From positions 6,281,501-6,345,500 of the forward strand of contig NZ_CP107811.1 of NCBI RefSeq assembly GCF_036346105.1: DNA of 64,000 nucleotides, read 5' to 3'. The translations under genes were made by a program, and so were the position numbers. The stretch is from Streptomyces sp. NBC_00539 (lineage in GTDB: Bacteria; Actinomycetota; Actinomycetes; Streptomycetales; Streptomycetaceae). Positions 1 through 64,000 of the stretch are shown here, one piece after another; positions within the stretch are counted from its first letter, which is position 1, and every line of letters begins with the position of its first letter. The notes beneath the pieces are model-generated. The model saw nothing but the letters and a program-made list of their open reading frames with translations, was not told the origin of the DNA and did not search any database.

Positions 1-1
1 C

Positions 2-1180
<1,179 letters not shown>

Positions 1181-1296
1181 TCAAGCCCCCGGCCGTGCGG
1201 CGCGTCATGACGGCGGCGGTGCGGCCGGGACGGTACCTCTTGAGGGGGGCCGCCGCCGTGGCGCCCCGGCATCGGGCTGAGGGACGGAGCGCGGCT

Positions 1297-2079
1297 GTGC
1301 AGGATTCGACGGGTGATGCCCTGGGCGCTCCGTGCTGGGTGAGTCTGGCGACGCGGGACCTGGAGGCCGCCCAGCGCTTCTACGGCGCGGTACTCGGCTG
1401 GTCGTTCCGGCCGGGTGGGCTGGGTGAGGGCCTGGCCGTCGCCGAGGTGGAAGGCGCCCCGGTCGCCGGGATCGGGGCCCTGGCCGGGGAACTCGAAGTG
1501 CCCGCCGCCTGGACGCCCTACTTCGCCGTCGAGAGCGCCGACGAGACCGTCGCCCGGATCCGGGAGCGCGGCGGAACGGTCGGCGTGGGGCCCGTCTCCT
1601 TCGACACCGGCGGCCGCGGCGCCCTGGCCACCGACCGCGACGGCGCCGTCTTCGGGATCTGGGAGGGCATCGTCTTCTCCGGCTGGCGCGTGGGCTCCGG
1701 CCACGCCCCGGCGTGGCTGGAACTGCTCACCCTCAACGCCTTCGACGCGGCCCTCTTCTACGGCGAGGTGCTGCAGTGGACCAAGGGGCCCGTGGAGATC
1801 TCCTACGAGGACGACCAGGTCGTCCTGCGCCACCTCGGCGAGCCCGTCGCCCGGCTCAACAGCGGCCCGGTGGAGACCGCCGCGCTCCAGCCGCAGGTCC
1901 GGCCGCGGTGGCGGGTCCACTTCCGCGTCCCCGCACTGGAACCGGCCCTGGAGGCGGCCGCGGCGCTCGGCGGCCGGATCATGTCGGACATCGAGGAGAA
2001 CGCCACCGAGCGCTGGGTCGCCCTGCGTGACCCCGACGGAGCCCTGTTCACCGTCACGGCGTCCCTGACGGACGAGTAG
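1297..2079 (+). CDS. Two-domain VOC (glyoxalase-fold) protein
   Basis: Vicinal oxygen chelate protein of 260 residues with two tandem glyoxalase/bleomycin-resistance modules (about residues 10-120 and 135-255). The first opens with CWVSLATRDLEAAQRFYGAVLGW and the second with WLELLTLNAFDAALFYGEVL, the usual VOC beta-alpha start. The frame is open further upstream to 1177, but GTG 1297 is preceded by GGGACGGAG at a good distance and upstream residues are low complexity. Such proteins range from metal-dependent lyases to small-molecule binding or resistance proteins; nothing here fixes the ligand. Another VOC gene lies next door on the opposite strand. Confidence 0.85.
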   Translation: MQDSTGDALGAPCWVSLATRDLEAAQRFYGAVLGWSFRPGGLGEGLAVAEVEGAPVAGIGALAGELEVPAAWTPYFAVESADETVARIRERGGTVGVGPVSFDTGGRGALATDRDGAVFGIWEGIVFSGWRVGSGHAPAWLELLTLNAFDAALFYGEVLQWTKGPVEISYEDDQVVLRHLGEPVARLNSGPVETAALQPQVRPRWRVHFRVPALEPALEAAAALGGRIMSDIEENATERWVALRDPDGALFTVTASLTDE

Positions 2080-2120
2080 GCCCTCCGGGCGGACGGGACC
2101 CGGCCGCCGTCCCGGTCCGG

Positions 2121-2606
2121 TCACCCGGCGGCGGCCAGGCGACGCCGGAGCTCCTCCTGTGAGACGTCATCCACGTGGGTCAGGAACACCCAGATGTGAC
2201 CGGACGGGTCCCTGAGGATGACGGTGCGGTCACCGTGGAACATGTCCTTCGGCGGCTGGAGGATCTCGGCGCCGGCGGCTTCCGCGCGCACGGCCAGCTC
2301 GTCGACATCGGGCACGAAGACGTGCAGGGTGACGGACGTGCCTCCGCCGAGCGCGGCCGGTGCGGCGAAGGACGCGGCCTCCGCCTCGTCCACGCCGGCG
2401 TCACCCAGCATCAGGACCGAGCGTCCGATGGTGATCTCGGCGTGCAGGACCCCGCCGCCCGGAGCGTCGAGCCTGAAGTCCTCGCGGGCGCCGAACGCCC
2501 GCCGGTAGAAGTCGATCGCCGCGGCGGCGTCGTCGACCATGATGTGGGGGATCACGGCGTAGCGGTAGCGGTCGGGTACCTCGATGTCGGCTGTGCGCTC
2601 GCTCAC
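2121..2606 (-). CDS. VOC family protein, PhnB-like
   Basis: Single-domain glyoxalase-fold protein of 161 residues. It starts MSERTADIEVPDRYRYAVIP, followed by a region typical of the PhnB/YdcE-like branch (MVDDAAAAIDFYRRAFGA), and ends with FHGDRTVILRDPSGHIWVF, the familiar C-terminal strand of the fold. Function is unknown; members include resistance-like and putative isomerase proteins. It converges with the two-domain VOC gene at 1297-2079. Confidence 0.85.
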   Translation of the reverse strand: MSERTADIEVPDRYRYAVIPHIMVDDAAAAIDFYRRAFGAREDFRLDAPGGGVLHAEITIGRSVLMLGDAGVDEAEAASFAAPAALGGGTSVTLHVFVPDVDELAVRAEAAGAEILQPPKDMFHGDRTVILRDPSGHIWVFLTHVDDVSQEELRRRLAAAG

Positions 2607-2725
2607 GGCGAACCTCCGTGCAAATGCGCCGCCGGTCGGTTCCTGCGGCTCTGGGAGGAACGTAGGAGCTCAAGTCCGGTTGAGGTCAAGCGTCGATACC
2701 GACCGGCACCTGCCGGCCCGCGGCC

Positions 2726-3601
2726 TCACGCCGCGACCGCCGTCGTGATGACCAGCGGGGGGCGGGTGCGTTCCGCCGTCCAGGGGAAGCGCCCGGCGAG
2801 GCCGGGTTCCGCGAGGGGGAGGGCCTCCGCCACCGTCGGCCGGCGCTGGAACACGTCACGGAAGCGGGACCGCTCCACCAGGGCCGCCAGTACGTCCACC
2901 GGCCAGGCGTGGTTGCGCACCTCCTGCCAGGAGCCGTTCGTCCGGCGCAGCCCGAGCGGCATCTCCTCGCCCGGCCCGTACACCGCCCCCGCCCGGCCCA
3001 CGCGCAAGGAGGCGTACTCGATGCCCGCACAGGCCGGGTCGGTGCCCAGTAGCACGAACGGCCCGCCCGGCCGGAGCAGGCGGCGGATCTCGGCGAACAC
3101 CCCGAGCACCGCTTCCTCGGTCGCCAGGGAGGCCAGTACGTGGTTGCACATCACCGCGTCCGCGCACCCGTCCGGCAGGCCGGTCGCCCGGCCGTTCTGG
3201 ACCAGGTGGTACTCGGCCACCGCCGGGCTCGTCCGCCGGGCCAGCTCCAGCATTTCGGGAGAGGTGTCCACGCCCACTACCCGCGCTCCCAGCGTCCGCG
3301 CCGCGCGGTCCGCCACCCGGCCCGGCCCGCAGCCGTAGTCGACGAGCACCGCGCCCGCGCCCATCCGGTGGGACAGGGCCTCGAAGACGAACGGGTAGCC
3401 GAGCAGCCAGTCGGTGGACGCTTCCACCTCCGCGAACGCCCGCGCCCCGACGGGGCCCGACCAGTCGATGCCCCCGCCGCCGGAGCCCTGCGGCGGCGCG
3501 CCCTGCCCCGGCCGTCCCGGCCCCTGTTCCTGCGATCCGTTGCCCACCGCTCCACTATCGGCCGACCGGCCCGCCGATCCGGGCAGGACACGAGGGGTCA
3601 C
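2726..3601 (-). CDS. Class I SAM-dependent methyltransferase
   Basis: Methyltransferase of about 291 residues. The SAM-binding motif I is seen as LVDYGCGPGRVADRAA, followed by GVDTSPEMLELAR (acidic residue after strand 2) and a motif like ADAVMCNHVLASL. The C-terminal half has an FVLLGTDPACAG strand. The start is uncertain: GTG 3601 overlaps the stop codon of the upstream YihY-type gene in a GTGA, which suggests translational coupling, while GTG 3547 is another candidate closer to the conserved domain. The substrate is unknown. Confidence 0.8.
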   Translation of the reverse strand: MTPRVLPGSAGRSADSGAVGNGSQEQGPGRPGQGAPPQGSGGGGIDWSGPVGARAFAEVEASTDWLLGYPFVFEALSHRMGAGAVLVDYGCGPGRVADRAARTLGARVVGVDTSPEMLELARRTSPAVAEYHLVQNGRATGLPDGCADAVMCNHVLASLATEEAVLGVFAEIRRLLRPGGPFVLLGTDPACAGIEYASLRVGRAGAVYGPGEEMPLGLRRTNGSWQEVRNHAWPVDVLAALVERSRFRDVFQRRPTVAEALPLAEPGLAGRFPWTAERTRPPLVITTAVAA

Positions 3602-4701
3602 TCCGCGCGCCGTTTGTCCTCCTCGCTCCACTCCCGGGTGTCGCGCGGTTCGACGTACGGCTCCCGGTCGGGCGGGAGCCCGCCCGCGATCGCGCGCTGC
3701 CGGCTCATCTCGGCGTCGAACTCGAGGCCGAGCAGGATGGCCAGGTTGGTGATCCAGAGCCAGATGAGGAAGACGATGACACCCGCCAGCGTGCCGTACG
3801 TCTTGTTGTACGAGCCGAAGTTCGCCACGTACAGCGCGAAGCCGGCGGAGGCGGCCATCCAGATCAGCAGGGCGAGGAAGCTGCCGGGCGTGATCCAGCG
3901 GAACCCGCGGCCCTTCGCGTTGGGGGAAGCCCAGTACAGCAACGCGATCATGATCGTGACGAGGATGACCAGAACGGGCCACTTCGCGATCGACCACACC
4001 GTGACGCCGGTGTTCCCGAGACCCAGGGCGTCACCGGCGCGCCGGGCGAGAGCGCCGGTGAACACCACGATCAGCCCGCTCGCGCACGCCATGACCAGCA
4101 GCGCCACCGTCAGCGCGAACCGCAGCGGCAGCACCTTCCACACGGGCCGCCCCTCGGGCACGTCGTAGACGGCGTTGGACGCGCGGATGAACGCCGCCAC
4201 GTACCCGGACGCCGACCACAGTGCGGCGATCAGACCGACGACGGCCAGGACCGAGCCGAGTCCCGTGCCGCCCTGGAGCTGACGGACCGCGTTGGAGATC
4301 ACGTCCCGCGCCGCGCCCGGCGCCAGCTTCTGCAGGTTGTCCAGCACCGACTGCGTGGCGGACTTCCCGGCCACCCCGAGCAGCGACACCAGCACCAGCA
4401 GCGCCGGGAACAGGGACAGGACGGCGTAGTAGGTGAGGGCGGCGGCCCGGTCGGCCAGCTCGTCCTTCTGGAACTCCCGGACGGTCCGCTTCAGCACGGC
4501 CCCCCACGACCTGCCGGGCAGGTCCGTGGGCTCATCCGGTGCCCTTCGCTCCACCTCGGGGCCCGGGCCGGGGCCAGAGCCGGAGCCGGGGCCGGGGTCA
4601 GCGCCGGAGCCATGGCCGGGGCCCGATCCGGGTACGGGCTCCGTGGGCCGGACCCGGCCGTCGCGGTCGTCCTTGTCGCGCGGAGCTGGGGTGTCGTTCA
4701 T
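3598..4701 (-). CDS. YihY/virulence factor BrkB family membrane protein
   Basis: Integral membrane protein of 367 residues with about six transmembrane segments, starting after a hydrophilic Gly/Pro/Ser-rich N-terminal tail (about 60 residues of GPG and GSG repeats). The YihY/BrkB domain is recognised from FQKDELADRAAALTYYAVLS, LFPALLVLVSLLG and the later ALYVANFGSYNKTYGTLAG. Once annotated as ribonuclease BN, the family is now regarded as a membrane transporter or envelope protein of unclear role. The ATG at 4701 was chosen because the upstream open frame is low complexity. The following methyltransferase gene overlaps its stop. Confidence 0.88.
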   Translation of the reverse strand: MNDTPAPRDKDDRDGRVRPTEPVPGSGPGHGSGADPGPGSGSGPGPGPEVERRAPDEPTDLPGRSWGAVLKRTVREFQKDELADRAAALTYYAVLSLFPALLVLVSLLGVAGKSATQSVLDNLQKLAPGAARDVISNAVRQLQGGTGLGSVLAVVGLIAALWSASGYVAAFIRASNAVYDVPEGRPVWKVLPLRFALTVALLVMACASGLIVVFTGALARRAGDALGLGNTGVTVWSIAKWPVLVILVTIMIALLYWASPNAKGRGFRWITPGSFLALLIWMAASAGFALYVANFGSYNKTYGTLAGVIVFLIWLWITNLAILLGLEFDAEMSRQRAIAGGLPPDREPYVEPRDTREWSEEDKRRAE

Positions 4702-4837
4702 GCCTGGCGGATGTCCACTCGAGGGCGGGCGAAACCTGACGGGCCCAGCGCCGGCGGGCGCGTCGCCGCCCGAATCGCGGGCAAGCGCGGTAACACGGCA
4801 ATGACAGAGCGCTACGCCCCGGCGGAAGGCAGCGGAG

Positions 4838-4954
4838 ATGTGGAAGACGACGGCCGGTGAACACGTTCCGGCAGGCCCGGTATGGCTGCACCTGGCGCTG
4901 ATGGCGGCGGCCCTGCTCATCCTGGTCTACAACCTCAAGCGGAGCAGCCGCTGA
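4838..4954 (+). CDS. Small single-pass membrane protein (38 aa)
   Basis: Short open frame starting MWKTTAGEHVPAGPVWLHLA, with a single hydrophobic helix (WLHLALMAAALLILVYNL, about residues 16-33) and a positively charged KRSSR tail, the layout of a single-pass membrane peptide with a cytoplasmic C-terminus. GGAAGG and GGAG precede the ATG. It is easily missed because of its length. It lies between the divergent YihY-type gene and a 69-residue gene. Function unknown. Confidence 0.55.
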   Translation: MWKTTAGEHVPAGPVWLHLALMAAALLILVYNLKRSSR

Positions 4955-5064
4955 CCCGGCGGGGCGGGCTCCCCTCGCTCCCGACACGACAGTTGCCCCG
5001 ACGACTCCCCACGACGGTTCCCCCCTCACAGCCCCCCGATGGATCCCCCTGACAGGAGACAGAC

Positions 5065-5274
5065 ATGGAATCGACCGTTCCCGTCCCGTCCCCCCTCCTC
5101 GACGAAGCCCGCACGGCGCTGCGCGACGTCAGCGACCCGGCCGCCCGTGCCCTGGTCCTCGCGGTCCTCGCCGCGGCGCGGGAGCTCCAGGACGTCGCCC
5201 AGAGCACCGAGCGACTCGACGCCCGCCTGGAGTCGCTCAACCAGTACCTCGGAGCCATCGCCAACAAGCCGTAG
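5065..5274 (+). CDS. Small hypothetical protein (69 aa)
   Basis: Predicted mainly alpha-helical soluble protein (SDPAARALVLAVLAAARELQ followed by a heptad-like TERLDARLESLNQYL stretch). A good ribosome site (ACAGGAGACAGAC) stands just before the ATG. The following ligase gene begins about 60 bp downstream, so the two may be cotranscribed. No family recognised. Confidence 0.65.
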   Translation: MESTVPVPSPLLDEARTALRDVSDPAARALVLAVLAAARELQDVAQSTERLDARLESLNQYLGAIANKP

Positions 5275-5334
5275 CGCATGGCGGGCCCGGGCCGGGGCAG
5301 CCGCGCACCATCGGTACAGAGGAAACGAACGGAA

Positions 5335-6447
5335 GTGGTGCGAGTGCGTCTGCGCAGCGTCGGGGTGGAAGAGGAACTCCTGCTGGTCGGATCGGAGAGC
5401 GGGGAACCGCTCTCCGTGTCGGGCGCGGTCCTGGCCGAGGCGAAGCGGCATGCCGTGGCCGAAGAGCAAGGCACCTTCGAGAAGGAGCTGATGCGCGAGC
5501 AGGTGGAATTCTCCACCAAACCGGTGACGGAGATGGGGGAGCTGACGGAGGAGATCGTCAGGTGGCGCTCCGAGGCGGCCCGGCACGCTGCGAAGGCCGG
5601 CGCCGAGGTGGCGGCGCTCGCCACCTCGCCGCTGCCCGTGCGGCCCACGGCCAACGCCGGGGAACGCTACGCGTGGGTCGCGGAGCGGTTCGGCCTCACG
5701 GCGCAGGAACAGCTGACGTCCGGCTGCCACGTCCACGTCGGCGTCGACTCCGACGAAGAGGGCGTGGCCGTGATCGACCGCATCCGGCCCTGGCTGCCCG
5801 TCCTCACCGCCATCAGCGGCAACTCGCCCTTCTGGCAGGGCCAGGACAGCGGCTACGGGAGCTACCGCAGCCGGGTGTGGAACCGGTGGCCCTCCGCGGG
5901 GCCGACGGAGATCTTCGGCAGCGCGGACCGGTACCACGAGCAGGTCTCCGCCATGGTCGGCACCGGGGTGCTCCGGGACCAGGGCATGATCTACTTCGAT
6001 GCCCGGCTCGCGGCGAACTACCCCACCGTGGAGATCCGGGTCGCGGACGTCTGCCTGCACCCCTCCACCACCGTCCTGCTCGCCACGCTCGTACGGGGGC
6101 TCGTGGAAACGGCGGCACGCGCCTACGAGGCCGGTCAGCCCCCGGCTCGCATCGGGGTGAGCCTGCTGCGGCTGGCGTCGTGGCGGGCGGCCCGCTCGGG
6201 CATAGACGGACCCCTCATCCACCCGACGACGATGCTGGAGGCGCCGGCGCGCGTGGTGGTGGACGCGCTGTTCGAGCACGTGCGCGAAGCCCTTGAGGAC
6301 CACGGCGACGCCGCGGCGGCCCGCCAGGGCATAGAGGAGCTCTTCGAGCGCGGCAACGGGGCGCGCATCCAGCGGGAACTGCTGTCCAAGACGGGGGACC
6401 TGGGCGCCGTCGTACGGGAGTGCGCCCGCATCACCGCCGGCGCGTAG
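5335..6447 (+). CDS. Carboxylate-amine ligase, YbdK/GCS2 family
   Basis: ATP-dependent ligase of about 370 residues of the glutamate-cysteine ligase type 2 superfamily (YbdK branch). N-terminal SVGVEEELLLV is the ATP-grasp-like signature of this family, followed by the substrate loop TSGCHVHVGVDS and the paired NSPFWQGQDSGYGSYRSRVW. These enzymes join an amine to a gamma- or alpha-carboxylate; YbdK has weak gamma-glutamyl-cysteine ligase activity, and actinobacteria usually use mycothiol, so the natural substrate is uncertain. Several in-frame GTGs (5335, 5338, 5344) follow AGAGGAAA; I chose the first. Confidence 0.88.
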   Translation: MVRVRLRSVGVEEELLLVGSESGEPLSVSGAVLAEAKRHAVAEEQGTFEKELMREQVEFSTKPVTEMGELTEEIVRWRSEAARHAAKAGAEVAALATSPLPVRPTANAGERYAWVAERFGLTAQEQLTSGCHVHVGVDSDEEGVAVIDRIRPWLPVLTAISGNSPFWQGQDSGYGSYRSRVWNRWPSAGPTEIFGSADRYHEQVSAMVGTGVLRDQGMIYFDARLAANYPTVEIRVADVCLHPSTTVLLATLVRGLVETAARAYEAGQPPARIGVSLLRLASWRAARSGIDGPLIHPTTMLEAPARVVVDALFEHVREALEDHGDAAAARQGIEELFERGNGARIQRELLSKTGDLGAVVRECARITAGA

Positions 6448-6531
6448 CACCGCAAGCCCGCGGCCCGCACGCTGCTGCCCCGCCCCTCGTCAAAGGAGCA
6501 GGGCAGCGGCGCGAGGAGTCCCGACCGGCGC

Positions 6532-6596
6532 TAGGGCGTGTCTTTCGGATCATGCCGGGCCCGCGGCGGCCCGGCTGATCCGAAGGACACGCCCTA
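6532..6596. repeat. 65-nt near-perfect palindrome between convergent genes
   Basis: Outer arms of 21 nt (6532-6552 and 6576-6596) pair with a single G-T type mismatch, and an inner 7-bp stem GCCGGGC/GCCCGGC continues the hairpin. The outer end contains the stop codon of the leftward DUF5133 gene. It can act as a bidirectional terminator for the ligase and the DUF5133 gene. The long terminal inverted repeats with almost nothing between them also resemble a miniature mobile element remnant. Confidence 0.8.
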
Positions 6597-6821
6597 ACTG
6601 GCCAGGACCGAGTCGTCGAAGGTGCGTGCGCCCGGGAGGCGGTAACGGGCGGCAGCGAGCGCCGCGTCCACACTGGAGGTGCCCGTCGCGACGCACAAGG
6701 TGTGCGCGACGTCGTCCATGCGCCCGCGGGTCTGCGGAGTGTCGTCGTGGGCGCACAGGACCGCCAGCGCCCAGTAGCGCTCGACGAGACCGGAGAGAAC
6801 AGCCGGGTGGGCCATCAGCAT
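6594..6821 (-). CDS. DUF5133 domain protein
   Basis: Small helical protein of 75 residues beginning MLMAHPAVLSGLVERYWAL, the usual opening of DUF5133 proteins of Streptomyces, with the conserved DVAHTLCVATGTSSVDAALAAA segment. AAAGGA precedes the ATG. A second member with the same motifs lies at 19179-19403. Function unknown; members often lie beside sigma-factor regulators, as here. The region between this start and the ATPase gene at 7042 (about 220 bp, divergent) probably holds promoters for both. Confidence 0.8.
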   Translation of the reverse strand: MLMAHPAVLSGLVERYWALAVLCAHDDTPQTRGRMDDVAHTLCVATGTSSVDAALAAARYRLPGARTFDDSVLAS

Positions 6822-7041
6822 GGGCGGATCCTTTCGGGAAAGCCGGACGATCTTGGCCCTCGGCTGCCCCGGTTGCGCGGGGCTACACCTGCCTCGCGGA
6901 CGCGGAGTCCGGCGCGGGCCCCGGGGATGCCCCCGGCCGTGCGGGGTACTCGCGTCGTCGGCAGGCGAAGCGGCATGGAGCGGCGGCGATCGCAGCACCG
7001 ACGGCGGCGCGGATAGCGGCACTTGGCAACGAAGGGAAACG

Positions 7042-7479
7042 GTGAGGATGATGGCGATGAGGGCAGTCGGGTGGGCCCGGTCTTTTCCGGTGTCGAACGG
7101 GGTCCGCGCGGCCCGCCAGTGGACCGCCGAGCACCTCGCGTCGCTGGACTGGGCGGCCGACGCCCCGGACACCGTCCACTCGATCCTGCTCAGCGTCTCC
7201 GAACTGGTCGCGAACGCCCACGTCCACGCCGCCGAGACCGCTCACCTCGTCCTGACGTGGGACGGCCACTGCCTGCACGTGAGCGTGGCCGACGCCGATC
7301 CGCGGCTGCCCAGGCCCCGCGAGGCCGACGCGACCGCCACCTCCGGCCGGGGCCTGGGCATCGTGGACGCACTCGCCGACACGATGGACGTCCACGCCTG
7401 CCACGGCGGCAAGGCGATCAGCGCCTGCTTCCACCCGCCCGGGGTGGCCGACCCGCACGGAGAACCCGTCCCGGAGTGA
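7042..7479 (+). CDS. RsbW-like ATP-binding protein (anti-sigma factor-type histidine kinase fold)
   Basis: GHKL-ATPase domain protein of 145 residues: the N box appears as ILLSVSELVANAHVHA (Asn plus the preceding Glu), the G1 box as VADADPRLPR and the G2 box as SGRGLGIVDALAD. Such single-domain actinobacterial proteins phosphorylate STAS partners or bind sigma factors. The start is either GTG 7042 or ATG 7048 behind GAAGGGAAAC. It converges on the PP2C phosphatase gene, its likely functional opposite. Confidence 0.8.
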   Translation: MRMMAMRAVGWARSFPVSNGVRAARQWTAEHLASLDWAADAPDTVHSILLSVSELVANAHVHAAETAHLVLTWDGHCLHVSVADADPRLPRPREADATATSGRGLGIVDALADTMDVHACHGGKAISACFHPPGVADPHGEPVPE

Positions 7480-7500
7480 GCCGGGGACCGGGTCCGCCGC

Positions 7501-9966
7501 TCAGCGGACCTGGATACCGATGAGGCAGGTGTCGTCGTCGGTGTCGGACCTGCTGTGCGTCAGCAGCCGGTCGACCCGCCTGTCCAGGGAATCCGCCTCC
7601 CGCGCCGCGAGGGAGAGCAACTGCGAAAGGGAGTCCGTCACGGAGACGTCCCGCCGCTCGACGAGCCCGTCGGTGTACATCAGCAACGTGTCCTCGGGCT
7701 CCAGCCGCACCTCCTCCTCCTCGAAGTCGGCGTCCGGCAGCGCCCCCAGCAGCAGCCCGTGGGCCATCGGGAAGGCCTGCGCCTCGGTACCCCGTACCAG
7801 GACCGGCGGCAGGTGTCCGGCGCGCGCCCAGCGCAGTGCCCGCGTCCGAGGATCGTAGATGCCGCACACGGCGGTGGCGGTCACGTTGGTGGTCAGGTGG
7901 TGGGCGACCGTGTTGAGCCAGGACAGCAGCTGGGCGGGCCCGGCGCCGGTCACCGCGAGGCCCCGGAGGGCGTTGCGCAGGATGACCATGCCGGTGGCCG
8001 CCTCGATGCCGTGCCCGGCGACGTCGCCGACGCACAGCAGCACCTTGTCGTTGGGCAGCACGACCGAGTCGTACCAGTCGCCGCCCACCATCGCCTCAGA
8101 CTCCGCGGGCCGGTAACGGACCGCGATGCGGATGCCGGGGACCTCCAGGGGGGCGGGCGCCGGAGGCATGATGGCGTGCTGGAGCTGGAGGGCGAGCCTG
8201 CTGCGCTCGGCCGCCTCCGCCTCGGTGTGCGCGAGCTGGTCCCGGGTGGCGGCGAGGGCCACCTCCGTCCAGTGCTGGGAGGAGATGTCCTGGTAGGCGC
8301 CGCGCACCGCGTGCAGGCTGCCCCGGTCGTCGAGGACGGGCTCCGCGACGAGACGGATGTGCCGGGTGATGCCGTCGGTGCGCTGGAGCCGGAAGTCAAC
8401 CGAGGATTCGCGCCGGTGGTGCAGGAGCGTGCGCAGGAAGCGGTCGATGGAGGCCACGTCGTCCGGGTGGGCGTGGGCGCGCAGCTCCTCCAGGGGGACG
8501 GGGGAGGAGGTCAGGGGCCGCCCGTAGAGCGTGAACAGCTGCCCGTTCCAGGTGATCTCACCCGTCGTGATGTTCTCCTCGAAGCCGCCGACACGGCCGA
8601 GTCGCTGGGCGTGCTGGAGCAGGCTGGCCAGCCGCGCCGTCTCGTCCTCTATCCGCCAGATGAGCAGCAGGGCCGCGCCGTGGCGGCTGATGCTGGCGTC
8701 GGCGATCGCCGTGAGGGGGACGTCGTCCACGAACGCGGTGAGCGCCATCCGCTGGGTCCGGCAGGGCTCGCCCGTCGCGTAGACCCGTTCGAGCTTGTCG
8801 AAGAGACCGCTGTCCTCGGCGGCCGCCGGGTACGCCTCCAGGAACGACGAGCCGCACACCGAGGTGCGCGGCCGCCCGGCGGGGTCGATGAAGCGGTCGT
8901 TCGCGTGGTGGACGCGGAAGTCCACCAGCCGGCTGCCCAGGTCCAGACAGGGCGTCAGTACGAGTGCCGGGTCGTACAGGTTGTCGGCGAGGTTGACCAT
9001 CTCGGCCACTCCGGCGACGCCGTGCTCCGGGGTTTCGGGCTCGGCGGACGGGGTCACGTCCTGGTCGCCCAAGGTGTGCGCGCACAGCTCGGCCAGCGCC
9101 TCCAGCTGGCGCAGGACCTGCGGGGACTGCGGTTCCAAGGGCTCCGGCCAGCACACTTCCAGCACGCCGTGGATGCGGCCGCCGGTACCGGCGGGCACGA
9201 CGACGCGGCCGCCTCCCGGGTGCTGGCGCCGGCCGATGGAGGGGATACCTGAGTCGCTCAACCGCGGTACGACGGTCAACTCGCGCTTGTCCAGAGCCAG
9301 ATGGGCGCAGGTCGCCACCTCCGGCGGGACGTAGCGCCACCGGCTCGCCTCCTCCTCCGGGAAGCCCGCGTGCCCCACGAGCGTCAGGGAGGAATCCGAG
9401 CCCGCCACCCAGATCGCGACACCGTGCGCCCCGAGAGCGGTCAGGGCGTTATCCAGCAGGGCCGCGGCCACGGCCTGGGAGTCGGCGGCGGCCAGCAGCC
9501 CGCTCTCGGCGGCGCGAAGCCGCACGGCCGGCGTGCTCGCGCCGGCGACGGGGGCCGACTGGGCGGCGTTCTCCAGGAACTCCCGCGCGACCTCGCTCAC
9601 GTGGTCGCGCGCCGCCTGGTTGACGACATCGACGGCCAGCGCCAGCAAGGTCGTACCCGACTGCTCGGCCAATTTGGCCAGTTGCCGCGCCGCCTCGGCC
9701 GGACCGCACCCGAGACGGCCGACGAGCACGCCCTTGGCCATTTCGACCAATGCCCGGCCGTCCGCGGCGGCCTGGGCCTCCCGCACCTCCTGGCGCAGCC
9801 GCTCGACGGTGGCGGCCAGTCGGCCGGCGTCGGTCACCGCCGGGGACGCGTCGGTGCGGACCGGCGGGAAGCCGGGACCGGGGCCGTCGCCGCCGTGGCG
9901 CGGGCGTAGCTCGGGCACGGCCCGGACGTCACCGGACTCGTCTCCTGCATACGTGGGCGTGTTCAC
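7501..9966 (-). CDS. Multidomain PP2C/SpoIIE serine phosphatase with ANTAR, GAF and PAS domains
   Basis: 821-residue signalling phosphatase. Order of domains: ANTAR-like helices (about 50-115, EMAKGVLVGRLGCGPAEAARQL), GAF (about 150-300), a PAS-like sensor (about 330-435), a PAS/PAC fold (about 455-565, GGFEENITTGEITWNGQLFTLYG), then the PP2C phosphatase (about 590-820). Metal-binding motifs VGGDWYD (627-633), GDVAGHG (647-653), YTDGLVE (764-770) and DDDTCLI (810-816) are all intact, so it should dephosphorylate phospho-Ser on STAS anti-anti-sigma factors. No transmembrane segment. GTG start. It resembles in layout the OsaC-type regulators of S. coelicolor next to a poly-HAMP kinase. An ANTAR domain normally binds RNA, so a second role is possible. 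Confidence 0.88.
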   Translation of the reverse strand: MNTPTYAGDESGDVRAVPELRPRHGGDGPGPGFPPVRTDASPAVTDAGRLAATVERLRQEVREAQAAADGRALVEMAKGVLVGRLGCGPAEAARQLAKLAEQSGTTLLALAVDVVNQAARDHVSEVAREFLENAAQSAPVAGASTPAVRLRAAESGLLAAADSQAVAAALLDNALTALGAHGVAIWVAGSDSSLTLVGHAGFPEEEASRWRYVPPEVATCAHLALDKRELTVVPRLSDSGIPSIGRRQHPGGGRVVVPAGTGGRIHGVLEVCWPEPLEPQSPQVLRQLEALAELCAHTLGDQDVTPSAEPETPEHGVAGVAEMVNLADNLYDPALVLTPCLDLGSRLVDFRVHHANDRFIDPAGRPRTSVCGSSFLEAYPAAAEDSGLFDKLERVYATGEPCRTQRMALTAFVDDVPLTAIADASISRHGAALLLIWRIEDETARLASLLQHAQRLGRVGGFEENITTGEITWNGQLFTLYGRPLTSSPVPLEELRAHAHPDDVASIDRFLRTLLHHRRESSVDFRLQRTDGITRHIRLVAEPVLDDRGSLHAVRGAYQDISSQHWTEVALAATRDQLAHTEAEAAERSRLALQLQHAIMPPAPAPLEVPGIRIAVRYRPAESEAMVGGDWYDSVVLPNDKVLLCVGDVAGHGIEAATGMVILRNALRGLAVTGAGPAQLLSWLNTVAHHLTTNVTATAVCGIYDPRTRALRWARAGHLPPVLVRGTEAQAFPMAHGLLLGALPDADFEEEEVRLEPEDTLLMYTDGLVERRDVSVTDSLSQLLSLAAREADSLDRRVDRLLTHSRSDTDDDTCLIGIQVR

Positions 9967-10005
9967 CGTGGACCGGCTTTCTCGGCGGGGGAGGGGAGTC
10001 GTACG

Positions 10006-14067
<4,062 letters not shown>

Positions 14068-14284
14068 CTCTTCCCCACCATCTTCCGACACCTCGTCACC
14101 GACGGGGACACAGGCCCTTGCGTCACGCGCCGGGACGTAGTCCACCACATCCCGGGCGGCCGGAAGCCCCCGATGGGCCCGTGAGCACCGTCTCGGAAGA
14201 AACTTCCATCAAGGCCGTGTGGAGTGCAATTCTCGGGGCAAGCGAGCGTCGTCAGCCGTCCGTCGTCGGGAGGAAAGGTCCCCC

Positions 14285-15202
14285 ATGCCTCGCTCCGCCG
14301 CAGTTGTAGACCCGGTCCGCACCACAGACCTGAAGGACGCACCGGCCACAGGCCGTACGACCGAGGAACCCGAGGGCCGACTGCCGCGGATCGCCGACGC
14401 CCGCGAGGTGGCCCCGTCGGACGCGCGGCAGCTCTCGCGCGTCTTCCTGCTGCGGCTGCGCTCGCTGGAGGAGGGCACCCCGGAGTACCAGTACGCGCGC
14501 AACACGCTGATTGAGATGAACGTCTCACTGGTCCACTTCGCCGCCCGCCGCTTCCGCGCCCGTTCCGCCGGCGGCGGCGTCGACATGGACGACATCCTCC
14601 AGGTGGGGACGATCGGCCTGATCAAGGCGATCGACCGGTTCGACCCCGAGCGCGAGGTGGAGTTCGCCACGCTGGCGCTCCCCTTCATCACCGGCGAGAT
14701 CAAGCGGTACTTCCGCGACACCACCTGGGCCGTGCACGTCCCGCGGCGCCTGCAGGAGCTGCGCACGGAACTCGCCAAGAGCCGGGAGGCCCTCACCGAC
14801 CTCCTCGGCCGTGCCCCGACCGTCAAGGAACTCGCCCAGGACCTCGAACTGAGCGAGGAGGAGGTCGTGGAGGGGCTGGTCGCCGCCAACGGCTACACCA
14901 GTGACTCCCTCGACGCCTCCGCCGGCTCGGAAGAGGACTCCGCCTCGGGCCGCAGGACCCGGTCACTGGCCGACACCCTCGGCGAAGCCGACTTCGCCAT
15001 GGAACTCTTCGAGGAGTTCCACACCCTCGCCCCCCTGCTGGCCGAACTCGACGAGCGGGACCGCCGCATCCTGCAGATGCGCTTCGGAGAGGAGAAGACC
15101 CAGGCCGAGATCGGAGCCGAGCTGGGCATCTCCCAGATGCAGGTGTCGCGCCTGCTGTCCCGCACCCTGGCGCGGCTGCGCAGCGGCATGCTCGCCTCCT
15201 GA
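14285..15202 (+). CDS. RNA polymerase sigma factor, SigB/SigF/SigG family
   Basis: 305-residue stress sigma factor. Region 2 begins near DARQLSRVFLLRLRSLEEG and includes NTLIEMNVSLVHFAARRFR and DDILQVGTIGLIKAIDRFDPE; region 3 has PRRLQELRTELAKSREALTD; region 4 has LDERDRRILQMRFGEEKTQAEIGAELGISQMQVSRLLSRTL. It directs RNA polymerase to SigB-type promoters (GNNT-N14-16-GGGTAY in S. coelicolor). GGGAGGAAAGG precedes the ATG. Divergent from the poly-HAMP kinase and upstream of MEDS/STAS/RsbW-like partners, which fits partner-switching control. A candidate target promoter (GCGT, 15 nt, GGGTAC at 19993-20017) lies in front of the vanZ-like gene. Confidence 0.92.
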   Translation: MPRSAAVVDPVRTTDLKDAPATGRTTEEPEGRLPRIADAREVAPSDARQLSRVFLLRLRSLEEGTPEYQYARNTLIEMNVSLVHFAARRFRARSAGGGVDMDDILQVGTIGLIKAIDRFDPEREVEFATLALPFITGEIKRYFRDTTWAVHVPRRLQELRTELAKSREALTDLLGRAPTVKELAQDLELSEEEVVEGLVAANGYTSDSLDASAGSEEDSASGRRTRSLADTLGEADFAMELFEEFHTLAPLLAELDERDRRILQMRFGEEKTQAEIGAELGISQMQVSRLLSRTLARLRSGMLAS

Positions 15203-15309
15203 ATCCTGTCCGCACATCCCGCCGAGGCGGCGGGCGGGCCGGTGCCGACAAGGACCGGCGGTAGCCTTGTCACTCGACCCGGCCAACCGCCCGCCCCCGG
15301 AGGGAAGAC

Positions 15310-16200
15310 GTGACCCCGCCCCCTCGTCACAGCCGGTACCCGGCTGCCCGTGGTGAGCATTCCTCCTTCGCCTACGACAGCGACCTGGCGTGGGCGGACA
15401 CCGTGGTGCGCTTCGTGAGCAACGGCCTGGAGCGCGGCCAGCGCGTCTGGTACAGCGCCGACAGCACCGAGCCCAGCGCCGTCATCGACGTACTGCGACG
15501 CGGCCACATCGACGTCGACGGGGCCCGCCGGGACGCCCGCCTGAGCGTGACCGGAACGGAACGGTCCTACCTGCGCCGCGTCCCCTTCGACCCGGACTGG
15601 GTCATCTCCATGTTCCGCGCGGCCTGTACCGAAGCCCTCGCCGACGGCCACACGGGCCTGCGGGTCCTCGGTGAGATGTCCTGGTCGGCGCGCGAGGGGG
15701 CGGACGTCGACCGCATCCTGGAATCGGAACTGCGCCTGGACCGCGAGGTCTACGCGGACCTCCCGCTCACCGGGCTCTGCCTCTTCGACCGCCGCCTGAT
15801 CCCCGGGCCGACCGCCGACCTGCTCACCCGGGCCCACACCGCCTGCGCCGACGTCCCCCGGCCCCCGGCCGACGGCCTGAGAACCCTGCCGGCCGCCCTG
15901 GCCGCCGTCCCGATGCGGGACCGCTCCGGAATCCGGCTGTGCGGCAGCGGCGACGTCGACTCCCGCCACATCCTGCGTTCCGCGCTCGCCGCCCTCGCGC
16001 GGATGCCCGGTCCCATCGTCCACCTCGACCTGTCCGCGGTGACCTTCCTCGACCCCGGCGCCGTCGCCGTGCTCGTGGACGTCTCGAACTCACTGACCGG
16101 GAAGGGCCGGAGCCTCCTTCTCCACAAGCCCCCGTACTCGCTGCGCAAAGTGGCCGAGTTGTTTCCGGAGGAATGTGCCGCGCTGGAGGTCGCAGCATGA
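15310..16200 (+). CDS. MEDS-domain sensor fused to STAS domain
   Basis: 296 residues. Residues about 17-180 match the MEDS (methanogen/methylotroph DcmR sensory) domain, starting EHSSFAYDSDLAWADTVVRF; residues about 205-290 are a STAS fold with HLDLSAVTFLDPGAVAVLVD. In this STAS the usual phosphorylatable Ser position reads DPG rather than DSSG, so it may not be phosphorylated like SpoIIAA. GTG start behind GGAGGGAAG. The next gene starts in its stop codon (ATGA), so the products probably act together. Confidence 0.82.
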   Translation: MTPPPRHSRYPAARGEHSSFAYDSDLAWADTVVRFVSNGLERGQRVWYSADSTEPSAVIDVLRRGHIDVDGARRDARLSVTGTERSYLRRVPFDPDWVISMFRAACTEALADGHTGLRVLGEMSWSAREGADVDRILESELRLDREVYADLPLTGLCLFDRRLIPGPTADLLTRAHTACADVPRPPADGLRTLPAALAAVPMRDRSGIRLCGSGDVDSRHILRSALAALARMPGPIVHLDLSAVTFLDPGAVAVLVDVSNSLTGKGRSLLLHKPPYSLRKVAELFPEECAALEVAA

Positions 16201-17153
16201 TCGTCACCCCTGTTCCGGCGGCCGCAGAGCCCGCCGACTTCATCCATCCCGCCCTCTTCTACCGGGACCTGGAGGAGTACACGGCCGGTGTCGGCGCCTT
16301 CGTGCGCGCGGCTGTGGCGGCGCAGGAGCCGGTCCTCCTCGCCGTGCCGGGCCCGCAGCTCGACGCCCTGCGCGAGAGCCTGGGCAGCGACGCCGACGGC
16401 ATCGACTGCGTGGACATGAGGGAGCTGGGCCGCAACCCCGGCCGGATCCTGGCCGCCCTCCAGGGCTTCGCGGACCGCAACCCCGGCCGGGCCCCGCGCA
16501 TCGTCGGAGAGCCGATCTGGCCGGGCCGCACCGAAGGCGAGATCCTCGAAGCCACCCGTCACGAGGCGCTCATCAACACCGCTTTCGCCGGACGGCCCGC
16601 CACCATCCTCTGCCCGTACGACCTCTCCGGTCTGTCGTCGCAGGTGGTGGCCGATGCCCGGCGCACCCACCCCACGGTGATCGAGGACGGCCGGGACGCC
16701 GTCAGCCCCCACTACACGGACGCCGACGTCGTCTGTTCGGACTGCGACCTCCCGTTTCCCGAGCCCGGCGACGAGCCCCTCCTCCTGGAATACTCCGGCG
16801 GCGGGCTCGCCCAGGTCCGCGAACACGCCGAGAACTGGGTCCGCGGGGCGGATCTCGAACCGGCCCGGCGGGGCGACTTCGTACTCGCCGTCAGCGAAGC
16901 GGCCGCCAACTCCCTGGCCCACGGAGGCGGCAAGGGCACGCTGCGGCTGTGGAGCACGGCCGCGGGCGGCGTCGTCGCGGAGATCCGGGACGGCGGCCGG
17001 CTCTCCAACGCCCTCGCCGGCCGCCGGCGCCCGTCCCTGACGTCCGGCAACGGCGGCCGCGGCCTGTGGATGATCCACCAGCTCTGCGACCTGGTCGAGA
17101 TCCGGGCCCTGGAATCCGGTCTCACCCTGCGCCTCCACGTCAGCGGCATCTGA
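16197..17153 (+). CDS. RsbA-like anti-sigma regulator: MEDS plus RsbW-type ATPase
   Basis: 318 residues. N-terminal MEDS domain (about 15-190, FIHPALFYRDLEEYTAGVG) is fused to a GHKL ATPase (about 205-315) with N box GDFVLAVSEAAANSLAHGG and G2 box GNGGRGLWMIHQL. Proteins of this design are called anti-sigma factor RsbA family. The paralogous MEDS-STAS protein directly upstream overlaps by ATGA, giving a sensor pair with opposite output domains. Probably a kinase/anti-sigma factor for the nearby SigB-type sigma factor. Confidence 0.85.
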   Translation: MIVTPVPAAAEPADFIHPALFYRDLEEYTAGVGAFVRAAVAAQEPVLLAVPGPQLDALRESLGSDADGIDCVDMRELGRNPGRILAALQGFADRNPGRAPRIVGEPIWPGRTEGEILEATRHEALINTAFAGRPATILCPYDLSGLSSQVVADARRTHPTVIEDGRDAVSPHYTDADVVCSDCDLPFPEPGDEPLLLEYSGGGLAQVREHAENWVRGADLEPARRGDFVLAVSEAAANSLAHGGGKGTLRLWSTAAGGVVAEIRDGGRLSNALAGRRRPSLTSGNGGRGLWMIHQLCDLVEIRALESGLTLRLHVSGI

Positions 17154-17248
17154 CCCCGCGCAGGGCGGCGGCCCGCGGGGCTCCCCGGCCGCCACCGGCG
17201 CCTGTAAAGTTGCGCCAGTACGGCACGAGGGGCGACGGAGAGGCTGAC

Positions 17249-17650
17249 GTGGGAACTGGCAACCCGGGAGAGGACGAAGTGACTCCACAGGGGGGCACGG
17301 CCACAGACGGACCGCACGGAGCCGGGCTCCGCACGAGCGGGACGGGCGCGGTGGTGTGCGCGATCACCGGAGACCTGGACCTGGACGGCCTCGGCGCCGT
17401 GCGGCCGCTCTTGGAGCAGGCCGTCCGGTCGGGCGCGAACCGGCTGGTCATCGATCTGACGGACCTGGGCTTCTGCGACTCCTCGGGCCTCAACCTGCTG
17501 CTCGCGGCGCGTCTGGACGCGGAGAAGGCCGGCCTCGGGGTGCGACTGGCCGCACCCACCCAGCAGCTCCTGAGGCTCCTGGAGATCACCGGCGCGGACA
17601 CCGTGTTCACCATCGACACCACCGTCGACGCCGCACTCACCGCGCCTTGA
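17249..17650 (+). CDS. STAS-domain anti-sigma factor antagonist
   Basis: Small STAS protein (about 133 residues) with the classical site DLTDLGFCDSSGLNLLLAAR, whose first Ser after Asp is the phosphorylated residue in SpoIIAA/RsbV. It would bind an RsbW-like ATPase when unphosphorylated and so free the sigma factor. Two GTG starts are possible (17249 and 17279), each with a GGAGAGG-like ribosome site five bases before it. Confidence 0.87.
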   Translation: MGTGNPGEDEVTPQGGTATDGPHGAGLRTSGTGAVVCAITGDLDLDGLGAVRPLLEQAVRSGANRLVIDLTDLGFCDSSGLNLLLAARLDAEKAGLGVRLAAPTQQLLRLLEITGADTVFTIDTTVDAALTAP

Positions 17651-17851
17651 GCCCGCTCGTGCCCGCCGCGCGTCCTGCCCGCGCGACCCAGCGGCACTGC
17701 GCCGATCGGAGTACCCACGTGTCCGGGTGGTCAGACCGGGCATACGCAACACCTGAGGCACCGAGGGCGGATCCGCCCCGGCCCGTTGCCCGGCCGAACC
17801 GGCCATTCGCGATACACGTCGATCAGCGTCACAGACGGGGGTGAGACCACA

Positions 17852-18343
17852 GTGAAGACCATCGGATCGGACACCAGCGATCCACTGCCCACCGGACCAC
17901 CGGTCATGGGCCAGCGCCGTCGGCTCACCCTCAGCGGTACCAGCGGCCAGGTCGCCAAGGGCCGTGAGTTCGCGAAGCAGGTGCTGCGCGACTGGGGCTG
18001 GGACGGCACCGAGACCGCCGACGACGCCCTGCTCATCGTCTCCGAGCTGGTGACCAACGCCGGCGTCCACGCGGGCGGCTGCCACCAGCTGCTGCTGGTC
18101 GCCGGGGAATCCCTGCGCATCGAGGTGTTCGACGGGGACCCCGAGCCTCCCCGTCCGCGCGAGAGGCACCAGCGGGGGACCCCCGGAGGGCAGGGGCTGT
18201 ACATCGTGCAGCGCCTCTCCGACCGCTGGGGCACCGTCCCGCACGACACCGGCAAGTCCGTCTTCGCCGAGATCGAAGCGGACCGGCTGGTCACCGGACG
18301 GCCCGCGCCCAAGCCGGCGCCGCCGGAGGCCTCCCTCAACTGA
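17852..18343 (+). CDS. RsbW-like ATP-binding protein
   Basis: 163-residue GHKL ATPase, with N box ALLIVSELVTNAGVHAGG, G1 box VFDGDPEPPRPR and G2 box GGQGLYIVQRLSD. Same class as the protein at 7042-7479. GTG 17852 follows GGGGGTGAG. Likely partner of the STAS protein immediately upstream; a perfect hairpin downstream ends the transcription unit. Confidence 0.82.
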   Translation: MKTIGSDTSDPLPTGPPVMGQRRRLTLSGTSGQVAKGREFAKQVLRDWGWDGTETADDALLIVSELVTNAGVHAGGCHQLLLVAGESLRIEVFDGDPEPPRPRERHQRGTPGGQGLYIVQRLSDRWGTVPHDTGKSVFAEIEADRLVTGRPAPKPAPPEASLN

Positions 18344-18412
18344 GGACGGCCGAGGGCGAGCGGGGACTCCGCCGAGGACGAGCGCGCGCCCACCGGGCGC
18401 CGCGCACAGCAT

Positions 18413-18457
18413 CGCCGGGGCCGCCCGCCTCCCTCGGGGGAGCGGGCGGCCCCGGCG
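18413..18457. terminator. Bidirectional hairpin terminator between rsbW-like gene and dps
   Basis: Perfect 16-bp GC stem (18413-18428 with 18442-18457) around CTCCCTCGGGGGA, which can pair further. Placed between convergent genes, without a T-tract, as usual in Streptomyces. Confidence 0.8.
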
Positions 18458-18469
18458 TGCCTACCGGGA

Positions 18470-19048
18470 TCAGGCCGTCCGGCGGGCGTCCCGCAGTGCC
18501 TGATCGGCCGCTTCGTCCAGGGTGTGGGCGCCGGCCGTGCTCAGGCGCCCGCCGCTGCTCTCCAGGTGTGCGCGGACGAACCACTGGAAGAGCTCCAGCT
18601 GCGCCAGCTGGCCGATGAGCATGTCCTGCGTGACCGGGTCCAGCTCATCGGTGGTCTTCATCGCGGCCCGGTGGTCCTCGATGACACCCGCGTAGACCAA
18701 GTCCAGCGCGCCGAGGTGGGCGACGGCGTCGGCCCGGCCCACGTCGTAGTCGTCCCAGGTCCGCTCGGCCACCAGTGCGCCCGGGGTGCCGGCGGGGACG
18801 CCGCCGAGGGTGGAGATGCGTTCCGCGGTGGTGTCGATCATCTCCCGTACCGCGTCCACCTGGGGGTCCAGCATCTCGTGGACGGCGATGAAGTGGGGTC
18901 CCACCACGTTCCAGTGGACGTGCTTGAGCGTCAGCGCCAGGTCGTTGAGCGAGTGCAGCCGCATGCGCAGCACCTCGACGACGCGGACGGCCTCCTCCTT
19001 CGACATCCCCGGCACGGTGTAGTGCGGGGTGGGGGTGTGCTCAGCCAT
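18470..19048 (-). CDS. dps: Dps-family ferritin-like DNA-protection protein
   Basis: 192-residue Dps. The ferroxidase-centre segment is seen as LTLKHVHWNVVGPHFIAVHEMLDPQVDAVREMIDTTAERI, with the His/Asp/Glu residues that sit at the dimer interface. These proteins oxidise and store iron with peroxide and compact DNA in stress or stationary phase. N-terminal tail short (about 15 residues). Dps genes are classical SigB targets in Streptomyces, in keeping with the neighbourhood. Confidence 0.92.
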   Translation of the reverse strand: MAEHTPTPHYTVPGMSKEEAVRVVEVLRMRLHSLNDLALTLKHVHWNVVGPHFIAVHEMLDPQVDAVREMIDTTAERISTLGGVPAGTPGALVAERTWDDYDVGRADAVAHLGALDLVYAGVIEDHRAAMKTTDELDPVTQDMLIGQLAQLELFQWFVRAHLESSGGRLSTAGAHTLDEAADQALRDARRTA

Positions 19049-19178
19049 GACGAAACTCCGAATCTGTACTGATGGGCGTTGTTCACCGTCTGCCTAGTTT
19101 GCCCCGATTCATGCATAGGGCACGCGGTCGCCGCGCGGTGACGGCCGCGAGGGGGTGCAGCGGCGTCGTCGCCGTCGG

Positions 19179-19403
19179 CTACGCGGCAGCCGTGCTCATC
19201 TCCTGACGGCCCGTCGGCACCTCGCGCTCGGCCAGTACCTCGGCCGCGGCCAGGGCGTCCTCGATCGTGGTCGTCGCCGTCGTGACGCAGAGGGTGTACG
19301 AGACCTGCTCCAGCTCCTGCCGCGCGGCAGCGGAGTCCTGGCCGGCCAGGGAGGCGTACCGGGCGAGGAGGGAGCGGACGACGATCGGGGACGGCATCAA
19401 CAT
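19179..19403 (-). CDS. DUF5133 domain protein
   Basis: 74-residue paralogue of the 6594-6821 product: MLMPSPIVVRSLLARYASL, then LEQVSYTLCVTTATTTIEDALAAAE. AAAGGACC lies before the ATG. Function unknown. About 130 bp separates it from dps and about 230 bp from the next divergent gene. Confidence 0.8.
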   Translation of the reverse strand: MLMPSPIVVRSLLARYASLAGQDSAAARQELEQVSYTLCVTTATTTIEDALAAAEVLAEREVPTGRQEMSTAAA

Positions 19404-19630
19404 GGAAGGTCCTTTCGGGCCGGTTCACGGGACTGATCACCGAGGTGCCCCCGAAAGCCGAAATGATGCGCGGACCCCGTGCGGGCGTACGGGCGCTGTC
19501 CCGTGCGGCCGTACGGTGCTCCGGTCGTGCCCGGCCGGCATGCCCTGCGCGTGACCGGGCAGACGCGCCGAGGAGACGCCCCGCTCGCACGCGGGGCGGG
19601 CCGCGGCGAACCCGGGGAGGCGGGGTACGT

Positions 19631-19969
19631 ATGGCGACGCGATCCACGAACCGCAGTGGCGAAGAGATGGTCGGAACCCGCCGCCGAGCCGACATCGAAC
19701 GGGAGTGCAGAAGGCTGGAGCGGACGACTCCCTTCGCCCGCGGCGCCGCCAGCGGATACCTGTGGGCGCTCGGACGGGACCGCGAGGGCCCGGTCACGGG
19801 CGTGCACGCCGAAGGTCCGCCCGGCATGGACCTGCTGACCGCGGAGGTGGACGCTGCGGTCGTACGGCTGGAGGAACAGCCGCAGAGCTCCGTGCCGCAC
19901 GACCACATCCAGGGCGTGCACGACGCCCTCGCCTGGGTCTGCGGCCACACCGAGGCCCGCCCGTCCTGA
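19631..19969 (+). CDS. Hypothetical protein (112 aa)
   Basis: Hydrophilic protein starting MATRSTNRSGEEMVGTRRR, with TPFARGAASGYLWALGRDREGPVTG, a MDLLTAEVDAAVVRLEE helix and a C-terminal HDHIQGVHDALAWVCGHT helix. No family recognised with confidence. GGGGAGG lies 8-13 bases before the ATG. Confidence 0.6.
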   Translation: MATRSTNRSGEEMVGTRRRADIERECRRLERTTPFARGAASGYLWALGRDREGPVTGVHAEGPPGMDLLTAEVDAAVVRLEEQPQSSVPHDHIQGVHDALAWVCGHTEARPS

Positions 19970-20027
19970 GTCAACTCATCTGCGTTCAGGGCGCGTTGGG
20001 CGCCGCCGCCGGGGTACAAGGGCCCGC

Positions 20028-20627
20028 ATGACATCGAGGCCCCTATGGTTGCGGCGTACGAGGAAGACCGGCGGGACGATCGCCCCGGGCGGAGTGCGCG
20101 ACCGGCCCCCCGTGCCGTTCGGCCGGCCCCCGGCGTCTCCGGTGGTCCGGGCGCTGGCCATGGCCGGCGCCTTCGCGGCGACCGTACTGTTCAGCGTGGT
20201 GCTGGCCCGCCTGACGCTGGAGCCCTCCGCCGCCTCCGTGGCCCTCGTGCACAGCAACGTGCACCCCGGCCGCTCCATCAGCGCCTACCTGGAGGGGGCT
20301 TCCGTCCGCGAAGCCGCACGCCAGCTCGGCGGCAACGTGCTGCTCGGCGTGCCGCTCGGGGTACTGCTCCCCGTGCTCGTCCCGCAGGCCCGCGGACTGC
20401 TGCGGGTCGCGGTCGTGACGGCGGCCCTGATGACGCTGGTGGAGCTGATCCAGGGCGCGCTGGTGAGCGGGCGTGCGTTCGACGTCGACGACGTCATCCT
20501 GAACACGACGGGCGCGCTCCTCGGGTACCTGCTGATCGGACGGCGCCTCGGCCGCGCCGTGCATCCGCGGCGCCGGCACTGGTGGCACCGCAGGCCGCGC
20601 CCGGTCGAGGCGGGTACGGGGGAGTGA
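20028..20627 (+). CDS. VanZ-like membrane protein
   Basis: 199 residues, membrane protein of the VanZ family, with hydrophobic segments near 41-62, 103-123, 126-145 and 155-171 and the family motif VELIQGALVSGRAFDVDDVILNTTGALLGYL. VanZ proteins confer modest teicoplanin resistance in some hosts; most actinobacterial members are of unknown role. A SigB-like promoter (GCGT-N15-GGGTAC) ends only 10 bases before the ATG, but AAGGG also lies there as a ribosome site, so the promoter reading is weak. Confidence 0.8.
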   Translation: MTSRPLWLRRTRKTGGTIAPGGVRDRPPVPFGRPPASPVVRALAMAGAFAATVLFSVVLARLTLEPSAASVALVHSNVHPGRSISAYLEGASVREAARQLGGNVLLGVPLGVLLPVLVPQARGLLRVAVVTAALMTLVELIQGALVSGRAFDVDDVILNTTGALLGYLLIGRRLGRAVHPRRRHWWHRRPRPVEAGTGE

Positions 20628-20651
20628 GGTTCCGGCGGCGACCGGGGGCCC

Positions 20652-20879
20652 TCACTGCAGCGGGCGGGCCTCCAGGGCCGAAACGGGGTCCTGGTGGCCG
20701 CCGGACGGCAGCATCCGCACCTCGCCGCGGTCGCTGATCTCCGCCCGTACGATGCCGGTCCGGTCCTCGTACACGGGGTGGCCGCCCGGTCCCGTCAGCT
20801 GGGTCCGGGACACGACCACGGTGTCCGGATCCGCCCCCGGCTCGCCGGGAAGCACCAGTTCGTAGCGCTCGGCGCTCAC
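20652..20879 (-). CDS. Small hypothetical protein, DUF6296-like
   Basis: 75 residues, starting SAERYELVLPGEPGADPDTV after the GTG; contains GPGGHPVYEDRTGIVRAEIS. From memory it resembles DUF6296 proteins of Streptomyces, all of unknown role. GTG 20879 has AAGGAGG seven bases before it. Convergent with the vanZ-like gene. Confidence 0.65.
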   Translation of the reverse strand: MSAERYELVLPGEPGADPDTVVVSRTQLTGPGGHPVYEDRTGIVRAEISDRGEVRMLPSGGHQDPVSALEARPLQ

Positions 20880-20938
20880 CTGGGGCCTCCTTCCGTACGG
20901 CCCTTCGAGGGCTCCTCCTCCCATGATGGTCGAAGGGG

Positions 20939-20968
20939 CCGGGCGGCGCGCGAGGGGGCGCCGCCCGG
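20939..20968 (-). terminator. Hairpin downstream of the NlpC/P60 gene
   Basis: Perfect 11-bp stem CCGGGCGGCGC/GCGCCGCCCGG. It lies just downstream of the leftward NlpC/P60 gene and before the next leftward gene. A 13-bp direct duplication (GCTGTCAGCCCGC twice) sits at the NlpC stop codon. Confidence 0.65.
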
Positions 20969-20995
20969 CGCGGGGAGCGCTGTCAGCCCGCGCTG

Positions 20996-21496
20996 TCAGC
21001 CCGCGCGTCCGTACCGCACGTCGGAGGTCCAGATCCGGTCGAGGCGTACCCGGCCCCCCGGCCGGGGGGCGTGCCAGATCTTGCCGCCCCCGGCGTAGAT
21101 GCCGACGTGCCCCATGGTGGCTCCCCGGGGGAAGAAGACGAGGTCGCCGGGTGCCCGCTGCACGGGTGGGATGTGGCGGGTCTGTTCGTACTGTTGTTCC
21201 GCGGTGCGCGGCAGCCGGCGTCCCGCCTTGCGGAACGCGTAGAAGGTCAGTCCCGAGCAGTCGAAGCGTTTGGGCCCCGCGGCGCCGTAGGCGTACGGGG
21301 CCCCCCGTTTGGAGGCGGCCACCGCGACGGCTCTTACGCCATGCGATACGGCGGCCTGGGCCGGTGAGGCGCTGCCGGTCACCGTCGAGGCGGCGAGGAA
21401 CAGGCCGAGGAAGGACAGGGCGAGGACTCGGGGCGAGGCGGCCGGGGGCCTGGGTTCTCCGGGTGAATGCGCGTCTTCCGTTCCGTAGGGGGCCAT
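20996..21496 (-). CDS. Secreted NlpC/P60 family cell-wall hydrolase
   Basis: 166 residues. A long signal peptide (hydrophobic core VLALSFLGLFLAAS, cleavage likely after SPAQA) precedes an NlpC/P60 domain with catalytic Cys in KRFDCSGLTFYAF, His in GATMGHVGIYAGGGKIWHAP and a supporting polar residue later. Such enzymes cut gamma-D-Glu-meso-Dap or related peptide bonds in peptidoglycan. Start ATG 21496 follows GGAGG; the open frame upstream is spurious. The 170-bp leader is unusually AT-rich for this genome. Confidence 0.9.
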   Translation of the reverse strand: MAPYGTEDAHSPGEPRPPAASPRVLALSFLGLFLAASTVTGSASPAQAAVSHGVRAVAVAASKRGAPYAYGAAGPKRFDCSGLTFYAFRKAGRRLPRTAEQQYEQTRHIPPVQRAPGDLVFFPRGATMGHVGIYAGGGKIWHAPRPGGRVRLDRIWTSDVRYGRAG

Positions 21497-21671
21497 CGTG
21501 ATACCTCCGCATTGGGTTGCAGGAACAGCCCCGGTCCGGGGGCTGGTCTTGATTGACATGCGCTTGGCTCTCGACGGCCGACCAGTCTTCCCCCCGATCG
21601 GGAGATTTCTGGTGATTTGGCATCCCATGCGGTGTATCGGTTACGTAAAGAGACGGGTCTCCGCTTTCCGG

Positions 21672-22058
21672 CTACGCAAAGTCACGGCCGCCCGGATGCC
21701 GGCGCCTCCTCCCGACGGTGGCCGTGGTCGTCCCCGTCAACTCGAACAGGCGCCGCACCTGCGGCGAACGCACTCCGGTCACGCGCAGGGCCCGGCCGTG
21801 GGTGCGGGCGTGCCGCTCCGCGGCGAGCAGCACGTTCAACCCCGAGCAGTCGCAGAAGGAGACCCCGCTGAGATCGGCCTCGACCCGCGTCACACCGTCG
21901 CAGAGCGCCGCCCGGAGTGCCTCGGCCAGCAGCGGAGCGGTCGCGATGTCGATCTCCCCCGTGACCGACACGGTGGTGCGGCCGTCGCGGCGGCTCGTGG
22001 TGACGGCCGCCGCGAGCTCCTGCGGCGTCGGACCGGGCTCGTACGGACGCGTGGACAT
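21672..22058 (-). CDS. STAS-domain anti-sigma factor antagonist
   Basis: 128-residue STAS protein with VTGEIDIATAPLLAEALR and the phospho-site region DLSGVSFCDCSGLNVLLAA. Start at ATG 22058 with AAGGAG before it. Second RsbV-like protein in the island. It lies 3' of the HSP18 regulator gene on the same strand with a 43-bp gap, so a shared transcript is possible. Confidence 0.85.
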   Translation of the reverse strand: MSTRPYEPGPTPQELAAAVTTSRRDGRTTVSVTGEIDIATAPLLAEALRAALCDGVTRVEADLSGVSFCDCSGLNVLLAAERHARTHGRALRVTGVRSPQVRRLFELTGTTTATVGRRRRHPGGRDFA

Positions 22059-22101
22059 CCCTCGCTCCTTCCTCCTCACCGCGGGTCGGGGGCTGTGCCC
22101 C

Positions 22102-22785
22102 TCAGGTCTCGCGGCGCTGGGTGTCGCTGTCCTGGCGCAGCCGGTGCGTGTGGCGGGTCATCTCGTCGATGCGCTCGGCGAGTTCGGAGTGTTCGGGGCG
22201 CAGGTGGCGCCGGGTGTCGGTGAGGGGGCGGACGAGGTGCGACGCGTCGTCGCGGGCGAGTGCCCGGTTGAGCTCGCCCAGCTGCCGGTCCGCGCTGGCG
22301 GGCAGGTCGGTCAGGGCGGTGACCTGCCCGGCGAGCCGGCGCAGGCCCGCGGCGTTGTCCCGGGCCCATGCGGTGACGGTGCGATCGGCCGCCCGCCGGT
22401 CGCGCACCGCCTGTACCCGCTGCTCACCGGTGACCCCCGCCTCGCCGGGGCGCTGGCGCAGGTAGCGCCGCTCGGCGGCCTGGCGGCTGGCCACGCCGAG
22501 GGGCCCGGCCAGGTCCGCCCAGCTGGCGCCGGCTTCCCGGGCGGTTTCGATCAGGCCGGTCTCCCAGCCGGCCAGCTGCTCCCGTACCTGGCGCAGCAAC
22601 AGGAGGGAGGCCAGGGCCGGGTGGGGTCCGTCCGTGGTCCCGGAGGGGGCGCCGCCCGGCTCCCCGCCGTCGGTTCTCTGGGCCTCCCGGACGGCCCGGT
22701 CGATGGTTTCCAGGGCCGCTGCCGCGGCGAGGAACGAGGCCGGGCCCGTCCCCGCTCGGGGCTCGGGCTGCGCGGATGCGGTCAT
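22102..22785 (-). CDS. HSP18 transcriptional regulator-type protein
   Basis: 227-residue protein beginning MTASAQPEPRAGTGPASFLA, matching what Streptomyces annotations call HSP18 transcriptional regulator. A helix-turn-helix-like segment is seen at ETAREAGASWADLAGPLGVASRQAAERRYL, which recalls the DNA-reading part of this family. It is divergent from hsp18 and two 19-bp inverted repeats of the RheA-operator type lie in between. I infer autoregulation and heat-sensitive repression of hsp18; RheA itself is a different-looking small protein, so homology to RheA is not claimed. Confidence 0.75.
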   Translation of the reverse strand: MTASAQPEPRAGTGPASFLAAAAALETIDRAVREAQRTDGGEPGGAPSGTTDGPHPALASLLLLRQVREQLAGWETGLIETAREAGASWADLAGPLGVASRQAAERRYLRQRPGEAGVTGEQRVQAVRDRRAADRTVTAWARDNAAGLRRLAGQVTALTDLPASADRQLGELNRALARDDASHLVRPLTDTRRHLRPEHSELAERIDEMTRHTHRLRQDSDTQRRET

Positions 22786-22811
22786 GAGGCACTCTCCGGG
22801 GGTCTCGTCGT

Positions 22812-22830
22812 CGTCATCCTCCAGATGACG
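22812..22830. promoter_or_regulatory. Operator 1: CGTCATC-N5-GATGACG
   Basis: Perfect 7-bp inverted repeat with a 5-nt spacer. It matches, apart from the outermost base, the published S. albus RheA operator TGTCATC-N5-GATGACA. It lies just upstream of the leftward HSP18 regulator start. Confidence 0.75.
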
Positions 22831-22837
22831 TCTGACT

Positions 22838-22856
22838 TGTCATCGTCTGGACGACA
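22838..22856. promoter_or_regulatory. Operator 2: TGTCATC-N5-GACGACA
   Basis: Second 19-bp inverted repeat, one mismatch from the RheA consensus. Its centre is 26 bp from operator 1. It sits 68 bp upstream of the hsp18 ATG, suited to repress the rightward promoter. Confidence 0.75.
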
Positions 22857-22923
22857 TGTTACAACGGAAGCACGTTGAAGCGCATTGGCAGTTCCTGCCT
22901 GAACCGACTGGAGGTGTTTCGCG

Positions 22924-23361
22924 ATGTTGATGCGCACCGACCCGTTCCGCGAGCTCGACCGGCTCACCCAGCAGCTGATGGGCACGACCGGCACCTGGTC
23001 GAAGCCGTCCGTGATGCCGATGGACGCCTACCGCGAGGGCGAGGAGTACGTGATCGCCTTCGACGTCCCGGGTGTCGCCGCGGACGCGTTCGACATCGAC
23101 GTCGAGCGGAACATGCTGACCGTCAAGGCCGAGCGCCGGCCGACGGTGAGGGGCGAGGACGTGCAGATGGAACTCTCCGAGCGTCCCCTCGGCGTGTTCT
23201 CCCGGCAGGTCATGCTCGCCGACACCCTGGACACCGAGAACATCAAGGCCGACTACGACGCGGGTGTCCTGACCCTGCGCATCCCGATCGCCGAGCGCGC
23301 CAAGCCGCGCAAGATCACCATCAGTGCCGCCGACGGCGGCCGCAAGGAGATCTCCGGCTGA
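22924..23361 (+). CDS. hsp18: Hsp20/alpha-crystallin small heat-shock protein (HSP18)
   Basis: 145 residues, small ATP-independent chaperone that holds unfolded proteins as oligomers. The alpha-crystallin domain spans about residues 32-130: MDAYREGEEYVIAFDVPGV, the FSRQVMLADTLDTENIKADYDAGVLTLRIP segment and a C-terminal IxI-like motif (ITI) for oligomer assembly. CTGGAGGTG is the ribosome site. Likely heat-induced via the two operators upstream. Confidence 0.95.
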   Translation: MLMRTDPFRELDRLTQQLMGTTGTWSKPSVMPMDAYREGEEYVIAFDVPGVAADAFDIDVERNMLTVKAERRPTVRGEDVQMELSERPLGVFSRQVMLADTLDTENIKADYDAGVLTLRIPIAERAKPRKITISAADGGRKEISG

Positions 23362-23514
23362 GTGGCCCCTCGGCCACCCGGGCGGCGGAGGACGGGCCGC
23401 TCACTCCCCCCGGCAGTCCCGTCCTCCGCGCCACCCCGAGCTGTTCCCTGGCGGCGCCCGTCGCCCGCGGGCGCGCGTACCGTCCCCGCCGGCACACCGA
23501 GGAGGACAGGTCCC

Positions 23515-23910
23515 ATGGCCTTGCGTTGGGAGGCGTTCCTCGACCAGGTCCAGGAACGCGGCGAATACGACACCCCTGAGGAAGCCGACCGTGCGGCCCG
23601 GGTCGTCCTGGCCCTGCTCGGCGCCCACATCGTCGGCTCCGAGCGGGCCGAACTGGCGGCCCGTCTGCCCGAGACGTACTCCCTGATCCTCCTCAACCCG
23701 CTCCAGGCGATGGAGCCGCTCTCGCCGGAGCGCTTCGTCCGCGCCACGGCGGCGTGGATCGAGGGGGCCTCGCAGGCGACGGCGGCCTGGGACGTCGGCG
23801 CCGTGCTCAGCGTCGCCGCCGACGCGGCCGGCCGGGACCTCATCCGTCGGATCCTGCTCCAGCTGCCACCCGGCTACGACCTCCTCTTCGGGCACCCACA
23901 GGCCGCCTGA
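23515..23910 (+). CDS. DUF2267 domain protein
   Basis: 131-residue helical protein of the DUF2267 family: FLDQVQERGEYDTPEEADRAARVVLALLG, then LAARLPETYSLILLNPLQ. GAGGAGGACAG precedes the ATG. A related gene follows at 23981. DUF2267 genes are often beside hsp18 or ion-stress genes; function unknown. Confidence 0.85.
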   Translation: MALRWEAFLDQVQERGEYDTPEEADRAARVVLALLGAHIVGSERAELAARLPETYSLILLNPLQAMEPLSPERFVRATAAWIEGASQATAAWDVGAVLSVAADAAGRDLIRRILLQLPPGYDLLFGHPQAA

Positions 23911-23980
23911 ACGTCCGCCTGAAAGTCCGCTTGAACGTCAACCACCCCCGACCCGTCGATCAGAAAGGCGCACAGCATCC

Positions 23981-24433
23981 ATGTTCCACCGGCCTGAACA
24001 GCTCCAGCAGGCGCCGGAGATGACCTACGACCAGATGGTGGAGAAGGTGCGTTACGAAGGCGCGTACCCCACCCGGGAGCGGGCCGAGGACGCCGTCCGC
24101 CGCGTCATGTCGGCACTCGGCCGCCAGATCACGGGCGACGAACGCGTGGGCCTGGCCGCCCGCCTGCCCGTCGAAGCCGCCCTCGCCTTCACCGCCCAGG
24201 TTCCCGATCCGCGGCCGCTCACCGGATGGGCGTTCGTCAAGGAGCTCGCGAGCCAGGCCGGCGGTACTCCCGCCACCGCCCGCTGGGAAGCCGGCGCGGT
24301 CCTCACCGTCGTCGCCGCCCTCGCCGGGCCCGACCTCCTCGCCCGTGTCCTGTCCGGCCTGCCCGACGGCTGGGCGCTCCTCTTCGGCCAGGCCCAGCTG
24401 CTCACCCCGCAGCCCGCCCGCAGCGCGGCCTGA
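23981..24433 (+). CDS. DUF2267 domain protein
   Basis: 150-residue paralogue of the preceding gene: MVEKVRYEGAYPTRERAEDAVRRVMSALGRQITGDE and LAARLPVEAALAFTAQ. The pair is separated by 70 bp and is probably cotranscribed from the hsp18 promoter region. Function unknown. Confidence 0.85.
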   Translation: MFHRPEQLQQAPEMTYDQMVEKVRYEGAYPTRERAEDAVRRVMSALGRQITGDERVGLAARLPVEAALAFTAQVPDPRPLTGWAFVKELASQAGGTPATARWEAGAVLTVVAALAGPDLLARVLSGLPDGWALLFGQAQLLTPQPARSAA

Positions 24434-25634
24434 CACCGGCGGCGACGACCGGAAATCCGGGGGCGGCCGCTGCCGCCCCCGTCCGCTGCTCCGCGACGAT
24501 CGGGGGGTGCCCGTCGGGCCAACCTCCGTGACCGTCCTGACCGTCCTGACCGTCCTGACCGTCCCCCTCTGGGATCACGCCGGACGCACGTGGGCGAGGA
24601 GGCGGAGCGGCCCGGACCGTCATCGGCTTCCCGGCCGCCGTCCGCGGCCCTCCCCGACGCTCCGCGATGACGACGGGCTCTTGTGCGCCGGCGCCCTGGG
24701 CCGTCTCATCCGGATCGCGCCTGACCCGCGCCGCCCGGCACCGCACCCCGCAGCGTTGTCGGGGCGCCGTGCTGCCGGGCGCGGGTCGTTCGGCCCCGTC
24801 TTCGCCCTTTCCCCGCTGCTCATGCGGCTTTCCGGCCGGGCCGCCCCTGGGTGCTGTTGATGCCGGGGGTCTTCGCGGCGGCCGCCCGGAGGGGCGCGCG
24901 GCGCCGTCGCCTACGCGGTCTTCCGCCGCTTCTTCGCCGCGGACCTGGACGCGCCCGGCGGAGCCGGCCCGAGACGGCCGAGCAGTCCGGCTCCCCTGGT
25001 TCGCACGGGTGACCGTCACCTCCGTCCTCGTCGGCTCCGCCGGTGGGCATCGAACCGGCCCGGGCTGATGCGGCCGGCCCCGAGGAGGGCCGCCCGACGG
25101 GTCGCCCGCTCGCCGGACCACGCCTGGCCGCGCTCCGCGGCCCCGTCCTTCCCGGCCTTCGTGCGCATGCCCGCGTCGGGGTCCACGCAGTGGTCGGGCC
25201 ACGGGTTCGGCGATGCCCCGGGCTGCGCCCTGCCCGGCGGTACGGGGGGCCGCCCGACTGCTCGGCTCCGCCGCGCTCGCCGCGCTGCGGGCTCCGCCGC
25301 GCTGCCGGGCCGACCTGCCCAGAAGCTGCCGGCCGTCCTGGCTCTCGTTCCGTCGGCCGAGCCCGCCGGGGCCCGGCGCGGTGCCGGCCGTACTCGTCGG
25401 GTGAACATCCGCCCCGTCCTCACCTGCGCCGGGGTCGCCGGCCACCTTGCAGTGGCGGTGGATCGCCGACGGACACGACTTCGGAACGTCCTGCGCCGGG
25501 TCACAACTGCCGCTCTTTGCCCTGGCGTTACCGAGCACACTCACCCGTTGTGTTTACCGCCGTGATTTTCGGTTACAGGATGTAGTGACAGACAGGCAGT
25601 GAAAGACCGTCAGTACCCGACGGAAGGCAGGAAC
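24434..25634. other. About 1.2 kb without a supported gene
   Basis: Open frames on both strands here are Arg/Pro/Ala-rich, without recognisable motifs, and none has a convincing ribosome site plus conserved content. Fragments such as AYAVFRRFFAADLDAP (about 24912-24960) look like a decayed gene, since neighbouring frames carry pieces of sensible composition separated by frame changes. A short tandem repeat is at 24529-24564. The end carries the promoter of the small membrane gene at 25635. Confidence 0.5.
24529..24564. repeat. 9-bp tandem repeat, four copies of TGACCGTCC
   Basis: Exact copies at 24529, 24538, 24547 and 24556. In the gene-poor stretch after the DUF2267 pair. A likely slippage-prone simple repeat. 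Confidence 0.9.
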
Positions 25635-25814
25635 ATGAACCTCGTTGCCGGGCTCATCCTCGTCGCGGTCCTCGCCCTCATCGCCCTCCTGGTCGTGGCC
25701 CCTTCGGCCCCCTCGCGGCGCAACCCCTTTCCGGACCGCCGACGTTCCGGCGCCCACCGGCTGAAGACCGTTCCCCAGCAGCGCGGCGCGGGCCGCTTCC
25801 ACACCCCGCAGTGA
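25635..25814 (+). CDS. Small single-pass membrane protein (59 aa)
   Basis: Starts MNLVAGLILVAVLALIALLV, an N-terminal membrane helix (about residues 3-23), followed by a basic, Arg/Pro-rich cytoplasmic tail (RRNPFPDRRRSGAHRLKTV). GGCAGGA precedes ATG 25635; an upstream in-frame ATG at 25599 lacks a ribosome site. Ended by a strong terminator. Function unknown. Confidence 0.65.
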   Translation: MNLVAGLILVAVLALIALLVVAPSAPSRRNPFPDRRRSGAHRLKTVPQQRGAGRFHTPQ

Positions 25815-25832
25815 CCCGCACCGGGGCACCTT

Positions 25833-25868
25833 ACTCCCCCAACCCCCTCGTGGGGGAGGGGGAGTTTT
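25833..25868 (+). terminator. Intrinsic terminator with T-tract
   Basis: Stem ACTCCCCC-AA-CCCCC pairs with GGGGG-A-GGGGG-AGT around a TCGT loop and is followed by TTTT. This is the clearest factor-independent terminator in the window. Confidence 0.9.
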
Positions 25869-25940
25869 CATAACCGGACGGCGTTCCAAGCGTCTCGTCC
25901 CACTCCCTTGACGCGATCGAAGAGCCCTCACATACTGGCG

Positions 25941-25956
25941 GCCAAATCGATTTGGC
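25941..25956. promoter_or_regulatory. Perfect 16-bp palindrome, candidate LacI-family operator
   Basis: GCCAAATCGATTTGGC, centred on CG as LacI/GalR operators are, 72 bp upstream of the permease start. The LacI-family gene at the end of this locus is the obvious candidate regulator. The 10-bp core AAATCGATTT recurs at 32266-32275. Confidence 0.6.
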
Positions 25957-26027
25957 TCCGTCATCACGACCCCCGTCCCGGGTCGTGGGACCAGCCATAT
26001 CCGGAACGAGCCGAACGGAGCTCGAAC

Positions 26028-27479
26028 GTGCCCGGTTTCCGCATCGCGAACCGCCGTCCCGTACCACCGCAACCTCACTCCGACACCCAGCCGGACCCGG
26101 CGTCCCGGCTGCACACGCAGCCCCACCACGACGAGGCGCTCCCGGACGACCAGCCCCACCCCGTGGACCAGACCCGCCCGACGGGCAGGATCCTGCTCTT
26201 CGGCATCCAGCACGTCCTGGTGATGGCCGCGACCCCCATCTCGGCGATCTTCCTGATGAGCGCGACGCTCGGGCTCGACTCCCGCCTGACGGTCAAACTG
26301 CTCTCCGCCGCCTTCGTCCTGTCGGGTATCGGCTCGCTCATCCAGTCCCTCGGCCCCTGGAAGATCGGGCCCCGGCTGCCGTTCGTCATGCTCCCCGGCG
26401 GCGCGCCGCTCATCCTGTTCCTCGCCATCGCCCAACAGCACGGCCTGCGCACCGCCACCGGCGCCGTGATCCTCACGGCCGCCTTCTACTTCGTGGTGCT
26501 GCCGGTCTTCTCCCGGCTCCTCGCCTTCTTCCCCACGCTCGTCATCGGAACGATGATCGTCATCGTCGGGGTGAACCTGGTGAAGGTCGGCGCGGTCCTG
26601 GTCACGGGCCGGCCCGGTGAGCCGGGCTTCGCCGATCCCACCCACCTCCTGCTTGGCCTGGCCACCATCGGCTTCACCGTCGCCTTCTACCGGCTCTTCA
26701 CCGGCGTCCTGCGCCAGCTCGCCGTCATGCTCGGCCTGATCGCCGGCACCGTCCTCGCACTGGCCCTCGGAGCCGCCGACTTCGGGCCGGCCCTCCACGG
26801 CCCCCTGCTGGGCGCTCCCGAGCTGCTGCCGTTCGGCTCCCCGCAGTTCAACCTGGTCGCCGCGCTCCCGCTGATGCTCTACAGCCTCGCCTCGATGGCG
26901 GAGGCCACCGGCCAGACCGTCATCAACGCGGAGGCGGTCGGCAAGGCCATCGACCGCCGCACCGACGTACCCAAGACCATCCGCGGCGACGCGGCCGTCT
27001 CCTTCCTCGGCGGGTTCTTCGGGCTTCCGCTGATGGTGACGAGCGGCGAGAACATCGGCATCGTCCGCGTCACCGGCGTCCGGAGCCGCTTCGTCACCGC
27101 CGCCGCCGGCGTGGTGCTCATCTGCATCGGGTTCCTCGCTCCCGTGACGCGAGCGATCAGCGTGGTCCCCGCGGCGGTCGTCGGCGGTACGGCCATGGTC
27201 GTCTTCGCCGTGATCACGGTCCTCGGCATCCAGATGCTCGGCCGCGCCGCACTCGACCGGCACACCAACACCTTCATCTGCGCCGTGTCCCTCGCCCTCG
27301 GGCTGCTGCCCATCCTGGTCCCGGGCGTGTACGGGAGCCTGCCGTCGGGCCCGCGGATCCTCCTCGAAAGCGGCGTGGCCGTCGGGGCGTTCACCGCCGC
27401 CCTCCTCAACGTCCTCTTCCACCACCCGCGGCTGCGCCGCTCCCCGGCCGGGGTCCCCGAGCCCGCCCCACGCACCTGA
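26028..27479 (+). CDS. NCS2/NAT family nucleobase permease
   Basis: 483-residue membrane transporter, about 12-14 helices after a hydrophilic 50-residue N-terminus rich in His/Pro/Asp. The NAT signature [QEP]-N-x-G-x4-T-[RKG] is present as ENIGIVRVTG, and a QTVINAEAVGKA stretch lies in the helix-8 region. These proteins import xanthine, uric acid, uracil or adenine with protons. GTG 26028 follows CGGAG. It heads an operon with an amidohydrolase, which suggests import and deamination of a purine or pyrimidine-like compound. Confidence 0.88.
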   Translation: MPGFRIANRRPVPPQPHSDTQPDPASRLHTQPHHDEALPDDQPHPVDQTRPTGRILLFGIQHVLVMAATPISAIFLMSATLGLDSRLTVKLLSAAFVLSGIGSLIQSLGPWKIGPRLPFVMLPGGAPLILFLAIAQQHGLRTATGAVILTAAFYFVVLPVFSRLLAFFPTLVIGTMIVIVGVNLVKVGAVLVTGRPGEPGFADPTHLLLGLATIGFTVAFYRLFTGVLRQLAVMLGLIAGTVLALALGAADFGPALHGPLLGAPELLPFGSPQFNLVAALPLMLYSLASMAEATGQTVINAEAVGKAIDRRTDVPKTIRGDAAVSFLGGFFGLPLMVTSGENIGIVRVTGVRSRFVTAAAGVVLICIGFLAPVTRAISVVPAAVVGGTAMVVFAVITVLGIQMLGRAALDRHTNTFICAVSLALGLLPILVPGVYGSLPSGPRILLESGVAVGAFTAALLNVLFHHPRLRRSPAGVPEPAPRT

Positions 27480-27503
27480 ACCGCGCCCACCGGAAAGAGA
27501 ACC

Positions 27504-28910
27504 ATGAACGACGTGTCCCCCGACCACCTCACCGGCACCGGCCCCCGGCTGCTCGTGCCCGACGTGGTCTTCACCCCCGACGGGCCGCTCGAATCGCATG
27601 CGGTCGTCGTGGCCGACGGATCTTTCGGCGCCATCGGCCCCGCCCGCGAACTGGAGCGTCTGCACCCGCGGTTGACACCGGTGCGGCTGCCGGGCCACGC
27701 GCTGGTGCCCGGCTTCGTCGACAGCCACCACCACCTCACCCAGAGCTTCGGCGCGGCGCTCGCGTTCGGCGAACCCTCCGAGATATTCCGCCGGGTGTGG
27801 GCGCCCCTGGAGGGCGCGCTGGACGAGGAGTCCGCGTACGTGGCGGCGAAGCTGGCCGCGCTGGAGTCCCTGCGCGGTGGTTTCACCACCGTCGCGGACG
27901 CGGGCACCCGCGCTGCCGTCGAGGCCGATGTCGTCGCCACCGCCGCGCGCGACGCAGGGATCCGCTGCGTACTGGGACTGCTGTGCAACGACGCCCCGGG
28001 CGGGGACTCCGCGGACGTCATGGCCCGGGCGCACAAGCACCTGGCCCGCTACGACACCGACGACCTGATCCACCCGTCCCTCGCCGTCTCCATCCCCGAG
28101 GCCGCGACCGCCCGCACCCTGAGGGAGAGCGCCCGCCTCGCCGCCGAAGCGGGAGCCGTCGTACAGATCCACGTCAACGAGCACCTCGTCGCCGTCGAAC
28201 GCTCCCTCGTCCGGCACGGCATGCGCCCCCTGGAGCACCTGCACCACGTGGGCGCCCTCGGGCCGCAGTTGGTGGCCGCCCACGCCACGCTGCTCACCCC
28301 GGCGGAACTCACCCTCCTCGCCGACAGCGGCGCGGCCGTCAGCTACAACCCCGTCGCCAGTGCCTGGAAGGGCAACGCCGTCGCCGCCGCGGCGCTCATG
28401 GCCGAGCGCGGCATCCGTTTCGGGCTCGGCACCGACGGCACCCGCGGCGACGCCTTCCGGCTCGCCGACGCCGCGGAGTCCGCCCAGCGCCTCGCCTACG
28501 GACTCGCCTCCGGCGACTCCTCCTGCGGAGCGGGCTGGACCTGGCTGGAGCACGGCGCCCGCGGCGGCGCCGACGCGCTCGGTCTCGGCTCCTTCACCGG
28601 AACCGTCACCGAGGGGGCCGCCGCAGATTTCCTGCTCGTCGACACGGCGACCCCGGAGATGCGGCTGACCTGGGACCTGCCGTGGGAGCTGGTGCGGCGC
28701 GGCAACCGGGACCAGATCAGCGCCGTGTTCGTCGGCGGCCGGCTACGGCTGTGGCAGGGCTGGCCCACCGACTGGGACGGTCCGGCGCTGGTGCGGCAGG
28801 CGGCCGAGCTCTCCCGTTCCGTGCTGGGGCGCGCCGCCGTCACCCGGGTCCACCCCACCTCCACGGCCGCGCGCGCCGACCGCCACCGCGGACGGAGCGT
28901 GGCCCGGTGA
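27504..28910 (+). CDS. Amidohydrolase (ATZ/TRZ/guanine deaminase-like)
   Basis: 468-residue metal-dependent amidohydrolase. The metal-site motifs are VDSHHHLT, the active-site IHVNEH strand, a His in VAAHATLLTP and the Asp in GLGTDGTRGD. This motif set fits the guanine deaminase/8-oxoguanine deaminase/chlorohydrolase branch, which deaminates N-heterocycles. First HxH reads HHH. Ribosome site GGAAAGAGAACC. Next to an NCS2 permease. Substrate unknown. Confidence 0.87.
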   Translation: MNDVSPDHLTGTGPRLLVPDVVFTPDGPLESHAVVVADGSFGAIGPARELERLHPRLTPVRLPGHALVPGFVDSHHHLTQSFGAALAFGEPSEIFRRVWAPLEGALDEESAYVAAKLAALESLRGGFTTVADAGTRAAVEADVVATAARDAGIRCVLGLLCNDAPGGDSADVMARAHKHLARYDTDDLIHPSLAVSIPEAATARTLRESARLAAEAGAVVQIHVNEHLVAVERSLVRHGMRPLEHLHHVGALGPQLVAAHATLLTPAELTLLADSGAAVSYNPVASAWKGNAVAAAALMAERGIRFGLGTDGTRGDAFRLADAAESAQRLAYGLASGDSSCGAGWTWLEHGARGGADALGLGSFTGTVTEGAAADFLLVDTATPEMRLTWDLPWELVRRGNRDQISAVFVGGRLRLWQGWPTDWDGPALVRQAAELSRSVLGRAAVTRVHPTSTAARADRHRGRSVAR

Positions 28911-29614
28911 CCTCGCAGACCTTCGCCCTGCTCGCGGTGACGGTCACGCTGGCCGCCTTCGTGCAGGGGACCAGCGGGCTCGGGTTCGCGCTGATCGTCG
29001 CCCCGGTGGCGGGCCTGCTGGATCCGGCGCTGCTGCCCGTGTTCGTCCTCGCGTCGATGATCCCGCTCAACGCGTACGTGGCCTGGCGCGAGCGGGGCAG
29101 CCTGGACCTGCGCGGCGCCGGCTGGATCACCGGGGCGCGGCTCGCCGCCACCCCCCTCGGCCTCGCCCTCCTGTGGGCCATCCCCGACGGCCGGCTCGGG
29201 CTGTTCGTCGGGGCGGCCACGGTCCTGGCGGCGCTGGTCAGCCTGGCCGCACCTGCCTTCACCCCCGGCCGGGGCGCGTACCTGGGGGCGGGCCTGGTCA
29301 CGGGCCTCACGGAAACCGCGACGGGTGTGGGCGGCCCGCCGCTCGCGCTGGTCTACCAGCACCGGCCGCCCGCGGAGCTGCGGGCCACGATCGCGGTGTG
29401 CTTCCTGGTCGGCGAAGTGGCCTCCCTCGCCCTGCTGTTCGCGACCGGCGAGGGCGAACCGGGCCAACTGGCCCCGGCGTTGCTGCTGCTGCCCGCACTC
29501 GCGGTGGGGGCCTGGCTCAGCCGCCTGGTGCACCACCGCCTGGACGCCCGCCGGATGCGCCTGTTCGTCCTCGGCTTCGCCCTGGTGTCCGGGGTGGTGC
29601 TCATGCTGGGCTAG
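28907..29614 (+). CDS. TauE/SafE family membrane exporter
   Basis: 235-residue membrane protein, about seven helices. N-terminal FVQGTSGLGFALIVAPVAGLLDP and the mirrored TATGVGGPPLALVYQHR form the paired repeats of the TauE/SafE (DUF81) family, which export sulfite or sulfonates/organic anions. Start GTG 28907 overlaps the amidohydrolase stop (GTGA). Its stop codon shares CTAG with the convergent LacI gene. Confidence 0.87.
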   Translation: MTSQTFALLAVTVTLAAFVQGTSGLGFALIVAPVAGLLDPALLPVFVLASMIPLNAYVAWRERGSLDLRGAGWITGARLAATPLGLALLWAIPDGRLGLFVGAATVLAALVSLAAPAFTPGRGAYLGAGLVTGLTETATGVGGPPLALVYQHRPPAELRATIAVCFLVGEVASLALLFATGEGEPGQLAPALLLLPALAVGAWLSRLVHHRLDARRMRLFVLGFALVSGVVLMLG

Positions 29615-30651
29615 GACGCGGGGCCGCCGCGCAGGGACGACGCGCGGGCGATCAGGCGGGGCTCGGGCGCCGTGGCGACGGGCGGGGTGTCCTGCCCGCG
29701 CAGCCGGCCGAGCAGCAGTTCCACGGCCTCGGAAGCGGCGTGGTCCAGGTGCAGGTCGACCGCCGTGAGCGGGGGCTCGCAGGTCCGGGCCCGCAGTCCG
29801 TCGTAGCGGGTGACGACCGCGACGTCCTGCGGGATCCGCCGGCCGCTGTCCAGGATCGCCCGGACCGCTCCGACGGCGAAGGTGTCCACCAGGGCGCAGA
29901 CGGCGTCGATGCGGGGGTGGGCGGCGAGCAGCGCCGCGCAGGCGTCGTACCCGGCCTGTTCACCCCCCTCCTCGGGGGCGGCCGCCACCATCGGGTCCCA
30001 GCCGTGCCGCGCCGCCGCCCGCTCGTACACGGTCCGGGCGTCGACCCCGGAGTGCCGCGCGCCGTCACCGACGATCAGCGCGGGCCGGACCGCGCCCTGC
30101 TCCCGCAGGTGTCCGAGCAGCAGTTCGGCGACCGGAGCCCCGCGCAGGTCGACGTACGGGGCGGCGTCGGCGGGGGAGACCGGCCGTCCGAGCGCCACGT
30201 AGGGCAGCCCCCGCTCGCGCAGCTGCGCCACCGCGACGTCGTCGGTGTCCGGCTCCACGACGATGGCCCCGTCGATGTCCACCGAGTACAGGGGGGACCC
30301 CGTACGGACCGGCGGGACGAGCACGAGTGCGTAGCCGTGCACGAGCGCGCGTTCCGCCGCGGCGGCGGCGACCTCCATGTAGAAGCCGAGCCGTGACGGT
30401 CCGCCCGCCACGGCGAACGGCATCGACGACGCCAGGGCGATGGCCTTGGCCTCCCCCCGGCGCAGCCGCTGCGCCCGCAGGTTCGGCCGGTAGCCGAGCT
30501 CGGCGGCGATCGCCTTGATGCGCTCCCGGGTGCGGGGGTCGACCTTGCCGATCCCGTTCAGGGCGTGGGAGACGGTCGTCGGTGACACCGACGCGGCCCG
30601 GGCCACGTCGGCGATCGTCGGCGGCCGGGCACCGGTACCGGAAGGGGACAT
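29611..30651 (-). CDS. LacI-family transcriptional regulator
   Basis: 346 residues. The LacI helix-turn-helix is at residues 12-32 (TIADVARAASVSPTTVSHALNG) with the hinge LGYRPNLRAQRLRRG, followed by a periplasmic-binding-protein-like effector domain. Convergent with and overlapping the TauE gene by the shared CTAG. Probably controls the permease-amidohydrolase-exporter operon through the palindrome at 25941, which would make the effector a purine-like compound. Confidence 0.92.
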   Translation of the reverse strand: MSPSGTGARPPTIADVARAASVSPTTVSHALNGIGKVDPRTRERIKAIAAELGYRPNLRAQRLRRGEAKAIALASSMPFAVAGGPSRLGFYMEVAAAAAERALVHGYALVLVPPVRTGSPLYSVDIDGAIVVEPDTDDVAVAQLRERGLPYVALGRPVSPADAAPYVDLRGAPVAELLLGHLREQGAVRPALIVGDGARHSGVDARTVYERAAARHGWDPMVAAAPEEGGEQAGYDACAALLAAHPRIDAVCALVDTFAVGAVRAILDSGRRIPQDVAVVTRYDGLRARTCEPPLTAVDLHLDHAASEAVELLLGRLRGQDTPPVATAPEPRLIARASSLRGGPAS

Positions 30652-30736
30652 CTGGGGTAACGCTCCTCGCGCCGCGCTGGGGTGACCTCCGCATCTTCCC
30701 CGACCGGCGGCGCCGCCGGAAGACGCGCCCGTGTGT

Positions 30737-31942
30737 TCAGGCGCGCGCGAGGACCGCGACGGCGTTGTGGCCGCCGAAACCGAAGGAGTTGCTCACCGCG
30801 ATCTCACCGGCCTGCCCGCGTGGTGAGCCCGCCACGACGTCGATCTCCATCCCGGCGCCGGGCTCGCTCAGCCCGGCCGTCGGCGGAACCGTGTCCTCGG
30901 CCAGCGCCAGGACGGTCAGCGCCGCCTCGATGGCTCCCGCCGCGCCCAGCGTGTGCCCCAGGGCCCCCTTGGCCGAGGTGACCGGCGGCCGGTGCGGGAA
31001 CACGCGCCGCAGGACACCGGCTTCGATGGCGTCGTTCTGCCGTGTGGCGGTGCCGTGGGCGTTGACGTGGCCGACGTCCCCCGGCGCCACGCCGGCGTCG
31101 GCGAGCGCGGCGCGGACGGCCTGCTCCGCGCCCCGCCCCTCGGGGTGCGGGGCCACCAGGTGGTGCGCGTCGGTGGAGGCCGCGTACCCGATGAGCCGCG
31201 CCAGTGGCCGTGCCGCCCGGGCCGCCGCGTGTGCGGGCCGCTCCAGTACCAGGGCGCCGGCGCCCTCCGCGATGACGAAGCCGTCGCGGGTGGTGTCGAA
31301 GGGCCGCGAGCCCGTGCCCGACAGGGCGCCCATCTGGGTGAAGCCGGCCACCATCAGCCGGGTGATGGCCGACTCCGCGCCGCACACGAGGGCGATGTCG
31401 CACTGCCCGGTCGCCATCAGGTCCCGGGCGAGGCCGAGTGCGGTGGTGCCCGAGGCGCAGGCCGTGGAGGTGGAGAGGGCGGGACCGGTCGTCCCGAAGC
31501 GCAGCGCGATGTTGGCGCACGCCATGTTGATCAGATAGCCGGTGAGGAAGTAGGGCGAGACGAACTCCGGCCCCCGGTCGGCCAGCCGGGCCAGCGCCTG
31601 TTCCTGGGTCAGAAGGCCGCCCATGCCACCGCCCGTGACGACGGCGACCCGGCCGGCGTCCCACTGCTCCGGGTCGAGTCCGGCCTGGTCGAGCGCCTGG
31701 GCGACCGCCGCCAGGGCGAGGCGGTCGACCCGGTCCAGGCGCCCCGAGCCGCGACGGCGCAGGACGGGGTGGTCCAGTTCCGGCACGCGGCAGCTGAGGG
31801 AGACCGGCAGACCGGCCAGCGCGGGGTCGGGTGCGCAGGTGCGGCGGCCGTCGAGGACCGCCGACCAGGTGGTCTCCAGGTCACAGCCGCCCGGCGTGAC
31901 CAGGCCGATCCCGGTGACGACGGCCGGGGGGCGTCGGTTCAA
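30737..31942 (-). CDS. Beta-ketoacyl-ACP synthase, FabF/KAS II type
   Basis: 401-residue ketosynthase. Active-site Cys162 in STACASGTTALG; His in NAHGTATRQNDAIE; second His in GHTLGAAGAIE; C-terminal NSFGFGGHNAV. It condenses malonyl-ACP with an acyl-enzyme. Its start overlaps the stop of an ACP gene (ATGA), so enzyme and carrier are made together. It is more divergent than the housekeeping FabF; together with the genes to 37.2 kb it suggests a secondary lipid or polyketide. Confidence 0.93.
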   Translation of the reverse strand: MNRRPPAVVTGIGLVTPGGCDLETTWSAVLDGRRTCAPDPALAGLPVSLSCRVPELDHPVLRRRGSGRLDRVDRLALAAVAQALDQAGLDPEQWDAGRVAVVTGGGMGGLLTQEQALARLADRGPEFVSPYFLTGYLINMACANIALRFGTTGPALSTSTACASGTTALGLARDLMATGQCDIALVCGAESAITRLMVAGFTQMGALSGTGSRPFDTTRDGFVIAEGAGALVLERPAHAAARAARPLARLIGYAASTDAHHLVAPHPEGRGAEQAVRAALADAGVAPGDVGHVNAHGTATRQNDAIEAGVLRRVFPHRPPVTSAKGALGHTLGAAGAIEAALTVLALAEDTVPPTAGLSEPGAGMEIDVVAGSPRGQAGEIAVSNSFGFGGHNAVAVLARA

Positions 31943-32202
31943 CGGCCCGTGCAGCGCGCACCGACGGCTTCGGCGAACCCCGCGAGCGTCGTCCCGCGCA
32001 GTTCTTCCTCCTCGACCTTGACGCCCAGCATCTCGTGCACGGCGATGGCCATCTCGACCACCATGAGCGAGTCGGCCAGCAGTTCGCGCATCGGCGCGTC
32101 CGCCCGTACCTCGTCGGCGGGGACCTCGAACTTCTCGATGAGCAGTTCACTGATCGCGTGGAGGACGGATTCCTGCGCGGAAATGGTCACGGCATCTCTC
32201 AT
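31939..32202 (-). CDS. Acyl carrier protein
   Basis: 87-residue ACP. The phosphopantetheine Ser lies in LLADSLMVVEMAIAVHEML; helix 1 is SVLHAISELLIEKFEVP. No strong ribosome site before ATG 32202; GTG 32190, which has GAGAG before it, is an alternative start giving a more typical ACP length. Partner of the overlapping ketosynthase. Confidence 0.87.
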   Translation of the reverse strand: MRDAVTISAQESVLHAISELLIEKFEVPADEVRADAPMRELLADSLMVVEMAIAVHEMLGVKVEEEELRGTTLAGFAEAVGARCTGR

Positions 32203-32265
32203 TTGCGGTTTCGCGGCCCTTTGCAGCATGGTGGCGCAAACGGCCGGCGGTCGAAGGCGAACGGA

Positions 32266-32275
32266 AAATCGATTT
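32266..32275. promoter_or_regulatory. AAATCGATTT palindrome, second copy of the 25941 core
   Basis: 10-bp palindrome in the divergent region between the ACP and the acyltransferase genes, matching the core of the 16-bp palindrome at 25941-25956. Flanking bases differ (GGAA/CCCC). May be a regulator site; weak on its own. Confidence 0.35.
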
Positions 32276-32393
32276 CCCCGGCGCGGTGGGGCCGGGGTTT
32301 CGTGCCCACATAAGTACCACGGCCGCCGAATTACTCAAAACCTGTCCGCAATGGGCCTCCCAGTGACGCCTGACGGGCAAGTGAGGATCATTC

Positions 32394-33227
32394 ATGTCGG
32401 AAATTCTTGTCGATTCGACCGTTGACCCGGTCGACCAGATCGTCGGCCCGGTCGATGTGGCCGACGTCCTCGACGTCGCCGGGACGGAGCTCCGAAACCT
32501 CAAGCGGTTGCTGGGCAAGGCGGGGGAGAGCGCCTGGGACCGGCTCCTCGACTGGCTCGTGGACGAATACTTCCGGCTGGAGGTGACGGGCTGGGAAAAC
32601 ATTCCCGCCGAAGGGCCCGCCGTCCTCGTCGCCAATCATTCGGGTGCCTGGGGGCTCGACGCATTCGTCCTCCAGAAGGTTCTCGTGCGGCGTCTCGACC
32701 GGCCGCTGCACGTGCCCGCCGCCCCCTTCGTCTTCCGGGTGCCGGTCATCGGATCGTACGCGCGCAAGAAGGGGGCCATTCCGCTCGATCCGACGCTGGG
32801 ATGGGAACGCCTGGCCGCCGGAGAACTCGTAGGAGTGTTTCCCGAGGGGATCGCCGGACTGGAAAAGCCTTTCGAGGAGCGCTACCGGCTGCGTCCGTTC
32901 AGCCCCGGCTTCGCCGTCACCGCAGTGCGGACCGGCGCCCCCGTCGTCCCGGTCTCCGTCGTCGGCGCCGAGGAGGCGTGCCCCAGGCTGGGTGAGGTAC
33001 CGGCCCTGGCGCGCCTCCTCGACCTCCCCTACTTCCCCCTCACGCCGCTCTTCCCGCTGCCGTCGAAGTGGCTGGTCACCATCGGGGAGCCGATCCCGGT
33101 GCCGCCGCGGCCCGGGTCCCTCGCCGAGCGCTCGGCCGCCGCCCGCCGGCTCTGCGCCGAGAGCCAGGCCGCCGTGCAGGAGCTGGTGGACCGGGAACGC
33201 GGCAGGCGCGAGACGCCCTTCTGGTGA
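32394..33227 (+). CDS. PlsC-like lysophospholipid/glycerol acyltransferase
   Basis: 277 residues. Membrane-associated acyltransferase; the NH-x-x-x-x-x-x-D box is LVANHSGAWGLDAF, an extended variant of NHx4D typical of the NHSG branch, with the second motif VGVFPEGIAGLEKPFEERYRL. It would move an acyl group from a thioester carrier to a glycerol or other alcohol. Diverges from the ACP/KS pair, so the acyl-ACP may be its donor. Confidence 0.85.
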   Translation: MSEILVDSTVDPVDQIVGPVDVADVLDVAGTELRNLKRLLGKAGESAWDRLLDWLVDEYFRLEVTGWENIPAEGPAVLVANHSGAWGLDAFVLQKVLVRRLDRPLHVPAAPFVFRVPVIGSYARKKGAIPLDPTLGWERLAAGELVGVFPEGIAGLEKPFEERYRLRPFSPGFAVTAVRTGAPVVPVSVVGAEEACPRLGEVPALARLLDLPYFPLTPLFPLPSKWLVTIGEPIPVPPRPGSLAERSAAARRLCAESQAAVQELVDRERGRRETPFW

Positions 33228-33255
33228 GCCGTCCGGGCAGGGGGGACGGCTCACC
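33223..33255. terminator. Bidirectional terminator overlapping both stop codons
   Basis: Perfect 12-bp stem GGTGAGCCGTCC/GGACGGCTCACC with a 9-nt loop. The left arm contains the stop of the acyltransferase and the right arm the stop of the leftward ketosynthase III. Confidence 0.85.
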
Positions 33256-34288
33256 CGTCGTCGGTCACCGCCCGGACGTCGGGCCAGACCAGGGTGGTCG
33301 ACCCCCAGGCCAGCCCCGCCCCGTACGCGGTCAGTGCCACCCGCATCCCGGGCCGCAGCCTCCCGGCGGCGGCCGCCTGGGCCAGCAGGACGGGCACCGA
33401 GGCCGTGGCCGTGTTCCCGTACGCCTCGATGTGCGACAGCACCCGCCCGGACTCCAGGCCCAGTTCGGCGGCGAGGCCGTCCAGGATCCGCTGGTTGGCC
33501 TGGTGGGCGACCACCGCGTCCAGCTCGTCGAGCGACCACCCGGCCCCCAGTACGGCCCGCGTCAGCGAATCGCACATGCCGACCACCGCCTGCTTGCGCA
33601 CGGCCGGCCCGTCCATCCGGAAGTACGGCGAGAACCGCGCCTCCGGCGCCGCCAGGATGCGCTTGCGTGCCCGCGCCCCTCCTCCGGGCACTTCCAGCAG
33701 GTCGGCCTGCGCACCGTCGCTGCCCAGGTCGAACGGCCCGAGGGCCCCCGGCTCGCCGGCGTCGCCGGCCCGCAGCACCACCGCCCCCGCGCCGTCGCCG
33801 AAGATGGCCGCCATCAGCCAGTCGTCCGGGTCGACGAAGGCACTGAACACGTCCGACGCCACCAGCAGCACGCTGTCGAGGACCCCCGAGGTGATCAGCG
33901 ACGAAGCGACGCCCAGGCCGTACACGAACCCGCTGCACCCCGAGGCCAGATCGAACGCCGGGACCGTCCCGCACCCCAGCCGCGCGGCCACCTCCGGCGC
34001 CCCGGCCGGCACCAGCCGGTCCGGCGAGATGGTGGTCAGGACCACCGCGTCGGCCCCCGGGGCCCCGGCGGCCTCCAGCGCGCCCCGGCCGGCCCGTACC
34101 GCGAGTTCGACCGTGGCCTCCCCGTCGGCGACGCGACGGCTCCCCACCCCGATCCGGGAGCGGATCCACTCGTCGCCGACGGGCCGGTTCCCGCACAGCT
34201 CGGCGTTGGTGAGGGCGCGCGGCGGCACGTAGGAACCCAGTCCCGTCACCACCGCGCCCCGGCGGGACTCCGCTGAGCGGCCCGGCAT
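33251..34288 (-). CDS. Beta-ketoacyl-ACP synthase III (FabH-like)
   Basis: 345 residues. Catalytic Cys118 in LASGCSGFVYGL, His in VVAHQANQRIL and Asn in EAYGNTATASVPVLL; all present, so it should be active. It primes chain synthesis from an acyl-CoA or transfers an acyl group. Start codon overlaps the upstream stop by one base (TGATG). Second ketosynthase of this locus, different in class from the FabF type at 30737. Confidence 0.93.
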   Translation of the reverse strand: MPGRSAESRRGAVVTGLGSYVPPRALTNAELCGNRPVGDEWIRSRIGVGSRRVADGEATVELAVRAGRGALEAAGAPGADAVVLTTISPDRLVPAGAPEVAARLGCGTVPAFDLASGCSGFVYGLGVASSLITSGVLDSVLLVASDVFSAFVDPDDWLMAAIFGDGAGAVVLRAGDAGEPGALGPFDLGSDGAQADLLEVPGGGARARKRILAAPEARFSPYFRMDGPAVRKQAVVGMCDSLTRAVLGAGWSLDELDAVVAHQANQRILDGLAAELGLESGRVLSHIEAYGNTATASVPVLLAQAAAAGRLRPGMRVALTAYGAGLAWGSTTLVWPDVRAVTDDG

Positions 34289-35748
34289 CAGCCGGCCAGC
34301 CGCTTCGCTGCCCGCCGCACGTCCCCGGCGGCCTTCGCACACCGCTCGGCGTGCCCGAGGAGGGTCATGCGGAACCGCTCGCCCGCCTCGTCGGTGTCCC
34401 AGCCGCTGTGCCCGGCGCAGGCGGCGAGGCTCTCCGCGTGGCGCTCGAGCCGGTCCGCGCTGGCGTGGGCCAGCGCCCCGTACGCCGCCGGCGCGAAGCC
34501 GTGCACCCGGACCGGCAGCGCCGCCGGCAGGCCGACCGTCACCCGGCCGTCCGGGATCAGGCCGCCGGCCTCGCGGAAGGCCACGAGCAGCGTGTCCGGG
34601 TCCAGCGCGTCCGGCAGCCGGTCCGCGCTGAACGACGGCGAGATCAGCACGGGGTGCACCGCCGCCGTGACGCGGCGCACGACCTCCTCGGCGACGTGCT
34701 CCGCGAAGCGCGCCGCGGCGCAGCCGTCCGGGTGCGCCGCGGCGCACCCGGACGGCGCCCCGCACAGCGCGGACGGCCCCTGCCCCGGGCGGTCCTCCCC
34801 GGGCGCCCAGCCCGGCGCCCACAGGATCTCCGTCCCGTGTTCGACCGCGAGGTCCTCCCACACGAAGGCGCCCTCCACCGGGTACACGGCCGCGCCGACG
34901 GCCGGGTAGCGGCGCAGGGCCTCGCCCACCGCCTCACCGGCTCCGGCCACCGAGCCCACCGCGAGCAGGGCCAGCGCCTGCAGCGCGGACCCGGCCACGG
35001 CCCCTTCGACCACGGCGAGCGCGTGCGTGACGGCCGGGCCCGCCGCCTCGGGCGCGGCGCCGTCCGCCAGCAGCCACCCGGCCAGCGAAGCGGGGTCCGG
35101 ATCGGCCAGGTAGGGGGCCAGCCGCCGCTCCAGCGCCGCGCTGCGAACCCGGTGGGACCGGCTGCCCGACTCCGCCGCCGCCCGCGCGGCCACCTCGCTC
35201 AGCAGCGTGTCCTCGGCCGCCGCCGCGCCCACCACGACGCGCCGGGCGACCCGGGCCGCGCCGCGCCGCCACGTGTCCCGGTCGAGCGTGCCGTCCCCGC
35301 GCCGGGCCGCGATCACCGCGTCCACGTCCTCGGCCGCCAGGGCGGCCCACTGCCCCCGCGCCACCGGCACCTCCCGCTCCAGGGGCACGTGCGGGGAGAG
35401 CCCGTACCGCAGGCCGCCCGGCGTCAGACCGCTGGGGGCACCGAGCACCCCCGCCTCCTGCGCCGCGGCGAGGAGGCTCGCGGCGTCAGCGCCCGACGGC
35501 GGTACGAGGAAGGTCCCGAACGCGGTGCGCAGGCGTACCGGCCTCCCGGAGCGGGTACGCCGCAGGTGCGCCAGCAGGCCGCCGCGCACCCCGTCGCGCG
35601 TGAGCGCGTCCAGCCCCAGCGCGCGGGCCGGGGCGTCCGTCCACGGTAGCCGGTGGGCGAACATGGCCGCGCTGAACACGGCGTTCTCCAGCGGCCAGGC
35701 CGTCGCCGGCCGTCGCGCCGTGGTGGCCGGGCTCTCGGCAGTGGTCAT
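34288..35748 (-). CDS. Cytochrome P450-like protein, probably lacking the canonical heme motif
   Basis: 486 residues, no membrane helix. Features that recall P450s are an N-terminal TAFGTFLVPPSGADAASLL strand, an ExxR-like EALRRYPAVG (residues 276-279) and a following segment ending AARFAEHVAEEVVRRV, similar to the helix after the heme-binding Cys. But no FxxGxxxCxG is seen; Cys residues occur at 329, 335 and 343 in an odd GCAAAHPDGCAAARF stretch that is written by a perfect DNA palindrome. It may be a non-heme relic or a specialised P450. ATG 35748 with GAGGGAG; GTG 35805 would overlap the preceding gene. Confidence 0.55.
   Translation of the reverse strand: MTTAESPATTARRPATAWPLENAVFSAAMFAHRLPWTDAPARALGLDALTRDGVRGGLLAHLRRTRSGRPVRLRTAFGTFLVPPSGADAASLLAAAQEAGVLGAPSGLTPGGLRYGLSPHVPLEREVPVARGQWAALAAEDVDAVIAARRGDGTLDRDTWRRGAARVARRVVVGAAAAEDTLLSEVAARAAAESGSRSHRVRSAALERRLAPYLADPDPASLAGWLLADGAAPEAAGPAVTHALAVVEGAVAGSALQALALLAVGSVAGAGEAVGEALRRYPAVGAAVYPVEGAFVWEDLAVEHGTEILWAPGWAPGEDRPGQGPSALCGAPSGCAAAHPDGCAAARFAEHVAEEVVRRVTAAVHPVLISPSFSADRLPDALDPDTLLVAFREAGGLIPDGRVTVGLPAALPVRVHGFAPAAYGALAHASADRLERHAESLAACAGHSGWDTDEAGERFRMTLLGHAERCAKAAGDVRRAAKRLAG
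34723..34756. repeat. Perfect 34-bp palindrome inside the P450-like gene
   Basis: 17-bp arms without a loop, centred between 34739 and 34740. It encodes the unusual SGCAAAHPDGCAA stretch near where a P450 heme ligand would be. See findings. Confidence 0.9.
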
Positions 35749-35794
35749 CGGTCGGTCTCCCTCGTGGTCGCTGTGGTCGGTGCGGTCGCCGTGG

Positions 35795-37219
35795 TCACTT
35801 GTCACGGAGCATGTAGGGCTGGTTCCCGACGACTTCGCCGTCGTAGGCCGTGATCAGCTTGTTGACCTGGTCCCGGTAGGTGGTCAACTCCCCGCGCAGA
35901 GTGTCCGAGTACGCCTGCGGGGCGTGCGACAGCGGGTAGTCGTACGACTCGTCGAGCCAGGACAGTTCGACCCAGCTGTCGGGGATGTCGTTGGGCGAGG
36001 CCGGGCCGCGCCCGTCCAGCATGGGGATCACGTCGTGCTTGTTGACGAGGCTGATCACCTGGGTGGTGTGGTCGGCGGGCCGCTTGCTGTCGATCGGGGA
36101 ACCCACCGTGATCACGTGCGTGATGCGGTAGGTCGACGCGACGTCCACGTCCATCGCGAGGTTCATCGCGGTCAGCCCGCCCAGACTGTGGCCGACGATC
36201 ATGAGTTCCGACCCGGCGGGCAGTCCCGAGCGCAGCAACAGCTGCTTCACCGCCCGGGTGTACGTCGTGTCGGTGCGCAGCAGTCCGTCGAACGCGCCGA
36301 CGAGGTCCTGCGGGGTGCTGTTGCTCAGCAGACCGAAGCTGGTCCCGGGCAGCAGCAGGACGTACCGCTGCTGCCCGTCGGTGCAGGCCACGCGGCGCAA
36401 CAGGACCAGCCCGTGGTTGCCCAGGGCGCCGATGTCGCCCACGTAACTGACGATGTCGTTGCGGGAGGTGCCCAGCACCTTCTCCAGGATGGAGTCCGCG
36501 TCGGCCCGCTCCGCCCGGCCGGGTCCCGGGTTGAGGCGGCCCAGCAGCGAACTCGGCAGCCCCAGGAAGGGATCGGTGGTGGGCACGCCGCCGGCGAGCG
36601 TCACCCACGAGAAATCGTCGTTGACGGGGTTCTCGTCGAGCAGCCCCGACAGGGCCAGCAACTCCATGATGACGGGGGACACCGTGGTCAGCGCGCGGGT
36701 CACGCCGAGCCGCTCCACCAGCGCGTACATCGCCCGCAGCGCCTCCAGCCGGTTCCCGCCGACCATCGCGTCCGTCAGCCGCCTGGCCAGGGGTGAGTCC
36801 AGGTTCGGGTGCTCGACCGCGACGGCGCGGATGCGCATCGCGAACGCGTCCACCGCCATGGCCACCTTCGCGGGACGGCGGTACGTCACGCTCCCCGCCA
36901 TCCGCGCCAGTTCGCCGAGGAGGCCCCCGTTCGCCCCGAAGCCGAGCCCCGCCGGGCTGGTGAGCGCCTGCACGCAGGAGACCGCCGTGCCCAGCGCCCA
37001 GCCGGGGCGGCGCAGCGCGTCCAGCACGAAACGCCCACTGGAGAGCGCTCCCGTCAGCTCCGCGCCGGCCTGCTTGGCCGTGAGCGCCGCGTCCGCCAGC
37101 AGGATCGACGCCGCGATGAGCAGTTCCGCGTCGGTCCGCTCCGGAGCACTCGCCCCGGCGCCCTGCGGCCCCTGCTGTGCGGGGACATGCCGAGTCGTCC
37201 CGTCGACCACCTGAGTCAC
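35795..37219 (-). CDS. Lipase-like alpha/beta hydrolase
   Basis: 474 residues. The nucleophile elbow is MIVGHSLGGLTAMNLA (GHSLG), with an upstream YVLLLPGTSFGLLS oxyanion-type strand and a possible catalytic His in the C-terminal third; it fits the class 3 lipase/PGAP1 group. The first 270 residues are helical and unassigned (LLADAALTAKQAGAELTGAL, PSSLLGRLNPGPG). No signal peptide. GTG/ATG start 37219 follows AAGGGAG. First gene of a leftward unit with the P450-like and FabH genes, so it could hydrolyse or release a product of that pathway. Confidence 0.75.
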   Translation of the reverse strand: MTQVVDGTTRHVPAQQGPQGAGASAPERTDAELLIAASILLADAALTAKQAGAELTGALSSGRFVLDALRRPGWALGTAVSCVQALTSPAGLGFGANGGLLGELARMAGSVTYRRPAKVAMAVDAFAMRIRAVAVEHPNLDSPLARRLTDAMVGGNRLEALRAMYALVERLGVTRALTTVSPVIMELLALSGLLDENPVNDDFSWVTLAGGVPTTDPFLGLPSSLLGRLNPGPGRAERADADSILEKVLGTSRNDIVSYVGDIGALGNHGLVLLRRVACTDGQQRYVLLLPGTSFGLLSNSTPQDLVGAFDGLLRTDTTYTRAVKQLLLRSGLPAGSELMIVGHSLGGLTAMNLAMDVDVASTYRITHVITVGSPIDSKRPADHTTQVISLVNKHDVIPMLDGRGPASPNDIPDSWVELSWLDESYDYPLSHAPQAYSDTLRGELTTYRDQVNKLITAYDGEVVGNQPYMLRDK

Positions 37220-37588
37220 CGCTGTGCTCCCTTACGTCCCTGTGCGACGGCTGCGTCCCTGTGCGACGGCCGCGCCGCCTCGCCCGCTGTTCGCGCAGGC
37301 ATGGTGGCACCGAAAGTGATCGCCCGGACGCGGCCCTCGCGCCGTCCCACCACCCCCGCGCGCCGGGCGCGCCGGGCGGACCCCGGTCCCGTGCGGCCGT
37401 GGCGCCCGGCCCCGGGTGCGGGAACTGGGCGCCCCCGGTGGGGTGAACGCGCGGCCCTCGTGTTGACAGCGGCCCGGTCGACACCCCGCAGGGCCGGAGG
37501 GACGATGGAAGGGGCGGAGCCCGCGGGCCGCGCGTGGCCGGCCCCTCCCCGCTCCCGCACGTCTCTTTCCCGGAAGGGGAGTACCACC
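37220..37588. other. 369-bp divergent intergenic region
   Basis: Between the lipase-like and secreted protein genes. It contains two 17-bp direct repeats near the lipase start (annotated separately) and otherwise no obvious gene. Probably holds divergent promoters. Confidence 0.6.
37235..37270. repeat. 17-bp direct repeats with 19-bp period
   Basis: CGTCCCTGTGCGACGGC at 37235-37251 and again at 37254-37270. They lie 16 bp upstream of the leftward lipase start, so they are a candidate binding site for an activator or repressor, or the leader duplication of that gene. Confidence 0.65.
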
Positions 37589-38146
37589 ATGCACCGACAC
37601 ACCCGACGCACCGTGATCACCGCGCTGCTCGCGTCGTCCTTCGCGCTGTCCGGCGCGGTCGCCCTGGCCCCGTCGGCCGGGGCCGCCGTACCCACCGCGA
37701 GCTGTACGGTCACCCCGAACGCGAACGGCACCTCGGTCACCATCAAGGGCGAGGGGTTCACGGCGCCGCGCAACCTCAACGACGGCGAGAGCACCGTGCC
37801 GCTGAACGTCGACGCGAGCGGCAACTTCCAGGTCACGCGCTTCCAGAAGAACGTCGACTACACCGTCCTCGCCGTCAAGGAAGACCAGAACTTCACCTTC
37901 GTCAACTGCAAGGTCGTCAAGGCCGACGACTCCACCGGCACCACGACCGGCAACAACAAGATGGACTACAAGCGCGGTTTCGGCGACGGCTACCGAGCGG
38001 GCCGTTCCACGGGGCAGAAGAGCTGTGACCAGACGCCCACGCCGGACAAGAGCGGCCAGCAGCACTCCGACACCTACTGGAAGGGATGGCAGAGTGGCGC
38101 CGACGCGGGCTTCAAGAAGACCTGCAACTCGCACAACGGCGGCTGA
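37589..38146 (+). CDS. Secreted protein with repeated KxGxxxGxxxG motif
   Basis: 185 residues. Signal peptide with core VITALLASSFALSGAVALAP, cleavage likely after SAGA. Mature part is a beta-rich domain (two Cys, CTVTPNANGTSVTIKG and VNCKVVK), then a linker and a C-terminal part with two related helices, MDYKRGFGDGYRAGRSTG and DTYWKGWQSGADAGFKKTC, each followed by Cys. Ribosome site GGAAGGGGAG. Function unknown; extracellular. Confidence 0.75.
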   Translation: MHRHTRRTVITALLASSFALSGAVALAPSAGAAVPTASCTVTPNANGTSVTIKGEGFTAPRNLNDGESTVPLNVDASGNFQVTRFQKNVDYTVLAVKEDQNFTFVNCKVVKADDSTGTTTGNNKMDYKRGFGDGYRAGRSTGQKSCDQTPTPDKSGQQHSDTYWKGWQSGADAGFKKTCNSHNGG

Positions 38147-38249
38147 CCGTCCTTGAGGCGGGACTCACCCGGTCCTCCATCCCCCCTCCGGTGCGCCCCG
38201 AGCCGCCGCTGCCATCGTCAGGGCATCAGCGAGCAACGGAGGGCGCCCG

Positions 38250-39065
38250 ATGAAGGCACAGTCGACGCCGGGGGCCGTCAAGGCCTCCGACGGGTCCCTC
38301 GCCCTGGTCACCGGGGCGACCAGTGGTATCGGCCTGGCCGTCGCGCGCGACCTGGGCGCCCGGGGCCACCGGGTGTTCATCTGCGCACGCACGGAGACGG
38401 ACGTCAAGCAGACGGTCGAGGACCTGCGGGCCGACGGCATGGAGGTCGAGGGGGCCGCCGCCGACGTACGCAACCGGGCAGAGGTCAAAGGGCTCGTGGC
38501 GGCAGCCGTCGCGACCTTCGACAGACCCGTCAGGATCCTGGTCAACAACGCCGGCCGCAGCGGCGGCGGCGCCACCGCCGACCTCACCGACGAACTGTGG
38601 GAAGAGGTCATCGACACCAACTTGAACAGCGTCTTCCTGGTCACCCGGGAAGCGCTGACCAACGGCGGCCTCGCCGCCGCCGGCCGCGGCCGGATCGTCA
38701 ACATCGCCTCCACGGCGGGCAAGCAGGGGGTGCTCCTCGGCGCCCCCTACTCGGCGTCCAAGCACGCCGTGGTCGGTCTCACCAAGGCCCTCGGCAAGGA
38801 GCTGGCGCCGCTCGGCATCACCGTCAACGCCGTCTGCCCCGGGTACGTGGAAACGCCGATGGCGGCCCGCGTGCGCGCCGGCTACGCACGGGTGTGGGAC
38901 ACGACCGAGCAGTACGTACAGCAGCAGTTCGAAGCCCAGATACCCTTGGGCCGTTTCTCCACTCCCGAGGAAGTCGCCGGTCTCGTAAGCTACTTGACCA
39001 CCGACCTGGCGGCGTCCATCACCGCGCAGGCCTTGAACGTCTGCGGCGGACTGGGCCGCTTCTGA
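38250..39065 (+). CDS. ActIII-type polyketide/3-oxoacyl ketoreductase (SDR)
   Basis: 271 residues, NADPH-dependent short-chain reductase. Cofactor motif TGATSGIG, NNAG, active-site Ser in NIASTAGKQG and YxxxK in YSASKHAVVG, plus the C-terminal ASITAQALNVCGGLGRF which is the hallmark of type II polyketide ketoreductases of the ActIII (C-9) group. No minimal PKS lies beside it, so it may reduce free or carrier-bound polyketides made elsewhere or by the ketosynthases at 30.7-34.3 kb or 49-54.7 kb. Confidence 0.92.
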   Translation: MKAQSTPGAVKASDGSLALVTGATSGIGLAVARDLGARGHRVFICARTETDVKQTVEDLRADGMEVEGAAADVRNRAEVKGLVAAAVATFDRPVRILVNNAGRSGGGATADLTDELWEEVIDTNLNSVFLVTREALTNGGLAAAGRGRIVNIASTAGKQGVLLGAPYSASKHAVVGLTKALGKELAPLGITVNAVCPGYVETPMAARVRAGYARVWDTTEQYVQQQFEAQIPLGRFSTPEEVAGLVSYLTTDLAASITAQALNVCGGLGRF

Positions 39066-39189
39066 CCTCTCCGCCCGGCCCGGCCGGTCCCGCTCCTCCC
39101 GCCCTGACACGACCACGCGTAGACGCACGCATATGGAACTGAGCTTTGCGGCCATGTCCCGTCTCGCGCCGAGGGACTTGACTGTACTC

Positions 39190-40017
39190 ATGACTTCCAC
39201 CACCCAGAACATCAGGACCACCCTCGTCATCGGCGGCACCGGCAAGACCGGTCGCCGCGTCGCCGAGAAGCTCTCCGCCCAGGGCCTCCCCGTACGGGTC
39301 GGCTCCCGCTCGGGCGAGCCCGCCTTCGACTGGAACGAGCCCGACACCTGGGTGCCCGCGCTGGAGGGCGTCGACCGGGTGTACGTCACCTACTACCCCG
39401 ACCTCGCCTTCCCGGGCGCCGCCGAGCAGGTCGGCGCGTTCGCCAAGGTGGCCGTCGACAACGGCGCCCGCCGGTTGGTCCTGCTCTCCGGCCGCGGCGA
39501 AGAGGCCGCGCAGGCAAGCGAGGACAACCTCAAGGCCTCCGGTGCCGACTGGACGATCGTCCGCTCCAGCTGGTTCAACCAGAACTTCAGCGAGAGCTTC
39601 TTCCTGGAGCCGGTCCTGGCCGGCGAGATCGCCCTGCCGACCGCCGACGCCGTGGAGGCGTTCGTCGACGCCGACGACATCGCCGACGTGGTCGTGGCCG
39701 CACTGACCGACGACAAGCACATCGGCAAGACCTACGAACTGTCCGGTCCGCGTCTGCTCAGCTACAGCGACGTGGCCGCCGAGCTGTCGAAGGCCACCGG
39801 CCGGCAGATCACGTACGTCTCCGTCACCAACGACGAGTACCGCGCGGTGCTCCGCGAGAACGGTCTCCCGGAGGAGTTCGCCGACCTGTTCACCATGATC
39901 CTGGACGGTCGCAACGCGCACCTCGTGCACGGGGTCGAGGAGGCTCTGGGCCGCAAGCCCAAGGACTTCGCCGACTTCGCCCGCGAGGCCGCGGCGACCG
40001 GGGTCTGGGACGTCTGA
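39190..40017 (+). CDS. NAD(P)-binding protein, NmrA/NAD(P)H-dependent reductase-like
   Basis: 275 residues. Rossmann motif LVIGGTGKTGRRVAEKL at the N-terminus; atypical extended SDR without the YxxxK. Contains SSWFNQNFSE typical of NmrA/NQO-like family members. Start ATG 39190; a further in-frame ATG at 39133 lies upstream. These proteins sense or reduce quinones and enones. Often controlled by AraC or MarR regulators. Confidence 0.83.
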   Translation: MTSTTQNIRTTLVIGGTGKTGRRVAEKLSAQGLPVRVGSRSGEPAFDWNEPDTWVPALEGVDRVYVTYYPDLAFPGAAEQVGAFAKVAVDNGARRLVLLSGRGEEAAQASEDNLKASGADWTIVRSSWFNQNFSESFFLEPVLAGEIALPTADAVEAFVDADDIADVVVAALTDDKHIGKTYELSGPRLLSYSDVAAELSKATGRQITYVSVTNDEYRAVLRENGLPEEFADLFTMILDGRNAHLVHGVEEALGRKPKDFADFAREAAATGVWDV

Positions 40018-40134
40018 CCGCGCTGGGCACGCGCCTTCCGCGGGACGGCCGCCTCACACGGCGGCCGCCCCGCGCGGCGCACGCCCCGGGCGCGGAGCAC
40101 GTACGCACGCCGCACCGACCGGCAGGAGGCCACG

Positions 40135-40773
40135 ATGCCCACGCACCAGCCGCCCTACTCCAGCGAACACGGACTGGACGCCCTCGCGCCGCACTACCAC
40201 GGATTCGCCCTGATGCACCGGGCGATGCGCCGCGACGCCGCACGACTGCGTGACGCCGCGCCGGCATGGCGGGGCGGCGGCGCCGAGTGGTGGCAGCGCC
40301 TGCGCGAGGTCATCGAGTGGCACCACACCAGCGAGGACGACGTGCTGTGGCCCGGACTGCGCCGCCGCGACGCGGACTTCGATGCCCAGGCCCGCGAACT
40401 GCACGACGACCACGAGGACCTGGACACGGCCATGGCGGCGGTCACCACCGCCGTCACCCGGGGCGGCGAGGGGCTCGTCCGGGCCGCCCGGGACTTCCAG
40501 GAGATCCTGCACGACCACCTGCGCGACGAGGAACGCGTCGTGTTCCCCGTCTTCGACCGGATGGGGGAGCGGGCCTACCTCGCGGAGGAACGCAAGGTGG
40601 TGGCCAGTGCTCCCCGGCGCGTGCTGCTGTACCTCCAGCCCTGGATGTTCGACGGAGCGGGCCGCGAGTCCGTCGCGCACGTGTCCGCCACCATCCCGCC
40701 GCCGGTCCGGCTGCGAGGCGCGACCCTGCTCCGCAGGCGGTACGAGAACACCTTGAAGGGACTCCGGAAGTGA
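40135..40773 (+). CDS. Hemerythrin-like domain protein
   Basis: 212 residues. Hemerythrin HHE ligands are seen as HYHGFALMHRAMRR, then EWHHTSEDDVLWPGL, HDDHEDLD and ILHDHLRDEERVVFP. It would bind a di-iron centre and sense or handle O2/NO. The next gene (DUF1772) starts within its stop codon, so the two are coupled. Confidence 0.87.
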   Translation: MPTHQPPYSSEHGLDALAPHYHGFALMHRAMRRDAARLRDAAPAWRGGGAEWWQRLREVIEWHHTSEDDVLWPGLRRRDADFDAQARELHDDHEDLDTAMAAVTTAVTRGGEGLVRAARDFQEILHDHLRDEERVVFPVFDRMGERAYLAEERKVVASAPRRVLLYLQPWMFDGAGRESVAHVSATIPPPVRLRGATLLRRRYENTLKGLRK

Positions 40774-41276
40774 CACGACTGACGACGGGCACGACGGCCC
40801 AGTCCGCGACCCTGGTGGCGGCGACCGTGGGCACCGGCCTGATGGCCGGCCTCTACTTCGCCTTCGACATCTCGGTGATCCCGGGACTGGGGCGCGGCGA
40901 CGACGAGACGTACGTGACCGCGATGCGCAACATTAACGACGCCATCGACAACGGCCTGTTCGGACTGTTGTTCGTGGGCGCGTTCATCGCCACCGGCGTC
41001 GCCGCCGCGCAGCAGCAGCGCGGCGGACGCCCCCACGCGGCCCGCTGGGCCTGGACCGCCTTCGCGCTGTACACGCTCTCGCTGGTCGTGACGGCCCTGG
41101 TGAACCTGCCGCTGAACGCCCAACTCGCCCGTGCCGGGTCCGACTTCACCGCCGCCCGCGCCGGGTTCGGCACGCGCTGGCGGGCCGGCAACATCGTCCG
41201 CACCCTGGCCTGCGCGACGGCCCTGGCCGCCCTGGGCCGGACGCTGGCCCTGCACGGCCGCACCCCGGCCGCGTAG
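40770..41276 (+). CDS. DUF1772 (anthrone oxygenase-like) membrane protein
   Basis: 168 residues, four membrane helices. DUF1772 signature GLMAGLYFAFDISVIPGL and the conserved N..N..N in LVNLPLNAQL plus a C-terminal WRAGNIVRT. Some DUF1772 proteins are anthrone oxygenases in aromatic polyketide pathways. GTGA overlap with the hemerythrin gene. A clear paralogue ends the biosynthetic operon at 63335. Confidence 0.85.
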   Translation: MTRLTTGTTAQSATLVAATVGTGLMAGLYFAFDISVIPGLGRGDDETYVTAMRNINDAIDNGLFGLLFVGAFIATGVAAAQQQRGGRPHAARWAWTAFALYTLSLVVTALVNLPLNAQLARAGSDFTAARAGFGTRWRAGNIVRTLACATALAALGRTLALHGRTPAA

Positions 41277-41336
41277 GCCCTGGCCGCCCGTCCCGCCGGA
41301 CCCGGCACCGGACCGCTCCGGCGTCCCCGTGAACGG

Positions 41337-41376
41337 CGCCCGCTCTCGCATCCGTCCCCCGCGGGAGAGCGGGCGC
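41337..41376. terminator. Hairpin terminator
   Basis: Perfect 12-bp stem GCGCCCGCTCTC/GAGAGCGGGCGC between the DUF1772 and AraC genes. Confidence 0.75.
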
Positions 41377-41419
41377 TTCACGCGTTCCCGCCCGGCGGGA
41401 AACGAGAGAGGATATCCGC

Positions 41420-42427
41420 ATGGACACGCTGACCGGTCTGCTGGAAGGCCCGAAGGCGCGCGGCGCCTTCCTCCTCAAGTCCGTCTTCAACCCGCCCTGG
41501 TCGCTGCGCGTGGAGGACCGGGCGCCGCTGTCGGTCATCACGATGGTCCACGGCGACGCCTGGCTGGTGCCGGACCACGGCACCGCGGTACGGATCCGGC
41601 CCGGCGACGTGGCCGTGGTGCACGGACCCGAGCCGTACACGGTCGCCGACTCCGTCGGTACGCCGGTCCAGATCACGGTCGGGCCGGAGCAGCGGTGCAG
41701 CACCGCGAGCGGCGAGGACGTCACCGAGACCATGGCCCTCGGGGTCCGTACCTGGGGCGATCCGCTCCAGGACGCGGGCTCGGCGGTGATGCTGAGCGGC
41801 ACCTACCAGGCGCCGAGCGAGATCGGCCGGCGGCTGCTGAGCGTGCTCCCCACGATCCTGGTACGCCCGGCGGAATCGGCGGACCACGCACTCATCACGC
41901 TGCTGACGGCGGAGATCTCCCGCGACGAGCCCGGCCAGGAGATCGTCCTGGACCGGCTCCTGGACCTCCTGCTGATCGGGGTCCTGCGCGCCTGGCTCGC
42001 GGCCCCCGGCAGTGGCGCCCCGACGTGGTACCGGGCCCAGAGCGACCCGGTGGTCGGACCGGCGCTGCGCCTGCTGCACGAGAACCCGGCGCACGGCTGG
42101 ACGGTCGAGGAACTCGCGCGCAAGGTCGGCGTGTCCAGGGCGGCCCTGGCCCGCCGCTTCACCGACGTCGTGGGGGAGCCCCCGGTCGCCTACCTCACCG
42201 GCTGGCGCATCGCCCTGGCCGCCGACTACTTGCGCGAACCGGAGGCCACGGTGGCGACGGTGGCCCGCCGGGTCGGCTACAGCGGGGCGTTCGCCCTGTC
42301 GGCGGCCTTCAAACGGGTGCGCGGAGTCAGCCCGAAGGAGTACCGCGCGGGCATCACCGCGCCCGCCGGCGGGCCCGGCTCGCGTTCGCCCCGCACGGTC
42401 GTGCTCGGCGGGCCCGGACCGCGCTGA
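41420..42427 (+). CDS. AraC-family transcriptional regulator, cupin-type sensor
   Basis: 335 residues. N-terminal AraC cupin-like ligand domain (DHGTAVRIRPGDVAVVHGPEPYTV), C-terminal two HTH: WTVEELARKVGVSRAALARRF and TVATVARRVGYSGAFALSAAFKRVRGVSPKEYR. Well separated by terminators from its neighbours; could control the oxidoreductase genes upstream. It converges with the PPTase gene, 3 bp between stop codons. Confidence 0.92.
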   Translation: MDTLTGLLEGPKARGAFLLKSVFNPPWSLRVEDRAPLSVITMVHGDAWLVPDHGTAVRIRPGDVAVVHGPEPYTVADSVGTPVQITVGPEQRCSTASGEDVTETMALGVRTWGDPLQDAGSAVMLSGTYQAPSEIGRRLLSVLPTILVRPAESADHALITLLTAEISRDEPGQEIVLDRLLDLLLIGVLRAWLAAPGSGAPTWYRAQSDPVVGPALRLLHENPAHGWTVEELARKVGVSRAALARRFTDVVGEPPVAYLTGWRIALAADYLREPEATVATVARRVGYSGAFALSAAFKRVRGVSPKEYRAGITAPAGGPGSRSPRTVVLGGPGPR

Positions 42428-42430
42428 TCC

Positions 42431-43081
42431 TCAGCCGCGCCGCGCGACCACGGTGAGGACCAGCTCCGGCCCCGCCGACCAGCGGCCGTGGTAGACCGGA
42501 TCGACGGGTTCGCCCGGCGATGCCGGGACGTCGAGGGTGCAGGTGAACGTGCCCTCGGGGGTGAGGGCCACGGCGGCGTCGCGGAAGCCGAGCCAGACGC
42601 CGGTCGCCGGGTACCAGGCCTTGTACGCCGCCTCCTTGGCGCTGAACAGGAGACGGTCCCAGGGGACGCCGGGGTGCGCCGCGGCGAGCTCCCGCAGGTG
42701 GGCGCGTTCCGCGGGAGAGGTGACCAGCCCCAGCACGCCCTTCGGGAGCGGGCCCGCGGGCTCCGCGTCGATGCCGAGGGCCGACGTACGGTCGCGGAGG
42801 TCCGCCACGGCCGCGCGGTAGCCGTCGCAGTGCGTGATGCTGCCGACCACGCCCGCCGGCCAGGCGGGAGCGCCTCCCGGGCCGGGCAGCAGGGGTGCGG
42901 GGGAGTGGCCGAGAGCGGCCAGACAGCGGCGGGCGCAGGCGCGGGCCGTCGCGAACTGGCGGCGACGGCGCGCGAGGCGGCCCTCCATGAGGGCCGCCTC
43001 GGCGGGGAAGAGCGGCGCGGGCGCCTCGTCGTCGAAGGCTTCCGACGACGTGACGCCCGGCGGCAGGAGTGCCTCGATCAT
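42431..43081 (-). CDS. 4'-phosphopantetheinyl transferase (Sfp/EntD type)
   Basis: 216 residues. Signature residues: ITHCDGYRAAVA, GIDAEP (Mg-binding Asp/Glu) and LLFSAKEAAYKAWYP (KEAAYKA). It loads phosphopantetheine from CoA onto carrier proteins, here presumably the two ACPs at 48786 and 57036. Start ATG 43081 just after the hydrolase stop; translation probably coupled. Its presence marks the left end of a biosynthetic cluster. Confidence 0.92.
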   Translation of the reverse strand: MIEALLPPGVTSSEAFDDEAPAPLFPAEAALMEGRLARRRRQFATARACARRCLAALGHSPAPLLPGPGGAPAWPAGVVGSITHCDGYRAAVADLRDRTSALGIDAEPAGPLPKGVLGLVTSPAERAHLRELAAAHPGVPWDRLLFSAKEAAYKAWYPATGVWLGFRDAAVALTPEGTFTCTLDVPASPGEPVDPVYHGRWSAGPELVLTVVARRG

Positions 43082-43091
43082 CGTCCGGCGG

Positions 43092-43928
43092 TCACCGGGA
43101 CGCGAGCTCGGCCACGGCGGACACGACCAGCAGGGGCCGCTCCAGCGGGAGCATGTGGCCCGCTCCGGGCACCGGTTCGAACCGGGCCCCCGGCAGGGTG
43201 TCGGCCAGCGTCCGCGCCAGCGCGGGATCGATGACCTTGTCCGCCTCACCGTGCAGGACCACCGCCGGCACGGTGACGCCGGCCAGCGCCGGGCGCAGGT
43301 CCCAGCCTCGCGTGCAGCGGAAGAACTCCGCCCGGATCCGGGGGTCCGTCGCCGCGAACAGCTGCCGGTTCACGTCCAGCAGGGCCGGGTCCACGGTCTT
43401 GGCCATGGTGGACGACAGCAGTTTGCGGCCGAGCGGGGGGCGGCGCAGCGCCCACGAGAAGAGGGCGCTGCCCATCATCTTCACCTCGCCGTCGGGCGTG
43501 TCCTGGCCGTGGGCCGCAGCACCCAGCAGCACCAGGCCGCCCAGCCGCCCGTCCCGCCCGCCGCCGGCCGCGTGGGACAGCGCCGCGAAGGCGCCGCCCG
43601 AGTGGCCCACCACGACGGCCTCGCGGGCGCCCACCGCGTCCAGCACCGCCCCGAGGTCGTCGCCGAGGCGCTCCACGGAGACGGCGGTGCGTCCGCAGGT
43701 GGAGGCGCCGTGGCCCCGCTGGTCGTACAGCACCACGCGGTGACCGGCCCGGATGAGCCGGTCGGCGATGGTGCCCCAGGCGCGGCGGGAATGCGCCCAG
43801 CCGTGCACGAGGACCACGTCCACGGCGGCCGGCGTGCCCGCCAGCGGGGCCAGTACCGTGACGGCGAGTTCCGCGCCGTCGTCGGTCCGCACGGTCAGTT
43901 CCCGGGTGACTTCGGCGGCCGTGGTCAT
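43092..43928 (-). CDS. Alpha/beta hydrolase
   Basis: 278 residues. HGWAHSRRAW oxyanion segment, nucleophile elbow VVVGHSGGAFAAL (GHSGG), acid in LHGEADKVIDP, base in GAGHMLPLERP. A generic hydrolase/thioesterase in the cluster; start overlaps the stop of the SRPBCC gene (ATGA). Confidence 0.88.
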   Translation of the reverse strand: MTTAAEVTRELTVRTDDGAELAVTVLAPLAGTPAAVDVVLVHGWAHSRRAWGTIADRLIRAGHRVVLYDQRGHGASTCGRTAVSVERLGDDLGAVLDAVGAREAVVVGHSGGAFAALSHAAGGGRDGRLGGLVLLGAAAHGQDTPDGEVKMMGSALFSWALRRPPLGRKLLSSTMAKTVDPALLDVNRQLFAATDPRIRAEFFRCTRGWDLRPALAGVTVPAVVLHGEADKVIDPALARTLADTLPGARFEPVPGAGHMLPLERPLLVVSAVAELASR

Positions 43929-44410
43929 CGCCGGGCCCCCGCGGTGGAGGACGACAGCAGCCGGCCAAGGGACTCGAAGGCCGCCAAGGTGGCCTTCGAG
44001 TGCTCCGCGCCGAGGTCGACGGCCTTGGCCAGTACGCGCAGCCAGCCGTGCGGCCTGCCCGCGAAGTGCATGGACAGCCGGGTGCGGCCGTCCGGCAGCG
44101 GTTCGAGGCGGAAGGCCGCCGGCCCGCGGAACGCCCCGTCGACGTATTCCACGTCGAGCCGGCGGCCGCTGTCCACGGCGACCGTGCGCGCCGTGAAACG
44201 GAGCTTGAGACCGCCGTTGCCGACGCCCTTGGTGTGGACGGTCACCCCCACCTCGCCGCCGACCCGGTCGGGCGAACCGGAGACCGGGGCGAAGGTGTTG
44301 GCCGGGACCCACCAGCGGGCGGCGCCGCGGAACTCCGAGAGGAGCGCTTCCCAGACGGCGGTCTCCGGGGCGTCGATCACCGCCTCGTCGATCAGGTCGT
44401 ACGTTGTCAT
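43925..44410 (-). CDS. SRPBCC-fold protein (polyketide cyclase/START-like)
   Basis: 161 residues, SRPBCC superfamily: DEAVIDAPETAVWEALLSEFRG, WWVPANTFAP, LEPLPDGRTRLSMHF. Binds hydrophobic ligands; members include aromatase/cyclases. GGAGG six bases before the ATG. Coupled to the hydrolase. Could cyclise or hold the pathway intermediate. Confidence 0.8.
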   Translation of the reverse strand: MTTYDLIDEAVIDAPETAVWEALLSEFRGAARWWVPANTFAPVSGSPDRVGGEVGVTVHTKGVGNGGLKLRFTARTVAVDSGRRLDVEYVDGAFRGPAAFRLEPLPDGRTRLSMHFAGRPHGWLRVLAKAVDLGAEHSKATLAAFESLGRLLSSSTAGARR

Positions 44411-44469
44411 GTCGAGCCTCCTCAGGTGCACGGTCGTGCGGAGTTGCGCGCGGGTGTCCGGGGTCGGGG

Positions 44470-45996
44470 TCAGGCGAAGAAGCCCTGGCCCGGGGTGAAG
44501 AGGTTCGCCGGGTCGAACTTCTTCTTCGCGTTGACGAAGCCGGTCCAGCGGTTGCCGAAGTGGGCCCGCCAGTCGGCCTGCGTCATGTGGGGGACGGCGC
44601 CGACCAGGTAGCGCTTGGCTCCCATCGACACCGCCAGGTCGTACAGCCGCCGGTTCTGGTCCAGCATGGCCTGGATGTTCGGGTCACCCGGGTTGGGGAA
44701 CCGCAGCAGGTCGAAGAGGTAGGCCACGGACTCGCCCGGCATCATCGCGAGCGGCCGCTTGACCTGCGAGGTGAGGAACGGGGAGAAGAGCAGGAAACCG
44801 CCCCCGAGGGAGTCGGCGGTCAGCTCCTGTTCGACCCGCTTCATGAACGTCTTGGTCTTGGAGGCTGGGAGGAACATGCTCAGCCACGGCTTGGGCGAGT
44901 ACCAGTGGCCGGACTCCTTGAGGTAGGCCTCGTAGGCGTCGAGCCGGAACATGTACTCCCGGTAGGTCACGTCCTCGATCACCGCGTCGGCCCGGACGTC
45001 CTGCAAGCCGCCGAGCAGCTTCGCCCGGTCCGGCGGCGTCGTGCTGTAGGTGGCCCCGACCTCCATCTTGTAGCGCCAGCCCGAGCCGTCCGGCTTCTGC
45101 AGCATCTCGCCGGCCTGGACCTGGAAGCGGCCGTCGGCGAGCACCTTCTCGGCGTCCTGGAGGTAGGTCTCCACGTCCGCGTAGTAGAGGGTGAAGATGA
45201 CCGACCGCTTCGGCGCCGGGACGACGGCGACTTCGGCACGGACGATGATCCCGACCTGACCGCCCCCCGACAGCGCCGCGTTGAACAGCTCCGGACGGGT
45301 CGTCGCCGTCGCGGTGACCAGCTTCCCCTCACCGGTGACGATGTCGATGGAGCGCACGGTGTCGCACAGCAGCCCGTACTTGGCCACGGTGCCGCCGATG
45401 CCGCCGATGCTGATGGTGCCGCCGATCGACAGGTACAGGTAGTCGGGCAGCGCGGGCGGGGTCTTGCCCACCTGGAGGCACGCGTCGGTCAGCTGGGCCC
45501 AGGTGACGCCCGCCTCGACCACCGCGCAGTTCCCGCTGATGGAGATGATCTTCGACATGCTGCGGGCGTCGATGGATATCCCGCCCGGGACGCGGGCCTG
45601 GCCGTACACCGAGTGCGACTCGATGTCCGTACCGGAACCGCCCTGCCCGTTGACCGCGACCTTGATGCCGTTCGCCCGGGCGTAGTTCACCATCTTGACG
45701 ATGTCGTCCACGCTGCCCGGCCGCAGCACGGCCCACGGCTTGTTGCCCGCGTCGTCCCACAGGTGTCCGAAGTCCTTGCCGAAGGACTCGACCACGGAGG
45801 GCGACGTCTCCAGCGTGCCGGTCAGCGCCGGCACCGGGACGACGGCCGTACCGGACGTCTCCGCGGCCGTCGCCCAGCTCTGGTCGACGGTGTTCCAGCC
45901 CACGACGGCCACGGCGGTCGCCGCGATGCCGCCGAGCACTCTGCGCCGGGAAGGGGCGGCGGCCGTGCCCGTGGCCGTTCTCGGGGTGCTGCTCAT
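44470..45996 (-). CDS. Tat-exported FAD-linked oxidase (PCMH/BBE, CKX-like)
   Basis: 508 residues. Twin-arginine signal SRRRVLGGIAATAVAVVGW at the N-terminus, then an FAD-binding PCMH domain (about 75-250: WAVLRPGSVDDIVKMVNYAR, NGQGGSGTDIES, GGTISIGGIGG) and a C-terminal substrate/oxidase half resembling cytokinin dehydrogenase (FVNAKKKFDPANLFTPGQGFF). No second His for bicovalent FAD is obvious. It oxidises an amine or alcohol outside the membrane or late in the route. Exported enzymes are uncommon inside biosynthetic clusters. Confidence 0.85.
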   Translation of the reverse strand: MSSTPRTATGTAAAPSRRRVLGGIAATAVAVVGWNTVDQSWATAAETSGTAVVPVPALTGTLETSPSVVESFGKDFGHLWDDAGNKPWAVLRPGSVDDIVKMVNYARANGIKVAVNGQGGSGTDIESHSVYGQARVPGGISIDARSMSKIISISGNCAVVEAGVTWAQLTDACLQVGKTPPALPDYLYLSIGGTISIGGIGGTVAKYGLLCDTVRSIDIVTGEGKLVTATATTRPELFNAALSGGGQVGIIVRAEVAVVPAPKRSVIFTLYYADVETYLQDAEKVLADGRFQVQAGEMLQKPDGSGWRYKMEVGATYSTTPPDRAKLLGGLQDVRADAVIEDVTYREYMFRLDAYEAYLKESGHWYSPKPWLSMFLPASKTKTFMKRVEQELTADSLGGGFLLFSPFLTSQVKRPLAMMPGESVAYLFDLLRFPNPGDPNIQAMLDQNRRLYDLAVSMGAKRYLVGAVPHMTQADWRAHFGNRWTGFVNAKKKFDPANLFTPGQGFFA

Positions 45997-46033
45997 CTGC
46001 GTACGTCTCCCGTTTCTCATGCCTGCCGGAGTC

Positions 46034-47599
46034 CTACTGGTGCGTCGCCGGGGCGGCGGTGCGCACCTGTGAAGCGAGCTGGTACTCGCTCAGGTCGAAG
46101 CGCTTGGTCTGGCGGCGGAAGCGCCAGGTGTACGTCGGCCAGATGGAGGGGTTGCGCCCGTTCTCGTCGAGGTACCAGCTCTTGCAGTTGCCCGCGTTCC
46201 ACACCGAACCGTCGAGCTTCGCGTCGAGCGCCTGGTTGTAGGCCTGCTGCGCTTCCTTGCGCACCTCGACGCTGGACAGCCCGCGCTTCTCGGCCTGCTT
46301 GAGCGCGTCCACCACGTACTTGATCTGCGCCTCGATCATCACGACCTGCGAGGAGTGCCCCAGGGTGGTGTTCGGACCGAGCAGCATGAACAGGTTCGGG
46401 AAGCCGGCGATCGTGGTCCCGCGGTGGGCCGACATGCCCTCGCGCTGCCAGGCCTCGCGCAGTTGTACGCCGTCCCGGCCGAAGACCCGGCGCGCGACCG
46501 GGCGGTCGGTGGCCTGGAAACCGGTGCCCAGGATGATGGTGTCGACCTCGCGCTCCACCCCGTCGCGGCCCACGATCGACTTGGCGCGGACCTCCGCGAT
46601 CCCGTCGGTGACCAGGTCCACGTTGGGCTGCTGGATCGCCGGGTACCAGGTGTTGGAGAACAGCAGCCGCTTGCAGGCCATCACGTAGTCGGGGGTCAGC
46701 TTGGCGCGCAGGGCCTCGTCCGGGACCGACTTCTTCAAGTGGTCGCTGGCCATCTTCTGCATCTTCCCCGCGACCTTCGGGCGGGCCATCACGAAGGCCA
46801 GGATCTCGCGGCCCCACATGTTGAAGTTGCGCCGGAAGCTCTGGTAGCCGGGCACCGAGCGCAAGAGCTTGGCCTGCAACGCCGTGGTCGCCTTGTCGTT
46901 CTTCGGGCCGACCCACGGGGGCGTGCGCTGGTAGAGGTCGAGGCGCTCCACGTCGGGCTGGATCTTCGGTACGAACTGGATCGCCGAGGCGCCCGTACCG
47001 ATGACGGCGACGCGCCGGCCGGTGAGGTCGTGGTCGTGGTCCCACCGCGAGGAATGGAACACCTTGCCCTCGAAGTCGCTGAGGCCCTTGATGTCGGGGA
47101 CGGCCGGCTCGCTCAGGTAGCCGGTGCCGGTGACCAGGAACTGGGCGGTGTAGTCGCCCTGAGAGGTCTCGATCCGCCAGTGCCTCTCGCCCTCGTCCCA
47201 GCGGGCGGAGAGCAGTTCGTGCGCGAAGCGGATGTGCGGGCGGACCCCGAAGCGGTCGGCCGTGTCGCGCAGGTACGCGTACAGCTCGTCCCGCTTGCCG
47301 AAGGTGGACTTCCAGTTCGGGTTCTGGGCGAAGGAGAAGGAGTAGAGGTGGGACATGACGTCGCACGCACAGCCCGGATAGCTGTTGTCGCGCCACGTGC
47401 CTCCGACCTCGTCGGCCCGCTCGAACACGAGGAAGTCGTCGATGCCCGACTGCAGCAGCCGGATGGCGGTACCCAGGCCGGAGAACCCGGTACCGATGAC
47501 CGCGACCCTCAGGTGCCGGGCCGGTCCGCGGCCCCCGGAGGAGGCCTGGGCCGTCGGACGGGCTCCGCCGTCCCTGGCCGGTTCGAGAATGCTCGTCAC
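46034..47599 (-). CDS. Flavin-containing monooxygenase, Baeyer-Villiger type
   Basis: 521 residues. N-terminal FAD motif VAVIGTGFSGLGTAIRLLQSG, NADPH motif RRVAVIGTGASAIQFVP, and the Type I BVMO/FMO fingerprint FxGxxxHxxxW(D) as FEGKVFHSSRWDHD. It puts one O into a ketone or oxidises N or S using NADPH. Between the FAD oxidase and the methyltransferase on the same strand, with 37 bp and 9 bp gaps. Confidence 0.92.
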   Translation of the reverse strand: MTSILEPARDGGARPTAQASSGGRGPARHLRVAVIGTGFSGLGTAIRLLQSGIDDFLVFERADEVGGTWRDNSYPGCACDVMSHLYSFSFAQNPNWKSTFGKRDELYAYLRDTADRFGVRPHIRFAHELLSARWDEGERHWRIETSQGDYTAQFLVTGTGYLSEPAVPDIKGLSDFEGKVFHSSRWDHDHDLTGRRVAVIGTGASAIQFVPKIQPDVERLDLYQRTPPWVGPKNDKATTALQAKLLRSVPGYQSFRRNFNMWGREILAFVMARPKVAGKMQKMASDHLKKSVPDEALRAKLTPDYVMACKRLLFSNTWYPAIQQPNVDLVTDGIAEVRAKSIVGRDGVEREVDTIILGTGFQATDRPVARRVFGRDGVQLREAWQREGMSAHRGTTIAGFPNLFMLLGPNTTLGHSSQVVMIEAQIKYVVDALKQAEKRGLSSVEVRKEAQQAYNQALDAKLDGSVWNAGNCKSWYLDENGRNPSIWPTYTWRFRRQTKRFDLSEYQLASQVRTAAPATHQ

Positions 47600-47608
47600 G
47601 TCGGCCTC

Positions 47609-48505
47609 CTAGCGGCGCGTGAGGGTCACGCGGAAGTTGTTGAAGAACTTGTCTTCGAGCGTGTACGCGAAGATGTCGAGGTAGCGCTCGAAGCGGGCGA
47701 CGACCTCCTCGCCCTCCATGGCCACGGCCTCGTCCCGGCGCTCGGCGAGCAGCACCAGCCAGGCGCGGCAGGCCATCGCGAACGACTCGCGCTCGTTGAC
47801 GATCTCGTCGACCTCGAAGAGGCCCTCGGCGCCGGCGGTGAGCTCGTGCAGGTGCGGGATGTGGCACCTGGCGAACTCGGAGCGCTGGAGGAACTTCAAG
47901 TCGTCGAGGAGCGCGCGGTTCATCGGCAGGGCTTCGGCGGTCATGGTGTGCAGGACGAACTTCGCCCCGGGGACGAGGGTGTTGGCGACCTGCTGGAAGA
48001 AGAAGCGGTAGCGCTTGGTGCGCTCCTTGGGCGGCAGGTTCGAGGAGACGAAGTGCTCCAGCGCGTTGATGCAGAACGCCGCGCCGTACTTCTCGCCGTC
48101 GTCGGCGACCGTGTAGTCCGCCCAGCTCTTGACCAGCGTGGTGATGCGCGGGTTGCCCAGCGCGTCGATGAAGGCTTCCTGGGTGCGGGACAGCGTCAGG
48201 CCGACGGCCTCCTCGGCGCCGTGCACGGTGGTGAGGCGGTGGAGCATGGTGCCCCAGCCGCAGCCGATGTCCAGCACCCGCTTGACGCCGCCGGCGCGGA
48301 CGTTCGCGAGGTCGGCGAAGGTGTCGAGCTTGCGCTCCTGGGCCTCGTCCAGCGCGCCGACGAGGTCCTCGCCCTCGTTCCAGTAGCCGCCGGAGTACAT
48401 CATCGTGGGGCCGAGGAGCAGCCGGTAGAAGTCGTTGCTCACCTCGTAGTGGTGCCTGATCGCATCGACCTCGGGGTCCACCGTCCTGGGGGCGACCGTT
48501 GTCAT
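47609..48505 (-). CDS. Cyclopropane-fatty-acid synthase-like SAM methyltransferase
   Basis: 298 residues. YEVSNDFYRLLLGPTMMYSGGYWNEGEDL is the CFA-synthase/mycolic acid MT opening; SAM motif VLDIGCGWGTMLHR; EHF region. Transfers a methyl or methylene to an alkene, amine or carbon. ATG 48505 follows GAGGA. The region to the divergent ACP start at 48786 is 280 bp and presumably holds two promoters. Confidence 0.9.
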   Translation of the reverse strand: MTTVAPRTVDPEVDAIRHHYEVSNDFYRLLLGPTMMYSGGYWNEGEDLVGALDEAQERKLDTFADLANVRAGGVKRVLDIGCGWGTMLHRLTTVHGAEEAVGLTLSRTQEAFIDALGNPRITTLVKSWADYTVADDGEKYGAAFCINALEHFVSSNLPPKERTKRYRFFFQQVANTLVPGAKFVLHTMTAEALPMNRALLDDLKFLQRSEFARCHIPHLHELTAGAEGLFEVDEIVNERESFAMACRAWLVLLAERRDEAVAMEGEEVVARFERYLDIFAYTLEDKFFNNFRVTLTRR

Positions 48506-48785
48506 CTGAATCCTCATTCCTGCGAGCGGGAAGGGCGGCTCTGGCCGTCCGTGCCGAATTCCTTCCGAGGAAAACGGATCCCCCGCAAGGCGCACGCAAC
48601 ACGAGCCCGCCCGGTACCCGGTCCGTACCAAAAGGAGGGTGAAAGGGAGGGAAAAGGCGGGGAAAAGGCGAGGGGCGTCCACGGCCCCCGGCATGTTGCG
48701 TCTTCCTTGCGGCCGCGGGGCTTTCATCGCTCTCGAAAAGAACGACGCGGCTCCCGGGCCGCACCGTCGAGAGAGGACCGACCCC

Positions 48786-49040
48786 ATGTCGCTGCCCACC
48801 ATCGAAGAGCTCGCGAGCCAGCTGGAGGCCGTTTCCGGCGCCGCGGAGGTCAGCCCCGACGCCCCGCTCCAGCACATCACGGACGTCGACTCGCTGGACC
48901 TCATGGAGTGGCTGTACGGCTTCCAGACCAAGTACCCCCACATCCCGGCCGACGAGACGCTCTTCGCGGACCTCGACGACACGACGACGCTGCGCGACGT
49001 CTACGCGAAGATCGTCGATCTCGTCCCGGCCCAGGCATAG
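48786..49040 (+). CDS. Acyl carrier protein
   Basis: 84 residues. Ser of DVDSLDLMEWLYGFQTKY is the phosphopantetheine site; helix 1 is TIEELASQLEAVSG. An atypical ACP, with Trp and Tyr after the DSL. Ribosome site GAGAGGA. First gene of a three-gene rightward unit with KSIII and a ketoreductase. Confidence 0.87.
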   Translation: MSLPTIEELASQLEAVSGAAEVSPDAPLQHITDVDSLDLMEWLYGFQTKYPHIPADETLFADLDDTTTLRDVYAKIVDLVPAQA

Positions 49041-49051
49041 CGAGGAATCAC

Positions 49052-50038
49052 GTGACCGGCTTCGACATCACCGGGTGGGGCATGTCCGTACCCGAGCGCA
49101 TCGTCACCAGCGCGGAACTCGCCGAGCGTTTCGGCGTGGACGAGCACTGGGTCGTCAGCCGCTGCGGCATCCGTGAGCGGCGGGCCGTTGACCCGGGGCA
49201 GACCACCGTCTCCCTGGCCGTCGAGGCCGGCCGGCGCGCTCTGGACAAGGCGGGCCTGACCGGCGCCGACATCGCCCACCTGATCGTCGCCACGGCGACG
49301 CCCGAGCAGCCGTCCCCGGCGACGTCCGCGTTCGTCCACCACGAACTCGGCATCGCCGGCAGCGCCCACGACGTGAACTCCGAGTGCGCGGGCTTCGTGT
49401 ACGGGCTCGTCTCCGCGATGGCGCTCATCGCGATCGACCCCCGGCCGATCCTGCTGATCGGCTCCGACACCCACACCCTGACCGCCAACCCCGCCGACCG
49501 GGACCTGTCCATCCTCGTCGGCGACGGCGCGGGCGCCGTCGTCCTCCAGCCCGGCCCCGAGAACCGGGTCAAGGCCTGGAACCTGGGCGCCGACGGCTCC
49601 TGCACCGGCTCCTTGAAGGTGCTCGCGGGCGGCAGCCGGATGCCCGCCACCGCCGAGACCGTGGCGGCGGGACTGCACTACGCGCAGATCAACGGCAACG
49701 AGATCTACCTCAACGCCGTCCGCTACACCGTCCGCACGGTGCGCGAGACGCTGGAGAGCGCGAAGGTGGACGCGGCCGACGTGGACCACGTCGTACCGCA
49801 CCAGGCCAACATCCGCATCATCAACTCGATCATGTCCCACACCGGACTGCGGCCGGAAGCGCTGATCACCAATCTGGAGAAGTACGGCAACACGGCCTCG
49901 GGTTCGATCCCGATCGCGCTGACCGAAGCCCTCGACGCGGGACGCATCAAGGCCGGGGACACGGTCCTGCTGGCCGGGTTCGGCGCCGGCATGACATGGG
50001 GCTCGATCCTGATGGAATGGGGCGGAAGGGCGGCATGA
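49052..50038 (+). CDS. Beta-ketoacyl-ACP synthase III
   Basis: 328 residues. Cys112 in VNSECAGFVYGL, His in VVPHQANIRII and Asn in KYGNTASGSIPIALTEA form the triad of FabH. GTG start behind GAGGA. It begins or extends a chain on the ACP just upstream. Confidence 0.94.
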   Translation: MTGFDITGWGMSVPERIVTSAELAERFGVDEHWVVSRCGIRERRAVDPGQTTVSLAVEAGRRALDKAGLTGADIAHLIVATATPEQPSPATSAFVHHELGIAGSAHDVNSECAGFVYGLVSAMALIAIDPRPILLIGSDTHTLTANPADRDLSILVGDGAGAVVLQPGPENRVKAWNLGADGSCTGSLKVLAGGSRMPATAETVAAGLHYAQINGNEIYLNAVRYTVRTVRETLESAKVDAADVDHVVPHQANIRIINSIMSHTGLRPEALITNLEKYGNTASGSIPIALTEALDAGRIKAGDTVLLAGFGAGMTWGSILMEWGGRAA

Positions 50039-50787
50039 GCAACAAGAGCACGGGCGTACGGCCCGAGGCGCCGGTCGCGCTGGTCACCGGCGCCTCGGGC
50101 GGCCTCGGCCAGGCCCTGGCGCTGGAACTGGACGCGCTCGGCTGCCGGGTCGCCGTCCACTACAACAGTTCGCGGGACGCGGCGCTTGCGGTGCAGGAGA
50201 AACTGACCAACCCGTCCGTTCTGGTCACCGGCGACGTCGGCTCCTGGGAGACGGTCCAGGGGATCTACGCCGAGATCACCGGGGCGCTGGGACCGGTGGA
50301 CGTCCTCGTCAACAACGGGGCCATCCGCAAGGACAGCCTGATGGCGATGCAGAACCCCGCGGACTGGGCACAGGTCATCCAGACCAATCTGATCGGGTCC
50401 TTCCACACGGCCCGGGCCGCGGTCCCGGCCATGCTGCGCCAGAGGTGGGGCCGGATCGTCAACATCGTCTCGCCGTCGGGCATCATCGCCACCGCCGGCC
50501 AGACGGCGTACTCGGCGTCCAAGGCGGGCCTGATCGGCTTCACCCGCACCCTCGCGGCCGAATGCGGCCGCCGGGGCGTGACCGTCAACGCGCTGTCCCC
50601 CGGATTCATGATCACCGGTATGACGAAGGACCTTCCGGAACGGGTCATCGAGGGCATGGAGGGCAAGGCGCCCATCCCGCGCTTCGTCACGGTCGAGGAG
50701 GTCGCCCGCAGCGCCGGCCTCTTCCTGGACCAGGACTGCATGACGGGCCAGGTCATCAGCATCGACAGCGGAGTCTCCATCACCTGA
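50035..50787 (+). CDS. SDR ketoreductase, FabG-like
   Basis: 250 residues. TGASGGLG cofactor site, NNGA, active-site NIVSPSG and YSASKAG, and C-terminal MTGQVISIDSGVSIT of FabG. Reduces beta-keto thioesters with NADPH. Start overlaps the KSIII stop (ATGA). Confidence 0.93.
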   Translation: MSNKSTGVRPEAPVALVTGASGGLGQALALELDALGCRVAVHYNSSRDAALAVQEKLTNPSVLVTGDVGSWETVQGIYAEITGALGPVDVLVNNGAIRKDSLMAMQNPADWAQVIQTNLIGSFHTARAAVPAMLRQRWGRIVNIVSPSGIIATAGQTAYSASKAGLIGFTRTLAAECGRRGVTVNALSPGFMITGMTKDLPERVIEGMEGKAPIPRFVTVEEVARSAGLFLDQDCMTGQVISIDSGVSIT

Positions 50788-50817
50788 CGCGTGCGCGTCC
50801 TGCCGTCCCGGACACCA

Positions 50818-50848
50818 GCCCCGGCCCCCTGTCCCAGGGGGCCGGGGC
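50818..50848. terminator. Hairpin 1 between the ketoreductase and SARP genes
   Basis: 12-bp perfect stem GCCCCGGCCCCC/GGGGGCCGGGGC with 7-nt loop TGTCCCA. First of three hairpins in 135 bp. Confidence 0.85.
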
Positions 50849-50881
50849 CGCTCGGGTTGCCCCGGCGGGCCCGGTGTGCCC

Positions 50882-50919
50882 CGGCGTTCCGGCGTGCCCA
50901 CGGGCACGCCGGAACGCCG
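50882..50919. terminator. Hairpin 2, 18-bp perfect stem
   Basis: Arms 50882-50899 and 50902-50919 with a 2-nt AC loop. Its right arm is shared with hairpin 3, so the two cannot form together. Confidence 0.85.
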
Positions 50920-50951
50920 TACCGCGGCCGGCCGGCCGCGGTACGGCGTTC
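50912..50951. terminator. Hairpin 3, 40-bp perfect palindrome
   Basis: 20-bp arms with no loop, centred between 50931 and 50932. Ends 9 bp before the SARP stop codon. Overlaps the right arm of hairpin 2 by eight bases. Confidence 0.85.
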
Positions 50952-50960
50952 GGGGAGGGC

Positions 50961-51881
50961 CTACGCGGCGGGAGAAGCGGCGGGGGACTGGGCCGCGCCG
51001 TGCCCGCGATGGGTGGCGCAACCGCGCCCGAGGGTGCACGGCCGCGGGCCCGAAACGGTCCGGCCGACCTCGAACACCCCCATCAGGAACGGGTCCAGGA
51101 CTGCGGAAGGACGCTGCGGCGCGCGGGGCTGCGGCGTACGCAGGATCTCCAGGTACGCGGCCTCCGTCTCCGGCGCCGGATCCGTGCCCAGCTCCTCCGC
51201 CAGGACCCGGCGCAGCTGGTGGTAACTGCGCAGCGCCTCGGCCCGGTTGCCGGCGCGCTTGTGCGCCGTCATCCGGCACCGGTACGCGCTCTCCCGGAAC
51301 GGGGCCCGCCGCACCGCCTCCTCCGCGTAGCGCAGGGCGTGGTGCTCGTCACCGAGCGCGGAGGACGAAAGGCTCGCCAGCTCCAATGCCGTCAGGCGCA
51401 GTTCCTCCAGTTGCTCGCGCATCGCGTTGACCCACTCGCCCTCGTGCGAGGGCAGGAAGGACCCGCGCAGGTTCGACACCGCGCCCGACGCCAGCTGCTG
51501 CGCCACCGCGAACGCGCCCTCCGCGAACGCGGAGGTCGCCTCCGTCACCGCGAGCTCCGCGCACTCCACGTCCACTGCCGCGTCCTTGGGCACGCGCAGC
51601 ACGTACCGCCCGCCCTGCGCCACCAATGCGGCCTCACCGGGCTCGTCCTGAGGCATCGTCACGAACGTCCGCACCCGGCTGACGACACTGCGCAGCGCGG
51701 AGGCCCACGTGTCGGGCAACCCCTCCGGCCACACGGTTTCCGCCAGCTGGTCCCGCTCCGTACCGCCCGCCCGCTCGATGACCAGCCGAGCGAACGCCAC
51801 CTGTGCCTGTGCGCCGGAGAGATGCCGCGAGGGCGCTCCCGACGGCTCGATCGTGACAAGTCCTACGAGTCTGATCAGCAC
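50961..51881 (-). CDS. SARP-family (BTAD) pathway-specific activator
   Basis: 306 residues. N-terminal winged-helix DNA-binding part (SGAQAQVAFARLVIERAGG, LPDTWASALRSVVSRVRTFV), then the bacterial transcriptional activation domain (ELAVTEATSAFAEGAFAVAQQL, LRYAEEAVRRAPFRESAYRCRM, QLRRVLAEELGTDPAPETEAAYLEIL). These activators bind heptamer direct repeats near the -35. GTG 51881 with GGAGGG. C-terminal tail of about 30 residues has an unusual Cys pair. Divergent from the operon at 52142. Confidence 0.93.
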   Translation of the reverse strand: MLIRLVGLVTIEPSGAPSRHLSGAQAQVAFARLVIERAGGTERDQLAETVWPEGLPDTWASALRSVVSRVRTFVTMPQDEPGEAALVAQGGRYVLRVPKDAAVDVECAELAVTEATSAFAEGAFAVAQQLASGAVSNLRGSFLPSHEGEWVNAMREQLEELRLTALELASLSSSALGDEHHALRYAEEAVRRAPFRESAYRCRMTAHKRAGNRAEALRSYHQLRRVLAEELGTDPAPETEAAYLEILRTPQPRAPQRPSAVLDPFLMGVFEVGRTVSGPRPCTLGRGCATHRGHGAAQSPAASPAA

Positions 51882-52029
51882 TGTGTACCCTCCGAAACTG
51901 CCGGGATACCGGCCGTGTCCCCCTGGTCTTGTGCGCTGCGAACATACACGCGCCACTTCTCCGCATGTCAACAACAAATGGGGAACGCACGGAGTCGGGA
52001 TTCGCTTTCGTCCTTTTCGCGTCCCGCTG

Positions 52030-52047
52030 TTGCGTCGCTCTTGCGCC
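52030..52047 (+). promoter_or_regulatory. Candidate SARP box: TTGCGTC-N4-TTGCGCC
   Basis: Two heptamers with 11-bp repeat spacing as SARP sites have, followed after 8-9 bp by a -10-like TTAAT (52057-52061). Sits 95 bp upstream of the alpha-oxoamine synthase start. Confidence 0.5.
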
Positions 52048-52141
52048 CCGCAGGTGTTAATCGAATTCCACTAGAGCTCGTCCGGAACGACGGCAGGGCG
52101 CCGATGGAGTTCCGTGTCCGCCGGGCGATCACGACGAGGAG

Positions 52142-53359
52142 ATGAACGTGAACGCAACCGAAGCCTGGGCCCGTCTGGAGCCGAAGCTGGCCTACTTCCG
52201 CGACCGCGTCCGGTCCTTGGAGTACGAGCCCGTCCGCAAGAACAGCTTCGTCGCCTACACCGTCGAGCGGGATTCCGCGTACGCCGACCAGGACGGCCAG
52301 CGCCTGCTGATGATGTCCGGCTACAGCTACCTCGGCCTCGCCGGGGACGAGCGCGTCGTCGCGGCGGCCAAGGCCGCCCTGGACCTCTACGGAACCGGCA
52401 ACCACGGGGTGCGCGCCCTGGCGGGCTCGACCCCGCTGCACGAGGACCTGGAAGCCGAGGTCGCCCGGTTCGCCGGCCGCGAACGCGCCCTGGTGTTCGG
52501 CTCCGGCTACGCGGCGAACGTGGGCACCGTCGGCGCCCTCGTGGGACCGGGCGACACCGTCTTCATCGACAAGTACGACCACGCCAGCATCGTCGACGGC
52601 TGCAAGCTCTCCGGTGCCACGGTCACCCGGTTCCGCCACAACGACCCCGGCCACCTGGACCGCCGCCTGGCCGCCGCCCCCGACACCGGGGTGCGCCTGG
52701 TCATCGTCGACAGCGTCTACTCCATGGACGGCGACATCGCCCCCCTCGTGGACCTGCGCAAGGTCTGCGACGCCCACAACGCGCTGCTGATGGTCGACGA
52801 GGCCCACGCCCTCGGAGTCATCGGCGCCACCGGCAAGGGCATCGAGGAGCACTTCGACTACGAGGTGAAGGTCGACGTCAAACTCGGCACCCTCTCCAAG
52901 GCCATCCCCTCCATGGGCGGCTGGGTCGCCGGCTCCGCCGACCTGATCCACCACCTCAAGTACGCGGCCCGGCCCTTCCTCTTCTCCGCGGCCCTCGGCC
53001 CGGCCCAGGCCGCCGCCGCGCTGGAGGCCCTGCGCATCCTCCAGCGGGAGCCGGAACGCGTCGAGTTCGTGCAGCGCGAAGCCGAACGCTTCCGCGGACT
53101 GCTCCACGCGGCGGGCATGAGCACGGTCGACAGCGAGACCGCCGTCGTCCCGATCATCGCCGGCTCCGACACCGCCGCCTACGACTACGCGACCACCTGC
53201 CGCAAGAACGGCGTCATCGGCCTGCCCGTCGTCACCCCGGCCGTCCCCAACGACCTGGCCCGGCTGCGGATCGCCATCACCGCAGCCCACACGACGGCCG
53301 ACATCGACTTCGCCGCCGACGCGTTCATCACCTCCGCCCGCGAGTGCCGGATCATCTGA
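52142..53359 (+). CDS. Alpha-oxoamine synthase (AONS/KBL/ALAS family)
   Basis: 405 residues, PLP enzyme that decarboxylatively joins an amino acid to an acyl thioester, giving an alpha-amino ketone. Family motifs: YSYLGLAGDERVVAAAK, GTGNHGVRALAGSTPLHEDLE, DEAHALGVIGATGKG (Asp219, His222) and the PLP lysine K253 in GTLSKAIPSMGGWVAG. Start ATG 52142 is directly behind GAGGAG, so GTG 52148 at a better spacing may be the real start. First gene of the long operon and, from the neighbouring ACP and ligase, probably uses a carrier-bound acyl donor. Does not have the features of biotin-cluster genes. Confidence 0.92.
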   Translation: MNVNATEAWARLEPKLAYFRDRVRSLEYEPVRKNSFVAYTVERDSAYADQDGQRLLMMSGYSYLGLAGDERVVAAAKAALDLYGTGNHGVRALAGSTPLHEDLEAEVARFAGRERALVFGSGYAANVGTVGALVGPGDTVFIDKYDHASIVDGCKLSGATVTRFRHNDPGHLDRRLAAAPDTGVRLVIVDSVYSMDGDIAPLVDLRKVCDAHNALLMVDEAHALGVIGATGKGIEEHFDYEVKVDVKLGTLSKAIPSMGGWVAGSADLIHHLKYAARPFLFSAALGPAQAAAALEALRILQREPERVEFVQREAERFRGLLHAAGMSTVDSETAVVPIIAGSDTAAYDYATTCRKNGVIGLPVVTPAVPNDLARLRIAITAAHTTADIDFAADAFITSARECRII

Positions 53360-53412
53360 CCGCCCTCCCGCGCGCCACTTCGTCCCACCACCTCACTCCA
53401 GGGGGAGCACAG

Positions 53413-54666
53413 ATGCCCGGATCGTCCAGGGGCAGTTCGGTACGGCCGGCGGTCGCCATCACCGGTATGGGCGTGGTCACCCCCGGCGGATGCAGCCCGG
53501 ACGACCTGTGGGCCACACTGCGGGCCGGCCGCTCCACCGCGGCCGAGCTGACGCACATCGACCTCAGCCGGCACCGGGTACGGATCGGCTGCCGCGTCCG
53601 GGGACTCGACGGACTCGCCGGGCTGCTCCCCGCGAAGGACGCCCGCCGGATGGACCCCTTCGCCCACTACGGCACCCTGGCCGCCCTCGCCGCCCACCGC
53701 GACGCGGGCGCACCCGCCGCCGAAGCCGGCCGGACCGCCATCGTCGTCGGCAACGCCGTCGGCGGACGCGCCACCAGCGACCTGGAGTCGGCGCACTACG
53801 GCGAGAGCGGCCCCGCCGGGGTCAACCCGCTGATGCCGCTGATGACGATGCCCAACGCCGCCGCCGCCCAGATCGCCATGCGGCTCGGCTGGACGGGCCC
53901 CGCCCTCACGCTGGCCAACACCTGTGCCAGTGGCGCCGACGCCATCGGCCACGCCCTGCTGCTGCTCCAGACCGGCCGCGCCGACCTCGTCCTCGCCGGG
54001 GGCTGCGAGCACACCCTCACCCCCGTCACCCTGGCCGGCTTCGGCAACCTCAACGCCGTCTCGCTGCGCAACGACCGGCCCGAAAGGGCCTCCCGGCCCT
54101 TCGACAAGGACCGCGACGGGTTCGTGATGGGGGAGGGCGCCGGATTCGTCGTCCTGGAACGGCTCGACGACGCCAAAGCGCGCGGCGCGAAGACGTACGG
54201 GCTCGTCGCCGGGTACGCGGCCACCGCCGACGCCCACCACCTCGCGATGCCGCTCCCCGACGGGGCGGGCGCCGCGGCGGCCATGGCCTCGGCCATCGCC
54301 GACGCGGACCTGGACCCCGGCGACATCGTCCACGTCAACGCGCACGGCACCTCCACGCCCCACAACGACCGCGCCGAGGCCGCCGCCCTCACCAAGGTGT
54401 TCGGCACCGCCCAACCGCCGGTCACCGCCCCCAAGTCCGTCATCGGGCACCTCATCGGCGCCGCCGGAGCCGTCGAACTCATCGCCACGGTGCAAGCCAT
54501 GCGGCGCTGCGAGGTGCCGCCCACCGCCAACCACGAAGAGCTGGAGCCAGGAATGGACATCGATGTGGTCCACGGCGCACCCCGCGCCGTGCGGCTGGGA
54601 CCCGCACTCAGCAACTCCTTCGGGTTCGGCGGCCACAACTCCTCCGTCGTGGTGGTGCCGGCATGA
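53413..54666 (+). CDS. Beta-ketoacyl-ACP synthase, KAS II type
   Basis: 417 residues. Catalytic Cys171 in LANTCASGADAIGHAL; His in VNAHGTSTPHNDRAEAA; His in IGHLIGAAGAVELI; NSFGFGGHNSSVVV. GGGGGAG before the ATG. Stop overlaps the next start (ATGA). One of four ketosynthases in the window, and the only one in the large operon. Confidence 0.94.
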   Translation: MPGSSRGSSVRPAVAITGMGVVTPGGCSPDDLWATLRAGRSTAAELTHIDLSRHRVRIGCRVRGLDGLAGLLPAKDARRMDPFAHYGTLAALAAHRDAGAPAAEAGRTAIVVGNAVGGRATSDLESAHYGESGPAGVNPLMPLMTMPNAAAAQIAMRLGWTGPALTLANTCASGADAIGHALLLLQTGRADLVLAGGCEHTLTPVTLAGFGNLNAVSLRNDRPERASRPFDKDRDGFVMGEGAGFVVLERLDDAKARGAKTYGLVAGYAATADAHHLAMPLPDGAGAAAAMASAIADADLDPGDIVHVNAHGTSTPHNDRAEAAALTKVFGTAQPPVTAPKSVIGHLIGAAGAVELIATVQAMRRCEVPPTANHEELEPGMDIDVVHGAPRAVRLGPALSNSFGFGGHNSSVVVVPA

Positions 54667-55517
54667 CCTCGGCACCCCCTTCACCGCTCCTGCCCCCGCC
54701 GGTCCGCACCCTGACGGTCGGCGAGGCCCAGATCACCGCCTACCGCGCCGCCGCCCGGCCCGGTCTGGCGCCCGCGGAACCCGGCCAGGCCTCGCCCGTC
54801 CACGCCTTCGTGCTCGCCCACGCCGTCGCCGAGGACACCGTCGCCGCCCTGACGGCCGGCGAAGCGGGCCCGGTCTCCGTGGTCCACCTCGGCCAGGACA
54901 TCCGCCTGCTGCGGCCGGTCCGCCCCGGCGAACGGGTCACCGTACGGCTCGACCTGCTCGGCGTACGCAAGGAGCCGCGCGGCGCCCGCATCGCCCTGCG
55001 CGTGCGCCTGTACGGGCAGGACGGGCCTGAGCCGTTCGCGGAACTGGTCATCTCCGCCCTGCTCGTCGGCGCCACCGCGCTGGAGCCGTTCGGCGACATC
55101 ACGGGCGCTGCCGCCGCACCGGCCCCGCTCGGCGCGGGCGAGCCGCAGACCGCGACGCACGAACCGACCGCCGACTGGATCAGTGCGTACGCCCACGCCT
55201 CCGGCGACCTGAACCCCATCCACCTGGACGCGGCGGCGGCCCGCGAGGCCGGCTTCGAGACCGTCATCGCCCACGGCATGGGCGTCGTCGCGCTGGCCGT
55301 CGAGGAGGCGGTGGACCGTTTCGCGGGCGGCGACGCGGCGCGGGTCCGCGGTCTCGGCTGCCGTTTCTCGGCCCCCGTGCTCCCCGGCGTCCCGCTGGAG
55401 ATCGTGTTGCAGCCCGACGCCCGGGCCCACGTCGTCCGCTTCACCTGCAAGACGCAGGCGGGCGTCGCCGTCAAGGGCGGCTGGATCGAGTTCGCCCGAG
55501 GGGGAGCCGATGCCTGA
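54663..55517 (+). CDS. MaoC-like dehydratase with two hotdog folds
   Basis: 284 residues. C-terminal MaoC hydratase-2 motif YAHASGDLNPIHLDAAAAREAGFETVIAHGMG carries the catalytic Asp/His; N-terminal half is a second, inactive hotdog fold. It dehydrates 3-hydroxyacyl thioesters. Overlaps its neighbours on both sides. Confidence 0.87.
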   Translation: MTSAPPSPLLPPPVRTLTVGEAQITAYRAAARPGLAPAEPGQASPVHAFVLAHAVAEDTVAALTAGEAGPVSVVHLGQDIRLLRPVRPGERVTVRLDLLGVRKEPRGARIALRVRLYGQDGPEPFAELVISALLVGATALEPFGDITGAAAAPAPLGAGEPQTATHEPTADWISAYAHASGDLNPIHLDAAAAREAGFETVIAHGMGVVALAVEEAVDRFAGGDAARVRGLGCRFSAPVLPGVPLEIVLQPDARAHVVRFTCKTQAGVAVKGGWIEFARGGADA

Positions 55518-57039
55518 GGCGCCCGTGGTCCCCGAGGCACTGACCGACGGCTTCCTGCGGCAGGTGCGCGAGCGGCCCGACGCCACCGCCCTGCTCTTCA
55601 ACGGGGAGGCGACCGGCTACCGCGAGCTGTACGAACGGGCCGGACGGGAACAGGAGCGCCTGGCCGGGCTGCCCCTGGCCCCCGGCGAGCCGGTGGGTGT
55701 CCTCGCCGACAAGTCCCCGGCGGCGGTGGCCCTCGTACTGGCCTGCCTGCTCAGCCGGATACCCGTGCTGCTGCCCTCCCCGGCCCTCGCCGACAGCCTG
55801 CTCGCGGACCTCTTCGCCCAGGCCGGCTGCGTCCACGTCCTCGCGCCGGGCGGCGCCGGCGCCCGCGTCGCGCCCAACCCGCTGACCGGGGCGAGACCGC
55901 TGCCGCCCGAGGAGGCGGCGGAGGTGGCGCTGATGCTGACCACCTCCGGATCCACCAGCCTCCCGAAGATCGTCCCGCTCGGCCGGGAGGCGCTGGACCG
56001 CTTCGGAGCGTGGGCCGGCCCCGCGTTCGGCATCGGCCCCGGCCGGACCGTCCTCAACTACGCGCCCCTCAACTTCGACCTCTGCCTGCTGGACGTGTGG
56101 ACCACCCTCGCGCGCGGCGGCCGGGTCGTCCTGGTGGATCCCGCCCGCGCCACCCACGGCGGCCACCTGCTCGACCTGATCGTCCGGCACGACGTCCACG
56201 TGGTCCAGGCCGTCCCGATGGCACTCGGTCTGCTCCAGGACGCGGCCGCCAAGGAGGGTGCCACCTTTCCGGGCGTCGACCACGTGATGTTCACCGGCGA
56301 CGCCCTGCCCGACCGCACCTACGCCGCGCTGCCCGCCCTCTTCCCCGGGGCGCGCATCCACAACATCTACGGCTGTACGGAGACCAACGACAGCTTCGTC
56401 CACGAGGTCGACCCGGCGGCGCCGCCCCCGGTGCCGATCGGCCGCCCGCTGCCCGGCGTGCATGCCCTCCTCGTCGACCCCGAGACGAACACCGTCGTCG
56501 AAGGGGCCGGCACCGGCGAGCTGTTCGTCCACACGCCCTTCCAGACGCGCGGCTACCTCGACCGGTCCCGGCACGCCGACAAGTTCACCGCCCACCCGCT
56601 CGGCCTGGACGAGCGCCGCTGGTTCCGCAGCGGCGACCTCGTACGCCGCGACGCGCAGGGAACCCTGCACCTGACCGGACGCACCGACTTCCAGGTCAAG
56701 GTGCGCGGCGTCGCCGTCAACACCGCCGAGGTCGAACGGGTGCTCCAGGAGCACCCCGGCGTACTGGAGGCGGGCGTCGCGGCCCGGCCCGACCCGATCG
56801 CGGGCAAGAAGCTCGTCGCCGCCGCCCGACGGGTCCCCGGCTCCACGCTGACCGTCCTGGAACTGCGCGGGCACTGCGCCCGCAACCTGCCCCGGGGCGC
56901 CGTCCCCACCCAGCTCACGCTCACCGACGAGCCGCTGCCCAAAACGGCCACGGGGAAGGTCGACCGCAAGGCGCTCGACCGGATCACCCCGCTCACCGCC
57001 CTCACCACCACGTCTCCCGCCGAAGGATCCCGATCATGA
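55510..57039 (+). CDS. AMP-dependent acyl/aryl ligase
   Basis: 509 residues, ANL superfamily. P-loop LTTSGSTSLPKIVPL, IYGCTETND, GRTDFQVKVRGVAV and the C-terminal PKTATGKVDRKAL lysine. Activates a carboxylate as the acyl adenylate and most likely hands it to the ACP encoded next. ATGA overlap with that ACP and 8-bp overlap with MaoC. Its substrate is the key unknown of the pathway. Confidence 0.92.
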   Translation: MPEAPVVPEALTDGFLRQVRERPDATALLFNGEATGYRELYERAGREQERLAGLPLAPGEPVGVLADKSPAAVALVLACLLSRIPVLLPSPALADSLLADLFAQAGCVHVLAPGGAGARVAPNPLTGARPLPPEEAAEVALMLTTSGSTSLPKIVPLGREALDRFGAWAGPAFGIGPGRTVLNYAPLNFDLCLLDVWTTLARGGRVVLVDPARATHGGHLLDLIVRHDVHVVQAVPMALGLLQDAAAKEGATFPGVDHVMFTGDALPDRTYAALPALFPGARIHNIYGCTETNDSFVHEVDPAAPPPVPIGRPLPGVHALLVDPETNTVVEGAGTGELFVHTPFQTRGYLDRSRHADKFTAHPLGLDERRWFRSGDLVRRDAQGTLHLTGRTDFQVKVRGVAVNTAEVERVLQEHPGVLEAGVAARPDPIAGKKLVAAARRVPGSTLTVLELRGHCARNLPRGAVPTQLTLTDEPLPKTATGKVDRKALDRITPLTALTTTSPAEGSRS

Positions 57040-57287
57040 GCAACATCGACACCATCAAGAACTTCGTCATCAGCGAATTCCTCCCCGGCACCGCCCCCGC
57101 CGAACTCGCCGCCGACCACGACCTCCTCAACGACGGGGTCATCGACAGCCTGGGCGTCCTCAAGCTGATCGCCTGGGTCGAGGACCGCTTCGAACTCGCC
57201 GTCGGGGACGCCGACCTCGACCCCGAGAACTTCCGCAGCGTCGAGGCCATCGACCACTTCATCACCCACGCCCGCGCCGCGGCCTGA
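57036..57287 (+). CDS. Acyl/peptidyl carrier protein
   Basis: 83 residues; phosphopantetheine Ser in NDGVIDSLGVLKLIAWVEDRF. GVIDSL is the D-alanyl or peptidyl carrier style, often loaded by a discrete adenylating ligase. Second ACP of the cluster, distinct from the one at 48786. Confidence 0.9.
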   Translation: MSNIDTIKNFVISEFLPGTAPAELAADHDLLNDGVIDSLGVLKLIAWVEDRFELAVGDADLDPENFRSVEAIDHFITHARAAA

Positions 57288-57327
57288 CCCGTTCACCGAA
57301 GCACCCACGCGCAAGGAAGGAGGAACC

Positions 57328-58365
57328 GTGCACGAGGCACTCGCCGGCCTGCTGGAACGCAAGGCCCCGATCGGCCGCGAGACATGGCGGTCCTGGTGGG
57401 ACGAACTCGGCGCCGGCGGTCTCGACCGCGCGCAGGCCGTCGGCCTGCTGTCCTCGCTGACCAGCCGGCTCCCCGGCCACGACACCCTGCGGCACCTGCT
57501 GGACTCCCTCGCGGAGCGCAGGCCGCCGGCCAGGGCGGGCGGCCCCTGGCAGGACACCGTGAACGTCGTCGGCACCGGCGGCGGTCCCGCGACCTTCAAC
57601 GTCTCCACCGCCGCGGCGTTCGTCGCCGCGGCGGCCGGGGTGAAGGTGGTCAAGACCGGCTCCCGCGCCTACACCAGCGCGCTCGGCTCCGTCGACCTGC
57701 TGGAGCGGCTCGGGGTGCGGCTGACGTCCTCCTACACCCAGACCGAGGACGTCCTCGCGGAGTACGGGATCGCCTTCGCGGGCCCCTTCGTCTACCCGGC
57801 GCAGCTGACCCGCCTCGCGCGGACCGTGGCCCCGCTGGCCATGAAACCGTTCGGGCGGTTCCTGAACGCGCTCGGGCCGTTCCTCGCCGACCTGCCGGTG
57901 ACGGCCCAGGTCACCGGCGTCAGCGCGGCCGCGCCCCTCGACACCCTTCGCGAACTGGCCGCCACGACGACCACCCGGCGGATCTGGCTCACCGCCAACC
58001 ACACCGGCGCCGACGAGCTGCTGCCCTTCGCCGTCAACACCGTCTACGGGGACCGGTCGGCCACCCGCGTCATCCGACCGGGCGAACTCGTCCCGGGTGA
58101 GGGCTCCTTCGAGGACCTGCGCCCCGTGAGCGACCCGGCCGGGGCCGTCCCGCACTTCCTGTCCGTCCTCGCCGGCGACGCGGGCCCGGTGGCCCGGCGC
58201 ACGGTCGCCCTCGGCGCGGCCGCCCTGATCGTCGCGGCGGCCCCCGGCCGCAGCTGGCCCTCGGCGGTGGCCCTCGCCGACGGGGCGATCGGCTCCGGCA
58301 CGGCCGCAGACCTCGCGGGGCGCCTCGCGGCCGGGTCCCCGCGCGCGGCGGTGGCCCGTGTCTAG
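57328..58365 (+). CDS. TrpD-like anthranilate phosphoribosyltransferase paralogue
   Basis: 345 residues, transfers phosphoribose from PRPP to an amine. PRPP/Mg residues remain: GTGG (82-85), NVST (91-94), Lys109 and Asp229-Glu230. Residues that contact anthranilate in canonical TrpD are changed: KHGNR reads KTGSR (109-113), GSAD reads GSVD, and the HPAM region reads VYPAQ (Tyr156). The ribosome site is AAGGAGGAA before GTG 57328. So it most likely phosphoribosylates another amine. A housekeeping trpD is expected elsewhere in the genome. Confidence 0.85.
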   Translation: MHEALAGLLERKAPIGRETWRSWWDELGAGGLDRAQAVGLLSSLTSRLPGHDTLRHLLDSLAERRPPARAGGPWQDTVNVVGTGGGPATFNVSTAAAFVAAAAGVKVVKTGSRAYTSALGSVDLLERLGVRLTSSYTQTEDVLAEYGIAFAGPFVYPAQLTRLARTVAPLAMKPFGRFLNALGPFLADLPVTAQVTGVSAAAPLDTLRELAATTTTRRIWLTANHTGADELLPFAVNTVYGDRSATRVIRPGELVPGEGSFEDLRPVSDPAGAVPHFLSVLAGDAGPVARRTVALGAAALIVAAAPGRSWPSAVALADGAIGSGTAADLAGRLAAGSPRAAVARV

Positions 58366-59182
58366 CACCCCGGCCCCCACCGCGGCGCCCTTCTTCCCCG
58401 GCCGGCGGGCCCCCGGCGGCGCCCCGGGACTCGCCCTGTTCCTGAATGCGGGAGACCCGCCGCTCCCGGTCCTGCGCGACCTCGTCCTGATGCTGGACGA
58501 GGAGCGCGTGGACTGCCTCGAACTGGCCGTGCCCTTCCCGGACTCGGTCACCGACGGCCCCGTCATCCGGCGCTCCGCGAGCCGGGCCCTGGAGCGGGGC
58601 GGGGCCGCCCTGGACGACGTCCTCGCCTTCGTCGCGGACGTACGTCCCCACCTGACGCACACACGGATCGCCCTGCTCACCGACTGGAGGTACTCCCTGG
58701 GGCACCGTGACCCGGCCGCCGCCACCCGTGACATCGCCGCGTCGGGGGCGGACGCGCTGCTCGTCCACGCGCTGCCGCCCAGGCTGCGCGCGACGTACCT
58801 GGAGTCGGCCGCGGCGGCCGCGCTCCCGGTCGTCACCACCTGTTACGCCTCCAGCCCGGACGCGACCCGCGCCCGGGCCGCCGCGGACGCCACCGCCTAC
58901 CTGTACCTCGTCGCCCACTACGGGCGCAGCGGTACCGCGCCGGCCGCCGGGCACGGCGCGCTCGCGCGGACGGTCGCGCAGCTGCGGGAGCACACCGCGG
59001 CCCCGGTCGCAGTCGGCTTCGGGGTCAGCACCCGCCAGGACGTCGAAGCGGTGGGCGCGAGCGGCGCGGACGCCGCCGTCATCGGCTCCGCCGCCGTGGC
59101 CGCCGTGGAGCGGGCGCAGCAGGACGGGCGTGATCTGCCCGGCGCCTTCCGGGAGTTCGTCCGCTCGGTACGGCCCGCGTAA
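58358..59182 (+). CDS. TrpA-like (tryptophan synthase alpha / indole-3-glycerol phosphate lyase) paralogue
   Basis: 274 residues. TIM barrel that cleaves glyceraldehyde 3-phosphate from the indole of indole-3-glycerol phosphate in canonical members. The catalytic pair is retained: Glu55 in CLELAVPF and Asp66 in SVTDGP. Loop 6, RSGVTG in canonical enzymes, reads GRSGTA and the MYYN segment LLTDWRYS. No trpB is nearby, so it probably releases a free heterocycle like plant BX1. Overlaps trpD-like by 8 bp. Confidence 0.85.
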   Translation: MSSTPAPTAAPFFPGRRAPGGAPGLALFLNAGDPPLPVLRDLVLMLDEERVDCLELAVPFPDSVTDGPVIRRSASRALERGGAALDDVLAFVADVRPHLTHTRIALLTDWRYSLGHRDPAAATRDIAASGADALLVHALPPRLRATYLESAAAAALPVVTTCYASSPDATRARAAADATAYLYLVAHYGRSGTAPAAGHGALARTVAQLREHTAAPVAVGFGVSTRQDVEAVGASGADAAVIGSAAVAAVERAQQDGRDLPGAFREFVRSVRPA

Positions 59183-59273
59183 GCACCGGTCGTACCCGGT
59201 GCCGGACCGGCACGGCAAAGACCCCTCCCTCATCAGGTCCCTCCGCACACCATTCACAGATCAGGAGACAGCC

Positions 59274-59648
59274 ATGATCGTCCGCGACATCGAGTCCGTG
59301 AAGACCGTCGAGTGGGGCAACGGCCTGAGCCGCCGCTTCCTCCTCGCCGACGACGGCCTCGGTTACACGCTCACCGACACCGTCGTACTGGCCGGTACCA
59401 AGTCGCGCCTGGAGTACGTCAACCACCTGGAGGCGTGCTACTGCATCGCCGGCTCCGGCGAGGTCATCGAGCTGGACGGCACCACCCACGAGATAGTCCC
59501 CGGCCGGATGTACGCCCTCGACCGGCACGACGCCCACTACCTCGTCGCCAGCCCCCACGAGGACCTGCGCCTGGTCTGCGTCTTCTCGCCGGCCCTGAAC
59601 GGCAACGAGGTCCACCAGCTCGACGCCCACAACTCGTCCGCCTACTGA
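59274..59648 (+). CDS. Ectoine synthase-like cupin
   Basis: 124 residues, homologous to EctC along its whole length: NHLEACYCIAGSGEVIEL, GRMYALDRHDAHYL and VFSPALNGNEVHQLD. The residues that match the EctC iron ligands Glu57, Tyr85 and His93 are Glu53, Tyr80 and His88. EctC closes the ring of N-acetyl-diaminobutyrate by loss of water. No ectA or ectB lies near, so a different cyclodehydration is likely. CAGGAG before the ATG. Confidence 0.85.
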   Translation: MIVRDIESVKTVEWGNGLSRRFLLADDGLGYTLTDTVVLAGTKSRLEYVNHLEACYCIAGSGEVIELDGTTHEIVPGRMYALDRHDAHYLVASPHEDLRLVCVFSPALNGNEVHQLDAHNSSAY

Positions 59649-59702
59649 GGCACTCACCACCACGACGTCCGAGCCGTCCACCGACTCAGAGGGGGGTCCG
59701 CC

Positions 59703-60854
59703 GTGATCCGCTGGAACACCGATCAGACCGATCTGCGCGAGGGCCTGGAGCGGTGGGGAGAGGCGCTGAGCGCCGATCACATCGAACGCGAAGAACAGGG
59801 CCGCTTCCCCGAGGACAAATGGAAGCTCCTGCGGGAAACCGGAATCCTCTCGCTGCCCTTCGAGGAGCAGTACGGCGGTCTCGGACAGTCACTGCTCACC
59901 ACCATGTACGCGCTGGAGGGCCTCGGCGAGTACAACCGGGATTCCGGGCTGAGCTTCTCGGCCACCACGTCGATCTGCTCGACCGGAATCCCGGTACAAC
60001 ACTTCGGCACCGACGACCAGAAACAGCGGTACCTGCCCCTGATCGCGTCGGGCGAGGCCATCGGCGCGCACGCCATCACCGAGGCCGAGGGCGGCTCCGA
60101 CGCGATGGCGATGACCACCCGGGCGACCCGCGACGGCGAGACGTTCGTCCTGAGCGGCAGCAAGGCGTTCGTCAGCAACGGCCCGATCGCGGACGTGATC
60201 GTGGTCTACGCCCGCACCCACCCCCGCGGCGGCCCCCTCGGAACCACGGCGTTCCTGGTCGACCGCGACACCCCGGGCCTCACCACGGGCAGTCCCGGCA
60301 AGAAGATGGGACTGCGCACCTCGCCGCTGTGCGAGCTGTACCTGGACGACGTGCGCGTGCCCAGGAGCGCGGTACTCGGCCGGGTCGGCGGCGGCCTGAT
60401 GGTCCTGGACCACGTCATGAAGCGGGAGGTCCTCCTCTCCTTCGTCGTCAACGCCGGCGAGATGCGCCACCGGCTGGACCGGTGCGTGGCCTACGCGAAG
60501 ACCCGCCACTCCTTCGGGCGGCCCATCGGCTCGTACCAGTCGGTCGCCAACAAGATCGTCGACATGCAGATCCAGCTGGAGAGCGCCCGCAAGTGGCTCT
60601 ACGACACGGGCGAGAAGCTGGAGGCGGGCGAGGACGTCACCGTGGACCTCGCGATCGCCAAGCTCGTCACGAGCCAGGGCAACCTCGCCACCAGTCTCGC
60701 GGCCGTACAGATCTTCGGCGGCCACGGCTACATGTCCGAGTACGGGCTGGAGCAGGACGTCCGCAACGCCGTGGGCGGCACGGTCTACTCCGGCACCAAC
60801 GAGATCCAGTACAACCGCATCGCCTCGATGCTGGGCCTCGGGTCGGGCCGATGA
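59703..60854 (+). CDS. Acyl-CoA/acyl-ACP dehydrogenase
   Basis: 383 residues. ACAD motifs AHAITEAEGGSDAMAM and a C-terminal GGTVYSGTNEIQYNRIASM. In canonical ACADs the catalytic Glu lies in YEGT; here YSGT, so the base must come from elsewhere or the reaction differs. FAD-dependent alpha,beta desaturation of an acyl or aminoacyl thioester is expected. GTG start. Confidence 0.87.
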   Translation: MIRWNTDQTDLREGLERWGEALSADHIEREEQGRFPEDKWKLLRETGILSLPFEEQYGGLGQSLLTTMYALEGLGEYNRDSGLSFSATTSICSTGIPVQHFGTDDQKQRYLPLIASGEAIGAHAITEAEGGSDAMAMTTRATRDGETFVLSGSKAFVSNGPIADVIVVYARTHPRGGPLGTTAFLVDRDTPGLTTGSPGKKMGLRTSPLCELYLDDVRVPRSAVLGRVGGGLMVLDHVMKREVLLSFVVNAGEMRHRLDRCVAYAKTRHSFGRPIGSYQSVANKIVDMQIQLESARKWLYDTGEKLEAGEDVTVDLAIAKLVTSQGNLATSLAAVQIFGGHGYMSEYGLEQDVRNAVGGTVYSGTNEIQYNRIASMLGLGSGR

Positions 60855-61600
60855 GCGGATCGCCGCCCCGTACGCTGCTCAAGGTCTGCGGGGCCACGGC
60901 GCGCAGCGACATCGAGGCCGCGGCCACTGCCGGGGCCGACTGCGTCGGGCTCTGGCACGGCGTACCCGGCGGCCCCCGGGAGCTGGACGCGGACACGCTC
61001 ACCGGCCTCGCCGCGGCGGCCCGTTCGGCCGGCCTGCTGCCGGCCCTGGTCACCTTCCTCGCCGACGCCGGAGCACTGACGGAGCTCGCCCGCCGCACGG
61101 GGGTCGGCTGGATCCAGCTCCACGCGTACCAGTCGCCGGCGACCGTACGGGCCCTGCGCGCGGCCCTCCCGCCCGAGGTCGCGGTCGTCAAGGTGCTGCA
61201 CCTCGCGCAGGGCGGCGCGGGGTGCGTCGAGCGGCCGCTCATCGGCGCCTACGAACGCGCCGGCACCGACCTCTTCCTCATCGACGCGGCCACCGAGGAC
61301 GGCCGGATCGGCAGTACCGGCCAGGCCCCCGACCCGGCGGACGTGATGGCGCTACTGCCCCGCATGACCCGGCCGTTCCTGCTGGCCGGGGGCCTGGAGC
61401 CGACGAGCCCGCCCCGGTACGCGGACGTGGTGCGCGCCCCGGGCTTCCACGGGATCGACGTCGACACCGCGGCCCGCTCCCCGCTGACCGGCGGTTTCGG
61501 CGTCCCCGAGATCACCGCCCTGGCCCGCGCCTGGCGCGGGGCACCCTCCGGCGGCCCCGCCCCCGCCCACCCGCCCGCCGACCTGGAGCCGTCCCGATGA
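60851..61600 (+). CDS. TrpF-like phosphoribosylanthranilate isomerase paralogue
   Basis: 249 residues, TIM barrel. Catalytic Cys13 in LLKVCGATARSD and Asp145 in LFLIDAATED are both kept. VQLHG reads IQLHAY and DVSSGVE reads DVDTAARSPL, so the ligand pocket differs. Performs an Amadori rearrangement of a phosphoribosyl amine to a 1-deoxyribulose. ATGA overlaps at both ends. Confidence 0.87.
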   Translation: MSGSPPRTLLKVCGATARSDIEAAATAGADCVGLWHGVPGGPRELDADTLTGLAAAARSAGLLPALVTFLADAGALTELARRTGVGWIQLHAYQSPATVRALRAALPPEVAVVKVLHLAQGGAGCVERPLIGAYERAGTDLFLIDAATEDGRIGSTGQAPDPADVMALLPRMTRPFLLAGGLEPTSPPRYADVVRAPGFHGIDVDTAARSPLTGGFGVPEITALARAWRGAPSGGPAPAHPPADLEPSR

Positions 61601-62319
61601 GCATCCACGACCGGACCGACTTCCCCTTCCTGCGCGCCCTCATGGCTTCCCCCACCCCCGTCGTGATGGAGGTGAAACAGCGCGACGCCCACGGCCACGA
61701 CCTGCTCGGCGGCCGCACCCCGGCCCAGGTCGTGAGCGCGTACGAGAGCGCGGGCGCGCCCTGCGTCTCCGTGGTGACGGGCCGCTGGTTCGGCGGCTCG
61801 AACACGCTGCTGCGCGAGGTCGCCGCGCTGACCCGGCTCCCCCTCCTCCAGAAGGACTTCATCACCCGCACCGAACAGCTGGGCACAGCAGCCGAGTTGG
61901 GTGCTTCGGCGGTACTCCTGACGGCCGCCCTGCTCCCGGCGTCGAGCCTGGCCAAGCTGGTGGACCGGTGCCTGCTGACCGGCCTCACCCCCTTCGTCGA
62001 GATCACCACGGAAGCCGAGCTGGAAGCCGTGCCGCACGCCCCGGAGTGCGTCATCGCGGTCAACAACAAGGACATCAGGACGCGCGAACGCGATACGGGC
62101 GACCTCGGCCGCAGCATCGGACTCCTGCCGGCCGTCCGCGCCACCGGCACCCCCTGCCCGGTCAGCGCGAGCGGCATAGACGGCCCCACGACGGCCGCCC
62201 GCCTGCTGGACGCCGGCTTCGGCGGCCTCCTGGTCGGCACCTCCCTGCTGCGCAGCGGATCCCCGGCCCAGTGGCTGGACGCGGTGAGCGGCGCCCGCAG
62301 GGGACTGGCGGTCCGGTGA
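61597..62319 (+). CDS. TrpC-like indole-3-glycerol-phosphate synthase paralogue
   Basis: 240 residues, TIM barrel. Counterparts of catalytic Glu51, Lys53, Lys110, Glu159 and Asn180 (S. solfataricus numbers) are present as Glu25, Lys27, Lys86, Glu135 and Asn156. The SES motif reads SAS (190-192), so Glu210 is lost, NNR reads NNK, and the RKSPS loop reads QRDAHG. It closes a pyrrole ring with loss of CO2 and water. Translationally coupled to TrpF-like and the hydrolase. Confidence 0.87.
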   Translation: MSIHDRTDFPFLRALMASPTPVVMEVKQRDAHGHDLLGGRTPAQVVSAYESAGAPCVSVVTGRWFGGSNTLLREVAALTRLPLLQKDFITRTEQLGTAAELGASAVLLTAALLPASSLAKLVDRCLLTGLTPFVEITTEAELEAVPHAPECVIAVNNKDIRTRERDTGDLGRSIGLLPAVRATGTPCPVSASGIDGPTTAARLLDAGFGGLLVGTSLLRSGSPAQWLDAVSGARRGLAVR

Positions 62320-63338
62320 GCACCCCGGCGACCGCGGCCGGCGCCGCCCGGCCCTTCACCCTCGACGCGGCGGGCACCACCGTCTCCGGGCTCCTGGCCC
62401 TGCCCGAGGGCGGCGCCCCCCGCTCCACGGTCCTGGCGATCCACGGCCGGGGCATGCGCGCGCGGTACTGGGACTCCTTCGTCCCCCTGGCCACCGCCCT
62501 CGGCCACGCCGTCCTCGCCGTGGACCGCCCCGGCTACGGAGCCTCCGCGGCCTCCCTGCCCGACGGCCAGTCCCTGCCCGACCAGGCGAGGACACTGCGC
62601 CGGGCGCTCGCGGAGCACGCCCGCACCCACCGGCTCGGCGCCGGGGTCTTCCTCCTCGGCCACTCCGACGGCGGCAAGGTCGCCCTGCACACGGCGGCGA
62701 TCGCCCCGTCCGTCCCCCTGCTCGGCCTGGACGCCTCCGGCGTGGGCTACGAGTACCACCCGCAGGCCCTGCACTTCCCCTCGACGCTCGGCGGCGGCGC
62801 GACCCGGCTCAACTGGGGCCCCCTGAACCTCTATCCGCCGGGCACCTTCCAGGCGAGCCGCGCCCTGCTCTCACCCGTCCCGCCCCGCGAGTCGGCGGAC
62901 ACGCCCTGGTGGCCCCGGCAGTACGAGGAACTGGCTCCCGGCGTCCGGATCCCGGTCCGGCTGACCTTCGCCGAACACGAGGGGTGGTGGCGGCTCGACG
63001 CCCGCACCCTGACGGCGATGACCACCCGTCTGACGGCGTCGCCGTCGGTGACGGTGGAGCACCTGCCCGGCTCGGGACACAACCTGAGCCTCGGCCACAC
63101 CGCGACCGCCTACCACCTGCGGGTACTGGCCTTCCTGGAGGAGTGCCTCCTCGCCGCGCGCCGGTCCGCCGGGCCGGCCGGGAAGGGTCCGACCGAACAG
63201 CATGCGTCACCGGCCCTCGAAGAACGCTCGAGAGATGGTCGAAACCCCATGGCCGGGGGGCCCGGTGGATGCCACGATGCGATGTCCGTGCCGATGCGAG
63301 CAGCAACACAAGCACCCAGAAGAGGACGCAGCCAATGA
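62316..63338 (+). CDS. Alpha/beta hydrolase with a long C-terminal tail
   Basis: 340 residues. Nucleophile GHSDGGKVALHTAA, HGRGMRARYW oxyanion strand, His in PGSGHNLSLGHT. The last 50 residues are low complexity (EERSRDGRNPMAGGPGGCHD) and run into the DUF1772 start (ATGA). GTG start overlaps trpC-like. Perhaps releases a carrier-bound product or hydrolyses an ester. Confidence 0.83.
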   Translation: MSTPATAAGAARPFTLDAAGTTVSGLLALPEGGAPRSTVLAIHGRGMRARYWDSFVPLATALGHAVLAVDRPGYGASAASLPDGQSLPDQARTLRRALAEHARTHRLGAGVFLLGHSDGGKVALHTAAIAPSVPLLGLDASGVGYEYHPQALHFPSTLGGGATRLNWGPLNLYPPGTFQASRALLSPVPPRESADTPWWPRQYEELAPGVRIPVRLTFAEHEGWWRLDARTLTAMTTRLTASPSVTVEHLPGSGHNLSLGHTATAYHLRVLAFLEECLLAARRSAGPAGKGPTEQHASPALEERSRDGRNPMAGGPGGCHDAMSVPMRAATQAPRRGRSQ

Positions 63339-63964
63339 CCACACATCCGGCCGGGAACCCCCAGCCCTACCCGCCCCAGCCCGGCGTCCACAACCCGTAC
63401 GCCCAGCAGCAGCCCCAGCCCCCGCAGCACCAGCAGCAGGGGCCGGCCGCGGGACCGGCGGGACGCGGAAAGGGCGCGACGGTACTGCTCCTCGTCTCCA
63501 CCGCCCTGCTCGGTCTGATGGCCGGTCTGTTCTTCGCCTTCGACGTCTCGGTGATGCCGGGTCTGGCGAAGGCGGACGACCGGACCTACGTCACCGCGAT
63601 GCAGAACTTCAACGCCGCGATCGACGGCAACCCCCTGTTCGGCATGGCCTTCATGGTCGCGCTGCTGCTGCCGGTCGTGTCGGCGATCCTGGAGTACCGC
63701 AAGGGACGCCGCGACGTGGCGGTCTGGGTCGCCGTCGGCGCGGTCCTCTACTTCGTCGTCCTGATGATCACTTTCAGCGTCAACATCCCGCTGAACAACG
63801 AACTGGCGGACGCGGGCGACGCGGCGAAGATGACCGACTTCTCGATCGTCGAAAAGTTCAAGACGACCTGGGTCACCACCAACATCCTGCGCACGCTCCT
63901 GTCCACGGTGGCCCTCGCCGCCCTGTCCCGGGCCCTGGTGCTGTACGGCCGGGCCACTCGCTGA
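63335..63964 (+). CDS. DUF1772 (anthrone oxygenase-like) membrane protein
   Basis: 209 residues. Cytoplasmic N-terminal tail rich in Pro/Gln (PQPYPPQPGVHNPYAQQQPQ), then four helices with the DUF1772 signature GLMAGLFFAFDVSVMPGL and NIPLNNEL. Paralogue of the 40770 gene. GAGGACGC ribosome site and ATGA overlap place it in the operon. A possible oxygenase step of the pathway. The window ends 36 bp later. Confidence 0.87.
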   Translation: MTTHPAGNPQPYPPQPGVHNPYAQQQPQPPQHQQQGPAAGPAGRGKGATVLLLVSTALLGLMAGLFFAFDVSVMPGLAKADDRTYVTAMQNFNAAIDGNPLFGMAFMVALLLPVVSAILEYRKGRRDVAVWVAVGAVLYFVVLMITFSVNIPLNNELADAGDAAKMTDFSIVEKFKTTWVTTNILRTLLSTVALAALSRALVLYGRATR

Positions 63965-64000
63965 CCGTCCGGACCGGGGAGCGGGCGGCGCGGGATCGTG

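Follow-up and report, generated by a model that had tools for sequence, protein, structure and literature searches.

At a probability of roughly 70%, the segment 55510–62319 of the window (the whole stretch of 64,000 nucleotides that was analysed) is a kosinostatin-type pyrrolopyrrole cassette, making a carrier-bound bicyclic building block by the steps proposed below. Its eight genes, for AMP ligase, ACP, TrpD, TrpA, EctC, ACAD, TrpF and TrpC, are by sequence homologous to the kosinostatin pyrrolopyrrole ('NRPS', kstB/kstC) module, and so the cassette is not new in kind. What appears, from gene content, to be a distinct family is its setting, where the cassette would feed a FabF-type KS, MaoC, KSIII, FabG and usually an AONS, not an aromatic type II PKS. 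Most likely, retuned copies of tryptophan enzymes build the rare two-ring nitrogen unit of kosinostatin and pass it to a different chain-building line.

By open reading frames and Pfam/NCBIfam matches, the cassette lies in one operon of 13 genes, all rightward (52142–63964), of the families AONS, FabF-like KS, MaoC, AMP ligase, ACP, TrpD, TrpA, EctC, ACAD, TrpF (a weak assignment, at 28.5 bits), TrpC, alpha/beta hydrolase and DUF1772/anthrone-oxygenase. Six of its 12 junctions overlap by 4 bases and two by 8, and four are gaps of 40–91 bases; the mostly overlapping operon described in the original prediction is thus confirmed (8/12), as is the lack of trpE/G and trpB among the 13 genes. Whether these were the only trp genes of the genome had also been raised. 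They are not: canonical TrpD (C1:5025633, 257.5 bits), TrpC (C1:5137465) and TrpA (C1:5139989) and two further matches to the TrpF family are found elsewhere in the host genome, so that the operon copies are paralogues. Comparison with the relative L036 places the left border of the cluster at about 41.4 kb, further left than the operon, which adds an AraC regulator, PPTase, hydrolase, SRPBCC protein, FAD oxidase, FMO, methyltransferase, second carrier protein, KSIII, FabG and SARP (Table 1). On the right, the five downstream proteins scanned are unrelated.

Table 1. Genes of the cluster, in window positions, with the basis for each assignment
Feature	Position	Strand	Basis
AraC-type regulator (Cupin_6 + HTH), probable left edge	41420..42427	+	Pfam; 79% to same-place gene in L036
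4'-phosphopantetheinyl transferase	42431..43081	-	Pfam; 75% to L036
alpha/beta hydrolase	43095..43928	-	Pfam; 81% to L036
SRPBCC / polyketide-cyclase-like	43925..44431	-	Pfam; 72% to L036
FAD-linked oxidase (FAD_binding_4, cytokinin-dehydrogenase-like)	44470..46020	-	Pfam; 82% to L036; also L037, L045, L070, L120
FMO-like flavin monooxygenase	46034..47599	-	Pfam; 93% to L036
SAM methyltransferase (CMAS-like)	47609..48505	-	Pfam; 91% to L036
probable second small carrier protein ACP2	48786..49040	+	DSL motif; PP-binding 14 bits, below the cut-off of 20.8; 95% to L036
ketoacyl synthase III	49052..50038	+	Pfam
FabG-type ketoreductase	50035..50787	+	Pfam
SARP-like regulator (BTAD)	50961..51977	-	Pfam
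alpha-oxoamine synthase (AONS)	52142..53359	+	Pfam/NCBIfam
FabF-type ketosynthase	53413..54666	+	Pfam/NCBIfam
MaoC-type dehydratase	54663..55517	+	Pfam
cassette AMP-forming amino acid:carrier ligase	55510..57039	+	pocket code DLLQMTIDSK; 55% to L130
cassette carrier protein ACP1	57036..57287	+	50% to L130
cassette TrpD-like phosphoribosyltransferase, without anthranilate-site residues	57328..58365	+	52% to L130
cassette TrpA-like retro-aldolase	58358..59182	+	59% to L130
cassette EctC-like cupin cyclase	59274..59648	+	70% to L130
cassette prolyl-carrier-dehydrogenase-like ACAD	59703..60854	+	63% to L130
cassette TrpF-like isomerase (enzyme class of ksnC3)	60851..61600	+	53% to L130
cassette TrpC-like ring closer, without N-terminal extension	61597..62319	+	62% to L130
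alpha/beta hydrolase	62316..63338	+	Pfam; 78% to L036
DUF1772 / anthrone-oxygenase-like protein	63335..63964	+	Pfam

The reference for cassette identities is L130, the kosinostatin-type locus of S. spiroverticillatus (JCM 4609), to which the eight genes are 50–70% identical and with which they share a common tree (FastTree only; 73 of the 103 loci compared, hand-chosen, plus the window; long-branch warning for L115 and L134). With L112, from N. alkaliphila YIM 80379, included, the identities to the window proteins are 47–71%; the genome of that strain is listed as holding an almost complete kst cluster (PMC7918784). The core enzyme set has been described as the kosinostatin pyrrolopyrrole module (PMC7918784 and PMC13099267, citing Ma et al. 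2013), and in ksn the TrpF-type gene is required for product (PMC13099267). The earlier remark that no described product has this gene set holds for the window cluster as a whole, for which none was found in the open-access papers searched, but not for its eight-gene core.

All eight genes are present in 85 of the 103 loci, mostly Actinomycetota, and the Trp genes accompany AMP ligase, ACP, EctC and ACAD there, with AONS usual in the window's family. The cassette is found in at least three gene contexts, with 41 of the 103 loci unclassed owing to short flanks or contigs. The window's type accounts for 56 of the 62 classifiable loci, a share inflated because the locus scan started from a TrpC alignment led by the window and retained the 80 best of its 97 relatives; some strains are also present more than once. 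(L059, with a TrpA-like protein at 36% and no cassette, is excluded from all counts.) EctC is present in 74 of 80 loci; within the stretches compared, an EctC match is missing in L119, TrpC in L052 and L056, and TrpA in L092. L043 and L085 are without AMP ligase and TrpF, and L051 and L104, of the same strain, carry both. If two cassettes of a strain do share genes in this way, that would support a common building block.

We infer the following for the substrate and intermediates, for whether EctC acts before or after loading, and for all that follows the carrier-bound bicycle. The EctC-like cupin would act on either free or carrier-bound glutamine, whose alpha-amine would attack the side-chain amide to form a cyclic amidine, ADPC. 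The AMP ligase would load the amino acid onto ACP1, and the RedW-like ACAD would oxidise it to 5-aminopyrrole-2-carboxyl-ACP. TrpD would attach phosphoribose to the exocyclic amine, TrpF catalyse the Amadori rearrangement, TrpC close the second pyrrole via the adjacent carbon of the ring with no decarboxylation, and TrpA expel glyceraldehyde-3-phosphate to leave pyrrolo[2,3-b]pyrrole-2-carboxyl-ACP. The bicyclic unit would go to the FabF-type KS for chain growth with KSIII, FabG, MaoC and the second ACP, and AONS would probably couple the grown chain and an amino acid in a decarboxylative step.

The residues of the Trp-type enzymes (counted over distinct sequences of all 103 loci, near-identical proteins merged, leaving 77–91 of 91–101 loci per gene) are consistent with this. 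In every sequence checked, cassette TrpD and TrpC keep catalytic residues and have lost those for anthranilate recognition. KHGNR and the site Arg of TrpD, which we take to be the anthranilate-site residues, are kept in 0/86 cassette sequences, against H in 28, N in 27 and R in 29 of 29 canonical controls (L229 has no TrpD match, and one off-pattern control, L228, is probably thymidine phosphorylase). In the TrpC alignment E51, K53, K110 and E159, which are catalytic, are kept in 92/92; the anthranilate-site residues are lost in all 92 and kept in nearly all canonical controls, from which the cassette-like L200 was excluded. Cassette TrpC is without the N-terminal extension of canonical TrpC (start codons were chosen by script, hence a few N-termini are off) and is predicted to have the IGPS fold, in a structure prediction made for TrpC only. 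The expectation that retuned TrpD/F/C/A and carrier chemistry build a pyrrole on a non-anthranilate amine, by a logic open to any beta-enamine, fits these residues, and the expulsion of glycerol phosphate by TrpA was rightly foreseen. What was missing is that this amine is most likely a carrier-bound aminopyrrole, leading to pyrrolo[2,3-b]pyrrole.

AMP ligase, ACP, EctC and ACAD are, by sequence, separable as a first module: the four occur without Trp-type partners in two loci, which supports the route through glutamine, EctC, ligase and ACAD. An Asp kept in 85/85 aligned ligases is at what is presumably the position binding alpha-amines, and the window pocket is taken to differ from the proline code, but by sequence the code alone cannot name the amino acid. 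[A ligase search across the class at E 1e-80 was positive in 2/197, with only G218 beyond the window's own genome; this single case has the code DLLQIANNSK and is without EctC or ACAD neighbours.] The best NCBIfam model for the ACAD is RedW, at 344.8 bits with the model cut-off of 650 not reached. A Glu is kept in 89/89 at the aligned position of what we take to be the catalytic base; the other Glu of AnaB, two residues before, is not kept. A simple pyrrole-2-carboxyl unit from proline was ranked low, as neither EctC nor TrpD/F/C/A would then have anything to do.

In EctC, eight of the ten metal and substrate positions of the P. lautus enzyme are kept in 80/80. W21 is matched only with a shift, and this match is alignment-dependent since canonical controls have R, not W, in that column. 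Position 38, in P. lautus an Asn binding the substrate carboxylate, is T in 76/80 (C 2, A 2), a change of little weight since H is present there in 30/30 canonical Streptomyces controls. ADPC is a constituent of anthelvencin and noformycin. Its formation from glutamine is a known side reaction of EctC, though an inefficient one with the equilibrium towards glutamine (PMC5924519), and therefore ligation or oxidation must pull it.

That inefficiency counts against the glutamine route, as do other points. E210A of cassette TrpC matches the Glu219Ala change that inactivates M. tuberculosis IGPS (PMC10591298); IGPS acts about 1000 times more slowly on a decarboxylated substrate, with an efficiency 41,000-fold lower (PMC7681013); TrpF R36 is still Arg in 13/90, window included; TrpC N180 is A in one and S211 G in six of 92; and L119, L052, L056 and L092 each miss a cassette gene, as given above.

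The glutamine route also conflicts with the published origin of the ring, in which the ligase loads nicotinic acid, B enzymes contract pyridine to pyrrole and ribose supplies the second ring, installed by Trp-like C enzymes. Ma et al. 2013 reportedly fed labelled nicotinate, and the kstB nicotinate assignment is said to be based on that feeding and on assays. The kstB function is so listed in Table 5 of PMC7918784, after Ma et al. 2013, with deletion of kstB7 told there to have lowered kosinostatin yield, and nicotinic acid is cited for kosinostatin in PMC8400222 too. Nevertheless this origin is judged unlikely. The alpha-amine Asp of the ligases is unlike the aryl-acid code PLPAQGVVNK (PMC8400222); no oxygenase that would obviously contract the ring is present in the first module; KstB7, to which deformylation is ascribed, is missing from the second producer's cluster (PMC7918784); and neither EctC nor a prolyl-type ACAD has an obvious role on nicotinate.

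Oxidation of beta-alanyl-ACP to 3-aminoacryloyl-ACP, on which TrpD/F/C/A would build pyrrole-3-carboxyl-ACP, would put the ACAD and all the Trp enzymes to use and fits the loss of carboxylate recognition. It is improbable nonetheless, for EctC is left roleless, though present in most cassette loci and both Trp-free ones, a code of the Asp235 type suits an alpha-amino acid, and kosinostatin's pyrrolopyrrole is not obtained. More doubtful still is that EctC makes ectoine from N-acetyl-diaminobutyrate, with ectoine or a relative as the loaded amino acid: most ectoine-synthase residues are kept, but the best EctA match in the host genome reaches 24.2 bits against a cut-off of 120.6, the prolyl-type dehydrogenase suggests a five-membered ring, and the known bicycle is not reached. 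Least credible is a Trp set that makes the indole of a conjugate from free anthranilate, beside unrelated chain chemistry, for although TrpA keeps E49 and D60 in 86/88 (the other two are gaps), the anthranilate-site losses and the company the Trp genes keep make indole, the product first suggested, most likely wrong.

If the glutamine reading holds, a ring-building sequence of primary metabolism, TrpD-F-C-A, has moved to a carrier-bound non-anthranilate substrate with the residue changes permitting it, and the odd module of one antibiotic is a widespread exchangeable cassette. A candidate function would emerge for some of the orphan EctC proteins, which PMC5924519 describes as having an open role, and the published nicotinic acid assignment could be tested directly. 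The chances are about even that EctC-type enzymes here make ADPC from glutamine, that kosinostatin-type pyrrolopyrroles come from glutamine and ribose, not nicotinate, that this group's orphan EctCs supply building blocks instead of being relics of ectoine synthesis, and that the window's sizeable family makes a class not yet described, with a reducing KS line lengthening a pyrrolopyrrole acyl unit that leaves as an alpha-amino ketone.

Compared with the tryptophan pathway, the families, the catalytic residues and the predicted IGPS fold of TrpC are shared, while the window's TrpD and TrpC are without anthranilate-recognition residues and its operon without TrpE/G/B. Ectoine synthase shares the cupin family, the metal residues and most substrate residues, but the window EctC, with its shifted Trp, different position 38 and host without an EctA partner, resembles the orphan EctCs of open role (PMC6344544, PMC5924519). 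Prodiginine prolyl-carrier desaturation (RedM/RedO/RedW, PigI/PigG/PigA) likewise uses ligase, carrier and ACAD; the window ACAD is below the RedW cut-off and the cassette adds EctC. Closest are kosinostatin and quinocycline (kst, ksn), where the L130 and L112 cassettes run in the same order as the window's, except that an additional transglutaminase-like gene separates ACAD from TrpF. This gene is also in L039 and in 0/56 loci of the window's type (in the window ACAD and TrpF overlap), its product has no PDB match at E 0.1, and our own reading of the loci is that it may be a defining mark of the module. At 41.4–64.0 kb there is no KSalpha/CLF pair, one FabF-type KS and one KSIII being the only ketosynthases, and among the genes scanned by family there is no sugar gene, for a branched octose or otherwise. 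The window cluster has instead this FabF-type KS and KSIII, with MaoC, FabG, AONS, a methyltransferase and flavoenzymes.

The thirteen-gene rightward operon of the original prediction is present, and 8 of its 12 junctions overlap, by 4 or 8 bases. Its borders hold for the operon but not as the limit of the cluster, whose left reach extends to about 41.4 kb as judged from relative L036. The leftward part comprises genes for a PPTase, a probable second small carrier protein (95% conserved in L036 and annotated there as a hypothetical protein), KSIII, FabG, a SARP-like regulator, a methyltransferase and two flavoenzymes. Since canonical trpD, trpC and trpA, and two other TrpF-family matches, are found elsewhere in the 7.5 Mb host genome, the operon copies are paralogues, as predicted, and not the only trp genes of the genome. 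Its relatives place the host in Streptomyces, and the nearest tree row to the window is S. cirratus JCM 4738 (95% identity over four concatenated cassette proteins).

Positions of the operon, of neighbouring matches and of related units in other genomes
Feature	Sequence	Position	Remarks
Operon	window	52142-63964	13 genes, rightward
Cassette	window	55510-62319	eight genes
Probable second small carrier protein	window	48786-49040	DSL motif; Pfam PP-binding 14 of 20.8 bits, below cut-off
KSIII-like match	window	33284-34249	outside cluster; 37% to cluster KSIII of L036
FabG-like match	window	38289-39053	accompanies the outside KSIII-like match
L231 unit	L231 (in G003)	6100-10099	AMPlig-ACP-EctC-ACAD, transglutaminase-like gene
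L232 unit	L232 (in G008)	1978-6141	AMPlig-ACP-EctC-ACAD, transglutaminase-like gene
L235	G009:C1	8765500-8785000	two more TrpC-like genes close to a chromosome end, 35% to that of the window

Eight genes of the operon, AMPlig-ACP-TrpD-TrpA-EctC-ACAD-TrpF-TrpC, recur as a cassette across loci from three sources: 20 places from a Streptomyces TrpA search (L059, one of these, lacks any cassette gene and was excluded), four plasmid copies (one in S. clavuligerus), and, of the 97 relatives that a TrpC alignment detected in named genomes, the best 80. The cassette is complete in 85 of the 103 pooled loci. Among the best 80 of 97 TrpC-scan relatives, TrpF is present in 76, ACAD in 75, EctC in 74, TrpA in 73, ACP and TrpD in 72 each, and AMPlig in 71; their hosts range from Streptomyces and Kitasatospora through to Arthrobacter, and include metagenome-assembled genomes assigned to Solirubrobacterales, Dormibacterota (where a contig end cuts the locus) and Acetobacteraceae. 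Gene order is that of the window except in L114, L122, L129, L133 and L135, where TrpF and TrpC precede the other cassette genes as a pair or are separated from them; these two genes therefore move as a unit. Cluster-type TrpA, at 56% identity or above, occurs in 20 of 393 Streptomyces genomes, its own included, and the next best match is at 36%. A further cassette genome (G028), found through EctC, was missed by this search because a contig end cuts its TrpA.

Several individual loci depart from the common pattern. L119, from Actinokineospora auranticolor, has the cassette without detectable EctC in the stretch examined, and in L097, L110 and L140 (match from 10001) a cassette-type TrpC, 60-69% identical to the window's, stands in stretches from which the other cassette genes are absent. 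In G199, G272 and G129 of the Streptomyces TrpA search the cassette TrpA is near both contig ends, which suggests that the cluster sits there in terminal repeats; other copies are carried on linear plasmids. L100 carries the label Rhodococcus rhodnii NRRL B-16535 but hardly differs from loci of Kibdelosporangium (tree end branches 0.014-0.039), reflecting either recent transfer or a mislabelled genome.

The co-occurrence of the cassette with AONS was also found: 52 of the 103 loci have AONS, FabF-type KS and MaoC as in the window. Four have KS and MaoC without AONS, three a type II KSalpha and CLF pair, and three several NRPS-type adenylation domains (NRPS domains are present at the S. clavuligerus locus). 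That makes 62 loci classed and 41 that could not be, in a sample collected with window proteins, so that these shares are biased toward the window's type. A transglutaminase-like gene is present in 23 of 47 other loci versus none of the 56 of the window's type; in the five loci mapped (L039, L052, L056, L112, L130) it sits between ACAD and TrpF. One branch, with support 100, separates the window's type from the other loci (FastTree, 74 rows). From contexts, transglutaminase-like gene and tree split, the cassette appears to be a module that supplies a building block to several assembly lines, and the loci of the window's type are a coherent family of their own. Because four loci of this family lack AONS, that step may be variable within it.

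The ligase pocket, at positions mapped by A-domain motifs, reads D-[LV]-[LF]-Q-x-[TS]-[ILV]-D-S-K in 85 of 85 sequences (position 517 is a gap in one). As this holds in any context, the ligases probably all load a single amino acid. L238 has a ligase-ACP pair resembling that of the cassette (ligase 47%), together with KSIII and an MFS transporter and without EctC or ACAD; the ligase pocket is DLLQIANNSK, with Asn in place of Asp330. The cassette ACAD is closest to prolyl-carrier dehydrogenases. Of the ten P. lautus EctC positions given in PMC6344544, the EctC-like protein keeps eight in 80 of 80; its Trp aligns to W21 only with a shift that resembles the one reported for some orphan EctCs. At position 38, T is present in 76 of 80, and the canonical Streptomyces controls themselves have H in 30 of 30. 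EctC is described as forming a cyclic amidine from an amine and an amide, and the enzyme of H. elongata as converting glutamine, inefficiently and reversibly, to 5-amino-3,4-dihydro-2H-pyrrole-2-carboxylate (PMC6344544, PMC5924519). The search of the host genome gave no EctA over the cut-off and no EctC besides the cassette's, a result that speaks against the substrate on which EctC usually acts.

Six low-scoring EctC matches (115-130 bits) came from 41 Streptomyces genomes. Four are cassette members (G000, G005, G039, G028); the two outside cassettes, L231 and L232, have the cassette's ligase code. There are no Trp-type genes in the 16 kb of L231 or the 7.8 kb of L232 examined, and among the matches listed for their genomes in a TrpC/TrpD family search within 26 genomes none scores like the cassette type. 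From these two loci EctC is therefore taken to be part of first-ring making, a half with a use of its own. The L231 unit adjoins a methylaspartate (glutamate) mutase E chain, a PLP enzyme and an anthranilate-synthase-type protein.

On the proposed route, glutamine, cyclised by EctC and carrier-bound, would be oxidised once to 5-aminopyrrole-2-carboxyl-ACP. This aromatic amine, next to which lies a nucleophilic carbon, would be an anthranilate analogue without the carboxylate, and IGPS ring closure without decarboxylation is reported as possible, though slow (PMC7681013). TrpD, TrpF, TrpC and TrpA would then yield pyrrolo[2,3-b]pyrrole. Protein-family logic would assign extension or condensation of the bicyclic acyl unit to KS, acting with KSIII, FabG, MaoC and the second ACP, and the decarboxylative addition of an amino acid to AONS.

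The context of the type II (KSalpha and CLF) cassette loci is that of kosinostatin. L130 is from S. spiroverticillatus JCM 4609, the strain from which the ksn cluster is inferred to come (PMC13099267), and L112 from N. alkaliphila YIM 80379, for which an almost complete kst cluster is described (PMC7918784); the window proteins share 47-71% identity with their counterparts in these two loci. Disruption of ksnC3 (phosphoribosylanthranilate isomerase) abolishes kosinostatin, and its 'NRPS' module is described as having a far wider distribution than the complete cluster (PMC13099267). PMC7918784 relays how Ma et al. 2013 grouped the genes: kstB covers nicotinic acid loading and pyrrole formation, and kstC the conversion of pyrrole and PRPP to pyrrolopyrrole. 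The antiSMASH table in PMC7918784 gives 'ectoine' as one type of the kosinostatin region. Pyrrolo[2,3-b]pyrrole was deduced from the enzyme set independently of the kosinostatin papers that name pyrrolopyrrole, and their concordance supports the route's second half. For the precursor, the sequence evidence favours glutamine via EctC, whereas the published account has nicotinic acid, and this is the most valuable point of the analysis. The core of the cluster is known in kind from kosinostatin, and the cluster itself is a new variant.
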